NCBI GenBank assembly: GCA_005406025.1
Contig: BGZK01001608.1
Location: 1 to 64,000, forward strand
Reading direction: 5' to 3'
DNA length: 64,000 nucleotides
From: Eumeta japonica
Taxonomy: Eukaryota > Arthropoda > Insecta > Lepidoptera > Psychidae
The notes beneath the pieces are model-generated. The model was given only the letters and a program-made list of their open reading frames with translations. It was not told where the DNA came from and searched no databases. This document shows positions 1 to 64,000 of the stretch, one piece after another (the first letter of the stretch is position 1; the number at the start of each line of letters is the position of its first letter). The translations under genes and the position numbers were made by a program.

Positions 1-773
1 AAAAAGTGGATCGTTCAAAATTGACAATAAAGGGATTACGCATAGTCACCGCGACCATTGAAGCAGCAGAAGACCTAAAGCGAAAACTGGCCAACAGAAT
101 AGGAGCCAGTAACGACCAGAGTGCGCACGATGGCTTCCTGTGATAGTGAACAGGTTCAAAGACACACACACAACCGTCTCTAATCGACGAGGCTATGATG
201 AACCACTTTGGCGCAATAATAACAGCCGCTCTGCTGGCCAAGGCCAAAGACTGCTGCTTATCGGCGACATAAATCAAATCCCTCACATGGACGAACAATG
301 TCTTTTCCGATGAGCTATGAAGCCAAATGCTGTTAGCAAAAGTCTCCCGGAACTGCTACGATCTTACAGAAACCATGGATGTGGCATATACCCTCAACGA
401 AATTTATGAGCATATGTCACAGGAAGGGACCGATCGTGACGTTGGATGGTTACGACAGAAACAAACTCTCCATCACTACTACCTCAAACGCTACCTGGCC
501 CACACAGAAGCTGGCAAAACAGGCTAAAGCCATGGGATGCGGACAAGGTAAAGAATCGAGAGTGTTAACTATCCATGAAGCGCAGGGTCTAGCCTCAAAA
601 ATGTGGTAATAGTAAGAACAGCGTCGAAGAAAGCAGAAATTTACAACAGCATTCAACACGCGGTCGTAGCAATCACGCGTCACACAGAAAATTGTATTTA
701 CCTTACGGTAAATTGCAGTGACGCGATAGGAGACTCATACAAAGGGCTAACAATGCTACATCGGAACGAATAA
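1..773 (+). pseudogene. Superfamily 1 helicase C-terminal part, LINE copy A
   Basis: Translated in pieces, this segment shows the helicase motifs downstream of the Walker A loop: DEAM (motif II) near 185-197, GDINQI (motif III) near 265-285, TIHEAQG (motif V) near 567-590 and VAITRH (motif VI) near 666-685. The Walker A loop itself falls just left of the window. The last codons match those of copy C and end at the same stop, TAA 771-773. The reading frame shifts several times, at places that differ from those in copy C. As it stands the copy is not a continuous coding sequence. Confidence 0.85.
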
Positions 774-1273
774 TAGGTACAACGCCAAGATGGCAATAGA
801 TCCCGGGACATAAACTCGGTCAGAGAAATAACCAAATACCGAAGAAAGCCGGAACAGTACTGACCGGGTAAATAAACACCGGATCAAAGCAAAGAAAGGC
901 GTTAATTTAGAAACGAAGCGGACAAAAATGGCGTTCCACACAATGACATCCCAATGCGGGTGTCAGAGCGGACGGTGCCCGCTCCCTCTAAAATGGTTGA
1001 GCTGGACAATGGCTGACCGTCCTGTCGTACTCGTGAACGAGTGCCGTGCAACAGGACCAGGACCGCCATCACGAAAGGAAACAGTGTTAGAACGATAAAC
1101 AATTAAAATTTAATAAAGTGAAAGACTAATTAATTAACTGTGAGAGTGACAGAAAAGTGGCTGCAAAACAGTACAGCAAGTAAACTAACACAAAAGTGAC
1201 AAATGAACAATGCCAGTAACAAAGGTGCGGAACATAAGAGTGCAGAATGTAATGTAAAATGTAAAAAAAAAAA
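1..1273 (+). mobile_element. 3' end of telomeric helicase-bearing LINE (copy A)
   Basis: This stretch closely matches positions 15650-16960 of copy C, with scattered 1-2 base indels and a few substitutions. It contains the end of the ORF2 helicase domain, a 3' untranslated region of about 490 bases and a short poly(A) run, followed at once by CCTAA repeats. The 5' part lies outside the window, so it cannot be said whether this copy is full length. The identity to copy C is seen directly; membership of the same family follows from it. Confidence 0.92.
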
Positions 1274-1345
1274 CCTAACCTAACCTAACCTAACCTAACC
1301 TAACCTAACCTAACCTAACCTAACCTAACCTAACCTAACCTAACC
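1274..1345 (+). repeat. Telomeric repeat, about 14 units of CCTAA
   Basis: An uninterrupted array of the insect telomere repeat (TTAGG on the other strand). It separates the poly(A) of copy A from the 5' end of copy B, so both LINEs sit inside telomere sequence. Confidence 0.97.
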
Positions 1346-1683
1346 AATTGTAATTTATTTTAACTTGCTAACTAATTATTAATAATTATAATTAATTAGG
1401 ATCTTATTATTGTATTGTCTTAATTAAATTATCCTGTAAATAGCACAATAGATAATAATCTAAATTATCAAACTGCTTTGTCTTACCTCATAACCACTGA
1501 CTGATTAACCAATTAACTAATATTCCAGCTGTTACATTATATTGTACTGCCTGTTAATACCGACACTTAATTACATCCAATTACATTTCATCTCAGATCT
1601 TAGACTGCTAATCCCTTGTACGTGTGACTCGTTCGCACATACATAGATCATAATAAAATAGTAAGACAACAAAAATAGCAAAC
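1346..1683 (+). other. 5' UTR of LINE copy B
   Basis: An AT-rich leader between the CCTAA array and the first ORF1 codon. No promoter motif could be identified. An internal promoter is expected for a LINE of this type. Confidence 0.6.
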
Positions 1684-3246
1684 ATGAGCAGGAGAGTCAC
1701 GGAGACCATGCCGCGCCGGGACGAGGTGCCCCCCTTCAAAAGGGGCGCAGAGGCGGGTGGCAGGTCGGAAACTGGCGTCCTGGCAAAGGCAAGGCAGGGA
1801 GCGGCGAAAAAGCTCGCCAAACCAGCAACCCTGACCTTTCCCTTGGAAGCTGGAGAGGGCAGCATCGAGATGCCGAGGCAGACAGAGACACCGGAAGGTG
1901 CCTCCGTCGCGCCTGTAGGGGGTTTTGCGAAGCGGGTCAGTCCCTGCCAACCATCCCCCTCCGCCTTCACCAGCACTCGGCCGCCAATACAGTCGCCGGC
2001 CTCAAGGTCGCAAGAGGGCTCCGCGAAAACCGGGGAGCCCACCGCCGCCAACCGGGCGGCGGTAAAAATAACAGCCCTCACTAGGGAGGCGAGGGACGAG
2101 CTAGAAGCGTTGCGCAATATAAGCAGGGAGGTGAAAACCTCCGTCTGCGAAAAATTGCAGCGCATCGCTGCGCTCGCCCTTAGCCTCGAAGAGTCTCGCT
2201 CCCACCACATTCTGGAGGTGGAACGGGAGAAGACCAAGAGGGCTCGCGACCTTGAGAGGCTGAGAAACGACTGCAAAGACGACGGAGCACCACCTCGACA
2301 GATGTCTGAGGGTGGAAACCGCCGTCAACATGGCGGCCGAGATCAAGAGGACGCAGGACGCCATAGACAGGATGGACATCCCAACAAGTTGGAGGGCTCC
2401 GCAAGACACTGGAGATCAAGCCGACGACCTATGCGGCGGCTGCGGCAAAGCCGAAACTGCAAGCGGCCGCGAAGCCGCAAGTTCCTGGCCCAAAGATCGC
2501 CGCTGCCCACACCCTTATCGTCTCGTCCCGATGCGCCAACCACACCAGCGACCAGGTGGTCAAAGCCATCAGGGAGGTGGTTGATGCAAGGGAAATGGGG
2601 TGGGGTGGATAGAGTGAGGAAGCCAGGAACCAGAAGGTCGTCCTCACATGCGTGTCCGATGACGCTATCAAGCGCATCGAGACGCGCATTAAAACAAATC
2701 TAAAGATCTCCAAGTGTCCAAACCGGAGCCATCGCTACCACTTATCATTATACGGGATGTCCTGAAGGTCAATTCCGACGCACAGATCGTTGAATCGCTG
2801 AAGAGGCAAAATGGGCACACCACCGAAGGTCTCGATTGGGGAAAGGTCGAGGCGCGAGTCCGCTACCGCAGACGTGCGCGAAACCCCTCGAGTGCCATCC
2901 GGTCCTCGAGGTGTCGCCCGCGCTATATACGCGTCTCATAAAACCGGCTACGTATGTGGGGTTGCAGCGGCGACCGGTTTGGGACCAGTCGCCTCTAGTG
3001 CAGTGCTCGCGCTGTCTTGGTTTCGGCCATAGTAAGAAATGGTGCCGAGAACAAAATGACAAGTGCGCGCACTGTGGAGGCGATCATACAGGTCCCACGT
3101 GTCCAGACCGCAAAGCTGCTCAACCCCAAAGTGCATAAACTGCACGAGAGCCGGCTGCGAGGACGTCGCCCATTCGGCATTAGCCAGAATGCGGCGTCCG
3201 CGCCAAATGGGACGCTATAGCGCGGACAAAGGTCGCGTACTGTTAG
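1684..3246 (+). pseudogene. ORF1 (Gag-like RNA-binding protein) of LINE copy B
   Basis: ORF1 proteins of R1-clade LINEs bind the element RNA and direct it to the nucleus and target. The start is ATG 1684 after the AT-rich leader. The N-terminal half is basic and proline-rich; a charged segment around 2070-2290 looks able to form a coiled coil. Near the C-terminus lie zinc knuckles (CSRCLGFGHSKKWC from about 3007, CAHCGGDHTGPTC from about 3067, then CINC near 3137). The last codons, KVAYC then TAG 3244-3246, match the RIAYC ending of ORF1 in copy C, which fixes the end. The frame changes near 2290, 2600-2830 and 3120, so this copy does not encode one continuous protein. Confidence 0.85.
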
Positions 3247-3281
3247 CGGCGGGCGCCTCGGCTGCCCAAAACCGTACTCAC

Positions 3282-6200
3282 ATGGCTGACGGCTTGTCGG
3301 TGGGAAGTGAGGCTGACCACGCATCTCTGCGGTTCATTCAATCCAACCTGCAGCGGAGCAAGCTCGCTACGGCGGAGCTGCTGGTTGGAGCGAGCAGGCG
3401 CAAGATTGCAGTGGCACTAGTCCAGGAGCCCTACGTGGGCAATACTGGCGAGCTCAAGCGGTACTCCGGCTGTAGGGTCATCCAACGGGTGGCCCCGCGT
3501 GCCGGACCCGTAAAAGCCGCCATCCTAATCCTGGACAGTGACGTGGACGTCGAGGAAGATCAAACACTCATCGACGAAAACGTCACTGCTGCTGTAGTCA
3601 CGGCCGGGAACTGCAGAATTGGCGTCGTGTCGGTCTACTTCGAGTGCGACAAGCCGATCGGCCCATACCTCGACCGCGTGAAGTGGGTCTGCTCGAAGCT
3701 CGGGACGAACAAAATCATCCTGGGGGGCGACGTCAACGCATGGAGCGTGTGGTGGGGCAGTGAGCGCGACGACGCGAGAACAGAACTCTGCGACTTCCTC
3801 GACGTGGAGGGTTACATGTACTCAACGAAGGGAATATCCCACGTTCGAAGTATACAGGGGACCGTCTCTTGCGAAGTACGGTGGACGTGACGGCGTGCAG
3901 CTCCGCTCTACTGGATAGAGCGGAGGAATGGCAAGTGGTCCGAGGTAACATCCTCGGACCATAACGCAGTCACGTTCAACGTACGCACCGGGGGCGGTCC
4001 GGACCTGAACCCTTCCGGGGCACACGAATCTACAACACAGCGAAGGCTCGGTGGTCGGAGTTCCTAACAGCGTTTGATAACGCGAAGGAAGAAGGGCTCT
4101 GACTGCCGGGACGGTGGAGGTTGTAGACTCGTGTGACCGACTCGACGAGGTCGTGGATCTGTACACCGAATGCGTCAAGCACGCGTGCGACACTGCCATA
4201 CCGCGAAAGCGCTCGATGCGAAGACCGAAGCTCCCTTGGTGGAGTCCCGAACTAGAGGGGCTGAAAAGGGATGCGAACACCAAAAGCGTCGCATCCGAAA
4301 CGCAGCCTAGCAGACGCCGGTATGTGGTCGAGGAATATGTGAGAGCCAAGGAGGTTTATGAACGGGCAGCAGCGGATGCCCAGACGACGAGCTGGAAACG
4401 GTTTTGCACCGCCCAGGACAGGAGAGCGTATGGGATGGTATCTACAGGGTCATCAGGAACACTGGGAGAAACCGGGAGGATGTTTTACTTATCAACGACT
4501 CGGGGCAGACGTGCAGCCCGAACGAGTCTGCCGTCCTCCTGGCGAATACCTTTTTTCCTGATGACCGTGTCGACACGGATGGTCCGTACCACACGGAACT
4601 AAGAAGACGAACCGACGGAAGTATCCGCCCGCCGGAGGCTTCGGATATCTTGTCCGAGATGGACCCGCCTTTCACTGGGGCTGAAGTGAAAATGGCTCTT
4701 AAGGCATTCAATCCCAAAAAAGCCCCTGGGATTGACGGGTTCACTTCGGATATATGCCAGACTGCCATCTTGCGGGACCTGGGATTGTTCCTAGCCATGG
4801 CGAACAAATGTTTGCAGCTGGGATACTTTCCCCGGGCCTGGAAGGTAGCGACCATTAAGGTGATACCGAAGCCAGGTAAGGACGACTACTCCCGTCCAAA
4901 GTCTTACCGTCCCATAGGCCTTCTCCCCGTAATGGGAAAAACCGTGGAAAGGATGCTCGTCTGGCGCATCCAATGGCATATAATGCCGAAGCTGCAGACG
5001 CGGCAGTATGGTTTCATGCCACAGCGCGGGACGGAGGACTCCTTGTACGATCTGATGACACATCCATAATGAGTTAAATCTCAAAAGAATTATTGTGATG
5101 GTGTCATTGGACATCGAGGGGCCTTCGACAACGCGTGGTGGCCGGCTTTACGAAACCAACTGCTCGTCCACAAATGCCCAGTAAACCTCTACGGCATGGT
5201 AATGGGTTACCTGAGAGACCGGGAGGTGGTGGTCCGATACGCCGGAGGTCCAGGAGGATGACTTCGAAGGGTTGTATACAGGGCTCGATAGCCGGTCCAA
5301 CCTTTGGAATCTCGTCCTTGACTCCCTACTCCGCGAACTCGGGGACCTCGGTGTATACGTTCAGGCGTTCGCGGACGACGTGGTCCTGATGTTTTCCGGA
5401 CAGTCAGCCTCAGCACTGGAGGCGGAGACCAACAGGGCACTAGCCCATGTGAGGGACTGGGGCGATCGAAACAAGTTGAGGTTTGCACCATCGAAAACCA
5501 ACGCGATGGTGCTCACCAGAAAACTGAAGTTCGATGTCCCGGTCATTCGCATGGGCAACACAAAATTGCCCTTGTTGACGAGATCCGCCTCCTAGGTCTT
5601 ACAATAGACAAGGGTTGACTTTCATACCACGTAGCCAAGGCGTGCAAAGGGCTGCCAGCATTTATAAAGGCATAGCCAGGGCGGCCAAGGCTACCTGGGG
5701 GTTGAGTCCGGAGATAGTCAGGACGATATACGTCGCCGCGATAGAGCCGATAGTCACGTACGCTTCGTGCGCCTGGGCCCCGGCAACTAAAAAGCTCGGC
5801 GTGCGGAAAATGCTGGACGCGCTACAGCGCAGTGTAGCATTGAAAGCATGCCGGTCTCCCTCCATTCCGCGCTGATCCTCGCGAGGTTGCTCCCCCTAGA
5901 CATACGGGTGAGGGAAGCAGCCAGACTCTATGAGGTGAAGCGCGGAAGTGAATCGGGGGACGTCTGTGCCGACCGGGAGCTCGAGAGGCCCGTGGACTTC
6001 CGCGAAATGCCGCATCCCGCGCACACTCCCGAACTCGGGTTCGAGAGCGTTGAAGACCTGGATCCATCAACAGTCGACCGTCTCGCCATTGTCGGGCCGC
6101 ACATATATACCGACGGCAGTAAGACCGAAGGTAAAGTAGGTGCGGCCCTGACAGAGTGGCGGGACGAAATGGAATCCAGGAACTCCACGTTCCGGCTCGA

Positions 6201-6979
6201 ATCCTTCTGCACGGTATTCCAGGCAGAGATGTTCGCGCTGCACAGGGCGATAAAGAGGGTCAAGGAAGGCAAGGATCGGCTGGTCAACATCTTCAGCGAC
6301 TCAAAGTCGTCGCTGCAGATGTTGACCGCCCCCAAAACCTACAACCCTCTGGCCCATGCAGCGCGCCAAGACATCAGGGATATCGTTGCGGAAGGCAGGG
6401 AAGTGCGCCTATTCTGGGTGCGGGCACACGCGGGAACCACGGGCAACGAGCGTGCTGATGAGCTCGCCAGGAACGCCGCCCTGAAAAAGAAAACGGCAGC
6501 GGATTACGATCGCTATCCGCTGTCGTACGCCAAAAAGGTGATCAGGGCGGCGAGCCTGGACGAGTGGCAACAGCGTTACACCGAGGGAGGCACTGGTGAA
6601 ATAACCAAGTGCTTCTTTCCCCGAGTGGAAGGGGCGTATAGGGTCCTCTCGCGATTCACGATCACGCCCCCGATAGCGCAAACCCTAACGGGACACGGCG
6701 GATTCGCTCAGTACCTGAACAGGTTTAAGCTGAAGGATTCGCCGTACTGCGCGTGCGCCCGATAAGGTCCAAGATGTACTGCACGTTCTCGAAGAATGCC
6801 CAATCTTCGGGAGAGAGCGTGCAGAGACCGAGGCGGGCACCGGCGTCGTAGTCGCGAGGCATGGTTTTCCGGCTCTCCTTGACGACGAAACAAATAGAAA
6901 AACATTTTTGGAATTTTGCGAGCGGGTCACGCGAAGGTGCAATAAAATGAACGGCTCTAATATGGCATACAATGAATAA
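3282..6979 (+). pseudogene. ORF2 polyprotein of LINE copy B: endonuclease, RT, RNase H, CCHC
   Basis: The enzyme that nicks the target and copies the element RNA at the cut. Starting at ATG 3282, an APE-type endonuclease shows IQSNLQRSK, VQEPYVG and GGDVNAWSVWWG (about 3335-3760). The reverse transcriptase follows, with KKAPGIDGF near 4715 and the catalytic FADD at 5368-5379. RNase H has YTDGSK at 6106, FQAEMFAL near 6220, FSDSKSSL near 6292 and HAGTTGNERADELA near 6427, covering all the usual acidic residues. A C-x-C...H...C finger (CAC, then HVLEEC) spans the frameshift near 6760. ORF2 ends at TAA 6977-6979. Frameshifts near 3890, 4400, 5070-5270, 5590 and 6760 break it. No helicase follows. 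Confidence 0.92.
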
Positions 6980-7320
6980 AATAAACCCAAATGGTGACTT
7001 TAACACGATAAATCGTGACATAAATAAACAGCCAATGGTTGGCGGGAAGACAAAGACAAATAGTGCTAAATGTAATGTAAATATAAAATAAAATGTATAG
7101 AGATAAATATGTGTATTATAAAAAAAATATATATATATATATAAAAATTAAATAAATAAATAAAATTATTAAGATAAGTTATTAGCACCTTTATGCACAT
7201 TCCAGCCAACCAAAAAGGCTGAATGAAAGTGGATGTAAGAAACTGATAAAAAGCATACAAGGGCTGTCGCCAACATGCGACAGGGGCAAAAGGATCAAAA
7301 CAAAAAAAAAAAAAAAAAAA
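6980..7320 (+). other. 3' UTR and poly(A) of LINE copy B
   Basis: AT-rich 3' region with a run of alternating AT near 7120-7143 and a small hairpin at about 7264-7281 (arms TGTCGC and GCGACA). It ends in poly(A) abutting CCTAA. The hairpin could help the RT recognise its template, but this is speculation. Confidence 0.7.
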
Positions 7321-7337
7321 CCTAACCTAACCTAACC
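7321..7337 (+). repeat. Telomeric repeat, about 3.4 units of CCTAA
   Basis: A short CCTAA run between the poly(A) of copy B and the 5' end of copy C. It shows that the two elements were inserted one beside the other in a single telomere array. Confidence 0.95.
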
Positions 7338-8553
7338 AGTTACCTCTCAGGAACCAAGCAACACGCGTTCGTATCGCTCTCCGCGATTAAATTATGTAAA
7401 TTACAATTTCCCGCGAAAATAAACTGTCCGACAACAGTGTATAAGTGTGCAAGTGTCTTAGTGATCGAATATCGGTGTCAACTGGTGAGAACCTGACGCT
7501 ATCCTGGAAATTAAAAATAAAGTTTTCGAAAGTGCCTAAAGATGAAAAGCCGTTCCGGATATCGGTAAAGTGTCGTGCTTAGTACACAATAAAGTGCACA
7601 CCACAGGCCGCCACATATCCAACAGGAACAACATAGCAGGAAGAACTCAGGAAACTAAATATTTCCCCGAAAGAAAAATAAAAATTTCTCATCTCTAAAG
7701 AAGACCCCTATTCTTAACTTAAGTGACATATATCACACGGTGACCTAGTAGACATTTGTCACCAAAGATTGGCTGAGTCAGAAGTTAAATGTAAACAGGG
7801 CTTCATTTGAAAATAGAAACCGATATACATATCACCAAAACGCGCGAAAACGAAAAACCGAGACATAAAATATAAAACACGCTGAAAATAGGTGCGACCT
7901 GAAAAATTTCCTCGCAGATCATAAAGTGCACAAATACGATAAGTGGACTGAACGGATTATATTCCAAAATAGTGCTCTTTGTCAAAAGAAGTTTTTTCGA
8001 AAACACCTAAAGTCCTACAAATCAGAATAGGGTCCTAAAAGGTGAAAAATAATTTCCCGCTGACAAAGCACCACATATCGCGGCCACGACCGAGCCAGTA
8101 CACGTGCACTGAAAGTTGCAAATCTGCGTCATTGGGGACGGCGACCGCATTCCTTCATAAGGCGACCTCTCGGAATTCGGTCAGAACGTGCGTCATTAGG
8201 CACGTGTACACGAGTTTACAAAGTCTAACAAAATCGGACTAACAATATAACAACCATTGCCCAAAAAATTTGGATTAACACTTACACATACAAAATAATA
8301 ACAGAACAAAATAAAATTCTAAACAACTCCTTAAGTCTCATCAAAGCCAGTAAAAGGAAAAAGAGACAAATAGTTGAGTGCAGAGGATTTTAAAAATTGT
8401 TCAAAAACCAATTTAACTAAACAAAAACAGCTATAATAGATACGAAACGTAACAGTTGCAACTAACAAATCTGCTTGCTGTGCAGTAAAGGTAACCACCG
8501 CTACACACTCTAAAATTATTAAAAATACTTAAATAAAAAAAATAAAATAAAAA
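7338..8553 (+). other. 5' UTR of LINE copy C
   Basis: A 1.2-kb A-rich leader without a recognisable protein. It begins directly after CCTAACC. It shares no obvious similarity with the short leader of copy B. Confidence 0.65.
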
Positions 8554-10569
8554 ATGTCGACAAACAGTCAAAGCCGCACCGAAGAAGTTGCAGCATCTCA
8601 CATCAAGAAGGCACAAAACCCCGGCTGAGAACTTTACAGTCGAGGATGGTGAAACGCCCATTGAGTGCAAACCGACTTGAGTGAAGCGGGAAGCGTAAAA
8701 GCGATCCCAACCCGCAAAACAGTACGCAGGTCGAACTCAGACGGTGCGCAACACAAAAGTCAAAGAATGGGAGCAAGCAAGCTGCCCCTCGTCACCACAA
8801 GAAATAGAAGAAGGTTCGATTCCCTCCCCACCATCTCAGCCCTCTCTGAAAGTAAAATAGAAGAGTTGAGCATGTTACCGAGAACGAAAAGGGAAGGGGG
8901 CGGAGATGGACCTGGCGACTAGGGAAGCAAACGAACTGCTTCTGAAAGGCAAAGAGGCCCTGGAGAGTGCAGGCAACATGAAGCGAGAATGCAAAAGCAT
9001 CGCAGCGGGTGCCTGCAATCACTCTACGAGATCGTACTCGCTCTTTCGGACTCCCGTTCTAGACATAAATACAATCTAGAGGCCGAACGCACCAAACACG
9101 CACAAGAACTGGTGCGAATAGAAAGGCCCACAACAAAGATTTGACGAATGTCGTTAAAACGCTGACAGAAGAACTCAGCCAGGCGCGAAGACGTCCGAAA
9201 AGTCTGGACGAAACAAAATCAATAAGGGACTGGCTGGGTTATGAAACTGAGGAAAACAAGGAGACAAACAAAGACGTAAAGAAGCGACTACTAGATATAG
9301 AAACCTCTCTAAGAGAAATAAAGATGGAGAAATCCAAAACAAAAGTCGAAAGCGTTGCACCGTCCACTAAGAAAATGGAAACGGACATAAAGACGCTTTC
9401 GGCACAATTGGATGAACTCAGAAACAAATGGGGGGCTCTAAAGAACGAAACTAGCAAAACGCTTGAAACGTCCAACAAAACTCTCCACGAAATAAAAACC
9501 TCCAAAACAACTGTCCGCTAACGAAAAGGTAGAAGAACAACTAAAAGCCGTTCAATCGGCAGTCGAAAATGTCAGCGAACGTCTTAACAGTGCCAGGGAT
9601 CCAGTCGTGCAAATCGATCTGCATGAGCAATTGCAGCCGCTGCAAGAAAAATGGAGGCAATGTCATCAGCAATGAAGACAATGAGGGATAAAGAGCCCAG
9701 ACACCGCCAACGCCGGGAAGGAATCTCGAAAGAGAACTGGCGGAAGCTCATAAAAGCTCACAAATCCCAAACCCTCATACGCAGAAGCGGCTGCGAAATC
9801 ACCAACCCACAACCGAATCACACGTTGATAGTCTCCTCAAAGGACAAAACCCATACGGGAGAACACGTCCTTCAAATAATTAGAGGGCTATCGACACAAA
9901 GAAATCAGGTGCGAAAGTGGAAAGGGTCCGAAAAGCCAGGAACCAAAGGTGATACTGAAATGCAGCACGAAAGAGGACATGGAGGCCATCCAGAACAAAA
10001 TGAGGTCCCGTAAAGAAATAAAAGTGGAAGCGGCCAAAGCGGCGAACCCCCTGCTCATCATGAAAGGGGTAATGGCCTACCACAAGGACGCGGACATTAT
10101 TGAAAACGTTCTGGCTCAAAACAAGCACTTGGTTAAAGACATAAACTTGAAAGAAGTGACGATACGGGTCAGATATAGGAAGAGGGCACGCAACCAACTA
10201 CAGTGCCACCCAGTACTAGAACTAAGCCCAAGTGTCCACAAAAGATTCCTAGAAGCAGGAAAATTGTATATCGACCTCCAAAAAGTCGCAGTATACGATC
10301 AATCCCCTCTGGTCCAGTGTGCTAAATGCCTAGGTTTTGGGCACACGAAAGCTGTTTGCGGGGAAAAAACTGCGACATGTAGTTATTGCGCGGACAAAAC
10401 TCATGAATGGGAAAAATGCCCGCGTAGAAAACAAAACGAGGAACCGAAATGCAAGAACTGCTGGGAGAACGGGATCAAAACTGAGGCCAACCACGAGGCC
10501 TTTAGCAACAAATGCAAGGTGAGGCAGAAATGGGATGAAATAGCCCGATCGCGCATTGCCTATTGCTAA
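8554..10569 (+). pseudogene. ORF1 (Gag-like) of LINE copy C
   Basis: The start is ATG 8554, preceded by AAAA. A long charged region rich in K, E, T and S (about 9060-9700) is likely to form a coiled coil. The C-terminal part (about 9950-10569) is in one frame and contains three zinc knuckles: CAKCLGFGHTKAVC, CSYCADKTHEWEKC and a third starting CKNC. It ends RIAYC, TAA 10567-10569, as in copy B. Frameshifts near 8625, 8920, 9130, 9520 and 9650-9950 interrupt the N-terminal two thirds. The stop lies 10 bases before the first ORF2 ATG, a spacing compatible with stop-and-reinitiate translation. Confidence 0.85.
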
Positions 10570-10579
10570 GGGCAACGAC

Positions 10580-13500
10580 ATGGAAACCGGCGACGCTCCC
10601 ACAGAAGTGGACACAAAAACGATTCTGATGATTCAAGCGAATCTCCAGAGATCCAAAGTAGCGACTGCAGAGTTACTCCAGCTGGCGACAGAGAAAGGGA
10701 TATCGATAGCCTTGGTTCAGGAACCCTATGTAGGAAACCAAGGCATCCTAAAACAAAATCCCGGCACCAAAGTAATACAGTGCACTGTCGGCCGCCAGAA
10801 ACCAGTGAAAGCGGCGATAATTGTTTTCGGAGACAAAGTAGAGGTTTTACATGACCCACAACTAGTCACGGAAACCGAATCGGCCGTCCTATTAAAATAT
10901 AGGCAGAATGAAGCTGGGTATCATCTCGATCTACTTCGAAGGAGACGAGGACATCGAGCCATATATCATCAGAACGAAAAGGCTTGCAAAAATCTGGGAA
11001 CAGAAAATCTGATCATAGCTGGCGACATAAATGCGTGGAGCCACTGGTGGGAAGCCAGAGAGAAGACAGGAGGGCCAAGCTTACAGAGATTTCTTGGACG
11101 AAATGGGCTTCCACATCCTCAACACAGGAAGCACTCCCACCTTCGAGACCTATAGGGGCGATAGAATCTGCAGTAGTATAGTAGACGTGACCGCATGCAG
11201 TTCACCTAATAGGTAGAGTCGAGAATGGAGAGTGGACAGAACGGCAACAACATCGGACCACAACGCGATCGTGTTCAACCTGCGTCTAAGCGGGCCCATA
11301 AAACCCATGGAGCCGATAACCACGCGCAGATACAACACGAACAAAGCAGACTGGACTGAATTCTGTCTACAGCTCAGAAATACTCTTCAGAAGTACGGGA
11401 TTGCCGAAAAGGTCGAACGAACGAAGAGACCTGAGGATTTGGAAGCGAACAGCAGAGAATACATAGCTGCTATCCAGGAAGTCTGTGAAGAAATATTTCC
11501 GAAGATAGGACAGAGGAAAACAAAAGCGAATCCCCCCTGGTGGACAGCGGAACTAAGCGCTCTAAAAAAAGACGTCTTGCGCAAAAGAGGAGAATCCGCA
11601 ACGCAGCCCCACGAGAAAAAGGCCGTAATCGAAGATTACCACGGCCAAGACGATATACACTCAGAAAGCCGAAATAGCACAGACAGAAAGCTGGAAAGAG
11701 TACTGCACGACCAGGACAAGGAAAGCATGTGGGACAAAGTATACAGAGTAATAAGGAATAAAAAGGTAGACTGCCAGACACATTGCTGAGAAACTCTGAG
11801 GGCAAAACACTGAGCCCACACGAATCGGCAAAACTTCTCGCGAACACATTTTACCCCGACGACTCTGTATCGACGGATATGCCATTCCACATCCGAACGA
11901 GAGAAAGGATAGAAGACAAACCTGTAGAAGGCCTAAGACTGTCGGAAGATGATCCACCGTTCACGATGGTGGAACTAAAGGCAGTCCTGAGAGAGTTAAA
12001 TCCGAAAAGGCTCCGGGACCAGACGGCCTGACGGCAGATATCTGCATAGCGGCGATAGAGAGCGAGATGGAAGTATTTCTAGCGATAGCCAATAAATGCC
12101 TGGAATTGGCTTACTTCCCCACACTGGAAGACCGCACATGTCGTCATAATACCGAAACCTGGAAAGAGGATTACACCCTCCCTAAATCCTACAGGCCGAT
12201 AGGTCTACTACCGATCCCGGAAAGATAGTGGAAAAATTAATGATAGGCCGAATCCAATGGCACATGCTTCCTTCACTCAGTCCTAAGCAATACGGGTTCA
12301 TGCCACAGCGAAGCACGGAAGATGCCCTCTACGACCTCGTTAATCATGTCAAAAGGAGATAGAAAGCAAAAAGCGGTACTCCTTATTTCACTTGATATAG
12401 AGGGCGCCTTCGACAACGCATGGTGGCCAGCACTAAAACACAGCTCATCGACAAAAATGCCCGGGTAATCTATACCAAATGGCATGTTCGTACCTCACAC
12501 AGCGGAAAATAACGGTCAATTACGCAAGAGAAACGGTCACAAAATCCACAAACAAAGGTTGTGTCCAAGGATCCATATGTGGACCGACCTTCTGGAATAT
12601 AATCATCGACTCGCTTCTTCAAAGACTGACCGACGCAAAGGTACACTGTCAGGCATTTGCCGACGATGTAGTCCTTGCTTTCTCGAGTGAATCGAGCTCC
12701 ACCATAGAAAACGCCGCCAACGAAGCTCAAGCTATGGTGCTAACGAAAAAGCTGAAATTTCAAAACCCCACCATACAGATGGCGGGCTCCCAAATCAACC
12801 TAGTCGAAGAGATAAAGGTGCTCGGCCTAATAATAGACACGAGGCTAAACTTCCGGTCACATGTAGCGGCAGTCTGTAAAAGTCTATCGAAATCTACAAG
12901 CTACTAACCTGCAGCGCAAAAGTAACATGGGGTCTGAACAGCGAAATAATAAGGATCATATACACAGCAGTGATCGAACCCATCATGATGTACGCATCGA
13001 ACGCATGGGCCCCGGCGACCGAGTTAGAAATGATCAGATCGGCTCTAAGCTCGCTTCAAAGAGGTTTTGCCATCAAGATCTGTAGAGCCTACAGAACGGT
13101 CTCACTCACCTCAGCCATGATCCTTGCAGGCTTACTTCCACTGGACCTCAGAATACGGGAAGCGGAGGCGCTGTACAAAGCAAAAAAAGGATTATCGATG
13201 GACTATCTTCCACCAGGAAAAGAGCTAGAAAAGGACATTGCAAACACTGAGAGGCCACACCCCGCAAAAGCAATGTCCATAGAATACGAGCTCGTAGACG
13301 AATCGGATCCCGATCCCCTTGGAAAAATTGCCGGCCCGCAAATCTACACGGACGGCAGCAAAATTAACGGAAGGGTCGGAGCAGCGATCACCTGGTGGAC
13401 GAACGATACAGAATCGGAATACCAAACTCTCAGTCTACATCCTTCATGCTCAGTATATCAAGCGGAAATGTACGCCCTGTATAGAGCAGTCGCAATGGTT

Positions 13501-14180
13501 AAAGCCAGTCGAGAGAAAGTGGTGAACATTTTGAGTGACTCTAGATCATCACTGGAACTCCTGAGCAACCCGAGAACGGGACATCCATTAGCACACGCAA
13601 TAAGGAAAGTACAAGAAACGCTAACGCTGAAGGAAAAGAAATACGTTTCTACTGGCTGAGAGCACACGTGGGCACAAAGGGCAACGAAAGAGCAGATGAA
13701 CTGGCAAAATCGCTGCCCAAAGGCTGATGCCGACTATGATTACGAGAAAATTCCCCTATCCTGGGTAAAAAGCAAGATAAGGGAGGAGACGATTCTGAAA
13801 TGGCAAACACGATACGACTCCTCCCAGACCGGTGCAATAACGAAAACATTCTTTCCTGACGCAAAGAAAGCATACGCAACGATCAGGAAATTGAAGCCAA
13901 CACCGGTCCAGACACAAATATTCACAGGACACACGGGAATAGCGGAGTACCTGCACAGATTCAAACTCTTACAGAGCCCGAGTTGCGAGTGCGACGCCGA
14001 TAAAATCGAATCAGTATGGCACATAATCCTTGAATGCCCCAGGTATGAAGTTGCACGCTACGATCTCGAACACAAAATCGAGACAAAGCTGGAAAAACAA
14101 AAAATGCACGAAATAATGGAGAACCCCGAAAAAAGAGTGGAATTCTTGTCATTCGCAGAGAAAGCCTTCCGGGAAGCCAC
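10580..14180 (+). pseudogene. ORF2 core of LINE copy C: endonuclease, RT, RNase H, CCHC
   Basis: The first ATG after ORF1 is at 10580. The APE-type endonuclease shows IQANLQRSK, VQEPYVG and AGDINAWSHWW (10625-11055) and SDHNAI near 11253. The reverse transcriptase has GPDGLTAD near 12015, LISLDIEGAFDNAWW near 12385 and catalytic FADD at 12656-12667. RNase H has YTDGSK near 13344, YQAEMYAL near 13455, LSDSRSSL near 13530 and HVGTKGNERADELA near 13665. The finger is CECDAD...H...C at about 13985-14040. The domain order equals that of copy B, but here the protein does not end after the finger. Indels near 11150, 11780, 12010, 12340-12480 and 13650 break the frame. Confidence 0.92.
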
Positions 14181-15164
14181 ATCCAGACATAGATCCATGA
14201 ACCGAAAGCGCAATGAAGAAACACCTCCAACTGCGCCGACTTCAGCCCCAACACAAAAACCCCAAGAGAATCCCGAAAACGAAGCTACAACACTGCGCAC
14301 GACGACAACGGAAAGAATGTTACGTTGCGCAGAAACAGCAGGAAAGCCTGGGATACGAACAAGGGAGTGGCACTGTTCATGGACGAAAACACGGAAAGGC
14401 TAGGAATAGGCTTTGGAAGCCCATGGGGAAGAGCAGCGTTTCACTTTCGCCAGGACTTGCCAACCTCATAAACGGCAGTACCAGTAAAACCATCCTAAAA
14501 GGAAAACCTTTGATTCGCTAGAACAACTAGTAATCGAAGGTGAATCCTGCAGAATGGTACGGACCAGAAACAAGATCGTCCTACTATTCACATGGACCGA
14601 GGATACACCGTTTATCCAGGCAAGTAAAGTACTACATAAACTAAGCGAAAGTGAACAGGCAACACCCAGTGATAAGCATAGACTCTATGTCAGTCGGCTA
14701 CGAAAAGGCAATGTCGAAGATTATCTTGGAAGCATAGCAGCCTCCGAAAACACAAGATCGTAATGTATGAAGATCGAGGAGAAAATCTCAGTTATCTTCA
14801 CAAATACGATCCGGCATGCTCAACGACACCGATTGACAGCTGGGGACATCCTGTCAAGGACCCAGAAGAAATGAGCGGCTCGGAGCGTCTCCGAAAGCAA
14901 ATCAAGCTGAAAAGGAGACAAAAACCGCGAAGCGAAAGAGCTAGCCCGCGAGCAACGCTCGAGACCGGTAAAAACTGGAAAACTTCTTTCGTGCATTTAA
15001 TGCAGGAATAGCCACAAAGCTTAAGGCATTCACCAGCAAAAGCGAGTGTTCGACAACAGAGGACAAGGAAAAGCCTCGACATCTAAAAGATAACGAACGA
15101 TTCACCAAAGTCTAGCCCGAAACCCACAAAGGCCGACCTAGGAGAGGTCAAACCTCCCGTCGTT
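14181..15164 (+). other. Unclassified ORF2 segment between CCHC finger and helicase
   Basis: Open in pieces in all three frames, with residues that look like real protein rather than leader: a P/T/N-rich stretch (about 14215-14300), then GVALFMDEN and GIGFGSPWGRAAF (about 14368-14440), then an open run of about 84 residues, 14508-14762, and another 14763-15010. Copy B has no counterpart. I do not recognise a family. It could be the N-terminal part of the captured viral-type protein or a linker that arose in the LINE. Confidence 0.6.
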
Positions 15165-16438
15165 ATGCCTGTCGAGAATCCGAAAGACCACATGAGGAAC
15201 GCCTTCCTCGAGTTCGCTGCACTAACAATAGCGATACAAGATGTCACCCAAACAATGTGTAAAAACATTCTGAACATATACAAGAAAGGGGACATCGAAC
15301 AGCTAAAACGAAAACTCGAGGAAAACGAAGGCACCATATACAACAATAAGTCGTCCCAATATATACTCGGAGACGCAAGACAAAACATGGCGGCCTACAA
15401 TGACACATGCGGACTCGTATATCTCGACGAACAGGCAACGAAAATCACAGGCAAGGCCAAATATAAAACTCCAGAAAACGATCCAATAGTGGTAATGACC
15501 AGAGACACAAAGGTAGCCTTGGAAGAAAGAATCCTGAGAACGATGAGAAAACTTTCAAAGGAAAACGACCAAGACTACTCGGAAACATTTACCGACTGGG
15601 AAACACCGAAAATTACATGGATCAACGGAGTACCTGGATGTGGGAAAACAACGTGGATCGTTCAAGAATTTGACAATAAAGGGATTGCATAGTCACCGCG
15701 ACCATTGAAGCAGCAAAGACCTAAAGCGAAAACTGGCCAACAGAATAGGAGCCGAAGCAACGACCAGAGTGCGCACGATGGCTTCTATATTAGTGAACGG
15801 GTTCAAAGAACACACACACAACCGTCTCCTAATCGACGAGGCTATGATGAACCACTTTGGCGCAATAATAACGGCCGCTCTGCTGGCCAAGGCCAAGGAA
15901 CTGCTGCTTATCGGCGACATAAATCAAATCCCTCACATAGACAGACACAATGTCTTTCCGATGAGCTATGAAAAGCCAAATGCTGTAGCAAAGTCTCCCG
16001 AGAACTGCTACGATCTTACAGAAACCCATGGATGTGGCATATGCCCTCAACGAAATTTATAGCGGCATATACTCCACACAGGAAGGGACCCGATCATTGA
16101 CGATGGATGGTTACGACATAAACAAACTCTCCATATCACTACCTCAAACGCTCTACCTGGCCCACACACAAGCTGGCAAAACAGAGCTAAAAGCCATGGG
16201 ATGCGGACAAGGTAAAGAATCGAGAGTGTTAACTATCCATGAAGCGCAGGGTCTAGCCTCAAAAAATGTGGTAATAGTAAGAACAGCGTCGAAGAAAGCA
16301 GAAATTTACAACAGCATTCAACACGCGGTCGTAGCAATCACGCGTCACACAGAAAATTGTATTTACCTTACGGTAAATTGCAGTGACGCGATAGGAGACT
16401 CATACAAAGGGCTAACAATGCTACATCGGAACGAATAA
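15165..16438 (+). pseudogene. Superfamily 1 RNA-virus-like NTPase/helicase domain of LINE copy C
   Basis: SF1 helicases use NTP to unwind RNA or DNA. Motifs in order: Walker A GVPGCGKTT at 15627-15653; motif Ia region IVTATIEAA just after; DEAMM (motif II) from 15835; GDINQIP (motif III) at 15913-15933; LTETHGC (motif IV-like) near 16015; TIHEAQG (motif V) at 16232-16252; VAITRHT (motif VI) at 16331-16351. This is the pattern of the alpha-like plus-strand RNA virus helicases, including tobamoviruses. The stop is TAA 16436-16438, followed by the LINE 3' UTR, so the domain is the C-terminal end of ORF2 or a separate downstream frame. Frame changes near 15690 and 16025-16060 interrupt it; the key residues are all present. 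Confidence 0.92.
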
Positions 16439-16960
16439 TAGAGTACAACGCCAAGATGGCAATAAGATCCCGGGACATAAACTCGGTCAGAGAAATAACC
16501 AAACACCGAAGAAAGCCGGAACAGTACTGACCGAGTAAATAAAACACCGGATCAAAGCAAAGAAAGGCGTCAATTTAGAAACGAAGCGGACAAAAAATGG
16601 CGTTCCACACACAATGACATCCCAATGCGCGGTGTCAGAGCGGACGGGTTGCCCGCTCCCTAAAATGGTTGAGCTGGACAATGGCTGACCGTCCTGTCGT
16701 ACTCGTGAACGGGTGCCGTGCAACAGGGACAAGGACCGCCATCACGAAGAAAACAGTGAAAAGTGTTTAAAACAATAAACAAATAAAAATTTAATAAAGT
16801 GAAAGATATATAAATTGTGAGAGTGACAGATAAGTGGTTGCAGAACAGTACAGCAAGTAAACTAACACAACATTGACAAATGAACAATGCCAGTAACAAA
16901 GTTGCGGAACATAAGAGTCTGCAGAATGTAATGTAAAATAATAATAAAAAAAAAAAAAAA
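16439..16960 (+). other. 3' UTR and poly(A) of LINE copy C
   Basis: About 0.5 kb, nearly the same as 774-1273 in copy A. It ends in a poly(A) run and then CCTTACCCAACCTAACC. The shared 3' UTR shows that copies A and C belong to one family. Confidence 0.85.
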
Positions 16961-16990
16961 CCTTACCCAACCTAACCTAACCTAACCTAA
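16961..16990 (+). repeat. Degenerate telomeric repeat, about six CCTAA units
   Basis: CCTTA, CCCAA, then four perfect units. It is the innermost telomere run next to an intact LINE and directly abuts the satellite. Confidence 0.92.
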
Positions 16991-19900
16991 CAACAAATTC
17001 TTCGTATTTGCTAATCGCGTCGAATGCTGCACATACAGAGATCCTCGCCCTAAGCGTTCCAGAATCATTGAAGTTCAAAGAACTGGAGGTTTTTTATTAT
17101 GTCTAGAAAACAGTTCGTCGCATCTATAATAACAAACACATTAAATAAGAAAGTTTAATGTTCGGTCAATGGTTTTACAGTGATGAAAATCGGCAAGAGC
17201 GTCCGAAAGACATTGAGATGAAACTAATTTCATGGAATGAAAAATGTTTGTCTAGGATAACTCTAAAACGTTCTTTGCTATCCGTTTGCGATCTACTCAA
17301 ATTTTCTGTATTAGCAAATTGAGTCAAATGCTGCACATGCAGAGATCCTCGCCATACGCGTTCCGGAGTCATTTAAGTTCAAAGAAAAGAAGGTTTTTTT
17401 TTATTATGTCTAGAAAACAGATCGTCGCATCTATACTAACAAACACATTAAAAAAGAAAGTTCAATGTTCAGTCGATGGTTTTACAGTGATAAAATCGGC
17501 AAGAGCGGTCAAAAGACATTGAGATGAAACTAATTTCATGGAATTAAAAATTTTGTTTAGGAAAACTCTAAGACTTCTCTTGCTATTCGTTTATGATCTT
17601 CTACATATTTTTCGTATTTGCAAATTGCGTCAAATGCTGCACATGCAGAGATACTCGCCCTAAGCGTCCCGGAATCATTGAAGTTCAAAGAATAGAAGGT
17701 TTTTCATTATGCCTAGAAAACAGTTCGTCGCATCTATACTAACAAACACATTAAATACGAAAGTATAATGTTCGGTCGATGGTTTTACAGTGATGAAAAT
17801 CGGCAAGAGCGTTCGAATGACACAGCGATGAAACTAATTTCATGGAATGAAAAAAGTTTGTCTAGCATAACTCTAAGACGTTCTTCGCGATCCGTTTATG
17901 ATCTTCTACAAATTTTTCGTATTTGCAAATCGCGTCGAATGCTGCACATGCAGGGATCCTTGACCTAAGCGTTCCGAAATCATTGCAGTTCGAAGAAAAG
18001 AAGGTATTTTATTATGCCTAGAAAACAGTTCGTGGCATCTATACTAACAAACAAATAAAATAAGAAAGTTCAATGTTCTTTCGATGGATTTACACTAATG
18101 AAAATCGGCAGAAGCGTCCGAAAGACATTGCGATGAAACTAATTTCATGGAATGAAAAAAGTTTGTGTGAGATAACTCTAAGACGTTCTTTGCGATCCGT
18201 TTATGACCTTCTACAAATTTTTCGTATTTGCAAATCGCAGCAAATGCTGCACATGCAGAGATGCTCACCCTAAGCGATTCGGAATCATTGAAGTTTAAAG
18301 AACAGAAGGTTTTATTATGTCTAGAAAACAGTTCGTCGCATCTATACTAACAAACACATTAACTAAGAAAGTTCAATATTCGGTCGATGGTTTTACTCGG
18401 AAAAGTTTGCAATGAAATCGTCGTTTCGAAGACATTGCGATGAAACTAATTTCATGGAATGAAAAAAGTTTGTCTAGGATAACTCTAAGACGTTCTTTGC
18501 GATCCGTTTATGATCTTCTACAAATTTTTTGTATTTGCAAATTGTTTCGAATGCTGCACATAGAGAGATCCTCGCCCTAAGCGTTCCAGAATCATTGAAG
18601 TTCAAAGAACTGAAGGTTTTTTATTATGTCTAGAAAACATTTCGTCGCATCTATACTAACAAACACATTAAATAAGAAACTTTAATATTCGGTCAATGGT
18701 TTTACAGAGATGAAAATCGGCAAATGCGTTCGAAAGACATTGCGATGAAACTAATTTCATGGAATGAAAAAAGTTTGTCTAGGATAACTCTAAAACGTTC
18801 TTTGCTATCCGTTTGCGATCTACTCAAATTTTCTGTATTAGGAAATTGAGTCAAATGCTGCACATGCAGAGATCCTCGCCATACGCGTTCCGGAGTCATT
18901 TAAGTTCAAAGAAAAGAAGGTTTTTATTATGTCTAGAAAACAGTTCGTCGCATCTATACTAACAAACGCATTAAAAAAGAAAGTTCAATGTTCAGTCGAT
19001 GGTTTTACAGTGATGAAAATCGGCAAGAGCGTCCGAAAGACATTGCGATGAAACTAATTTCATGGAATGAAAAAAGTTTGTCTAGGATAACTCTAAGACG
19101 TTCTTTGCGATCCGTTTATGATCTTCTACAATTTTTTTGTATTTGCAAATTGTTTCGAATGCTGCACATACAGAGATCCTCGCCCTAAGCGTTCCGAAAT
19201 TATTGCAGTTCGAAGAAAAGAAGGTATTTTATTACGCCTAGAAAACAGTTCGTGGCATCTATACTAACAAACAAATAAAATAAGAAAGTTCAATGTTCTT
19301 TCGATGGATTTACAGTGATGAAAATCGGCAGAAGCGTCCGAAAGACATTGCGATGAAACTAATTTCATGGAATGAAAAAAGTTTGTCTAGCATAACTCTA
19401 AGACGTTCTTCGCGATCCGTTTATGATCTTCTACAAATTTTTCGTATTTGCAAATCGCGTCGAATGCTGCACATGCAGGGATCCTTGACCTAAGCGTTCC
19501 GAAATCATTGCAGTTCGAAGAAAAGAAGGTATTTTATTATGCCTAGAAAACAGTTCGTGGCATCTATACTAACAAACAAATAAAATAAGAAAGTTCAATG
19601 TTCTTTCGATGGATTTACACTAATGAAAATCGGCAGAAGCGTCCGAAAGACATTGCGATGAAACTAATTTCATGGAATGAAAAAAGTTTGTGTGAGATAA
19701 CTCTAAGACGTTCTTTGCGATCCGTTTATGATCTTCTACAAATTTTTCGTATTTGCAAATCGCAGCAAATGCTGCACATGCAGAGATGCTCACCCTAAGC
19801 GATTCGGAATCATTGAAGTTTAAAGAACAGAAGGTTTTTTATTATGCCTAGAAAACAGTTCGTCGCATCTATACTAACAAACACATTAACTAAGAAAGTT

Positions 19901-21483
19901 CAATATTCGGTCGATGGTTTTACAGTAATAAAAATCTGCAAGAGCGTCCGAAAGACATTGCGATGAAACTAATTTCATGGAATTAAAAAAGTTTCTCAAG
20001 GATAACTCTATGACGTTCCTTGCTATCCCTTTATGATCTTCTACAATTTTTTTGTATTTGCAAATCGAGTCAAATGCTACACATGCAGAGATCCTCGCCC
20101 TAAGCGTTCCAGAATAATTGAAGTTCAAAGAACTGGAGGTTTTTTATTATGTCTAGAAAACAGTTCGTCGCATCTATACTAACAAACACATTAAAAAGGA
20201 AAGTTCAATGTTCTTTCGATGGATTTACACTAATGAAAATCGGCAGAAGCGTCCGAAAGACATTGCGATGAAACTAATTTCATGGAATGAAAAAAGTTTG
20301 TGTGAGATAACTCTAAGACGTTCTTTGCGATCCGTTTATGATCTTCTACAAATTTTTCGTATTTGCAAATCTCGTCGAATGCTGAACATACAGAGATCCT
20401 CGCCCTAAGCGTTCCAGAATAATTGAAGTACAAAGAACTGGAGGTTTTTTATTATGTCTAGAAAACAGTTCCTCGCATCTATACTAACAAACACATCAAA
20501 TAAAAAAGTATATTGTTCGGTCGATGGTTTTACAGTGATGAAAATCGGCAAGAGCGTCCGAAAGACATTGCGATGAAACTAATTTCATGGAATTAAAAAA
20601 GTTTGTCTAGCATAACTCTAAGACGTTCTTCGCGATCCGTTTATGATCTTCTACAAATTCTTCGTATTTGCAAATCACGTCGAATGCTGCACATACAGAG
20701 ATCCTCGCCCTAAGCGTTCCAGAATCATTGAAGTTCAAAGAACTGGAGGTTTTTTATTATGTCTATAAAACAGTTCGTCGCATCTATACTAACAAACACA
20801 TTAAATAAAAAAGTATATTGTTCGGTTGTTGGTTTTACAGTGATGAAAATCGGCACGAACGTCAGAAAGACATTGCGATGAAACTAATTTCATGGAATGA
20901 AAAAAGTTTGTCTAGCATAACTCTAAGACGTTCTTCGTGATCCGTATATGATCTTCTACAATTTTTTTGTATTTGCAAATCGCGTCGAATGCTGCACATG
21001 CAGAGATCCTCGCCTTAAGCGTTCCGGAATCATTGAAGTTTAAAGAACAGAAAGTTTTTTATAATGTCTAGAAAAGATTTCGATGCATCTATACTAACAA
21101 ACACATTAAATAAGAAAGTATTATGTTCGGTCGATGGTTTTACAGTGATGGAAATCAGCAAGAGCGGTCGAAAGATATTGCGATGAAACTAATTTCATGG
21201 AATGAAAAAAGTTTGTCTAGGATAACTCTAAGACGTTCTTTGCGATCCGCTTATGATCTTCTACAAATTTTTCGTATTTGCATATCGCGTAGAATGCTGC
21301 ACATGCAGAGATCCTCGCCCTAAGCGTTACGGAATCATTGCAGTTCAAAGAACAGAAGGTCTTTTATTATGTCTAAAAAAGAGTTCGTCGCATCTATACT
21401 AACAAACACATTAAAAAAGAAAGTACAATGTTCGGTCGATGGTTTTACGGTGATGAAAATCGGCAAGAGCGGTCGAAAGACAT
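16991..21483 (+). repeat. Subtelomeric satellite, about 15 monomers of 305 bp
   Basis: The landmark ACTAACAAACA recurs at about 17131, 17437, 17740, 18045, 18348, 18657, 18958, 19263, 19568, 19873, 20178, 20483, 20788, 21093 and 21397, giving a period of 301-309 bases and mostly 305. Monomers differ by a few to perhaps 15 percent. They are arranged head to tail. A block of about five monomers (roughly 17170-18395) is repeated at 18697-19920, an offset of about 1525 bases. Each monomer holds one or two short open frames, described under findings. Confidence 0.96.
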
Positions 21484-21545
21484 TATTAATTAATTATAAA
21501 TATATATAGAATAGAATATAAATATTATTAAGAGATTGAAAATTG
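21484..21545. other. AT-rich spacer at satellite turn-around
   Basis: A 62-base stretch of almost pure A and T that separates the direct array from a single inverted monomer. Confidence 0.8.
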
Positions 21546-21799
21546 ATTTGCAAATACGAAAAATTTGTAGAATATCATAAACGGATCGCAAAGAACGTCT
21601 CTTAGTGTTATCCTAGACAAACTTTTTCATTCCATGAAATTAGTTTCATCGCAATGTCTTTGACCGCTCTTGCCGATTTTCATAAAACCGACGACCGAAC
21701 ATTACTTTCTTGTTTATCTGTTTGTTAGTATAGATGCGACGAACTCTTTTCTAGACATAATGAAAAACCATCCATCTTTTCTTTAACGTCAATGACTCC
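21546..21799 (-). repeat. Single inverted copy of the 305-bp satellite
   Basis: The reverse complement matches most of a monomer, for example TTTCATTCCATGAAATTAG against CTAATTTCATGGAATGAAA in the array. It is more diverged than neighbouring direct monomers. Confidence 0.92.
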
Positions 21800-21832
21800 G
21801 GAACTAACCGAACCAAACCTAACCCTATCCCA
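21800..21832 (+). repeat. Degenerate telomere-like stretch
   Basis: CTAACCGAACCAAACCTAACCCTATCC resembles eroded CCTAA repeats. It lies on the inner side of the satellite, mirroring the perfect repeats on the outer side. It is short, so chance cannot be excluded. Confidence 0.5.
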
Positions 21833-21839
21833 GTATTAT

Positions 21840-22680
21840 CGAGCGTTCCGTACCGAGCTGACGTGCCGATCGTAGAGCTCTGTGCCGCGCCGCAACCGCA
21901 GTACAACTCCGCATTTCTCGCTCGACTTAGCCGCCGCGCTGTTGTTCCTCGGTCCCTTGTCTTTCACGGTTTCCCATATAATACGAGCGCCGCCTAATTG
22001 GATTGTGTCGGGAGGTGCGCCTCTCCTACTATCCCCGCATCTTGTTGGAAGGTGCCAATCTGCGAGACCACGTCCCCTTCGGACCGTCTACCTGGTGGTC
22101 TACCGAGACTGGCAGCCGGTATGAGGCATCCAGTGGCCTTCGGAGCCTCCATCATCAGCGTGGGGACACACCTTCGGATGCACCGGGGAGCTGCATGCGG
22201 CGGACACATCGACGGGCGGAACTGCGGCGACGTCATCGGTCTTCACAACCAGGTGTCACCGAAGTCGAGGAATCCCCGGAGCCCCTCCTGCATTCATTTG
22301 CGGGGTTGTCTCCGACATCGAAGAGGGCGAGACTTTACATCGCTCGCAGGGATGCCAGCGATTAAAGTTTGAATTTGCCGCCTACACCGACTTTGAGTGA
22401 CGTCTGTGCAGCAGCGATGGCGACGCATACGGTCGCCGAAGATGGCCGAGAGGTTGCGGAAGTCCCCGAGCAACTTAAATCGAACAGAAAAATTTATTCG
22501 ATTTTCGGAGGGTTTGATCCGGCGACATCGAGGTCCTACGAAGACGACCTAAGCCGCGCAGCCACCGACGCCTTACGGCAGTGGAGCGAAATCTCGACTG
22601 CTTGAGGCAAAAACAGCGCCATCAGACGGGTCGACGCCTCACCTCATATGACGCCGAGCCTGGGAACAAGCGGCCGATAA
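21840..22680. other. GC-rich block, function not recognised
   Basis: Much richer in G and C than its surroundings. It has open frames on both strands, the longest on the plus strand at about 22003-22365 and 22369-22605. The second contains IYSIFGGFDPATSRSYEDD and ends at TGA 22603-22605. I do not recognise either product. It may be a fragment of a mobile-element protein or an exonic remnant. Confidence 0.4.
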
Positions 22681-23058
22681 CGTAGGTCTTAGCTAAATTA
22701 AATAGATACTAATTAATTGATTTAAAATTGAATTTATACCCAAATTGTCTTAACCATTATTAAATGATTAGAATTATTGTTAGAATAAAATGTTTAGATT
22801 CATTGAAAAAAAAATTTCAAAAATTTTGAAAATGATATTCAAATGATACTTATTTTTATAACAAAACATTAAATTTATATGAAATTCATAAATTGAATTC
22901 AAATTTTTCGATTGCCAAATCAAAAACTTTTAAAATCAATACACATGAAAGTTCGGTGATGTATATCTTTCGAACGCTTAATTTAATCACCAAAACATAA
23001 GAAACAATTTTAATAGAGCAGTTAATTTCCTACAAAAATTTGTATTGCGCATATTATA
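22681..23058. other. AT-rich sequence, nothing recognised
   Basis: No open frame, repeat or signal that I can support. Confidence 0.6.
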
Positions 23059-23062
23059 ATAG

Positions 23063-23354
23063 TGTAGCGCGCACTTGTCATTTATTTTAAATACAAATAT
23101 TCATCGGTATACGCTCGGTAAACTTCGGCACAATTCGAGTCGGGAGCCGTTAAAAGCCGAACGCGCGCACCGGGGCAGTCCCGCCGCAGCCCGCTTGACA
23201 TGTGTACGGTTATTGCAAAACTCAATGTAATTATATAATTTTAAGGTATTTCCTCTAAACAATATGTTTGCGTGTACACTGGTGGACATTAAACTGATTT
23301 GTTTCATCTTTGTGTGTCGTTATTTAAATGATGAACCCACCGGCGCACGCTACA
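23063..23354 (+). repeat. 5' LTR of the deleted gypsy element
   Basis: A 292-bp repeat starting TGTAGCG and ending CGCTACA. It differs from the 3' LTR by a 2-base GC insertion near the start and otherwise matches by eye. Confidence 0.93.
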
Positions 23355-23375
23355 GTGATCGCCCAACGCGGGCCT
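23355..23375 (+). promoter_or_regulatory. Probable primer-binding site
   Basis: Directly after the 5' LTR, GTGATCGCCCAACG resembles the lysine-tRNA type site (TGGCGCCCAACG) with changes in the first bases. The tRNA assignment is tentative. Confidence 0.45.
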
Positions 23376-23486
23376 CTGAGTAGCCGGTAGTTTAATCCGT
23401 TTTCATATTGTGCTGTGTGGGTGCCGCGGATTCAAAATCACATATGTGCTGTCCTGTCTCCTAGTTGCGTAAGCTTGTGCTTCACG

Positions 23487-24840
23487 ATGCCACGTAAAGA
23501 GCATATCGAGCCCGCTACGACAGCTCGAGACGACGAACATCACGATGGTTCTGGGATCGTCACCAGGGCTCAGGCTGCCGCCGCCGCCTCATCTGACCGG
23601 CTCGTCGGTGGCACCACGGTCCCCGTGTTTGACTTGCGCGACGGTGCCGATCCATCTCCGTGTATGTCCGCGCCTACGGCCACACCTGCACCACTTTTGG
23701 CTGGAGTTTCTGAAGATCAGTTGGCTGCCTTGCTTTCGACCCTGGCCAGGTCACAAGCGGAGTCAATCGTATTCTTATACAATCATTATTGGCACCGGCG
23801 CCGAACGGCGATGGAACGACCTCGCCGACCCGAGCTCTGCCGCTCTCGGGTCACCGTTCTGCAGCGCCGCATCTGCACGTTCTGGAAGTTTTGCAAAATG
23901 CACGGCTCGTTTTGATGGTAGTGCCAGTGATCCTGACGTGCTCGAAACGTTCCTAGACGCCATCAAGGTCTACAAAGAATGTTTGAATATTAACGATGAG
24001 CACGCCCTCCGTGGATTACCTATTCTTCTGACCGGTAATGCCGCGGTATGGTGGCGCGGTATCAAATCGACGGTGTCTACGTGGCCGGACGCTGTTTATA
24101 AACTTCGATCTATGTATGGTGTGCCGCGACCAGCTCATAAAATTTTTAGCGATATTTTTCTATGGAACAGGGTTCCGTGCGCGCCGATATATTCATTACG
24201 CGAGTTCGCGCGCTTTTCGCCAAATTACCATACGAATTAAGTGAAATTACAAAAATAGACATTGTTTACGGTTTGCTCGATCGCCGCATAAGGAAACGTG
24301 TACCTCGTGAGTTAATACATTCATTAGACGTTTTAGTGAATAAATCACGGCTCGTGGAGGAGTCTCTGGCTGAAGCTGTAACTACAAAGGCGGGAGCCGC
24401 CGACCGTGTTTCTGCGCCTGGTAGGCTGCCCGGTACCGGCCGCGTCGAGTGGCCGGCGCGCGCCGCCACAGCTTCATCGCCCAGCGCCGGCGGCGCGCGG
24501 CCGCGTGCTCCGCTCCCAGCATGAGTCACGCCGCTTCGTCGCGCGTCACCCGCGCCCGCTCTCGACACGAGTAGCGCTGTTTCGCCCGTGTCGCCACGGC
24601 TCGAGCGTCGGATAACGGTGACACGCATCCGCGCGCTCTTTCGAATATACGGCAGCTAAGTAAATTTAGTAATAAGACTTATTGTGTTTACTGTCGTAAA
24701 ACAGGTCATAATCGTGATAATTGTGCTCAGTTAAAACGTAAAAATGTTACGTCTTCCTCTCTTAGTTGCTATGGTTGTGGTACTAAAGGTGTAATTCGCG
24801 CTAATTGTGATTCATGTAAACAACAAAAGAATCGTTTTCG
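23487..24840 (+). pseudogene. Gag of the deleted gypsy element
   Basis: Start ATG 23487 (MPRKEHIEP). A capsid-type region runs from about 23880 to 24380, with YKECLNINDEHALRGL, AAVWWRG and, after a frameshift near 24160, ADIFITRVRALFAKLP, which is typical of retrotransposon Gag. Two zinc knuckles follow at about 24685-24820 (CVYCRKTGHNRDNC, then CYGCGTKG...C). A GC-rich low-complexity stretch lies at 24400-24620. Frameshifts near 23770, 24160 and 24520 break the frame. Confidence 0.82.
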
Positions 24841-25039
24841 TCTTGTGATTTAGCTTATAATGATAATGTTTCTAGTAGTAATGTTTGCAAAATGATTTAT
24901 CTATGAATGCTATGTCTAATAATTTTTGTTTAAATGATAATGTGTCTTATGATCCTACGAGTGTTCAGAATTTTAACGAAAATGTAATATCTATGAATAT
25001 AAGTGCTTTACACTGCGAGGGACTGACACGGTCGACGTC

Positions 25040-25660
25040 TTGTGCCGGCGCTTCGTGCGATGGCCGGCCTATCTTGGGTATAAAGTGTTAGGCATTACTG
25101 GGACTGGGTTGATAGATACCGCCGCTAAACGAAGTATTGCAGGTTCATCTTTATACGCGCTATTGGTTAAACGTGGTCAAAAGTTCCGTAGCAGTAAAAT
25201 GATAGTAAAGCTTGCCGACGGTTCTGTCAATAATATTAATGTTAAACTTGCGGACGTAATCGTCACTCTTAAGCATTTAAATATTCCTTTGACGTTTATT
25301 ATTTTGCCTAATTCAAGTAATAATGAAACTTTACTAGGTATCGATTTCATACGTAAAGCCGGTTTGATTATTAATCTTTCTACAAATACATGGTTGACAG
25401 CCGATCGACCTCATGTCATTTATCCTCTTAGGTGTGAAACTTCTGTGAACACGATCGAATGTGCTTCTACGGATGTTTTGAGGATCGACGAAGGTACAAT
25501 GCTGTCCCCGCCAGAAAGAGATGATCTAGCCCGTCTACCACAGGAATATCAAGATATTTTTACACAAGGGGGAGGACCGACGCTGTTTGCGGAACATCGC
25601 ATTGATACCGGTGACCACCCTCATATTGCGGTGCCGCCCTACCGCCTAACACCCAACCTT
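25040..25660 (+). pseudogene. Retropepsin-like protease and start of pol
   Basis: LIDTAAKRSIAG near 25111 corresponds to the active-site D-T/S-G-A of retroviral-type proteases, with the usual G changed to A. LLGIDFIRKAGLIIN near 25335 is the conserved C-terminal part of the fold. The frame runs on to RIDTGDHPHIAVPPYRL, the stretch just before the RT domain in gypsy pol, where it breaks off near 25655. Confidence 0.82.
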
Positions 25661-26048
25661 TCGAAGCTTGTTGACACTCTCCAAAACAGTAAAGAAAGCG
25701 CTGAGCGGCAACAAGACTTACGTAAATCTCTTAAGGATAAGAGTCGACGGGATGGTACCCTAATTGTCGGTGACTTGGTACTTATGAAAACGCACGTTCT
25801 AGTAGTAGCATAAAGGAGTGACTTCCAGTTTGTACCTAAACGTGACGGTCCGTACCTTATCCACAAAAGGTCAGTCCGACGACATATTTGTTGGCTTATC
25901 CAGAGACACCCGATAAGCCCATCGGTAAGTATCACATCTCGGATTTAAAAGGTACCATGCGCGGGAGGATGCATGTTCTAATGTACCGGAACCAGTTAAA
26001 CGACGTCGAGGTAGGCCGCGTAAAATACCTATTATACAGTAAATCGTT
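25661..26048 (+). pseudogene. Integrase C-terminal remnant joined to protease
   Basis: From about 25661 the same frame reads as the far end of pol: VGDLVLMKTHVL near 25770, then in another frame KRDGPYLI (the GPY/F motif of gypsy integrases) near 25838. The RT, RNase H and catalytic DDE core that should lie in between are absent. The join keeps the frame open across the deletion point. Confidence 0.8.
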
Positions 26049-26076
26049 TGACTAGGTGTGAGGACACTCCCTAGTC

Positions 26077-26086
26077 AAAGGGAGAC
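26077..26086 (+). promoter_or_regulatory. Polypurine tract of the deleted gypsy element
   Basis: AAAGGGAGAC immediately before the 3' LTR, the expected place for plus-strand priming. A small hairpin (arms GACTAGG and CCTAGTC) lies just upstream at 26049-26075. Confidence 0.7.
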
Positions 26087-26376
26087 TGTAGCGCACTTGT
26101 CATTTATTTTAAATACAAATATTCATCGGTATACGCTCGGTAAACTTCGGCACAATTCGAGTCGGGAGCCGTTAAAAGCCGAACGCGCGCACCGGGGCAG
26201 TCCCGCCGCAGCCCGCTTGACATGTGTACGGTTATTGCAAAACTCAATGTAATTATATAATTTTAAGGTATTTCCTCTAAACAATATGTTTGCGTGTACA
26301 CTGGTGGACATTAAACTGATTTGTTTCATCTTTGTGTGTCGTTATTTAAATGATGAACCCACCGGCGCACGCTACA
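26087..26376 (+). repeat. 3' LTR of the deleted gypsy element
   Basis: A 290-bp copy of 23063-23354, ending CGCTACA and followed by the duplication ATAG. Confidence 0.93.
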
Positions 26377-26554
26377 ATAGTTATTTATTGTGAAATTATA
26401 AAATTCATAAACAAAAATGAAATTTGTCTTAAAATAATCAAATTTAAATCTTCAATATCTTTCAAATGGTAAGATTTACAGAAAAAAAATATGATACCTT
26501 TTTGTAGAGCATTAAATTTACTAGAAAATTTTTCACTCATAGCATGAGTTTTTT

Positions 26555-27095
26555 TCCATTAATGTTCGGTTTCGCTGTGGATGTTGACGCATGGCCAGGT
26601 AGTTTCCATGATTTTCTTCTTTTTGGATTATCATAATATATCCACTTTTCATCACCAGTGACGATTCTATGTATTTTTTTTTTTATTTGTGCCTAGCAAA
26701 CCGCATTTCACTCGTGCATAATCGGCGTTCAACATCTCTCGGCTTTAATTCGTATAGAACCCAATTACCTTATTTATAAATCATTCGTAACGATTTTAAA
26801 CAATTCGAGACTGCTTGCTGAGTAAGTACCTTTTCCGTTTGAAACAAATTTTCCTCCAATAATTCCTCCAATTCTGCATCCTCATAAATTTTTGCCCTTC
26901 CACAGCGATCTTTTTCTTCTACGTCAAAATTACTGTTTTTAAATTTTTGAAAACACTCACATGTTCTCTTCTCAAGGTAACCTCATTGTATGCTTCTACG
27001 AGCAATCGATGTGCCTCAGCTGCAGATTTTTTTAAATTAAAAAAGTAAATTAACGATCCCAACAAATGACGTTTATTTGGCTCAAATTTAGACAT
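26555..27095 (-). pseudogene. Mariner transposase remnant 1
   Basis: The minus strand begins at ATG 27093-27095 and reads MSKFEPNKRHLLGS, then, after frameshifts, RAKIYEDAELEELLEENL near 26880, YELKPRDVERR near 26740 and HRIVTGDEKWIYYDNPKRRK near 26660. These are classic mariner signatures (DD34D). The first catalytic D is in TGDEKW. The C-terminal half is missing after about 26555. The gene is inactive. Confidence 0.87.
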
Positions 27096-27690
27096 TTTTG
27101 GAAAAAATATATGATGCTAATATGAAGTAAATAATATGATAGGGTTATATTGTTCTTGAATGAGCAACCTAATTTTCAAGCCGGTAATCATCTGCGAATT
27201 CTAACGTAAGCCTCGTGCCATGCCATCTCTCTCAAAACGGCGGAAACTAATTTGTACTTCTAAAATATCATAAAATTGTTAAAAAACAAAAACCATCTAT
27301 TCATCCGATTGCTACCAAATTTCACAGGATCACCTGCTGAACTGATCCGAAGATGTCCTGAAAATTTCATTAAAATCGGCCCAGCTGTTTTATAGTCCAC
27401 GGGGGGGTATACATATACAGATCAATGACCATATTTATTGTGATAACTCAGAAACTTTATTTTTTTTATCCAAGATAACTACCATTATAAGTATTTGATA
27501 TTAATTTCAACTTAATTACTGACTTCATGCTGATAGCTTAATAAACATCTTTTAAGAAAAAGGTTCTTAACAGACAAACAGATAACGGTGATGAAGTGTT
27601 CCTTTTAAGACACAAAACCCTTAAAAGAAGAAAACTCATTGAATTATGAATAATACGGAGTATTTTTTATACCATTGTTATTAAAAATAT
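27096..27690. other. AT-rich sequence with repeat-like scraps
   Basis: Nothing coding was recognised. Sequence near 27300-27410 (ATTTCACAGGATCACC...) has the look of a dispersed repeat tail, and GGGGGGG occurs near 27405. Confidence 0.45.
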
Positions 27691-27700
27691 GACAACTTAC

Positions 27701-27793
27701 CACCAAGATATGAAGCAGTATGTCTGAGCGACGTGCCTTGGCCTGTTCTGTCTGGAACTGCTGTGGCACTTTGGCCTGACACACCAGCTCTTT
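27701..27793 (-). CDS. Exon (duplicate copy) of probable Myb/SANT-like gene
   Basis: The minus strand gives a 93-base open segment between an acceptor (ATATAG) and a strong donor (GGTG/GTAAGT). It encodes RAGVSGQSATAVPDRTGQG and so on, ending in SYLGG. It has the same length, frame phase, boundaries and core sequence as the exon at 29739-29831, so the two arose by tandem exon duplication. The function of the encoded piece is unknown. Confidence 0.6.
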
Positions 27794-27849
27794 CTATATT
27801 GTTTAAAACTACATTGTTTTAATTATAATTAAATAATTATTATATACTA

Positions 27850-28410
27850 GCTGGCCCGGCAGACAATTTTCTGCACTTTCCTGTAGATGACTTGCCCCTA
27901 TAGTTAAAGTTTGCAACTGCACCAACATCGACGAATTACGTTTTTTTTCTTTCTTTTGTATCGATAGACGTCAATTTCAATCTGTCTCGTTTTAGACTCT
28001 AGTTTTGTTCTCAATTTTGTTTCCGGTCTTGCTTTCGATTCTAATCGTGGCCCTGATCCCGATTCTGCTCTCCGTCCCACTTTTAATTTCCTACTCCGCT
28101 CATGATTTCGATCCTGCTCTTTGTCCTTGATTTCATCTCGATCTAATCACTATTCCGATTTTGTTCCTGATCCCAATTGCACTTATATTTTAACATCATA
28201 TAGATTAACTAATACATTAGTTTAAGTTTTAAGTTTTTTTCACACAGGAAACCTAAAAATATTGTGATAAAAAGTATCCTAAATGTAGCCCAGTAAGCTC
28301 TTCTACCTTCTGGTGAAAATCACATCGTGATCTAGTCAGCCGTTCTGAAAATACCCCGGTCAAACAGACAGACATAGATGGATACAAAGGGTTATTTTCT
28401 TTCATACAAA
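27850..28410 (+). repeat. Pyrimidine-rich dispersed repeat, copy 1
   Basis: Starts CTAGCTGGCCCGGCAGAC, has an internal loose minisatellite of TCGATTCCGATCCCG-like units (about 28000-28190), and ends near ACAGACAGACATAGATGG and AAAGGGTTATTTT. The same architecture recurs at 53897-56740, where a LINE interrupts it. Partial copies lie at 33750-33960, 52830-53080 and 58690-58920. Its class was not recognised; no coding capacity is seen. Confidence 0.7.
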
Positions 28411-28439
28411 CCTTGTTCTGGCAATAATAAATACAACAT

Positions 28440-29155
28440 AAAAAGAATTCACAACTTCAAATGCTAGTTTGTGGCCACAGTACTGAGATACCATGTTATT
28501 TTAGGACCAGTAGAATAAAATTTTGGGCTCAGTATAGTACTTTTGAAAGCAATAGGGGATGGTAAATTTTCATCAATTTTTTTAAATAAAGCTATCTTGT
28601 AACTGTAAAAATGTTTAACACCCTCACAAGTCTTTTCGTTGGATATGTGACGCATTTTTTTTTAATTTTATAATTTGTCTACCCAAAAGTGATCTCCACA
28701 TTCAAAATGAATTTATTTATGTCTCACATTTATCTATGGGTCACAAAAATTAACATGGGTACTAATTTTTTGCCTTAATCAGGCCATTATATTTAGAGCG
28801 AATTGGCTGTGATTAACAGATACATGAATGATTCAATAAGGGTTCCATTTTTTCATTCGGAAATTAGGAACCTTAGAAAATAAAAATTAAACACATTTCA
28901 ATTACCGAAGTATTTTATTACAATATACATTGTCAGTTACACTTACAGTTACACTTATGAAAAAAAAAGTGTGTCAGCTCCGACGCACGAATGGACTTTA
29001 CCGCTTTAAGATGATATAGTACATATAGATTAGTATAATGGTAAAAGAAAGTATCTATTATATTATTCAAAGCATAATATACAATTCATTTATTTATGTT
29101 AATAGTAAAACAATTAATTCGTCATTTAAGAAAATATTGAAAATAATTATGTTAT
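28440..29155. other. AT-rich sequence, nothing firmly recognised
   Basis: A minus-strand open stretch of 63 codons lies at 28464-28655 but resembles nothing I know. The remainder is low-complexity AT-rich sequence. Confidence 0.45.
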
Positions 29156-29510
29156 TCAATAAAATTTTAAGTAAGATTGATTTTCTTTATCATTGACGTT
29201 ATCTTGCGTATTCTTTATCACAGGAACAATAGCGGTATCATTAAACACTGAAACAAATGGTTTATGGTAACTAAAATATGATACATGAATGTCGGAAGAT
29301 ACATGTGTGATAAATCGTGAAAACATCGCATCAATAATTGTACCATATCTAGTTGTCTCTAGTGTTCTGTCAGAAATTATATCTAAGTTCAGTTCATCTT
29401 TCAGAAATTGTACTAAACGGAAACCATATTCTTTATTAAAATTAATATTAAAATCTCCACCAAGTATAAGTGGAAGTTCATGGTAACGTTTCTTTTATAG
29501 TTTTGAACCC
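29156..29510 (-). pseudogene. APE/EEP-type endonuclease fragment with C-terminus
   Basis: The minus strand reads ELPLILGGDFNINFNKEYG, then TTRYGTIIDAMFSR, then HVSYFSYHKPFVSVF, and ends at the TGA complementary to 29156-29158. GDFN, the T-x-x-G-x-x-I-D stretch and SYxSYHKP are the conserved parts of exonuclease-endonuclease-phosphatase domains found in retroelements and in some Helitron-type proteins of insects. The N-terminal half is missing and a stop lies just upstream near 29500. It sits in the intron between the two duplicated exons. Confidence 0.7.
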
Positions 29511-29738
29511 CCTTCTGTATACACTAACAATGATTCGTGGAGTAAATCTATTATATTTGTCACATTCTGATTGATTGACATGTAAACAGTAACCATGACG
29601 ATTTATTTATTTCAGTAACCATGATGATAGCGTAACGTCATTTATCTAACACTTGATTTTACTCCCATAAAATTCCATACCCCGGGCCTAAATACGAAAT
29701 CGATTCTTAAGGAGTAAACTCCAAAAATCATTACTTAC

Positions 29739-29831
29739 CACCAAAATGTGAATCAGTATGCTTGGCCGACGTGCCTAGGCCCGTCCCGCCTGCAACCGCT
29801 GTGGCAATTTGGCCTGATACATCAGCTCTCT
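29739..29831 (-). CDS. Exon of probable Myb/SANT-like gene (93 bp)
   Basis: Minus strand, acceptor ATATAG and donor GGTG/GTAAGT. Reads RADVSGQIATAVAGGTGLG and so on, ending in HFGG. It enters in phase 1, as required by the exon at 29906-29966, and leaves in phase 1. That means the 93-base exon can be skipped, included or swapped for the copy at 27701-27793 without changing the frame. Confidence 0.65.
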
Positions 29832-29905
29832 CTATATTATTTAAAATCATATTGTTTAATATTCAGTTGAATAAATTTCATATATTTCCAAAATAATTAT
29901 CTTAC

Positions 29906-29966
29906 GATTTATTTGTTCCTGCATCCTGACTTGCTCTTCCACAGTAATTGACGGTGACGAAGGTCC
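29906..29966 (-). CDS. Exon of probable Myb/SANT-like gene (61 bp)
   Basis: Minus strand, acceptor TTTTCAG and donor ATC/GTAAGA. Encodes GPSSPSITVEEQVRMQEQIN in phase 0 from the preceding exon and ends in phase 1. A short helical, charged segment is plausible. Confidence 0.65.
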
Positions 29967-30323
29967 CTGAAAATCTGATAATTTTATAAATAGTTTATAG
30001 TTTTTATAAATAGTCAGATTAGAAATATTCACACAGAAAAGCAGTATATTTCTATTTCGTGAGACGTGACAGAGGTGGCCAAACCCCGTCGTGCACGGGC
30101 GTACACACGGTGGCTTTAGTGGAGTGATTAAGCTAGGCTATACAAACAGTATAATAAAAAGGATATTATACAATTTTAGGTTGTACAATAGGATACAATT
30201 CAACTTGTCACCATATTAAGATACTGAAAATATTAATCTATGAAGATAATGATGAAGTAATAAAATACACATTATACATAACAATATATGTAAAAAAATA
30301 ATTAAAATTTTCAATTTGTTTTC

Positions 30324-30366
30324 TATTGTTTTCTAGCTATATGGGACATATAGCTAGAAAACAATA
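30324..30366. repeat. Perfect 20-bp inverted repeat with 3-base loop
   Basis: Left arm 30324-30343, loop GGA, right arm 30347-30366. It lies 16 bases beyond the donor side of the exon at 30382-30558, in the presumed intron. Confidence 0.9.
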
Positions 30367-30381
30367 TCAATAGAATCTTAC

Positions 30382-30558
30382 AAAAGCAGGCACTCGCTGT
30401 TGTGGGTCTCCATACACTGCACCGTCTCCGAGGTTAGCCAATACTTTCACCTCCATATCAGTCACGTCATAGCAGTTTCCTCTTGAAGAGCCGCGATGTG
30501 CATCTTGGCGTTTTGCAGTTATTCGCATTTTGACTTTATGCTTCAGATGAGCCCAGTA
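30382..30558 (-). CDS. Exon of probable Myb/SANT-like DNA-binding protein (177 bp)
   Basis: Minus strand, acceptor TTTGAATGTAG and donor CTTTT/GTAAGA; 59 codons without a stop. Reads YWAHLKHKVKMRITAKRQ, later NCYDVTDMEVKVLANLGDG and ends QQRVPAF. The W-x-x-L-K-x-K-x-K start followed by basic residues resembles the last helix and tail of insect Myb/SANT-like DNA-binding domains. Phase fits the downstream exons exactly (0, then 1, then 1). The family assignment is inference from the pattern. Confidence 0.65.
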
Positions 30559-30668
30559 CTACATTCAAAAATTAGTATATGAAGTGAATTTTGCAAATAT
30601 GTCCAAGAAGAAGAAAGAAAAGTGCAAATGGAAATTAAATTGAAGGTGTATTGACATTATAAACTTAC

Positions 30669-30702
30669 GCGCTTCCTCCTCTGACCAGATTTTTGGCGCC
30701 GC
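30669..30702 (-). CDS. Possible upstream exon end with Myb/SANT start motif
   Basis: The minus strand reads APKIWSEEEA followed by donor GC/GTAAGT. W-S-x-E-E-E is the usual first helix of a SANT domain. However, it would leave in phase 1 while the next exon needs phase 0, and the intervening 110 bases do not hold the rest of the domain. Either an exon is missing or this is a remnant. No start codon is visible. Confidence 0.35.
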
Positions 30703-31200
30703 CAAACAATTTTAATTTAAGGGCGAGGTTAGTCCATGATTGTTATATCGTCTCATTTGACCTCATTCCCATGTCTGCACCTCCTGTGTGCGTCGACAAA
30801 TATCCAAAGAGCTCGTCAAGTTGCCGTTAGGACACACGATTGTCCACTACAAGCAAATTATAGATTAGTTAAATCGAAACTAAACGAATATTTAAAAACT
30901 TTAAAGACAAAGTATTTAACGAAGTTTTAAAAATGTACAATAGGTACTTAGGACTATAGCAAAAATGATTACAATAAAAGTACATATGTATATAAAAGAA
31001 ATAGTTGTGTAGAGTAATAGTATTAATTTTAGTACTTACTGTTTTCTTTTGTAACTTTAAATAAAAGTTTAAAACTTTGAAATACACAGAGAGTGAAAAA
31101 CTACAACCAGAACATCACAGCCAAAATATGTAATTCATCAAAAAGTTTTAGGCTATGATAGAGTGACAAAACACAATGCCAAACGTCAAAAGATATTTTA
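30703..31200. other. Non-coding sequence, nothing recognised
   Basis: Short direct and inverted motifs only. The stretch 30730-30860 looks like a dispersed repeat fragment but could not be assigned. Confidence 0.45.
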
Positions 31201-33740
31201 ATGTTAGCTGACTCGATCTAATCATCTTTTCAAACTTAAATTTTCTTCAGACGCGTGTTTCGTAAAATGTAGCGCAATTAGGCGAAGTAGAAGCTGCATC
31301 GTGTTGATCAACGTTACAAAATACCTACTATAAAGTGCAACAAGATGCCTGTTTGGGTTTCCTAAACGAGTTCTAGACTAACATAGCAGTACTGAGGTCT
31401 ATTCTTGCGAGTAGCGTTCAACGACGCTGACTCGATCAAATCCGAGCGTTAAAGTTAAATCTGTTTTAAACCTATTTTTCGTATTATGTAAAGCATTTAA
31501 AGCGACGTAGGAACCACATCATGTATTTTCAAAATCGTACAATACCTACTATCGTTCCTTCGAACGATAGGCTACCTGTTGAAATTTCCTAAATTATTTC
31601 GAGACTTAAATCGCAGTACGAAGGTTTCTTTTTATGCACAGTTTTCAGCGATGATGACCCGATTTTATCATACTTTAAAAATCAAATCTATTTCAAATCA
31701 ATTTTTCGTATCGTGCACTACAATAAATGGGATAAAGAAGCTACATTTTGTTTTTAACGTCATATAATACTTAATAGAAAGAGTGATAGGCTTCCTGTTT
31801 CGATTTCATAAGCTGATTCGAGACATAAATTTCACTAATAAGATATTTTATTGTAAGTAGCATTCAGCGATGCTCACTCGATCTAATCATAGCTTTCAAG
31901 TCAAATCAGCTTTGAACCCATTTTTCAAACAAGCTCCAGGCTTAAGTCGTAGTACAAAGGTATTTTATTGTGAGCAGCATACTGCGATTTTGACACGATC
32001 TAATCATAGCTTGAAAGTCAAATCCATCTGACTCCATCTCATTATCAAAGTGACATCTACTTTAAACGCATTTTGTTTATTATAGTGTGCATTTAAAGTA
32101 GGGTGAAAACTACATCATGTTTTTAACATCATGCAATACCTTTTGAAGTCAGTAACAAGCCGCCTGTTAACATGTCCCAAGAAATTTCGAAACTTCTAAA
32201 GCAGTACTTTGCAGTATCTGTGATGCTGACGCCATTTCACGATCACTCCAAAGTCAAATTGCCTTTAAACATATTTTGCTTATTATACAGTACATTTGAA
32301 GAAGGATGAAAACTACATCATATTTTTAACATCATGCATTACCTTTTGAAGTCAGTAACAAGCCGCCTGTTAACATGTCTCAAGAAATTTCGAAACTTCT
32401 AAAGCAGTACTTTGCAGTATCTGTGATGCTGACGCCATTTCACGATCACTCCAAAGTCAAATTGCCTTTAAACGCATTTTGTTTATTGTACAGTACATTT
32501 GAAGAAGAGTGAAAACTACATCATATTTTTAACATCATGCAATACTTTTTGAAGACAGTAACAAGCCGCCTGTTAGCATGTCCCAAGAAATTTCGAAACT
32601 TCTAAAGCAGTACTTTGCAGTATCTGTGATGCTGACGCCATTTCACGATCACTCCAAAGTCAAATTGCCTTTAAACATATTTTGCTTATTATACAGTACA
32701 TTTGAAGAAGGATGAAAACTACATCATATTTTTAACATCATGCATTACCTTTTGAAGTCAGTAACAAGCCGCCTGTTAACATGTCTCAAGAAATTTCGAA
32801 ACTTCTAAAGCAGTACTTTGCAGTATCTGTGATGCTGACGCCATTTCACGATCACTCCAAAGTCAAATTGCCTTTAAACATATTTTGCTTATTATACAGT
32901 ACATTTGAAGAAGGATGAAAACTACATCATATTTTAACATCATGCATTACCTTTGAAGTCAGTAACAAGCCGCCTGTTAACATGTCTCAAGAAATTTCGA
33001 AACTTCTAAAGCAGTACTTTGCAGTATCTGTGATGCTGACGCCATTTCACGATCACTCCAAAGTCAAATTGCCTTTAAACGCATTTTGTTTATTGTACAG
33101 TACATTTGAAGAAGAGTGAAAACTACATCATATTTTAACATCATGCAATACTTTTGAAGACAGTAACAAGCCGCCTGTTAGCATGTCCCAAGAAATTTCG
33201 AAACTTCTAAAGCAGTACTTTGCAGTATCTGCGATGCTGATGCAATCTCATGATCGCTTCGAAGTCAAATTTCCTTTAAACACATTTTTTGTATTGTACA
33301 ATACATTTATGGCAAAGTAGTAAACATATTTAGGCGGTTATCCGTGAAAACCATAGTATTATACAAATAATACTTTTTATCAACAGAGATAGGTTGCCTC
33401 TTAGTATGTCCCGAGTGATTTCGATACCTCTAAAGTAGTACTAACGTCTTTCCTTACTTTCAGTATCACAGATACTGACTCCGTCTCATAATCGACGCAA
33501 AGTCAAATCTGCTTACACGCATTTTTCTTATTATTCAGTACAGTAAAACCGAAGTAAAAGCTAAATTCTGTTTTCCGAGATCATATAATACCAATTTAAA
33601 TAGTAATACGCTGTCTGTTATGTCCCAAACGAGTTTAAAATCTTAATTACAGTATCAAGGATTTTTTTGTGTGCAGCGTATTCAGTGATGCTGCCTCCAT
33701 CTCATATTTTGCAGTGACTCCTGTTCTGAAAAACACAATT
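31200..33740 (+). repeat. Tandem array with homogeneous 203-bp core
   Basis: GCAGTATCTG recurs at 32211, 32414, 32617, 32820, 33021 and 33222, with spacings of 203, 203, 203, 201 and 201. Units there are nearly identical. On both sides (31200-32030 and 33290-33740) lie clearly related but diverged and longer units, recognised by the same order of short landmarks (TGACTCGATC, TACATCATG, CCTGTT, TTCGAGAC). Confidence 0.92.
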
Positions 33741-33749
33741 TTAAACAGT

Positions 33750-33960
33750 ATACAAATGATATAATAAACAATACAAAAGGTGGTATAACGAACGATCGGG
33801 ATCGAGAGCGGAATCGAAATTGGAATCGAGAGCGATATTAAAAAAGGAATTAAAACCAGAACTAGATTTAGTTCTAAATCTAGTCAAACTAAATCTAGGA
33901 AAACACGATCCAGAACCGAAACCATCCGTCAAATTAAAAAGAGGACGATATGGAGATCAA
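33750..33960 (-). repeat. Pyrimidine-rich dispersed repeat, partial inverted copy
   Basis: GGGATCGAGAGCGGAATCG-type units, the reverse complement of the internal minisatellite at 28000-28190. It includes a near-perfect hairpin at 33861-33884 (11-base arms, 2-base loop). Confidence 0.65.
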
Positions 33961-34139
33961 GATTGGCAGGAGATTACTCAACATGAAAGATGAATTCGTT
34001 GTATGTACATGCGGGCAAAGCTGCAGGCGAAAACTGGTTATTTCACGTACTACTTCCCATACGTTAGATTGTTTCCTTTAGTAGAACATTTTTCGGTTGC
34101 GCGAATTTAATCATATACTTAAATAATCAAGTTCAAAGA

Positions 34140-34480
34140 GATCTAATTAGATACGAGCGAGCGAGCCGGGTCGTAGCGGCGGCGGCGGCGTAGGCGGGGC
34201 CGGGCCGCGGGGCGCAGGCGCCGCGCCCGCCGGCGGCGACGCGGCGACGGCGGCGGCAGTGGCTCCGGGCCTCTTTCGTAGCGAACGCGGAGACTGATCG
34301 GCTTTTCGAACGTCCACGTGTTTACGGCCGAAGGCGGCACGCGGTTTGCAGTGTGCGATGTCCGGCCGAGGCCGCGAGCTCGAGCCGTAGCCGGGGCCGC
34401 GACGCCGAAGTTGCGCGCGCTCGAGCTACGCCCGGGGGTCGCGACCGCGCCATCTCGTCGCCTGTTCGATGTGAGACCTT
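34140..34480. promoter_or_regulatory. GC- and CpG-rich island
   Basis: Some 340 bases extremely rich in G, C and CpG (for example GGCGGCGGCGGCG, CCGCGGGGCGC) inside a very AT-rich region. It contains CACGTG and GCGCGC. An open frame of 65 codons on the minus strand (34143-34340) is mostly arginine and proline and looks like a composition artefact. A promoter or first exon of a host gene is the likeliest meaning, but no downstream exon was identified. Confidence 0.45.
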
Positions 34481-35070
34481 AGACTGTTATGAAAAAAAAA
34501 ATAATTACGATTCTTTTAGACGATTTCTGTTAGTCTGTTAGTACGATATGACTTCTGCTTCTCTTGTCTATGGCAATCAAATACAAAAAAGGGAAAATAT
34601 CAATTTAATTGTTCTAAATACAAGACAAAACATCCGTTGTAACGCGCGCGCCAAGATATTCAGGCACACAGAGCTTTACCTTTTGCACTTATTTGACGTT
34701 ATTTAAAAAGAGTCGAGTGCAGTACGACTCGATCGATATTATTATTATTTGTTTGTGAAGCAATGGTAAGATATGCAATATCTCTTCAATGCTTGTACAA
34801 GCAAGTGCATAGAAAACAGTGCGACGAAAGAGACTGTTTATCTACAGGTTTTGAAAGTTAGTTAGTTGTGCAGTAACAAATCCAAGTCGCTTTTTGCAGC
34901 TATTAATATTTTCTGAATACATTATAAGGAACGAATTCTATAATTCTTTAATAATTGAAACGTACGTTTAGCTCGTAAATTCTAAGCTTAGTGTGGAATT
35001 TATACATTCAAAATACAAATAACTTGCCTCTAGGCTCATATAATAATTCTTAATTAAAAAAAAAAAAAAT
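34481..35070. other. AT-rich sequence, nothing recognised
   Basis: No open frame or repeat that I can support. It would hold the rest of a transcript if the GC-rich island is a promoter. Confidence 0.4.
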
Positions 35071-35531
35071 TGGTTGCCTGTAAAGTCGGTATACGGGCGA
35101 AAGTTTTACGTGACAACGACTTTGAGTGGTAAAATCATTTTAATGTGAATATTCATTCGTATAGTAGGAAGAAGGATGAAATAATAGTAACAATTTAAAA
35201 CATTTATTTATACAAAGAATTATATTTAAAACATTAATTTATACAAAGAATCTCGCACTGAATTTCATATTAACAAAATTTTATTTTTACCTTTACACAT
35301 ACATACGTATTTATATACAAATATACATACAATAACTTGCAATACATTTGCAAGCTATGCACTAATTCTCTAGTGCGCGCGCGGCAGACCGATCATAGTT
35401 GAGTGGGAGAGAGACGCAAGGCATTCGGCGGGCCTCTCTCTCGTTCGGTGACTCATCGTTACGTTACCGAGCGTTACACTTTTTCATAAGTGACTCCCAG
35501 CCGCAACCTAATTTAAGACGTTGTCACGTCA
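35071..35531 (-). repeat. Solo LTR, inverted relative of 36557-37065
   Basis: On the minus strand it starts TGACGTGACAACGTC and ends GGCAACCA, the same ends as the solo LTR to the right. The 3' 280 bases match that copy nearly perfectly; the 5' half is strongly diverged. No matching target duplication is visible (AAAT on one side, ACAG on the other), so it may have arisen by recombination between different insertions. Confidence 0.7.
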
Positions 35532-35935
35532 ACAGGTCATTAAAAAAAATAAATTTAATATTGAAAATTGTATAGATAATACCACACTACTTTAAGGTGA
35601 TATTAAGAAAAAGTTATATCTCACGACCAGAGTTGTGATTGCGAGATCTTGATGCAATCGCCGATCGAAATGCTGTAGTAAGAGTGGAATGTGTGGATTA
35701 TTAATAATTCAGATAGAGTTTCACACTGAAACTTTTTTTTAATTAATTAAAATATTTATAATTTTTGAATCATTTGCAATAATCCTACACGCCTCTCTTG
35801 AACAAACATTTTTGTTTATAGCTTTTGCCTTTGGTTATATGCGGGTTCGATATTTACGTAAAGGTCGGAAAAATTTTTTCGTATTTATATAGAAATTCAA
35901 GATAATTTCTCATCATATTTTATTTATATTTAATT

Positions 35936-35965
35936 ATTATATATATATATATATATATATATATC
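35936..35965. repeat. (AT)n microsatellite
   Basis: About 13 AT units at the C-terminal end of the mariner remnant. Confidence 0.95.
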
Positions 35966-36552
35966 CCATTGTTGTATATATTTTGAGATTTCTGATCATA
36001 AAACTGCGACAAGTAGTTTCTGATAGTCCTCCCATGATGTTAACATAATACTACCTAAATAATTATAAAAAGACCTAAACAAATGAGAATCTGAGGATGC
36101 AATATCAGGGCTATACGGTGGATTCATTAACACTTACCTACCAAGCTCTCTCAATATTTACCAAGTTGCTAAAAATGTTTGTGGTCTGACGTTATCGTGA
36201 TGAAAAACCACACACTTTCTGTTTGATTAATTTCGGCCGCTTTTCTCTACTTCTTGTTTGAGTTTCATCAGCTGTTGGCAGGAGAGATTCGAATTGATGG
36301 TTTTGCTCGGCTATGAAATCTGATAATAAATAATGCCCTTCCAATCCCACCATACACATAGCATCAATTATTGCGAATTGGTCAGGGTTTCGCTATAGTA
36401 TGTCGAGCTTGCTTGTCTTTTAACTATAATCTTTTTCGTACTTTCTTGTCATTAGTAATTCATTTTTTATCATTAGTGATCAATCTTTTCAAAAATGGTT
36501 CGGTTTCATTACTTTTCAATAGAAAATCGCAAATGAATACACGATTCATTAG
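35965..36552 (-). pseudogene. Mariner transposase remnant 2, C-terminal half
   Basis: The minus strand reads LMNRVFICDFLLKSNE near 36545, FLKRLITNDKK near 36490, YGGIGRALF near 36350 and VVFHHDN near 36205, followed by NPPYSPDIASSD near 36110. This is the mariner catalytic core; the first D is in TNDKK, the second in HHDN and the third in SSD. Several stops break it. Its N-terminal half continues at 37070-37503, and the 509-bp solo LTR splits the two. Confidence 0.85.
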
Positions 36553-37069
36553 ATTTTGACGTGACAACGTCTTATAAATTGGTTTGCCGGGTGACACTTC
36601 AAGAAACTGCGTTACGCTCCGCTCACGTTATAAGCTCACAATGAGAGCGAGTGAGAGGCACGCGTCCCTTCCACTCGGGCATGGTTAGCCCGCCTAAGAG
36701 CGAGAGAGACATAAAAGTGAAAGGCACGCGTCCCTTCCACTCAGATAGGAACAAGTTGTTGTAGTAAACGCTGTTTCATTGTACGCAAATGTATTGCAAG
36801 TTATTGTATGTATATTTGTATATAAATTCGTATGTATGTGTAAAGGTAAAAATAAAATTTTGTTAATATGAAATTCAGTGCGAGATTCTTTGTATAAATT
36901 AATGTTTTAAATATAATTCTTTGTATAAATAAATGTTTTAAATTGTTACTATTATTTCATCCTTCTTCCTACTATACGAATGAATATTCACATTAAAATG
37001 ATTTTACCACTCAAAGTCGTTGTCACGTAAAACTTTCGCCCGTATACCGACTTTACAGGCAACCAATTT
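36553..37069 (+). mobile_element. Solo LTR (36557-37065) with 4-bp target duplication
   Basis: Starts TGACGTGAC and ends GCAACCA, with ATTT on both sides (36553-36556 and 37066-37069). Removing it restores the mariner order of codons. It contains a TATAAA at 36821-36826 and AATAAA at 36851-36856, as expected for U3 and R. TG...CA ends and a 4-bp duplication fit a gypsy-like element reduced to one LTR. Confidence 0.85.
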
Positions 37070-37503
37070 TTTTCAATGTGCTCATACAAAATCCAAGTAT
37101 CGACCTTTTATGTATGTCCAGCTTTTTTCAAATGGGTAAAAACTGTACTTTGTTAAATACCTAGCTCTTCAGCTATGTCATAAGAACTAATATGCTGATC
37201 TTACTCTATTTTTTCTACAATAGCATCGACTTAATCCGTAACAGGTCGACCAGAACGAAGTTTATCTTTGACATCAAAGTTACCGGACTGAAAACATTTG
37301 AACCAGTTTTGTGCTATCCTTACTGACATTGCTCTAAATACAGAAACGTTACAAATGTTTTTCGCGGCTAGTGTCACAGTTTTCCCTTTTTTGTAATAAA
37401 ACTTCAAAACGTTAGACTCACTCATTTTGGTGCACATAAAAGAAATATATAAATGGCGAGACACTATTTTCACTTTTAATATTTCTTTTCTTTGAAATAT
37501 CAA
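37070..37503 (-). pseudogene. Mariner transposase remnant 2, N-terminal half
   Basis: The minus strand includes AQNWFKCFQSGNFDVKDK and LRSGRPVTD near 37240-37310, then HISSYDIAEELGI near 37165 and KVDTWILYEHIEK near 37080. This is the helix-turn-helix DNA-binding half of a mariner transposase. It stops exactly where the solo LTR begins. Confidence 0.85.
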
Positions 37504-38590
37504 TCATAATATTAAAACTAGCCATATACAAACAGCATAAATAAAAAGATTATATTGCAACATTTTACTTATAAAATACGAAGAAAAGTTTTTTCCCAAT
37601 CTAATATAATGTTCTATAGGCTATTTCTTACTTATTAGCCTTGTTCAGAGTTTAATTCCTTGTATCACAATTAAACACATTTTTTAAAGAGAGAAAAAAG
37701 AAAGTTTTTTATAAGACTGCATTTTTTCATAACTTTGTTCAATTTCCTCGCAATTTGTGGACGGATTCGAATTATGTATTTAGCAATAAAGAGTTTATGA
37801 CACGGAAAAATTGTGACACAAAAATTATTATGGAACCTACCTGTCGGAGAAGATTTATCATGTCTTCTTTTAAAGAAGGCATGCGCCCAGCGGTAGGAGA
37901 TTATACGAGTTATAATAGACAGTCAAAAAGTCGATGAACTTTTTTATCTACTTTTTAACCTTTTAATTATTATTAAATGGTCTTGCATTAGTTTTTTATA
38001 CGGGACATTGTTGTTGTTTGCCTCTGAGAAGCAGAAGCAAACAAAAAACTCTATCATCACAAAAATTCAGATTATTGGACCCCTTAGACGTATGTATTAT
38101 ATAGACAGTACAATTTTTTTCGGAAAGGTATGTAATGATATGTAAAGATAGGTTAATGTTCGGATATTAACAATCGTTTAGTAAGAAATTTACAAAGAAT
38201 ATACACTTTATGCCTAACGATACCTAATGAAACTAACAAAATTAAGATATGAAAAAAATATATACAATTAAAATGGCGGTTTTAACAATATTTATAACAA
38301 AAGGCAGGTAGTATAAATTATTAAAACATGTTACGCAGAAAATAATAATATGCATAACTTGCGACCCGCCCCGGCTTCGCGCCAGTAGCAGTAATCATCT
38401 ATAGTTATACGACTTCTGGTGGATGGTTAGGAGTGGCCATGTGACGAGGTTTCAGCAGATATCTGTAAGTACGGTGTCTTTATCATCCAGATCAGATATC
38501 TTATTGCGAATTTATATTACAACCAAAGAGGACGGTAACACACTAGTAATTCCTTCGAAGTCGCGAGTGTCCACGGGCGGCAGTGACAAC
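37504..38590. other. Intergenic, nothing firmly recognised
   Basis: AT-rich. GCGACCCGCCCCGGCTTCGC near 38359 resembles the end of a common insect dispersed repeat. Confidence 0.45.
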
Positions 38591-38627
38591 TTAAATTCTG
38601 TAAAATATATATACATACATATATATA

Positions 38628-38654
38628 TGTGCGTGCGTGCGTGTGCGTGCGTGC

Positions 38655-38690
<36 letters not shown>

Positions 38691-38705
38691 ATGCCTGTGT
38701 GTAGA
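38628..38705. repeat. GT/GC dinucleotide microsatellite
   Basis: A run of GT, GC and TG units (GTGCGTGCGTGTGTGTG...). A second run lies at 38999-39035. Confidence 0.95.
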
Positions 38706-38710
38706 TAGGT

Positions 38711-38975
38711 GTATCTACACTAATTTATAAAGATAAAGTTTGTTTGTTTGTATGTTTTTGAACGTGCTAATCTCTGGAACTAGTAGTCGGTATTGAAAAA
38801 TTTTTTTTGGATGTCATAACCCAATTATTGAGGACGGTTACAAGTTATCTAAATAATATATTTTTTTTACTTAGGTCAGAGTTTAAAAAAATCGAGTTTT
38901 CACTAGATCTTCACGTTTTAAGATCCAAAGAATCTATTTCGACAATTTTCCTAGTGATGTCTGTATGTCTCTACC
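38711..38975 (+). repeat. Dispersed repeat with GATGTCTGTATG motif
   Basis: Starts CTACACTAATTTATAAAG, then AAATCGAGTTTTCAC, then GTGATGTCTGTATGTCT at about 38950. Related stretches occur at about 39515-39600 and 48410-48500, each pairing a GAGTTTTCA-like or GACGTTTTAAG stretch with GATGTCTGTATG. Probably pieces of one dispersed element; the class is unknown. Confidence 0.6.
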
Positions 38976-39035
38976 CCCTTCCTCCTTCTCTCCTTCTCTA
39001 TGTGTGTGTGTGTGTGTATGTGTGTGTGTGTGAGT

Positions 39036-40835
39036 GTGTCTGTCTGTTCATCTCTGAGTGTGCATAAACCTCTCAAAACTTTTGAACGGATTAACCGATT
39101 CAAACACAGTTTACGATAATCCACTCAACGTACACTTCCTAAAACGTTGAACTCAGTAGATTTTTAGGAATCTCAAAAATTAGAGTTCTCAGTAAAATTC
39201 ATCGTCTTATTTCCTACAACTATCGTTGTAAGCTACTTCAAAATCGGTCAGTTCATTCGAGAGATATCGTTAACGAACGGTTGTTTTCAAAATAACGTAT
39301 GAAATTCTTGATTGATTAATGTTTGGTAGTCGGTGATCGTTTTCTGCTAAGAATACTGCATCGAATGCCGCCAAATAGATTAAAGTTGAATAACATATTC
39401 AAAAGACATCATAGCTGAGATATTTAAATTACAGCATTTTTGACTTTCCGTTTTCTAAATTAAAAAAAAAATCATAAAATTGGAAACATGCTGTTTTCCG
39501 TTCGATTTTTTAGAATCGAGTTTTCATCAAACCTTGAGGTTTTTGGGTGCTAGGAATCTATTTGGATCATTTTCTGAGTAATGTCTGTATGTATGTGTGT
39601 ATGGAAGGTGATTTTCAAAAATGTTATATAGAATATTTTTAAACTAATTTACACAAAAATCGGTGGGTTTGTTTGAAAGATATTGTTAATGAAAAATTCG
39701 CAAAAAGTTTTTTAATAACTTCTAAAGAATTAAAGTTTAATATCGGTCAACTTTCTTCGTTTAAAAGATTGCGGTATCAAGAATACTGCAATTTTTGAAC
39801 TCAGGGAGTTTGAAAAAGCCCAAGAAATATTATTTTATGCTCGAACTTATTAATTTACTCATACGTATATTTTTAAAGGTTTTGAGCCTAAAAGTGGAAA
39901 AGAAATAATCAGAAATGACCTATAAGCTCAACCGTTTTTTTAAATTTCGGGCTAAAAAAGCTTAAAAATAAGTCTTTGAGCTTTGAGATAAGTACATTTT
40001 TGAACTCAAATACGTTGATAAATATCATAGCAGAAAGTTTTAGATGGCTTGTAGGGTTAATCATCCTACAGATTTTTTGTTTATTTAAACGCAATTATCT
40101 CTAAAAATAGCAGCTAAAGTGACGCTCCAAGTACATTTTTTCCTAATTGTCGAGCATTTTTTTTTTTGTTATTTTTACCTATTTTTTTTAAAACCATTTT
40201 ATCAAAGAAATACGATGTCTTTAAACGATTCGATATATTTCTAGTTCAAATCAAAGAGCCATTTTATTCAATCGATTATTTATTTCAAGTGCTACATTTG
40301 AGTAATTGAAAGCAATACTTGCATACTATAATTTCTTTTTTTTTTTTAATTAAATTTTATGAATCATTATTTTAACATATACTCAGCTCGACTATTACTG
40401 TTCATTTGTCGTTGGAATGATATCATAATACTGTCACTAAACACGACATTTGGATACATATTTGACGAGGTACTTTACAACTGTGTTGCTTTTGTTGGAT
40501 CTGATATATTTTTTTTTAATTAGAGTTTTATTTTGATTTTTCGTTTTCACAGAAATAAAAATAATTTTATCATTATTTGTAATTTGTAACGATAGTTTAA
40601 CGTGTACTTGGCTCGACATTATACAGTGAAACTGTTTTTTGTGGAATTTCATTTGTTTTTGTAAAGAACAATTTTTTTCTAAGAAATAAGTTATATAGTT
40701 TATGTAAAACAATATAAACTCGAGGAAATTTTTTTTCGTGCAGTTTTATAAAAATTAAGTTTCAAAAAATAAAGAGAGAATATAAGAATTCGCCATTGCA
40801 TATGTTTCCTTTTATGCTATGAAACGAAAGTAAAA
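39036..40835. other. AT-rich intergenic sequence
   Basis: Apart from the related repeat at 39515-39600, nothing coding or structured was recognised. Confidence 0.45.
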
Positions 40836-40837
40836 AA

Positions 40838-40980
40838 CCAATTATTATTATTATTGTTAATATTACTATTATTATTATTATTATTATCATTACTATCATT
40901 ATTATCATTATCATTATCGTTGTCGTTGTCGTTATCATTATTATTATAACTATTATTGCTGTTGTTGTTGTTCTTGTTTT
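40838..40980. repeat. (ATT/CAT)n trinucleotide microsatellite
   Basis: Degenerate trinucleotide repeat (ATTATT, CATTAT, GTTGTC), ending exactly at the 5' LTR of the copia element. Confidence 0.95.
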
Positions 40981-41213
40981 TGTTAAAATAAAATGTCAAT
41001 TGTATGTTTAAATTTCGCGCTTTCAATATTGTTTCTATAGGCTTATATGCGCTTTGACGTCCTCTTTAATTTTTTGTCATCTGTAACTTTAAAATTCTTA
41101 ATGCTAAAACATCTATTTAATTAAGAACTAAATATACTAACTTGTACATTTAGTTCTTAATTAATGTACAAGTTTATTGTGTAAAATAGTGTTTTCGTCC
41201 ACACAAGTTAACA
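40981..41213 (+). repeat. 5' LTR of the copia element
   Basis: 233 bp, TGTTAAAAT to AGTTAACA. It holds a segment absent from the other two copies of this LTR, creating a 17-base perfect hairpin (41117-41133 with 41148-41164). Confidence 0.9.
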
Positions 41214-41226
41214 TGGTAGCAGAGGT
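41214..41226 (+). promoter_or_regulatory. Primer-binding site, copia
   Basis: TGGTAGCAGAGG directly after the LTR. It resembles the initiator-methionine tRNA type site used by copia elements. Confidence 0.7.
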
Positions 41227-41351
41227 CCGTGTTTTTAATGTGGGCACAGTTCAAATAGTACGAACCGGCAAAAACGTAACCTAAAAGTGCACATGGAACA
41301 TTTTTTTCTTTTCTGAAAATAAGACTCTGTTCAACAAAATATACGTTGAAA

Positions 41352-42030
41352 ATGTCTTCAAACAATTTACTAGTCCTGATTGAGAAATTAACCGGTCGAA
41401 AGAACTACAGCACCTGGAGATTAGCAGTTAAAACTTACCTGGAGCATGAGGAGCTCTGAGACTCCTATCGAACTCGAAACTGGTATCCCTGTTGACCCTA
41501 AACGCGACCTGAAAACGAAGTCAAAAATTATCCTATTAGTGGACTCAATGAACTACGTCCACATTCAAGAGACGACCACCGCAAAAGTAGTATGGGACAA
41601 ATTGGCAAGTGCCTTTGATGACTCGGGACTGACACGTCGCGTGGGACTGCTGCGGGATTTATGTATAACTAATCTAAATGGATGCAACAATGTAGAACAA
41701 TATATGAGCAAGATCATAACTACAGCTCACAAGCTCCGTAATATTGACTTCAAAGTAGACGACGAGTGGTTAGGTATACTGCTCCTCTTTGGTCTACCTG
41801 AAATTTACAGACCCATGATCATTGCAATAAACAGTTCAGGTATGAAAATAAATGCAGACTCCGTTAAAGCTAAAATTTTACAAGTTGTTGAAATGACTGA
41901 GAATAATTTAAATGTGTTTTTTAGTAAATCATAGAAGCAAAGGATACAATAAATCATTTAAAAATGGTCCTCAGTGTTTCAATTGCAACAAATATAGACA
42001 TATAGGTGCTCAGTGCAAGTCTAAAACAAA
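41352..42030 (+). pseudogene. Gag region of the copia element
   Basis: ATG 41352 opens with MSSNNLLVLIEKLTGRKNYS and STWRLAVKTYLEHEE, typical of copia Gag. After a frameshift near 41455 the frame runs 41446-41934 and includes the UBN2-like stretch WDKLASAFDDSGL. The zinc knuckle CFNCNKYRHIGAQC is near 41973. Confidence 0.88.
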
Positions 42031-43690
42031 ACAGAGGAATCCACAAAGTTCAATCTATGCTACTGCTTTCATAGCTTCTGAACACTCAGGTGATTCATGG
42101 TATATAGATTCTGGTGCTTCAATGCACATGATCAAATACAATTACATGCTGAAAAATGAAAAAAACACCTATCATAAAGATAATAAAGGTAGCTAATGAC
42201 AAATTATTATCAGTTCACAGTTCAGGGCAGTTGGTTTTAAAAGTATGCAATGACAAAGGTCAGTACAGTACAGAAATTGTGTTCCAAGATGTACTTTATG
42301 TGCCAAAGCTAGCCACAAACCTACTATCTGTCAGTCAGATCATCAATAATGGAGGTCAAGTAAAATTCAACAGTAAATGCTGCATTATAATGAATAAAAA
42401 ACAATCTGTTTGTCGCAACTGCTAGTTTAATCAACAATATGTACCAGTTAGATGTAAAATGTGAACATTCATACATATCAGATGTTGGTAAACAGAATGT
42501 TTATATATGGCATCAACGCATGGGCCATCTGAATTTTCAAGATTTGACTAAAATAGTAGAAAACACTAATGGTGTGAAAATATCTAAGAAAGATGATAAA
42601 TTAACTTGTCTAACATGCTTAGAAGGGAAACAGTAACGTTTACTATTTAAACATAGCGAATCCAAAACTACAAAATTATTAGAATCGGTGCATTCAGATA
42701 TTTGTGGTCCAATGCAGACCAGATGTTTAGGAGGTGCAAATTACTTCATAACGTTTATCGACGATTATTCTAAAAAGGTATTTGTATACTTTTTACACAA
42801 GAAGTCAGAAACTCTAGAAAAATTTAAAGAGTTCAAAAATCAAGTGGAAAAACAGTTAGAATATCATATCAAATATCTTCGCTCCGATAATGGCCTTGAA
42901 TATATCAACTCTAGCTACTCTGAGTTTCTTAAAAGTATTGGAATAATACATCAAACCACTACTCCTTACACCCCTGAACAGAATCGAGTGTCAGAACGCA
43001 TGAACCGAACATTAGTAGAGAAAGCAAAGTGTTTGTTAATCAATGCCAACTTACCTAAAATGTACTGGGTAGAATCCATACACAATGCTGCTTATTTAAT
43101 CAACAAGTCACCAACAAGATCACTGAAATGCAAGACACCAGAAGAAATATGGACAAGGAAGAAGCCAAATATACACTAATTAAAAGTATTCGGATGCGAA
43201 GCTATGATTCATATTCCCAAAGAAAAAAGACAAAATGGGATCCCAAGGCACAAAAATCTATATTTATTGGATATTGTGATCACACAAAAGGCTACAGATT
43301 TTTATTACCAGGTTCCAGAACAGTAATTAAAAGTAAAGATACCGTGTTCCTAGAATCTACAGTAAAGAAAAATTATGTTCCGGTCGATTTGACGATAGAC
43401 AGTTCTATGTATGATTTATCATCTGAACCAGACGATACATCTGAAATCTCTGATACGAATGAAACGTCACAAACTACAAACACAGAATATTTCCCTGAAT
43501 CGAATACCTCATAAAGTAGTGAATACTCACCGAACCAAACATTTAAGACACCGCCTTGATCAAATATCACTTTGAGACCAAGAAACAAAGAATTATTTGC
43601 AAAACTTAATTATGAACAAAGCGTCTTGTGTTGTAATGAAAACGTTAGTGTTTCATTCAATTATAGTGAAGTAATTGCATCATCTGATTC
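42031..43690 (+). pseudogene. Protease and integrase of the copia element
   Basis: Protease active site WYIDSGASMHM near 42098. Integrase: HHCC-type region with HQRMGHLNFQDL and LTCLTCLEGK (42510-42630), core with VHSDICGP near 42690, RSDNGLEY near 42880 and TPEQNRVSERMNRT near 42975, giving D, D and E of the catalytic triad. Stops near 42634, 43177 and 43512 break the frame. Confidence 0.9.
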
Positions 43691-45160
43691 AGAAAAATAG
43701 AAGACATCAATAAGAAAAGAACTTGAACCTCATCATCAGAATGGAACTTATACATTGATAGAAAAGCCCCCGAATGCTAAACTAAATGGAAGCAAATGGG
43801 TTTTCCGAATAAAAGATGAGACAACAGGCCGTCGATACAAAGATCGACTGTGTGCTATAGGATATGCACAACTGGAACGGATTGATTATAATGAAACCTT
43901 TTCACCGACTGTAAGGTATATCTCTATTCAATTGCTAATATCTATTGCAGATCAAGAAAAATTACAAATCATCGACTTTGATGTCACCACTGCGTTCTTG
44001 TATGGGCAACTGAATGAGAACATACTGATGACACCACCTGAGGGACTGGATTGCAAACCAAACATAGTATGTAAATTAGTTAAATCTCTATATGGATTAT
44101 AGCAAGCACCCAGGTGTTGGAATGATAAATTTGACTCAGCCTTAAAGAAATTTGGATTTGAGAAATATAATGCAGATTAGTGTATGTATACTGGACAAAT
44201 AAAAGGTTTCAAATGTTACTTATGTCTATATGTTGATGATGGACTATTGCTCTGTAGTGATAAATCGGTGATTATGGAAGTGGTTAATGATCTTCAATTT
44301 AATTTTGATCTAAAAGTATGTCCTCGACTAACAAACTTTGTTGGTATGCAAATTGAAAGACATGGTATTTTCATTCATCAAACCAATCACATCAACCAGT
44401 TAATAAAGAAATTTAATATGCATAGTGCTAATTCCAACTTATTCCTGCCGATCCTCATGTAAAACTCCAGAAGGCGGATGATAAGCCAAAGAAAGATCAT
44501 CCATATCGAGAGGCAGTTGGATCTTTGATACACGCAGCTACTGTAAGTAGACCCGACGTAATGTTTGCTGTGAGTCAGGTAAGTCGATACTTACATTCTT
44601 ATGATGACTCACACTGGAATGCTGTAATGAAGATATTAAAATATCTGAAAGAAACTAAGGATCATGGGTTAAACTATATGTCTGAGTCTGAGAGCACTGA
44701 TTTTATTGGATATGGCGATGCTGATTTTGCAAATGAAATCGATACCAGGAGATCAATAACTGGATATGTTTTTCTCAAAAATGGAGCTGCTGTCACATGG
44801 TCTACATAGCGATAACAAATTGTGGCATTATTTGCTACCGAATCTGAATTCATGGCTGTGTGTACAGCCACCAAAGAAGCTATTTGGCTAAGACAGCTAC
44901 TTTGTGATATCTGTGAATACAAACAGAATTCTGTGTGTATAAATATTGATAATCAGAGTGCTATTAGTGTGATTAAGAATAGTGAATTCCATAAGAGATG
45001 TAAACAAATTGATATTAAGTACAATTTTGTTAGAGAAATACCACAACAATATAATAAGTATAAACTATGTACACAGTAACTAATATACTGATATTTTTAC
45101 CAAAGCTTTGCCTAAAGATAAATTTAAATTCATGAAACATAATATTGGTATATCAAGGTT
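43691..45160 (+). pseudogene. Reverse transcriptase and RNase H of the copia element
   Basis: RT: NGSKWVFRIKDE near 43788, DFDVTTAFLYGQL near 43977, VKSLYGL near 44080, catalytic YVDD at 44228-44239. RNase H: YGDADFANE near 44712, RRSITGYVFL near 44748, TESEFMAVC near 44836 and INIDNQSAI near 44940. Stop codons near 44101, 44178 and 44807 make it inactive. Confidence 0.9.
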
Positions 45161-45256
45161 GGTACTTAATTGTCACTATGAGGTATAAAATGTGTCAATA
45201 GTTACTACAGTTATTTATTGTTTTGTAATTCATAAAAGGCTGGAACATAGGAAGAG

Positions 45257-45471
45257 TGTTAAAATAAAATATCAATTATACGTTTAAATTTCGCGCCTTC
45301 AATAATGTCTTTATAGGCTTGTATGCGCTTTTGTGCCCTCTTTAACTTTTGGTCATCTGTTACTCTAAAATTCTTAACGCTAAAACATCTATTTAAAAGT
45401 TGTACATATAGTTCTTAATTAATAAATAAGTTTATTATATAAAATAGTGTTTTTGTCCATACAAGTTAACA
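45257..45471 (+). repeat. 3' LTR of the copia element
   Basis: 215 bp, TGTTAAAAT to AGTTAACA, preceded by a purine stretch (GGAAGAG). Confidence 0.9.
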
Positions 45472-45472
45472 A

Positions 45473-45772
45473 TTCATATACCGATCTCCACAGTTTTCCC
45501 ATTTGCAGTTTGCATTCTGTTGCTCGTTCTGTGCTTTCAAGAAAGTTGTTCTAAAAGCAACAACAAAATTATATTCATATTTGTTTCCAGAAAAATTAAG
45601 AGTCTGACTAGCGTGTTCCGTTTGTTCATATACCGATTTTCAGACTTTCGATTTTCGGTTTTTATTTTCTTTGCTGACCCTGTATATTCAGGAAAGTTAT
45701 ACCTTGAACAGCAGCAAAATTATTCTATGAATTTTTCCCGAAAAATACCCGAGTTACACTAGTATGTACCGT
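45473..45772 (+). repeat. Diverged tandem dimer, about 150 bp per unit
   Basis: TTCATATACCGATCTCC... (from 45474) is followed by a second unit from about 45627, TTCATATACCGATTTTC.... Both share GAAAGTT..., CAGCA/AGCAACAACAAAATTAT and the AAAAAT...GAGT tail. Confidence 0.75.
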
Positions 45773-48700
45773 ATCAATTTAAACATAAGTATTTTTTTTA
45801 TATTTATTTTTGTACCATTTTTCAGCAACAAATTGTCCTTTATTTCTTCGACGAATTATTGTATATCTGCTACAATAGCGTTTTTTAATTTCATTCCTTC
45901 TTCTTTTGACATATTCTTTAGTCTCATTTTTGCATTTCTATACTTTTTTTTTTGCATATTTTCGCCTATGTTTCAATATGTCCTTTATTTGCCCTCTGTG
46001 GTTGGCCTTCGCAAACAATAAATCTTCATACTAACATTTGTTCTCTTGCGTAGTTAGTGGAAAGAAGAAATAATCACACAAAAGTCTATAAAAAAGTTTA
46101 ATATAAAAGGTAACTTCCCTTATATGCCACTTAATAAGTGAATTGAGAGAAGTATTTTCCTAGTGATATCCTAACTTAAACAAACTATCATCAGACCAAT
46201 TTTTGCGTTAATTGGACTTATAGTCTTTAAAGAATTCGTAATGAGTGAATGAATGAGTGGTATTTTCTTACACCTATATTTTAGGCTTTCATTTCTAAAC
46301 AAAAATTTAATTTGTACAAGTACATTATCTTTTCTTCTCTGCAATATCTTATTGTTTGAATAGCAATAATTTGTAACTAATATTAATGATGTAAATAGCA
46401 TATTTAGCTCTTAGAATTTCCAATAAAGAATGCAAAATACGAAGCACAGGTGCACTGCATCCAACCAAGTGCACAATACGTTTTCCTTCAGCAAACGCGA
46501 ATGCCAAGCGAAAGTTTTGAATGCAGCTTTATTTTTCATTTAAAATTTGACGTGCTTGGCTGGTGCTTATCTGTCTCATTTTGATATGGTTTATATGTAC
46601 ATCAGTACATTAAAAGCCTCTTTCACCATTTTAAGTTGGCATTTGATTAAGTTTTTTTTAAATAAAATTTGCGCTCCACGTCCTCTTTTTAGTGGTTTTG
46701 TTTAAATTATTTGGGCTAAATCCATTGAAAGGAAGACTTAGAAGCAAAAAAATATTTTAAAAGTAGCTTTTAGTAAAAAGAGAGTTTAAAAGTAGATAGT
46801 GGAAAAGGCCCTAATAGTAACATTTATCATAATAGTACGGTTACTATTATGACAATTTTGATAATTTTATTTGAAGGATTTATGTCGTTAAACCTCATTG
46901 TTGTTCCATGACCAAATGTTAGATTTATTTTTATTTATGAGCTCACGTCTCCCTCTCCAGTGGGGTCAACAAAGACCCCAAAAAGAAGCCGCCCGAAAGG
47001 AAGGAACGGCTGCTATAAAATGAAACGGCAAATGAAAAATTAAAAAATTTTAAAAGTCGCGACCCGAAAAACAAACTAAAAATATGTATACAATTTCTGT
47101 AATTTTCTACAAGATGATGTAGAAAATCATACAAATAAATGTAATAAATATTTGCAATCAGACCCTTCAGATTCATATTTTCGTACTTACTGCTTACTTA
47201 CTGAATATCCCTTCGACTTGTAGATTTGTCGTTGTGATTAACATGTAGATCCATTTCACATTACAGTTTTATTTAAAATAAAGAGCCTCTGAACTAAGCA
47301 ATGGATATACAGACGAATCTATAAAGGTTTCATTTTAATTACGGAACCCTAAAAATAAAGACAGAAAAAAGAATAATCCGGTTGAGTTAACTCAAAAAAT
47401 GTGGGTAAAGTTACAATAATTCGCTCAGTCTTAAAAACTGGTACGAATGTTGACGACACCATTAAAAATGAAATATGAAAAATCCCCAACGTTTTTATCA
47501 GTGCAAAAAAATTACTTCAAAGTTTAAGTTCACACTTATGGGTTTTTTGCACTTTTCAGTCAAATGGTAAATTTGATTATAGAAATAGGTCTGAAAAAAA
47601 TTGTAATGTAATGCACTGATATATGAAAATTGTTCATACATTTTTTTTCTAAGAATCGCCATTTTTGAAACATAGAGATACAAAAAAATTAAAAAGTTTT
47701 GTTCTTAATATACGTGAGTACGCCTCAAGGCCGCACTTGTCTTAATATTCATCACTGGAGTTGTATTACAAGTAAAATATTGGTTTGTGTATATTAATAT
47801 ATGTTTTAAGGACGGGCCATGAGACCGTCTTACGGGCCACGGGATCAAAATTTGTCTTCCAAATTGTGGCGTTAAATTTAATTAAATTGACACAACATGG
47901 AGAACAATCTATCAGTTTGACAAAACAAAAATGCCGACTTGTATCGTAAAAAGTTGTATGCGTTATATTCAATTAAAATAAGAAAATGAACAATATTTGA
48001 AAAAAAATGACATGCATTCACGTATGTGACTTGAATTTTTATGGAGAAGATATTTTAAGAAAAAAGAATTATTACGAGTATTAGACGAAAGTGAAATTAC
48101 GCCAAATACTTAAAGAAATTTTATAGTTTTTTAAATTTAATTTTATTGTTTTAACAAAAGGATGCGAACTATACATATATTTTTTATGTTTTATCATCAA
48201 ATAAAAGTAAAAATAGAAGACATTTTCCATAAAATCTTATATTCACTTTTATTCACATTATTTTCCACCCAAGAAACTTAAATTTCAGCATAATAAAATG
48301 GCATTCGACGTAGGATTTTTGTGTTTGAACTTTCCGCTATTAAAACTGAAAGATTTTCATAAAATTGAAAAATTATTGTTACCAATACGATTTAAAAAAA
48401 AATTGTTTTTATCAGATTTTGACGTTTTAAGGTCCTAGGACTCTATTTCGACCACTTTCCAAGTGATGTCTGTATGTCCCATATGTATGTGTATATAAAT
48501 ATCTCATAATTTTGTATAGCGTCACTGATCGAAACACTGTTTGCCATATTCGAAAGTGGTTTACTGAACTTAGACTTCTTGAATCGTTGAAAGAATTCCG
48601 CCCTATAGATTTTGAAAAACCTCAAAAATACAGTTTTTCAAAAGCTGTTTTTGAAATAACTCTTAGGTAACCATCGATACCAAAATCTAATCAACTCTCT

Positions 48701-49204
48701 TCTCCAAACAGTTGCATCGCCTATCGTAAACCGCATAAATATGGATTAATCTGTTAAAGAGTTATCATAGTTATTAATAATTTACCGTTGATCAAGTTGC
48801 GACGTGGGTATATTTGAATTAATGGAATTGTTATGAAGCCTTGAATAATAAAGCAATAGATCAATGGAATAAAGCAATACAAGATATTACGTACTTCACG
48901 TACTATGAGATGGTGTGCCGATAATGGAATATGTTTATGGCGGTTTTTAAAACATCGCACACTTTTTTTACTGTATTAACTTATACGTAGTTTACAGTTC
49001 TAAAATATATGTTCTAAATTATCACAAATCGGTTTTTATGACAACTGATCTTTATGGTCTTGAATACATAACTTACTACACGATGGTTATTAGAGATTTG
49101 GCTAGCAAATATGTGTAGCTCATGTTTTTGGACATTTCAGGAACATTAGACAGTGTATGGAGGCTCATTGTCAATTGGCGCAGTTATCCACTATTTACAG
49201 GATA
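45773..49204. other. AT-rich intergenic sequence
   Basis: No gene recognised. A very short open frame at 47931 begins MPTCIVKSC, reminiscent of the THAP-type zinc-finger start, but it stops after 16 codons. The dispersed GATGTCTGTATG repeat is at 48410-48500. Confidence 0.45.
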
Positions 49205-49955
49205 ATGGCGCCAAAAGGAGATCAATAACTGAATATGTTTTTTCTCAAAATGGAGCTGCTGTCACAAGGTCTACACAGCGACAACAAACTATGGCATTAT
49301 CGACTACCGAATCCGAATTCATGGCTGTGTGTGCAGCCACCAAAAAAGCTAAGACTATTTGGCTAAGACAGCTACTTTGTGATATCTGTGAATACAAACA
49401 GAACTCTGTATGTATAAATATTGACAATCAGAGTGCTATCAGTGTGATTAAGAACAGTGAATTCCATAAGAGATGTAAACACATTGATATTAAGTACAAT
49501 TTTGTTAAAGAGAAATACCACAACAATATAATAAGTTCAAACTATGTACATAGTGCTAATCAATATGCTGGTATTTTCACCAAACCTTTTCCTAAAGATA
49601 AATTTAAATTCACGAAACATAATATTGCTATGTGAAAGTTTGATACTTAATTGCTACTATAAGGTATAAAATAAATCAATAGTTACTGCTGTTATTTATT
49701 GTTTTGTAATTCATATTTCGTAAAAGGCTCTAATTTAGGAAGAGTGTAATAAAAAATGGCAATTGAATGCTTAAATTTCGCGCCTTCACTATTGTTTCTA
49801 TTGGCTTGTACGCGCTTTGGCGCCCTCTTTAATTTTTGGTCGTCTGTCACTTTAAAATTCCTAACGCTAAAACATCTATTCAAAAGTTGTACATTTTTTT
49901 CTTAATTAATAAAATAGTTTATTGTGTAAAATAGTGTTTTCGTCCACACAAGTTA
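49205..49955 (+). mobile_element. 5'-truncated copia relative: RNase H end plus 3' LTR
   Basis: From about 49214 the sequence follows 44745-45471 of the other copia element. The frame at 49153-49635 is open here, including TESEFMAVCAATKKA, INIDNQSAISVI and the pol C-terminus KFTKHNIAM, TGA 49633-49635. The LTR (about 49746-49955) follows. Compared with the first copy it has fewer stops in this region. A short ATT-rich microsatellite follows it, 49950-50010. Confidence 0.88.
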
Positions 49956-51300
49956 ATAATAATTATTTTTATTGTTATTACTATTATTGTTGTTATTATT
50001 ATTATTTTATTATATTCCCAATTACAAATAATTACATATTTATTAAATGTCCTTAAAACTAAAACATTAAAATATTATAAATTTATGTAATCTTAAAAGT
50101 GAAAATAATATTAATCTAACTTATTTTTGTTGCACAATTTGTTATCTTATTTATTCTTTTAAGAGCAAGGGGCCTTTAAATTTCCTACACGTGTCTTTTA
50201 TGGCTTTTTCTCAAAAGTCCCAAATGTTATGTGGCCACCATGCGTTTCTGGAATCACTCAACCACTTTATGATTTCCCGGGCCTCGACTACAATACTCTT
50301 TTGTATCAGTCATAAACTTAACTTTCCTTTTTTTCATTTGTTGTAACAATGATAAAGAATAAAGATTGAATAATCAACTTAAGAATTTCTGACACTTTCA
50401 ACTAAAGCTACCATTATCAAACTTTCCATTTAAGAATCAATTTAAATAAATCATTTGAATATTTCAATCCGCGCCACGCACTAAGAAGTAGCGCCATGTA
50501 TCAGAGGATGCGAAGGCATTACACTAGTAACCTTATTAAGCGCTTTCTGTTCGAGTCGAAAAAGTATAAATGCAATAGATGTCCATGACACTCGGCTTAC
50601 TCACATACTACGATCGGGAAAAGTTTTACTCCGAACAAAGCTGGTATTTCTAGTAATTTTGGAACATTATCGTTCCAGTTAAAATCTAGACGGAAACAAA
50701 AAATATAAACAGTGATTCTCACAAGCATACGGCTTACTTGATTGACCAGAATTAATTTCGATATGAAAATAGATAATATTTCGATTTTCGTCAGTTGCAT
50801 TTCTGCATAGATTCTCTCACTTTCCTAATTCAATATCTAGCCTTACATTTAAATAACTTATGTCTGTATGTCACTTTTAAATTATGAGAAAAAGTTGTTT
50901 CTCGCATCGGAACAATAAACCAAAAAACATTATAGAGAAAGTAGACTTATAACTCTTAATTAATGTTTCAATAGATTATTTGGGATGCTGAAGCAAAGAC
51001 AAATATCAATAATACCATTAATAATATCAAATAAAAATGTTGTTCTTAATGGATTGTTTACTTATAAGAATCCCGGTCGGTAACTTTTTTAGTACCCAAG
51101 TAGCGACTAAAAATAGCAAAATATTCTGAGATCAGATGCGCTGTGCTCAATATTTATTCACTTTCAACTACACACTCAAAATTTCTGTAAGTGATTCTTA
51201 CAAAGCACACAATATCAACGCAGCTAAAAAATAACTACCTAATTGGTAAAGTGACTTATAATATTTCCTTCTTATATGTATGAACGAAAAATTTTTGTTA
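49956..51300. other. AT-rich intergenic sequence
   Basis: Starts with an ATT/GTT microsatellite (to about 50010). No gene recognised. Confidence 0.5.
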
Positions 51301-51312
51301 CTAATTAGTAAC

Positions 51313-51352
51313 AGATTTTTAGGCTTCATAAATTTATGAAGCCTAAAAATCT
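51313..51352. repeat. Perfect 40-bp palindrome without a loop
   Basis: Two 20-base arms that are exact reverse complements: AGATTTTTAGGCTTCATAAA then TTTATGAAGCCTAAAAATCT. Centre between 51332 and 51333. Confidence 0.97.
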
Positions 51353-52825
51353 ATATAAGTAAAAAATGAATTATTTATTTTTATTGAATACTATTTTAAA
51401 TGTCGTTGTCAACGCTTTAAATTCAAAAATATTTAAGTGTACTTATAAACATCAGTTGGTTTTTCTAACTATACATAATATTATAATATAGATTATTCAA
51501 GCATGATAACTATTTGTCCCATAAATTAAACATATAGCAGCATGTAGCATATACTTTAATCACATATTAAATAAACAAACTACAGATAAAAGTTAGAAGA
51601 GAAAACAAATGTTTAGCTGTAAACAAATGTAATTTATAAATAAATAACTGTCAAAAACTATTGTTTATTTATATAATTTTAAGGGATGATGACAGTCCTC
51701 TCGATTTATTCACTAGAATAACTCAAATTTTCTTAAGAGCAACGTTAATTATGAGACACATATAGAGACTTACATATCGCATAATACTCCATTAAATTAT
51801 AAATTAAAGTACAATAGACGATTATTTTCAAATGGATCCCGCGTAGTAGCTCGTCCGGGCGGGGCGGGGGGGGGTTGTTATTTTCAATCTAGTGTTATGC
51901 CCCCATCTGGTGGAAGCAAGTTTACACTATAATAAAATTCTCAAAAAGTAATGGGTGTCACGTAGTATTTATTGCCTATTTTGAAAAAGACTATCAATAT
52001 AATGAAGTGCTGCTACAATTTATTTGTTTAATTATTTATAATAAATGATTTATTATGAAAAGTACATGAAATCAATATTAATTTTAAATTATTAATTCGA
52101 AATTAGCGCTAAAGCATCAACAGCGACATCTGAGATGTCTTCAGATATAACACTAACTACTTATGGTACTACCAACTTCGAAATAAAAAATTCGACCGAA
52201 ATTAGTACAATCTCTCGTAGAATCGAAAACAGGCGTAAGCGAAAATTTTGTAGCTAAATAAATATTAAACAATTAAGAAAACAAAGTAATTGTTGGAAAT
52301 ACATATACAAAAGTATAAAAAAAATTGTAGCAACCAGTGTAAAGTGTCAATAGTGCTGTAATAATGAAAAATATGAAAGAAAAAATATGATGAGATTATG
52401 GTGGCATATGACACGTGTCTCACGCCATGTGTTTAACGAGCACTTGGCCCGAAACACTACCGTGTCTCCGGATAAGTAATTCAATTTCTATTAAATTAAA
52501 CAGCGGGCAACACGATTATGCACACTCACATGATATTTATAAATATTTATTTTTGTATGTACATTAAATACACATAATTTACACGCCTACATCATGGTAT
52601 CCTAACATATTGCTAAAGTATTTCCGTGTAGATGCTAAGCCTTATTCATAAGTTAGAAAAATAAATACAGGAGAGGCGCTCTGGAACATTCTGTTGGCAC
52701 GAAGTTCCGCTTGCTGTATATTATGTACAAGCTTCTACCCGTGCTACGTGACTAACTTCTTCATTCTATGTATCGACCGATTGCGATCTCATCCATGATC
52801 CCACCTATCCAGTACTCGATGCCAA
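51353..52825. other. AT-rich sequence with a poly(G) patch
   Basis: A G-rich patch (51857-51874, GGGCGGGGCGGGGGGGGG) stands out. The stretch 52105-52260, with ACAGCGACATCTGAGATG, resembles a dispersed repeat tail. No gene recognised. Confidence 0.45.
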
Positions 52826-52829
52826 TCTC

Positions 52830-53080
52830 TCTCTCTCTCGATTCCAATTACAGTTCGGCTTTTTATTCCGAATCAGATTCTAGTTTATTCCGATTCTGGG
52901 CCCGCTCTCGATCCTGTTTGCACTCTCGAGTGTAGTTCCGGTACTGCTTCTCATTCCGACTCGAGACGTGCTTTTAATTTTATTTTTAAGCCCACACTCA
53001 ATTTTGACCTCGGTCTCGTTTTCAATTTCGTTTCCTTCCGTCTTGAATCTTAAATCTGCTCCCCGTTTCATTTACCATTT
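52830..53080 (+). repeat. Pyrimidine-rich dispersed repeat, partial copy
   Basis: Units of the TTCCGATTC / CTCTCGATCC kind, as in 28000-28190. The conserved ends of the element are not visible here. Confidence 0.65.
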
Positions 53081-53896
53081 AGGTTCCGCTACCGATTACC
53101 ATGAAGTATTGATTAGTGTGACAGTTACTGCTCCAATTTGAATGAAGTCGGGAAAAAATGCAAGAATTAAAAATTAAATTAGGTTATATTACAGCCACTC
53201 ATAAATGTTAAGTTACTTATTTTAAATACGAGATTTTAATCAAACAGAATAAAATAAACGAAAGCTCCAATATATATTTTACATATAGACAATACATCCT
53301 CAAATACAATAAAAATAAAAACTCCTGCCAACTTAATAATGCTCTGCTTGTTATAGCTACTCTTAAGTAAGAATACAGTAGTTATTATAAACACATTATT
53401 TTAGACAAAATAAAATCAATGAAAGTTACTTGTAAAGTTTGGTTCAAACTATAATAATCTAAGTTGCCAATAAAGTATATTTTCTGATATATGTACAAAA
53501 TAGTCTTCATAAATCACTTTATTTGATTATTTTCAATGAAGCTACTAAATGCCGTAGATAATTTAATTGATAGATGTATGTTTAGACTAACTTGACTTTT
53601 TTGTTTGTGAACCGATTCAAATAAAATAAAACTACGTGTAACGGGAAACTTGCCACAATACATCAATAAAACTGTACTTAAATCGATTAAGCCTTTCTAA
53701 GACTACCCATGCCAAATTACATCTTCTTAGTACTAATAATGTCCAAGGTAAGCCGTGGGTAGACAGGCAGATGAACGGATATGGTGATTGCAAGGTTATT
53801 TGTTGATTATGAGCCTCTAAAATAATTTAGGAACTGTAATAAAATGTTAACTAATATATTTTTTTAATTATGAAAATAAGCGTTTTATTATTAACT
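53081..53896. other. AT-rich intergenic sequence
   Basis: No gene or clear repeat recognised. Confidence 0.45.
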
Positions 53897-53938
53897 ATCT
53901 GACCCGGCAGACGATGCTCTACACTTTCTTGTAGATAA

Positions 53939-56154
53939 TATTAAAATAAATGAAAAATCGTCGTTTAGCGATTGCGCAACAATGGGAATTCATAAAAGTA
54001 GAAGAAGACTGTATGAGCTTTACGACGAGAGGACTTTTAATAATAGTGAGAGCTTTGCCAAATATGTAACAAAATACTCAAAAATTTTTAAACGTGTTTG
54101 CATCGCGGCTAAAGCTAAACACATAAATAGTAAAATAAAAAACAGCAATAATGTTATGAAAACGACTTGAGGTGTCATAAAGAACAAGACTGGAAAAATT
54201 AGGGGTCGAGTTATTGACTTTAAACTTAATTTAGATGACAAAACCTTGAATGAAGACACAGAGGTTGCTAAGGCCTTTGAAACGTTCTTTACTGATATTC
54301 CTGTTTTAACTACCAGTTCTCTTAACTCATCTCCCGCTCTTTCCGAATCATTAATGAGGAATAATAGTCCGATTTGCAATATTCATTTGGAATTTAAAAT
54401 TAAACATGTGAGTTCTGAAGAAGTTATAAAAACTTTTAAATCTCTGGACATGAAGAAAACTGCTGACATTCATGGTCTTACTATTATAATTGTAAACCCC
54501 ATTATAGATTATATTGCGCCGCATTTGACGTTTATCTTTAATAAGTGTTTAGATGATGGCGTGTTTCCCGATTTGATGAAAGAAAGTAAAGTAATTCCAT
54601 TATTTAAAGGCGGCAGTGCATCAAGTCCTAATAACTTTAGACCCATGTCTATACTACCGTCACTTAGCAAAATACTCGAAAAATTAATCCTAAATCAGTT
54701 GTTAGTACATTTTTAGACCAATAAATGTATGTCTAATAAACAATTCGGTTTTACACGGGGTCGCTCAACAATCGATGCTGGCGTTGAGCTTGTGCAACAT
54801 ATTTTTGGAGCCTGGGAGGATTCGCAAAATACAATTGGCGTATTTTACGATCTCTTCAAGGCTTTTGATTGTGTTTATCATGAAACTCTGATGGGGAAAC
54901 TACATTACTATGGAGTAACAGGCCGGACACTCGACCTTCTGAAGTCGTATTTGAGTGACAGGGTTCAGAGGGTTGATGTCAATGGTACGAAATCATCTGG
55001 ATCTTATAGTCTACATGGGTGTACCAAAAGGACCAATTCTTGGTCCCTTTCTCTTTTTAATCTACATAAATGATTTACCTAGCCTTGTTACGGATGTTCA
55101 TGAGATAGTACTGTTTGCAGATGATACTCCTTTGTATTCAAAGTTAAAAGACAACAGCCCACTTATTACGATGTGAACAATGCTATCTCTAAGGTAGAGA
55201 AATGGTTTACTGCAAATAACCTACTTCTTAATGAAATGAAAACAAAATGTATAAAATTCTCATTTCCAAATGTAAGACATGGATCCGAAACTATTTCAGT
55301 ACGCAACAAAGAATTGGAGTTTGTTAATTCTACAGTGTTCTTAGGAATTACTTTGGATAATAGGCTTCAATGGGTTCCTCATATAAGTGAGTTGGCGAAA
55401 AGGCTTAGCTCTGTCGCCTATGCTGTCAAAAAAATGAGAAATTTATCGGACGTCGAAACTGCCAGATTAGTTTATTTTGGCTGTTTCCATAGTCTGCTGT
55501 CGTATGGTATCTTGCTCTGGGAAAACGCCGCGGATATTCATAGAATTTTTGAGCTGCAGAAGCGGGTCGTTCGGGCAATTTACAAGCTCGGACCTCGTGC
55601 ATCTCTTAGAAATCAGTTTAAGAAAATTTGAATTTTAACCCTGGCATATCAATTCATTTACGAAAATTTATTATATGTAAAAAAAAATTTAGAAATTGTA
55701 GTCGATATAAACTCAATACCAAAAATAAAAATAAACTGATTTCACATGTTAGTCGACTAAGTGAAGTCACAAATTCATTTAGAGGGCTCTGTGTGCGCCT
55801 ATTCAATAAGGTTCCTGCAGATATATAAGATTTAACCCTATATAAATTTAAGAGTGCTATTAAACAATCACTCAGTAAAAAAGGGTACAATGCAATTTCT
55901 GAATATTTAGAAGTCAAACATACATGGGCATAAGCGGCTCGACTTCTTGCCGGGCTGTTTCATTCTTAATGGTCTCGTATTTGTTTTGGCTATGCATGTG
56001 CAAATTAGAAAAGAGCTACCCTTAGGTTCTTGCTCGTTCTTCTTGAGGGAAAACTGCCTTCTGAACGAGCGGTAAAGTGTATATTCGCAAAAAAATATGA
56101 CGTTTTTCAAGTGTTTTTTTTGTAACCAATGAAATAAAGATATTTTGAATTTGA
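53939..56154 (+). mobile_element. 5'-truncated CR1/Jockey-superfamily LINE
   Basis: A 2.2-kb insertion flanked by ATAA (53935-53938 and 56155-56158). It holds the EN-RT linker, the whole RT and the C-terminal region of ORF2, and ends AATAAAGATATTTTGAATTTGA. The endonuclease and ORF1 are missing. The exact clade (CR1, Daphne, L2-like) is not certain. Confidence 0.85.
53982..55840 (+). pseudogene. Reverse transcriptase of the CR1-like LINE
   Basis: Pieces in several frames give MKKTADIHGLT near 54450, VIPLFKGGS near 54592, NFRPMSILPSLSKILEK near 54633, KQFGFTRGRSTIDA near 54738, VFYDLFKAFDCV near 54840 (first catalytic D), [14 protein letters not shown] near 55015 and [11 protein letters not shown] near 55108 (catalytic DD). 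The C-terminal RLVYFGCFHSLLSYGILLW near 55467 is also typical. Frameshifts and stops near 54168, 54715, 55015 and 55170 interrupt it. Confidence 0.88.
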
Positions 56155-56745
56155 ATAACTTGTCCGTATAGTTAATGCCCGCAGCTGCAACAGCTTGAAC
56201 GCAGAATTATTATTTTTTCATTTGCATCGACAGATGTTAATTTCGATCTCGGTATAATTTTCGATTCCGATCCCAGTCACGCATTTGATCCCACACTCGT
56301 TTTGGCTCTAGTCTCGTTCTAAATTTCGGTTCCGGTCTGACTTTCTATTCTGATCCCGGCACCGTTCTCAATCCTGCTCTCCATCCCGCTTTTAATTACA
56401 AGTCTGCTCGTGGTCCGTCGCCGCTTTTAGCTTCGCCGCTTATTTTGTCTTGATCTAATCCTGATTCCGATTTTACTCCCGATCTCGATTGCAGTTTCGC
56501 TTTTGATTCAATTCTAGTTTATTTTCAAATTTTAATTTTTTTTCATACAGTAACCCTAAAAATATCGCCATAAAAAGTACCCTAAAAGTGGCCCAATAAG
56601 CTCTTCTACCTTCCACTGAAAGCCATCATCATGAAAGCATAACGATCGATTCAGCCGTTCCGCAGATATCTCGGACAAACAGACAGACGGGCAGATACAA
56701 AGGGTTATTTTAAAAACATATAAAGGTTTCTTAACAATTTTTCTC

Positions 56746-57676
56746 ATTACGTAAATAATTTGGAAAATAATCGCTCCAAAATTAGCAAAAAATATGTCTT
56801 TTTATTTTGTAAACCGCAGGTCCAAAAAAAATGAAATAAATAACGAAGGAAATGCTTAATAAATACTTTCAAGGAAAATTATTGTGAATATGATCGGATA
56901 TACTGTTTTTGAGTTATTACCGAAATCTATGCTTTTCAACAAAAATACATAAGTGCTATAGTGATACGTTTTTTCTGATACATATTAGTTTACACTAGTT
57001 TAATAGTAATGGTCGACATAGCGACTTGTTTTTCTAGTTATAGGAGACTAAAGTACTTATAACTATTCTGTGCGGGAAACATGGAAAACTTTTTTCATTT
57101 GTAGTGCATGTCTTTATAATAATTACTTAGAAATCCTATAATAAGCATAGTCCGACATGTTCTTGGCCAATTTTTATTTATGTAGATTATTAAAAACAAA
57201 TGCAACACAGCACAAGCCAACATCGCGCGATGTTCCCAGGCGAGCACTTCTTCACGTACGGACCGCACCCGACGCTTCTTAACTTCGGTGTGGATGAGTG
57301 TCAATATACTCTACATGGTATTGACGGTGGTGATTAAGAACGTTAAAATACGACTACGGGGAGCTTTTAAAACCATAGCGAAAATGTTGTTTCGACACTT
57401 CTTTCAGGACCACTCTCATTCGCCAAGAATTTATAGTCTAAAATGTGTTAAAGAACTAAAGAACATTACAAAAACAAAATCTACAAGTATTTGTGTGGCG
57501 TTGCTTTTACCGAAAAATTTTAACTTGAGTTATTTTCGCAATCAATAAAAGCAATTAGAGCGCAGTTAACTTATTTCAGTGGGTCCCTGGCTTAAAAATG
57601 CAGCAGAGGAAACGGTGGAAGCAGCAGAGGGTCGACAACATGCGGTGAGATGCGGCGGGGGTGGGGGTTGGTTCAG
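56746..57676. other. Intergenic, with a dispersed repeat at 56985-57155
   Basis: The stretch 56985-57155 is related to 62450-62640: both contain CACTAGTTTAATAGTA, CTTGTTTTTCTAGTTATA and TATAACTATTCTGTG. No gene recognised. Confidence 0.55.
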
Positions 57677-57853
57677 TGGCGCTAACGCTGCTGATGGTTC
57701 TGGCGGCGGCGTACGGCTCGGGCCCCCCGCTTGTATTGCTCTACGACGCCTGCTCCGCCCCAGATCCCGCTCTCTACTCGGAGGATCGGTTCATGCAGTA
57801 TGCATTAGCCGCAGGCTCATCGCTGCCGTCGTTTACGTTTTTAAATTATCAAG
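57677..57853 (+). CDS. Plausible exon with a signal-peptide-like segment
   Basis: A GC-rich open stretch bounded by a possible acceptor (GTTGGTTCAG) and donor (CAAG/GTATGG). It reads ALTLLMVLAAAYGSGPPLVL, then YDACSAPDPALY, then MQYALAAGSSLPS and TFLNYQ. The hydrophobic start followed by AYG-SG looks like a secretion signal. An internal ATG at 57694 could start it, or it could be an internal exon. GC-rich codon use stands out against AT-rich surroundings. The family was not recognised. Confidence 0.4.
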
Positions 57854-57859
57854 GTATGG

Positions 57860-58689
57860 CATTTCTCAATTAATTTGAAATTTTATTTCAATCACGATGT
57901 TAATATCTGTAAGTTCTATACGAAAGAAGGAAATGAATAGAACTCGAAGAACCATCAAAATGACTATGTAGACGTACATGAGAAATATTTAGGTAGCAAC
58001 AATAGATATTTGTGTGTTTTCGTGAACTTCGCCATTATTGATGAAGTACTCGAAAACAAGGTCAAGTAAAAATTGATTTTGAAATTAAAAATCTTAAGTA
58101 TAGTACATGTTGAAATTTACTACATGTGCAGTATGCAACAAAAACAGGTTGATGTTAAGCGGTTTTTCAGTGACCCGCTCTAGCATGGCATTAATTTCGA
58201 CACCGGCCAACACTGCATTAACACAACACTAAATGAAGCGTTTGAAGAACCGCTCTATTTGATCAACATCAAGTCGGCCAATGAAGAACAATTCGTTATC
58301 TGCAAGTTTAAGTTTTTTGTCGACATGGCCTATCCAGAAAATTTTGAAAAATAATATCTTGAGAGTTGATACAAAACGTATAAAAAGTACTTAATGTTAT
58401 TATTTGTTTAATGATAATCATTTGGTTATCGCTCACAGCTTCGCCCTCTGCCTTAATACTGGTATAAAACAAATCGATTAATTTTTCATATTTCGCCTTA
58501 TCTGTTTTCACTTTTGGCTTTGATAACTTAGTCTCAATAACGTTCTCAATAGTGAAAAGTCAAGTCAAGTGAATAACTATTGATTCATTGCCTCTCCTAC
58601 TCACTATTTCAATTCCAAGCCTAATACTATGCTATTTATACGGGTATCTCAGTCCAACATTAGGATCTTGCGATACAAATTTAATGGTT
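57860..58689. other. Intergenic or intron, nothing recognised
   Basis: If 57677-57853 is an exon, this would be the start of its intron. Confidence 0.4.
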
Positions 58690-58920
58690 CAACTCTACGT
58701 TTCTCCAATTCTATTTTACTCATAACCCTTGTCGCTCTCGCTCTCGATCGCACTCATATTTACATTTGCGCTTTCAGTCACGTTTTCAGTTCTTATTTCA
58801 CATTCGCCTATCGCTCGAACCCCACCCCGATTTGACTGTCTACTCCAATCCTGGTCTCACTTACAGTTCCAACCACGATACTGTTCGCGCTTTCGATTCC
58901 GATCCTTATTTCACTCTTAG
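58690..58920 (+). repeat. Pyrimidine-rich dispersed repeat, partial copy
   Basis: Loose units such as CTCTCGCTCTCGATCGC and TTTCGATTCCGATCC, related to 28000-28190. Confidence 0.55.
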
Positions 58921-59308
58921 TGCCAATAAATTTATAACACAAATTCGTATTTTCACAATAGCTACGCCCATTATTTGTGCAAAATTGTAAATAAAAGAAA
59001 AACACAAACCTTCATATTATCTGAGAGTTCAAAATGATTTCACATTTTATGTAAAATTATTTGTTTTAATAAATCATGTCACGCAAAATGTTTCTATTGG
59101 ACAGTGATGGATTGATAAGTAAGTACTAGTCTAAGTAGAAACTTTATTTGCAATATGTATTGATTGTAGTGAAAATTAATAAAAGTTTAGTATAAAGACG
59201 ACTCTGATTACAGCTTATACTATTTCTATATACATTATACTATTTTCCTCAAGTAAGATGAACTAAAAGTGTTAAAGTAGTTCCGAAGTGAATTATTGTC
59301 TCTCGACG

Positions 59309-59437
59309 TTACTGAATACCTGCTGCTTTTCTAGGAGCTTTCTTTTCTTCCAGTCTCAATCCTTGGACACGTACTAAGGTTATTTCGTAATAATATGAAC
59401 GGAATTCTTGAGGGACGTTTGTTGTGACGTTAAATTA
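59309..59437 (-). pseudogene. Protein-like fragment, C-terminus, unknown family
   Basis: The minus strand reads NVTTNVPQEFRSYYYEI, then TLVRVQGLRLEEKKAPRK and ends AAGIQ with TAA (complement of 59309-59311). A stop lies three codons upstream of the quoted start. The composition looks like real protein, but no family was recognised; it could be the last exon of a gene or a retroelement remnant. Confidence 0.3.
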
Positions 59438-59879
59438 AATCTCTGTGAACACTTTTTTTATCATTTAATTGAGGAACATATAAAATGCATTACTTTAAAC
59501 GTTTAGGTCAAACGGAACAAGAAAAAATAGCTGAGTTGCCACTTATAAGAAATGGTTTCAATATCTATCACTTATCATCTATGATTCGTAGATGAAATTT
59601 AAGGTTTCGAAAAGATTTTCTAATGACGATATATCATAGTTCTACATCATTTGCAATAGATGTTGCTTGTCATTTACCAATTTTACGTGTGTAAGTGTAG
59701 TTAAAAGACTTCAAAGTTACCGATATTGGGTTCTTTTCTTGTACATTTTAGAGAAAGAAGGTAAGAAAAATGTGCTTACAAGCCGCTGTTTCTGGTATTT
59801 ATAAATAAACACTCAGTATTATGCATCTTATAAACATAAACAAATCATGAGAAGTTAAATACTTGTATTAATAGTTTCT

Positions 59880-60848
59880 ATTGATATCGACACTCGTTTT
59901 TCGGAATCTTGAATGGACACAGTATGGTATAAAAATTAACGGATCAACGCTAAATCATCTCCGTTTTGCAGACAACCTTATCATCATTTCTGACAATCAA
60001 GATCACTTACAAACTATGCTCGAGCAACTTGAGGACGAAAGTAAAAAAGTGGGCTTGGAGATGAACCTGACCAAAACCAAACTGATGACCAATCGTACAA
60101 AAACTCCAATTATCGTCAATAATACCACAATTGAATATGTAGACGAATACATATACCTCGGTCAGACTATATCGCCAGAAAATGATGCATCTAAGGAAAC
60201 ACAGAATAGAATTAACATAGCTTGGAAAAGATACTGGTCACTAAAAGAAATTGTGAAAAACCCGTCGGTACCGTTACACCTCAAGAGTAAATTATTCAAT
60301 ATATCTATATTTCCCACCATGACCTACGGATGTCGGACATGGACATTAACTGCACAAAATTTGAAAAAAACTAGAAGTCTGTCAGCACAACATGGAAAGA
60401 AGTTTACTAAACATAAAACAGAAAGATAGAATATCCCTAAAATGTATAAGAGGAAAAATAAAAATTGCCGATATATCCTACACAATTAGAAAGTTGAAAT
60501 GGAGATGGGTAGGACATTTAATAAGAAATAAAACGGAAAAATGGGCAAAACTAGTTTCTGAATGGTACCCAAGAGAGGGAAAGAGGAAAAGGGGATGACC
60601 ACTTCGAAGATGGGACGGTGACTTAAAAGCGACCGCAGGGACAACTTGGAGAAGAAAATGCCAGGACCGAGATGTATGGAAAAATCTAGGGGAGGCGTAT
60701 GCGAAAGCAAAACAATCTTTACCGATGTCGGAGAAATGAAAAACTAAAATAAATATTATATATAAATGATTAAGGGAAAACAAAAATGTAAGCATTAGAG
60801 TTAAGATTGTTAATAAAGGCTATTATTATTATTATTATTGATATCGAC
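59880..60848 (+). mobile_element. 5'-truncated RTE-type LINE with target duplication
   Basis: ATTGATATCGAC occurs at 59880-59891 and again at 60837-60848, flanking the insert. The 3' end is a short ATT repeat rather than poly(A), as is usual for RTE elements. Only the last part of the RT and the C-terminal region are present. Confidence 0.88.
59892..60738 (+). pseudogene. RT C-terminal part of the RTE-type LINE
   Basis: LNHLRFADNLIIISDN near 59951 carries the RT active site, with FADN where FADD is expected. It continues VGLEMNLTKTKLMTNRT near 60049, EYIYLGQTISPEND near 60144 and TYGCRTWTLT near 60327. After a frameshift near 60400 come KWRWVGHLIRNK near 60500 and, after another stop near 60598, RRWDGDLKATAGTTW. 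It is dead. Confidence 0.87.
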
Positions 60849-62024
60849 CGCGCAAAATAGTTAGGCAACGGACGACTGCAAAGTCTGTCTACCTCCACCA
60901 GTCAGCCGGTCATCTTACTAAAACAATGGACTACGTATATTTCCATTAACGCCCGATATTAATGAATTCCGATATATCGGCCCAAAATACATACACCGAC
61001 GCAAAATGAGAGTATTTATTGTTACGTAGTGTCTTTACTTAGTATTTTTAATATAAATTTCTACATGAATAAATAAGCATAAGTTTAAGAAATAAAAATA
61101 AAAATATACGTATATAATTTCTAAACGAGTATCCCACATTTGCACCTTATAAATTTATAGAGAATACAAAAAAATATTACAAAATATTCTACTTTGTGAA
61201 GACAAAGCAAAACAACGAAGGGTAAAACTAGAATGTATATTCTAACCTTCTTATATTTATGAGTATAAAGCCTTCCTCGTTGTAACGGCACTCCCTTGTA
61301 GGTTTCAAAAAATTTTTATTTCATTTTTATTCCGATTTATTTTTAACTTGACTTGAGTAGTTCTTATGTCACTTCACTATCGATTCCCCTTCGATACATA
61401 CGGTAGTGGGCAAATGAACTTTCCAGGACAAAAATGCATGAGTTTTGTGTTACCATGGAAAACAGAAAATGTTTACTAGTACCTATAAAATTGAGAAGTT
61501 CCATCAATTTCTTATGAATCTCTATATTATCTTAGCTGGTAACTCATCATTACTTCTACTTTGTAACGGGCATTTTAATGTGCATGTTTTACTTGACAAC
61601 CTAAACAAAATCTCATCGCAGTCCGCAAAATGCTTAACATTGAAGAGTTTGAGTGGCTATTTATAGTCTTCGCCGTCACTTTCAATTCACCAAATTATGC
61701 TTTCCGAAAAAATGCCTGAATTACTATATAAGCTTTTTAAATAAATATACAAGTACTTATTATAATAAGGAGTTCGAGAGTGCTCATGAATTCCTTTATC
61801 AGATTATCAGACAGAACCACAGCCGATTGTCCAATACGGAAATTATATGGTAGATATCCACTTTATACAAATGTCCATACGTAGAGTATTATTTTTCCTT
61901 CATATCCTCGTGTCGAGTAGTTCTGGTGGAATACCTCTCTTTATGCTTATATACGTAATACTAGGACTGCTATTTATGTATCCGGTATATCAAAAACAAA
62001 CAAACATCTATTATTTAATATGGT
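60849..62024. other. AT-rich intergenic sequence
   Basis: No gene recognised. Confidence 0.45.
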
Positions 62025-62345
62025 TTTATTGTTTTTCAAAATATTCGCCATGATGATCGATGCACTTTTGCATACCTTGAAACCAAATTTTAAAGCACTT
62101 TTCCATTCTGATTGAAATACCTACAAAACGTATATTTTGCAAGCATCAACGGGCCCTTCGCGGCTCGAAAAACGTAGACCACGTAATTTACTCTTTACTC
62201 TTGGAAATAAATAAAAATCATTGGGTGCCAAAACGGTGCTGTACGGCGGATGACCCGTCAATTCGATCTTTTGACCTTCCAAAAACCGAGTTGTTTCAGC
62301 CAACGTGTGGCAGCTACCATTGTCCATGATTAAGAATGATTCTTC
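62025..62345 (-). pseudogene. Mariner transposase remnant 3, C-terminal third
   Basis: The minus strand reads MDNGSCHTLAETTRFLEGQK (the second catalytic D in MDN), then LAPNDFYLFPRVKSKLRG (the third D in PND), then, after a frameshift, the usual end CIDHHGEYF near 62050. N-terminal two thirds are missing. Confidence 0.87.
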
Positions 62346-62747
62346 ATTGTCGGTTGTTCTTTCTTATTTTTTAAAAGACTTCTTCTTCTTCGCTTCTCAG
62401 CAAAAGGACATAAGTGCCATGTAGATACACTCTTTTGCTGATGCACTTTATTTTACACTAGTTTAATAGTAGTAGTCGACATTCCTACTTGTTTTTCTAG
62501 TTATAAGCGACTAAATTTTTTATAACTATTCTGTGTGGAAAACAGAAAAAGCTTAACTACGTACTTTTTTCATCTGGAATGCATTAATTTGTAATAATGG
62601 CTTCCAAACCTTATAATGAGCATACTATTTTAATATTACCACTTTTTTTTTCTTTTATTATGACTCGTTCGTAAGGCAGTTATCCCTTAAGAAAAATGAA
62701 AAAACAATTTGAGAGTAACTGTTTTCAAACCAAAATTGTATAGAAAT
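62346..62747. other. Intergenic with a dispersed repeat at 62450-62640
   Basis: 62450-62640 is the partner of 56985-57155. Confidence 0.55.
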
Positions 62748-63400
62748 ATAATTGTTACGGACAGCCGCGCAATTAATGTAAATTTAAAAATTGTATTGTG
62801 TCTTATACGGGCTTAAAAGTGTTTTATATTTGTGTGTGTTCTATGTATTTTATTAAAGAGTTTTCCTGTATAGTTTTTTAATTACCCGGATAGGGACTAG
62901 TTTTTAAGGAAAATATTTGTTTGTTTTTTATTAGAATTTTGTATTGATTAATTGAATATTTGAAATATAATGTGCGTGTGAGTTGCATACGAAATCGTGC
63001 TTTGGTGGGGAGGACCAATGATAGGCCTTAAAAGGCGGCCGTCATTACGGCACGGCCGCTAATCGGTGTCTCGGGCGCTAGTGGCGCCAATGCATATGCA
63101 AATTAAGTGCATGGCCACGCCTCCCCAATTAAAATGTATGCAACTCACATGTGCAACGGATGCACCACCTATAAAATGCAGTGGGAGTGGTGCATCCGAC
63201 ACAGTTGCTAGCGAACCGTCACCTTGTAAAGCTCGGCTTAATAAAGAAGTCTGAAACAAAGAAAACGCTGTCCATCATTTGATCGCCGCCACACCGCAAG
63301 AAATCCGCCGACCATATAGAAAGAAGCGTGCGCATCGTGAAGAGAGGCAATCCGGGGTGCGGGCTTACGCGGCGATAGCTGAAATCGCCGTTACAATAAT
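62748..63400 (+). mobile_element. Solo LTR (62753-63395) with 5-bp target duplication
   Basis: 643 bp, starting TGTTACGG and ending CCGTTACA, with ATAAT on each side (62748-62752 and 63396-63400). It has TATAAAA at 63170-63176 and AATAAA at 63240-63245. The internal part has been lost by LTR-LTR recombination. A 5-bp duplication fits BEL/Pao or some gypsy elements. Confidence 0.88.
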
Positions 63401-63554
63401 CATATATAAAACTATTGCAAGAAAAACAAACTTGTAGGGAATCTAACTCGTTACGTTCATTTATCCTCTAAATCTTCAGAAATAGTATAATATACCCTTT
63501 TGTTTAGTATTTGATTAATAAATACTTTAAATTTGTATAAGGGTAAATTTTATA

Positions 63555-63860
63555 TATCCTCAAGGTTCTTAGTTTTTTAAACTTACTCCTAAGAAAAACA
63601 TGAGGCCCATAAATTGCGGGAATGATTCGCTTTTGCAACCCAAAAAATGTGTGAACATCGGCAGCATGTCCCTAAAGCTGGATCCTATGACATCATGCTA
63701 TGAAAACAGCCGAAATAAGCCAATCTGGCTATTCGACAAATTTCTTACCTTTTTAATTGTAAATGTAGCAAAGCTTAGCCTTTTCGCCTACGCATCGATT
63801 TGAGGGCCCCATTGAAATTTATTATCTAAAGTAACCCAAAAGAAGAGTAATTTCAACAAG
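63555..63860 (-). pseudogene. CR1-like LINE fragment, inverted
   Basis: The minus strand gives FQWGPQIDA near 63820, AKRLSFATFTIKKVRNLSN near 63790, then GLFRLFS and related residues in shifting frames. These correspond to the C-terminal ORF2 stretch at 55370-55600 (WVPHISELAKRLSSVAYAVK, RLVYFGCFHS). It is more decayed than that copy. Confidence 0.7.
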
Positions 63861-64000
63861 CTCTAATTACTAATCTAATAAACCGACTCCATATTTTCCT
63901 GGCGTAAGTCCTGTATGACAGAGTATGCAATTTTCGTATTCCTCTATTTTTGTTCCCAGGCGACACGTTTCCGCTAAACCAATCAAACTTTATATTTTTG

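Follow-up and report, generated by a model that had tools for sequence, protein, structure and literature searches.

Helicase-bearing TRAS LINE inserted in telomeric repeats of the bagworm moth Eumeta japonica

Layout of the locus

The window analyzed here is a stretch of 64,000 nucleotides from Eumeta japonica (contig BGZK01001608.1, positions 1 to 64,000, forward strand). At its beginning lie the 3' part of one helicase-bearing TRAS copy, a TRAS-type LINE without helicase and a whole helicase-bearing copy, with telomeric repeats between them.

1–1262, +: 3' part of another helicase-TRAS copy (copy A), truncated by the contig start; helicase in several frames (tblastn 42–728) and 3' UTR; A-run 1263–1273
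1274–1345, +: (CCTAA)n telomeric repeat tract after copy A, from the sequence
1346–7301, +: TRAS-type LINE without helicase (middle element); endonuclease (EN) against TRAS1 1wdu E 2e-40, RT/RNase H matches, A-run 7302–7320
7321–7337, +: (CCTAA)3 telomeric repeat, 5' target flank, ending ...CCTAACC (sequence, regex)
7338–16960, +: helicase-bearing TRAS LINE, copy B, whole element; begins AGTTACC at 7338, A-run 16946–16960
9880–10566, +: C-terminal part of ORF1 with CCHC knuckles CAKCLGFGHTKAVC (ORF listing; knuckles by eye)
10544–11155, +: endonuclease, TRAS1 EN-like (1wdu E 1e-21; Exo_endo_phos E 2e-4, under the curated cut-off)
11644–12907, +: reverse transcriptase in several frames (RVT_1 E 1e-12; tblastn with P0005; split RT matches)
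12880–13659, +: end of RT region and RNase H (RNase_H E 9e-5, under the curated cut-off)
13660–14403, +: CCHC zinc-binding region and linker start (zf-RVT E 0.058; collinear with P0005)
14358–14828, +: linker domain L1 (tblastn with seven distinct homologue fragments, best E 7e-27, three frames)
15110–15626, +, bounds approximate: linker domain L2, viral helicase N-terminal domain (collinear with P0005; viral match of L2 profile; homologue model)
15627–15653, +: SF1 motif I, GVPGCGKTT (Viral_helicase1 search, motif reading)
15709–16062, +: helicase motifs Ia–III, DEAMM and GDINQIP (Viral_helicase1 E 7e-10)
15989–16438, +: helicase motifs IV–VI, TIHEAQG and VAITRH (Viral_helicase1 E 1e-11)
16439–16945, +: 3' UTR of helicase-TRAS (40 scored matches within the Eumeta genome)
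16961–16991, +: degenerate telomeric (CCTAA) repeat, 3' flank of copy B

Copy B forms one LINE inserted in telomere repeats, with (CCTAA) at 7321–7337 before it and degenerate CCTAA at 16961–16991 after it, as the original prediction held. The predicted order of EN, RT, RNase H, CCHC, SF1 motifs, own 3' UTR, poly(A) and CCTAA is likewise borne out by the sequence and the domain matches. The EN is of the TRAS1 type of AP endonucleases, TRAS1 EN (1wdu, E 1e-21) being its sole PDB match at E 0.01. The RT matches RVT_1 at E 1e-12 and is about 60 bp shorter than in the copies on contig C2601. RNase H is found at E 9e-5, with 23.1 bits below the Pfam curated cut-off of 25.8, and CCHC is visible by eye in ORF1 and past RNase H (CEC..H..C), where zf-RVT reaches just E 0.058. 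For copy A, the values at the DNA level are 93% in the helicase (HEL) and 91% in the 3' UTR.

TRAS1 EN cleaves between T and A of TTAGGG and between C and T of CCCTAA (PMC2868851), and the insertion point of TRAS lies between C and T of CCTAA (PMC7265360). Eumeta copies show this same point, with poly(A) and then CCTAA at the far end, at the window junctions, at all 12 5' ends met and at 35 of the 40 scored 3' ends. Bombyx mori TRAS1 shares the EN sequence, the insertion between C and T of CCTAA and the telomeric location; an SF1H-encoding LINE was not found in Bombyx mori (PMC4686597). Placement with TRAS1/TRAS3 in an RT tree is in print for related elements. We are fairly confident that the element is a helicase-bearing TRAS LINE (R1 clade, SF1H-TRAS) of this moth, a judgement that applies to the whole explanation, including telomere insertion and a captured viral module.

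A viral-type helicase fused to ORF2

Profile searches revealed Viral_helicase1 matches at 15709–16059 (E 7e-10, 39.6 bits), 15989–16435 (E 1e-11, 45.4 bits) and, with motif I, 15600–15689 (E 2e-4, 22.1 bits), each exceeding the cut-off of 21, which rules out chance motifs; scored in its full 201-aa ORF, the motif I region gave 19.3, below that cut-off. The best solved relative is the tomato mosaic virus (ToMV) helicase 3vkw (E 3e-4 and 2e-5). The SF1 motifs stand in the order of alphavirus-like viral SF1 helicases. The helicase had been predicted to be complete: all motifs are indeed present and in order, but the reading frame is broken over three frames, with motif I in frame 3, Ia–III in frame 1 and IV–VI in frame 2. 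Because the Illumina-polished Eumeta assembly is nanopore-based, decay and sequencing error look alike in copy B.

The open ORF2 protein P0005 of Spodoptera is collinear with 11286–16476 of the window, from the EN/RT side through the helicase end (tblastn). Together with the order and spacing in the frame-shifted window copy, it gives the arrangement of SF1H-TRAS, a C-terminal helicase after a spacer of >300 aa in one unit. RVT_1 and Viral_helicase1 are both listed in 54 of 66 homologues, the query P0005 included; in one of the 54, P0064, the helicase precedes the RT. Sequence analysis of P0005–P0062 (58 proteins, five without listed RVT_1) found GK of motif I in 57, DE of motif II in 58, G, D and Q of motif III in 58 each and R of motif VI in 56, counts that are biased toward intact proteins since these were picked for helicase likeness. 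The other sets comprised 49 homologues (P0005–P0060 of 1300–2100 aa, minus P0021), 43 proteins in A1, 14 in A2 and 31 in the helicase tree.

In the Eumeta genome, 40 of 67 candidate 3' UTR matches were scored (27 unscored; copy B is among the 40, copy A is not), and helicase motifs were read upstream of 30 of them. At least one of five motifs was present in 30/30 copies, copy B included, and all five in 24/30; all five lay in a single open frame in 5/30, for which assembly errors may partly account. Synonymous and non-synonymous counts between open copies gave no clean signal, some frames probably ending in shifted sequence. The several frame changes across the helicase region might be taken to mean that the helicase is a separate insertion beside a TRAS element. 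This reading is refuted by the collinear Spodoptera protein, the two-domain homologues and the helicase motifs 5' of the same 3' UTR in all 30 copies; in addition, the interval from the zinc-binding region to motif I (14300–15640) holds no poly(A) or telomere repeat by eye. We give a separate insertion virtually no probability. The predicted fusion of a virus-derived SF1 helicase to an R1-clade LINE is thus upheld, as P0005 is collinear across RT and helicase and helicase motifs recur from copy to copy.

Viral relatives and the captured module

Publications of 2015 (PMC4686597) and 2017 (PMC5563155) described helicase-bearing TRAS elements from Lepidoptera; the former is the precedent for R1-clade LINEs with an SF1 helicase that the prediction had named. 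These SF1H-TRAS share the R1-clade TRAS body, the virus-like SF1 helicase at the ORF2 C-terminus and the spacer of >300 aa, which was reported as without similarity. The elements of Eumeta (Psychidae) differ in forming telomeric tandem arrays, and in a spacer made up in part of the viral helicase N-terminal domain and of another conserved domain. Jockey-family LINEs also carry a virus-derived SF1 helicase, but in ORF1 and of independent origin, according to PMC5563155.

The helicase of such LINEs had also been called tobamovirus-like. Its viral SF1 character stands, but the closest relatives published among viruses are virga-like viruses of invertebrates, not tobamoviruses (PMC5563155). The tomato mosaic virus replicase helicase (3vkw, 3wrx/3wry) shows about 25% identity, and the Eumeta helicase differs from it in being fused to a LINE ORF2. 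Of the viral proteins found here, the one nearest to P0005 is the polyprotein of Wufeng shrew martellivirus 1 (P0063), with 42% in the helicase; the two have in common the helicase and L2 upstream of it, whereas P0063 is a viral replicase that also contains methyltransferase, FtsJ and RdRp and has no L1 match. In the tree of 31 helicases the 24 TRAS rows group together (83/86 support), at an open fork with unsettled bootstrap; as most virus branches are very long, the tree does not single out a donor. A scan of viral contigs for the helicase piece yielded four pattern stretches, none confirmed.

The L2 profile matches P0063 directly upstream of its helicase, and the predicted model of homologue P0029 (554–1004) aligned to ToMV 689–1112. 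A tobamovirus-type N-terminal domain before motif I is thus present in homologues with which the window is collinear. By sequence and predicted fold, L2 matches the viral helicase N-terminal domain, and the captured viral piece is bigger than described. L1 is a second conserved linker domain, found solely alongside the helicase among proteins of about 976–3106 aa (0.55–1.75 times the query), the range covered by the search, so that L1 may also occur in short helicase-less proteins. Its predicted fold in a homologue resembles a macrodomain, a likeness without support in sequence: a Pfam search with 14 members (E 0.1) gave no Macro hit, the PDB profile search gave no macrodomain, L1 had no Pfam or PDB sequence match, and hhalign against the YmdB profile gave a probability of 0.2. 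In the Foldseek PDB list no row fell below E 0.001, ARF GTPase and phage terminase ranking top and a coronavirus macrodomain fifth (E 0.012); the viral list had two rows below 0.001, the first unnamed and the second a phage terminase. L1 had no hmmsearch match in eight proteins (seven virus-like and P0064), nor an hhalign match in seven of these.

Residence in telomeres

Reading of the flanks revealed that 35 of the 40 scored 3' ends pass straight into CCTAA repeats; of the other five, three are not clearly at telomere repeats, one adjoins another element and one lies at a contig end. An automatic tally gave 34 flanks with at least two CCTAA, three with one and three with none, L021 being counted by coincidence. 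Past those repeats, all 12 helicase-TRAS 5' ends met begin after CCTAACC plus 0–2 bases (one by eye). On the 48-kb contig C2601, five helicase-TRAS copies stand in tandem, head to tail, with CCTAA spacers of 48, 48, 48 and 63 bp, near-equal lengths which suggest that recombination also builds arrays. On contigs of at least 100 kb, 22 of 25 copies lie no more than 40 kb from an end, and all 22, on 18 contigs, face inward. Contigs breaking at any repeat could in principle produce such arrays as an artefact, given a nanopore draft assembly, the gathering of repeats at contig ends and the near-equal C2601 spacers. However, random breaks should leave copies in both orientations, not 22/22 inward, and the junction sequences fit the TRAS cut site; we regard an artefact as highly improbable. 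That the element lives in telomere DNA, as predicted, is supported by the 3' ends, the tandem array and the inward-facing copies.

TRAS elements without helicase reside in the same telomeres, on contig C124 and as the middle element of the window (1346–7301), where the homologue search found RT and RNase H but no helicase. The helicase is therefore not required for telomere insertion as such. A 2019 paper reported helicase-bearing TRAS copies to be absent near telomeric repeats and hence called them functionally specialized (PMC6338049). This absence does not hold for Eumeta.

Putative model and role of the helicase

The TRAS1-like EN and the junctions CC|TAA and A-run|CCTAA enable us to propose a putative model. 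Initially, the EN would nick CCTAA/TTAGG telomere repeats at the TRAS site. Afterwards, the RT would copy the element RNA into the gap via target-primed reverse transcription. Copies accumulate at chromosome ends in head-to-tail order, each with its 3' end turned inward. The ORF2 protein bears the captured viral helicase module, N-terminal domain and SF1 core, behind RNase H. The likeliest role of this module, put forward tentatively at close to even chances, is that of an ATP-driven motor acting in cis within the ORF2 protein, which would clear structured element RNA, RNA:DNA hybrid or repeat DNA at insertion; its ATPase residues are retained in many Lepidoptera.

Alternatively, the helicase might suppress RNA silencing (siRNA/piRNA) in trans, thereby shielding the element RNA, and have no unwinding role at the target, as proposed in PMC4686597, where TRAS1 is noted as piRNA-regulated. 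Most homologues, however, keep the ORF2 fusion and intact ATPase motifs, which suppression alone need not demand, and the reported suppression is weak and was observed in plants; we consider this role possible but somewhat unlikely. A further proposal, made in PMC6338049, is that the host retains the copies for defence or as an antiviral archive and that they are not selected mainly as mobile elements; their absence near telomere repeats is the ground given there for calling them functionally specialized. That ground fails in Eumeta, with 35/40 scored copies in CCTAA repeats, and the TRAS1-like EN and TRAS junctions also speak against it, leaving such an archive very unlikely.

In summary, helicase-bearing TRAS is a kind already known, to which this study adds the telomeric tandem arrays in Eumeta, a larger captured module and the conserved domain L1. 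The published premise for assigning SF1H-TRAS an antiviral specialization, that they do not occur near telomere repeats, is corrected for Eumeta; as SF1H-TRAS are tandem telomere residents there, a role at telomeres at the level of the element needs to be considered. Redefining the captured module as N-terminal domain plus core, perhaps with one more domain, fixes the right constructs for helicase tests. More speculatively, and with a rather low chance of being right, the LINE may have taken a viral replicase cassette of three parts, namely a macrodomain-like X domain, the helicase N-terminal domain and the SF1 core, retained it since early Lepidoptera and used it in building chromosome ends. 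If so, an element carrying components of a viral replicase would make part of the moth telomere.

Telomeric residence of the helicase-bearing LINE

The contig C1597 is 127,180 bp in length, with the window covering its bases 1–64,000. Three LINEs occupy the left end, all in the same orientation with the 3′ end facing inward.

Features at the left end of the window
1–1262, A-run to 1273, + strand: helicase-bearing LINE, 3′ part (copy A)
1274–1345: CCTAA repeats
1346–7301, A-run to 7320, + strand: TRAS-type LINE without helicase
7321–7337: three CCTAA repeats
7338–16960, + strand: helicase-bearing LINE (copy B)
16961–16991: degenerate CCTAA
16993–21484: 305-bp satellite

The satellite, with about 15 copies immediately inside the telomere/TRAS array, is a candidate subtelomeric satellite. 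The window also contains a 203-bp tandem repeat (32060–33308; six copies, 94% matches) and repeated stretches at 44747–45036 and 49216–49511, about 4.47 kb apart, with 88 and 96% identity.

Searching the Eumeta genome (701.7 Mb in 5067 contigs) with the 3′ UTR yielded 67 candidates, 40 of which were scored, copy B being among them and copy A outside. Flank reading revealed CCTAA repeats directly after the A-run or bare end at 35 of the 40 scored 3′ ends. At loci L021, L024 and L046 the flanks lack a clear telomeric character, the 3′ end of L022 abuts the start of another element, and that of L045 coincides with the contig end. At 12 of the 40, the repeats are followed by the 5′ end of another helicase-bearing TRAS, which begins after CCTAACC plus 0–2 bases (L034 was read by eye). 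On contigs of at least 100 kb (n = 20), 22 of 25 copies lie less than 40 kb from a contig end, and all 22, distributed over 18 contigs, face inward; the exceptions to this near-end position are one copy on contig C18 and two on C46. On shorter contigs 6 of 15 copies face inward by the nearest end, a count uninformative for orientation. The 3′ flanks and the uniform orientation of near-end copies support the original prediction of a LINE inserted in telomere repeats.

The 48-kb contig C2601 carries five helicase-bearing TRAS head to tail, preceded by the end of a sixth, with endonucleases 98.5–99.5% identical to that of the window copy. The CCTAA spacers between the five are 48, 48, 48 and 63 bp, and this near-equality suggests that arrays are built by recombination as well as insertion. 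On contig C124, helicase-bearing and helicase-less TRAS are intermixed. At about 10569–11258 of C124 (L095), a short helicase fragment precedes a 3′ end resembling the one found in the helicase-less element (73%); this locus may be a chimera.

The helicase as part of the element

For the copy B endonuclease, the sole solved-structure match at E 0.01 is the TRAS1 endonuclease (1wdu, E 1e-21). The RT matches RVT_1 in Pfam (E 1e-12), and RNase H and the endonuclease fall below the curated cut-offs. The helicase, whose closest solved structure is that of tomato mosaic virus, matches Viral_helicase1 in two pieces (E 7e-10 and 1e-11) and a short motif I piece (E 2e-4), all above cut-off; scored inside its full ORF, motif I falls under it. 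These three pieces occupy three reading frames. The top three protein matches of the helicase piece, all from Eumeta japonica, share 97, 96 and 84% identity over 81% of it. According to PMC6488591, the assembly was built from nanopore data and polished with Illumina reads, a relevant point given the many small indels in the elements. Within window 12437–12907, copy B lacks about 60 bp of RT sequence relative to the C2601 copies, so it may be inactive even should its frameshifts prove to be errors.

P0005, a 1775-residue Spodoptera frugiperda protein in an open frame, contains RVT, RNase H and Viral_helicase1, and is collinear with window 11286–16476 including the linker, using several window frames. 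A search with its helicase region gave 66 homologues including P0005, 54 of which have both RVT_1 and Viral_helicase1; the sources of the 66 include 13 named lepidopteran genera. The helicase therefore belongs to the LINE itself, as had been proposed, and forms part of ORF2 across many Lepidoptera. In P0064 (1759 residues), another of the 54, the SF1 helicase precedes the RT, with motif V at 695 and ADD at 1473; this order is opposite to that in TRAS, and the protein is perhaps a Jockey-type fusion.

Across homologues P0005–P0062 (58 rows), motif I retains GK in 57, motif II DE and motif III G, D and Q are present in all 58, and motif VI has its arginine in 56. Column conservation over 49 proteins gave block means of 0.62–0.76 for the helicase core, close to the RT (0.65–0.86). 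Subject to the caveat that rows picked by helicase likeness are biased toward intact ones, the ATPase looks to be retained as a working enzyme.

Putative role of the helicase

Our analysis established telomere-specific junctions, a TRAS1-like endonuclease and a helicase that carries catalytic motifs and is joined to ORF2. Target-primed reverse transcription is established for the TRAS family, and the helicase-bearing elements would insert in the same way, with the helicase acting in cis as a motor during insertion. We tentatively favor this role, somewhat short of an even chance, over suppression of RNA silencing, which appears rather unlikely, because the fusion and the ATPase residues are retained together. 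Since helicase-less TRAS inhabit the same telomeres, the helicase would be an aid rather than a need.

In summary, the telomeric helicase-bearing LINE is real and was well read from the window. Helicase-bearing TRAS are a kind already known; the size of the captured viral module is new as far as the portions of the literature examined extend. By word search, “telomer” occurs once each in the main texts of PMC4686597 and PMC5563155, in the reference lists only, and TTAGG is absent. Helicase-bearing TRAS in telomeres is unreported in the titles and abstract openings searched, which lie mostly outside subscription journals, and a report elsewhere is possible. A helicase-bearing TRAS as a telomere resident contradicts the published statement that such elements are not found near telomeric repeats (PMC6338049, 2019).
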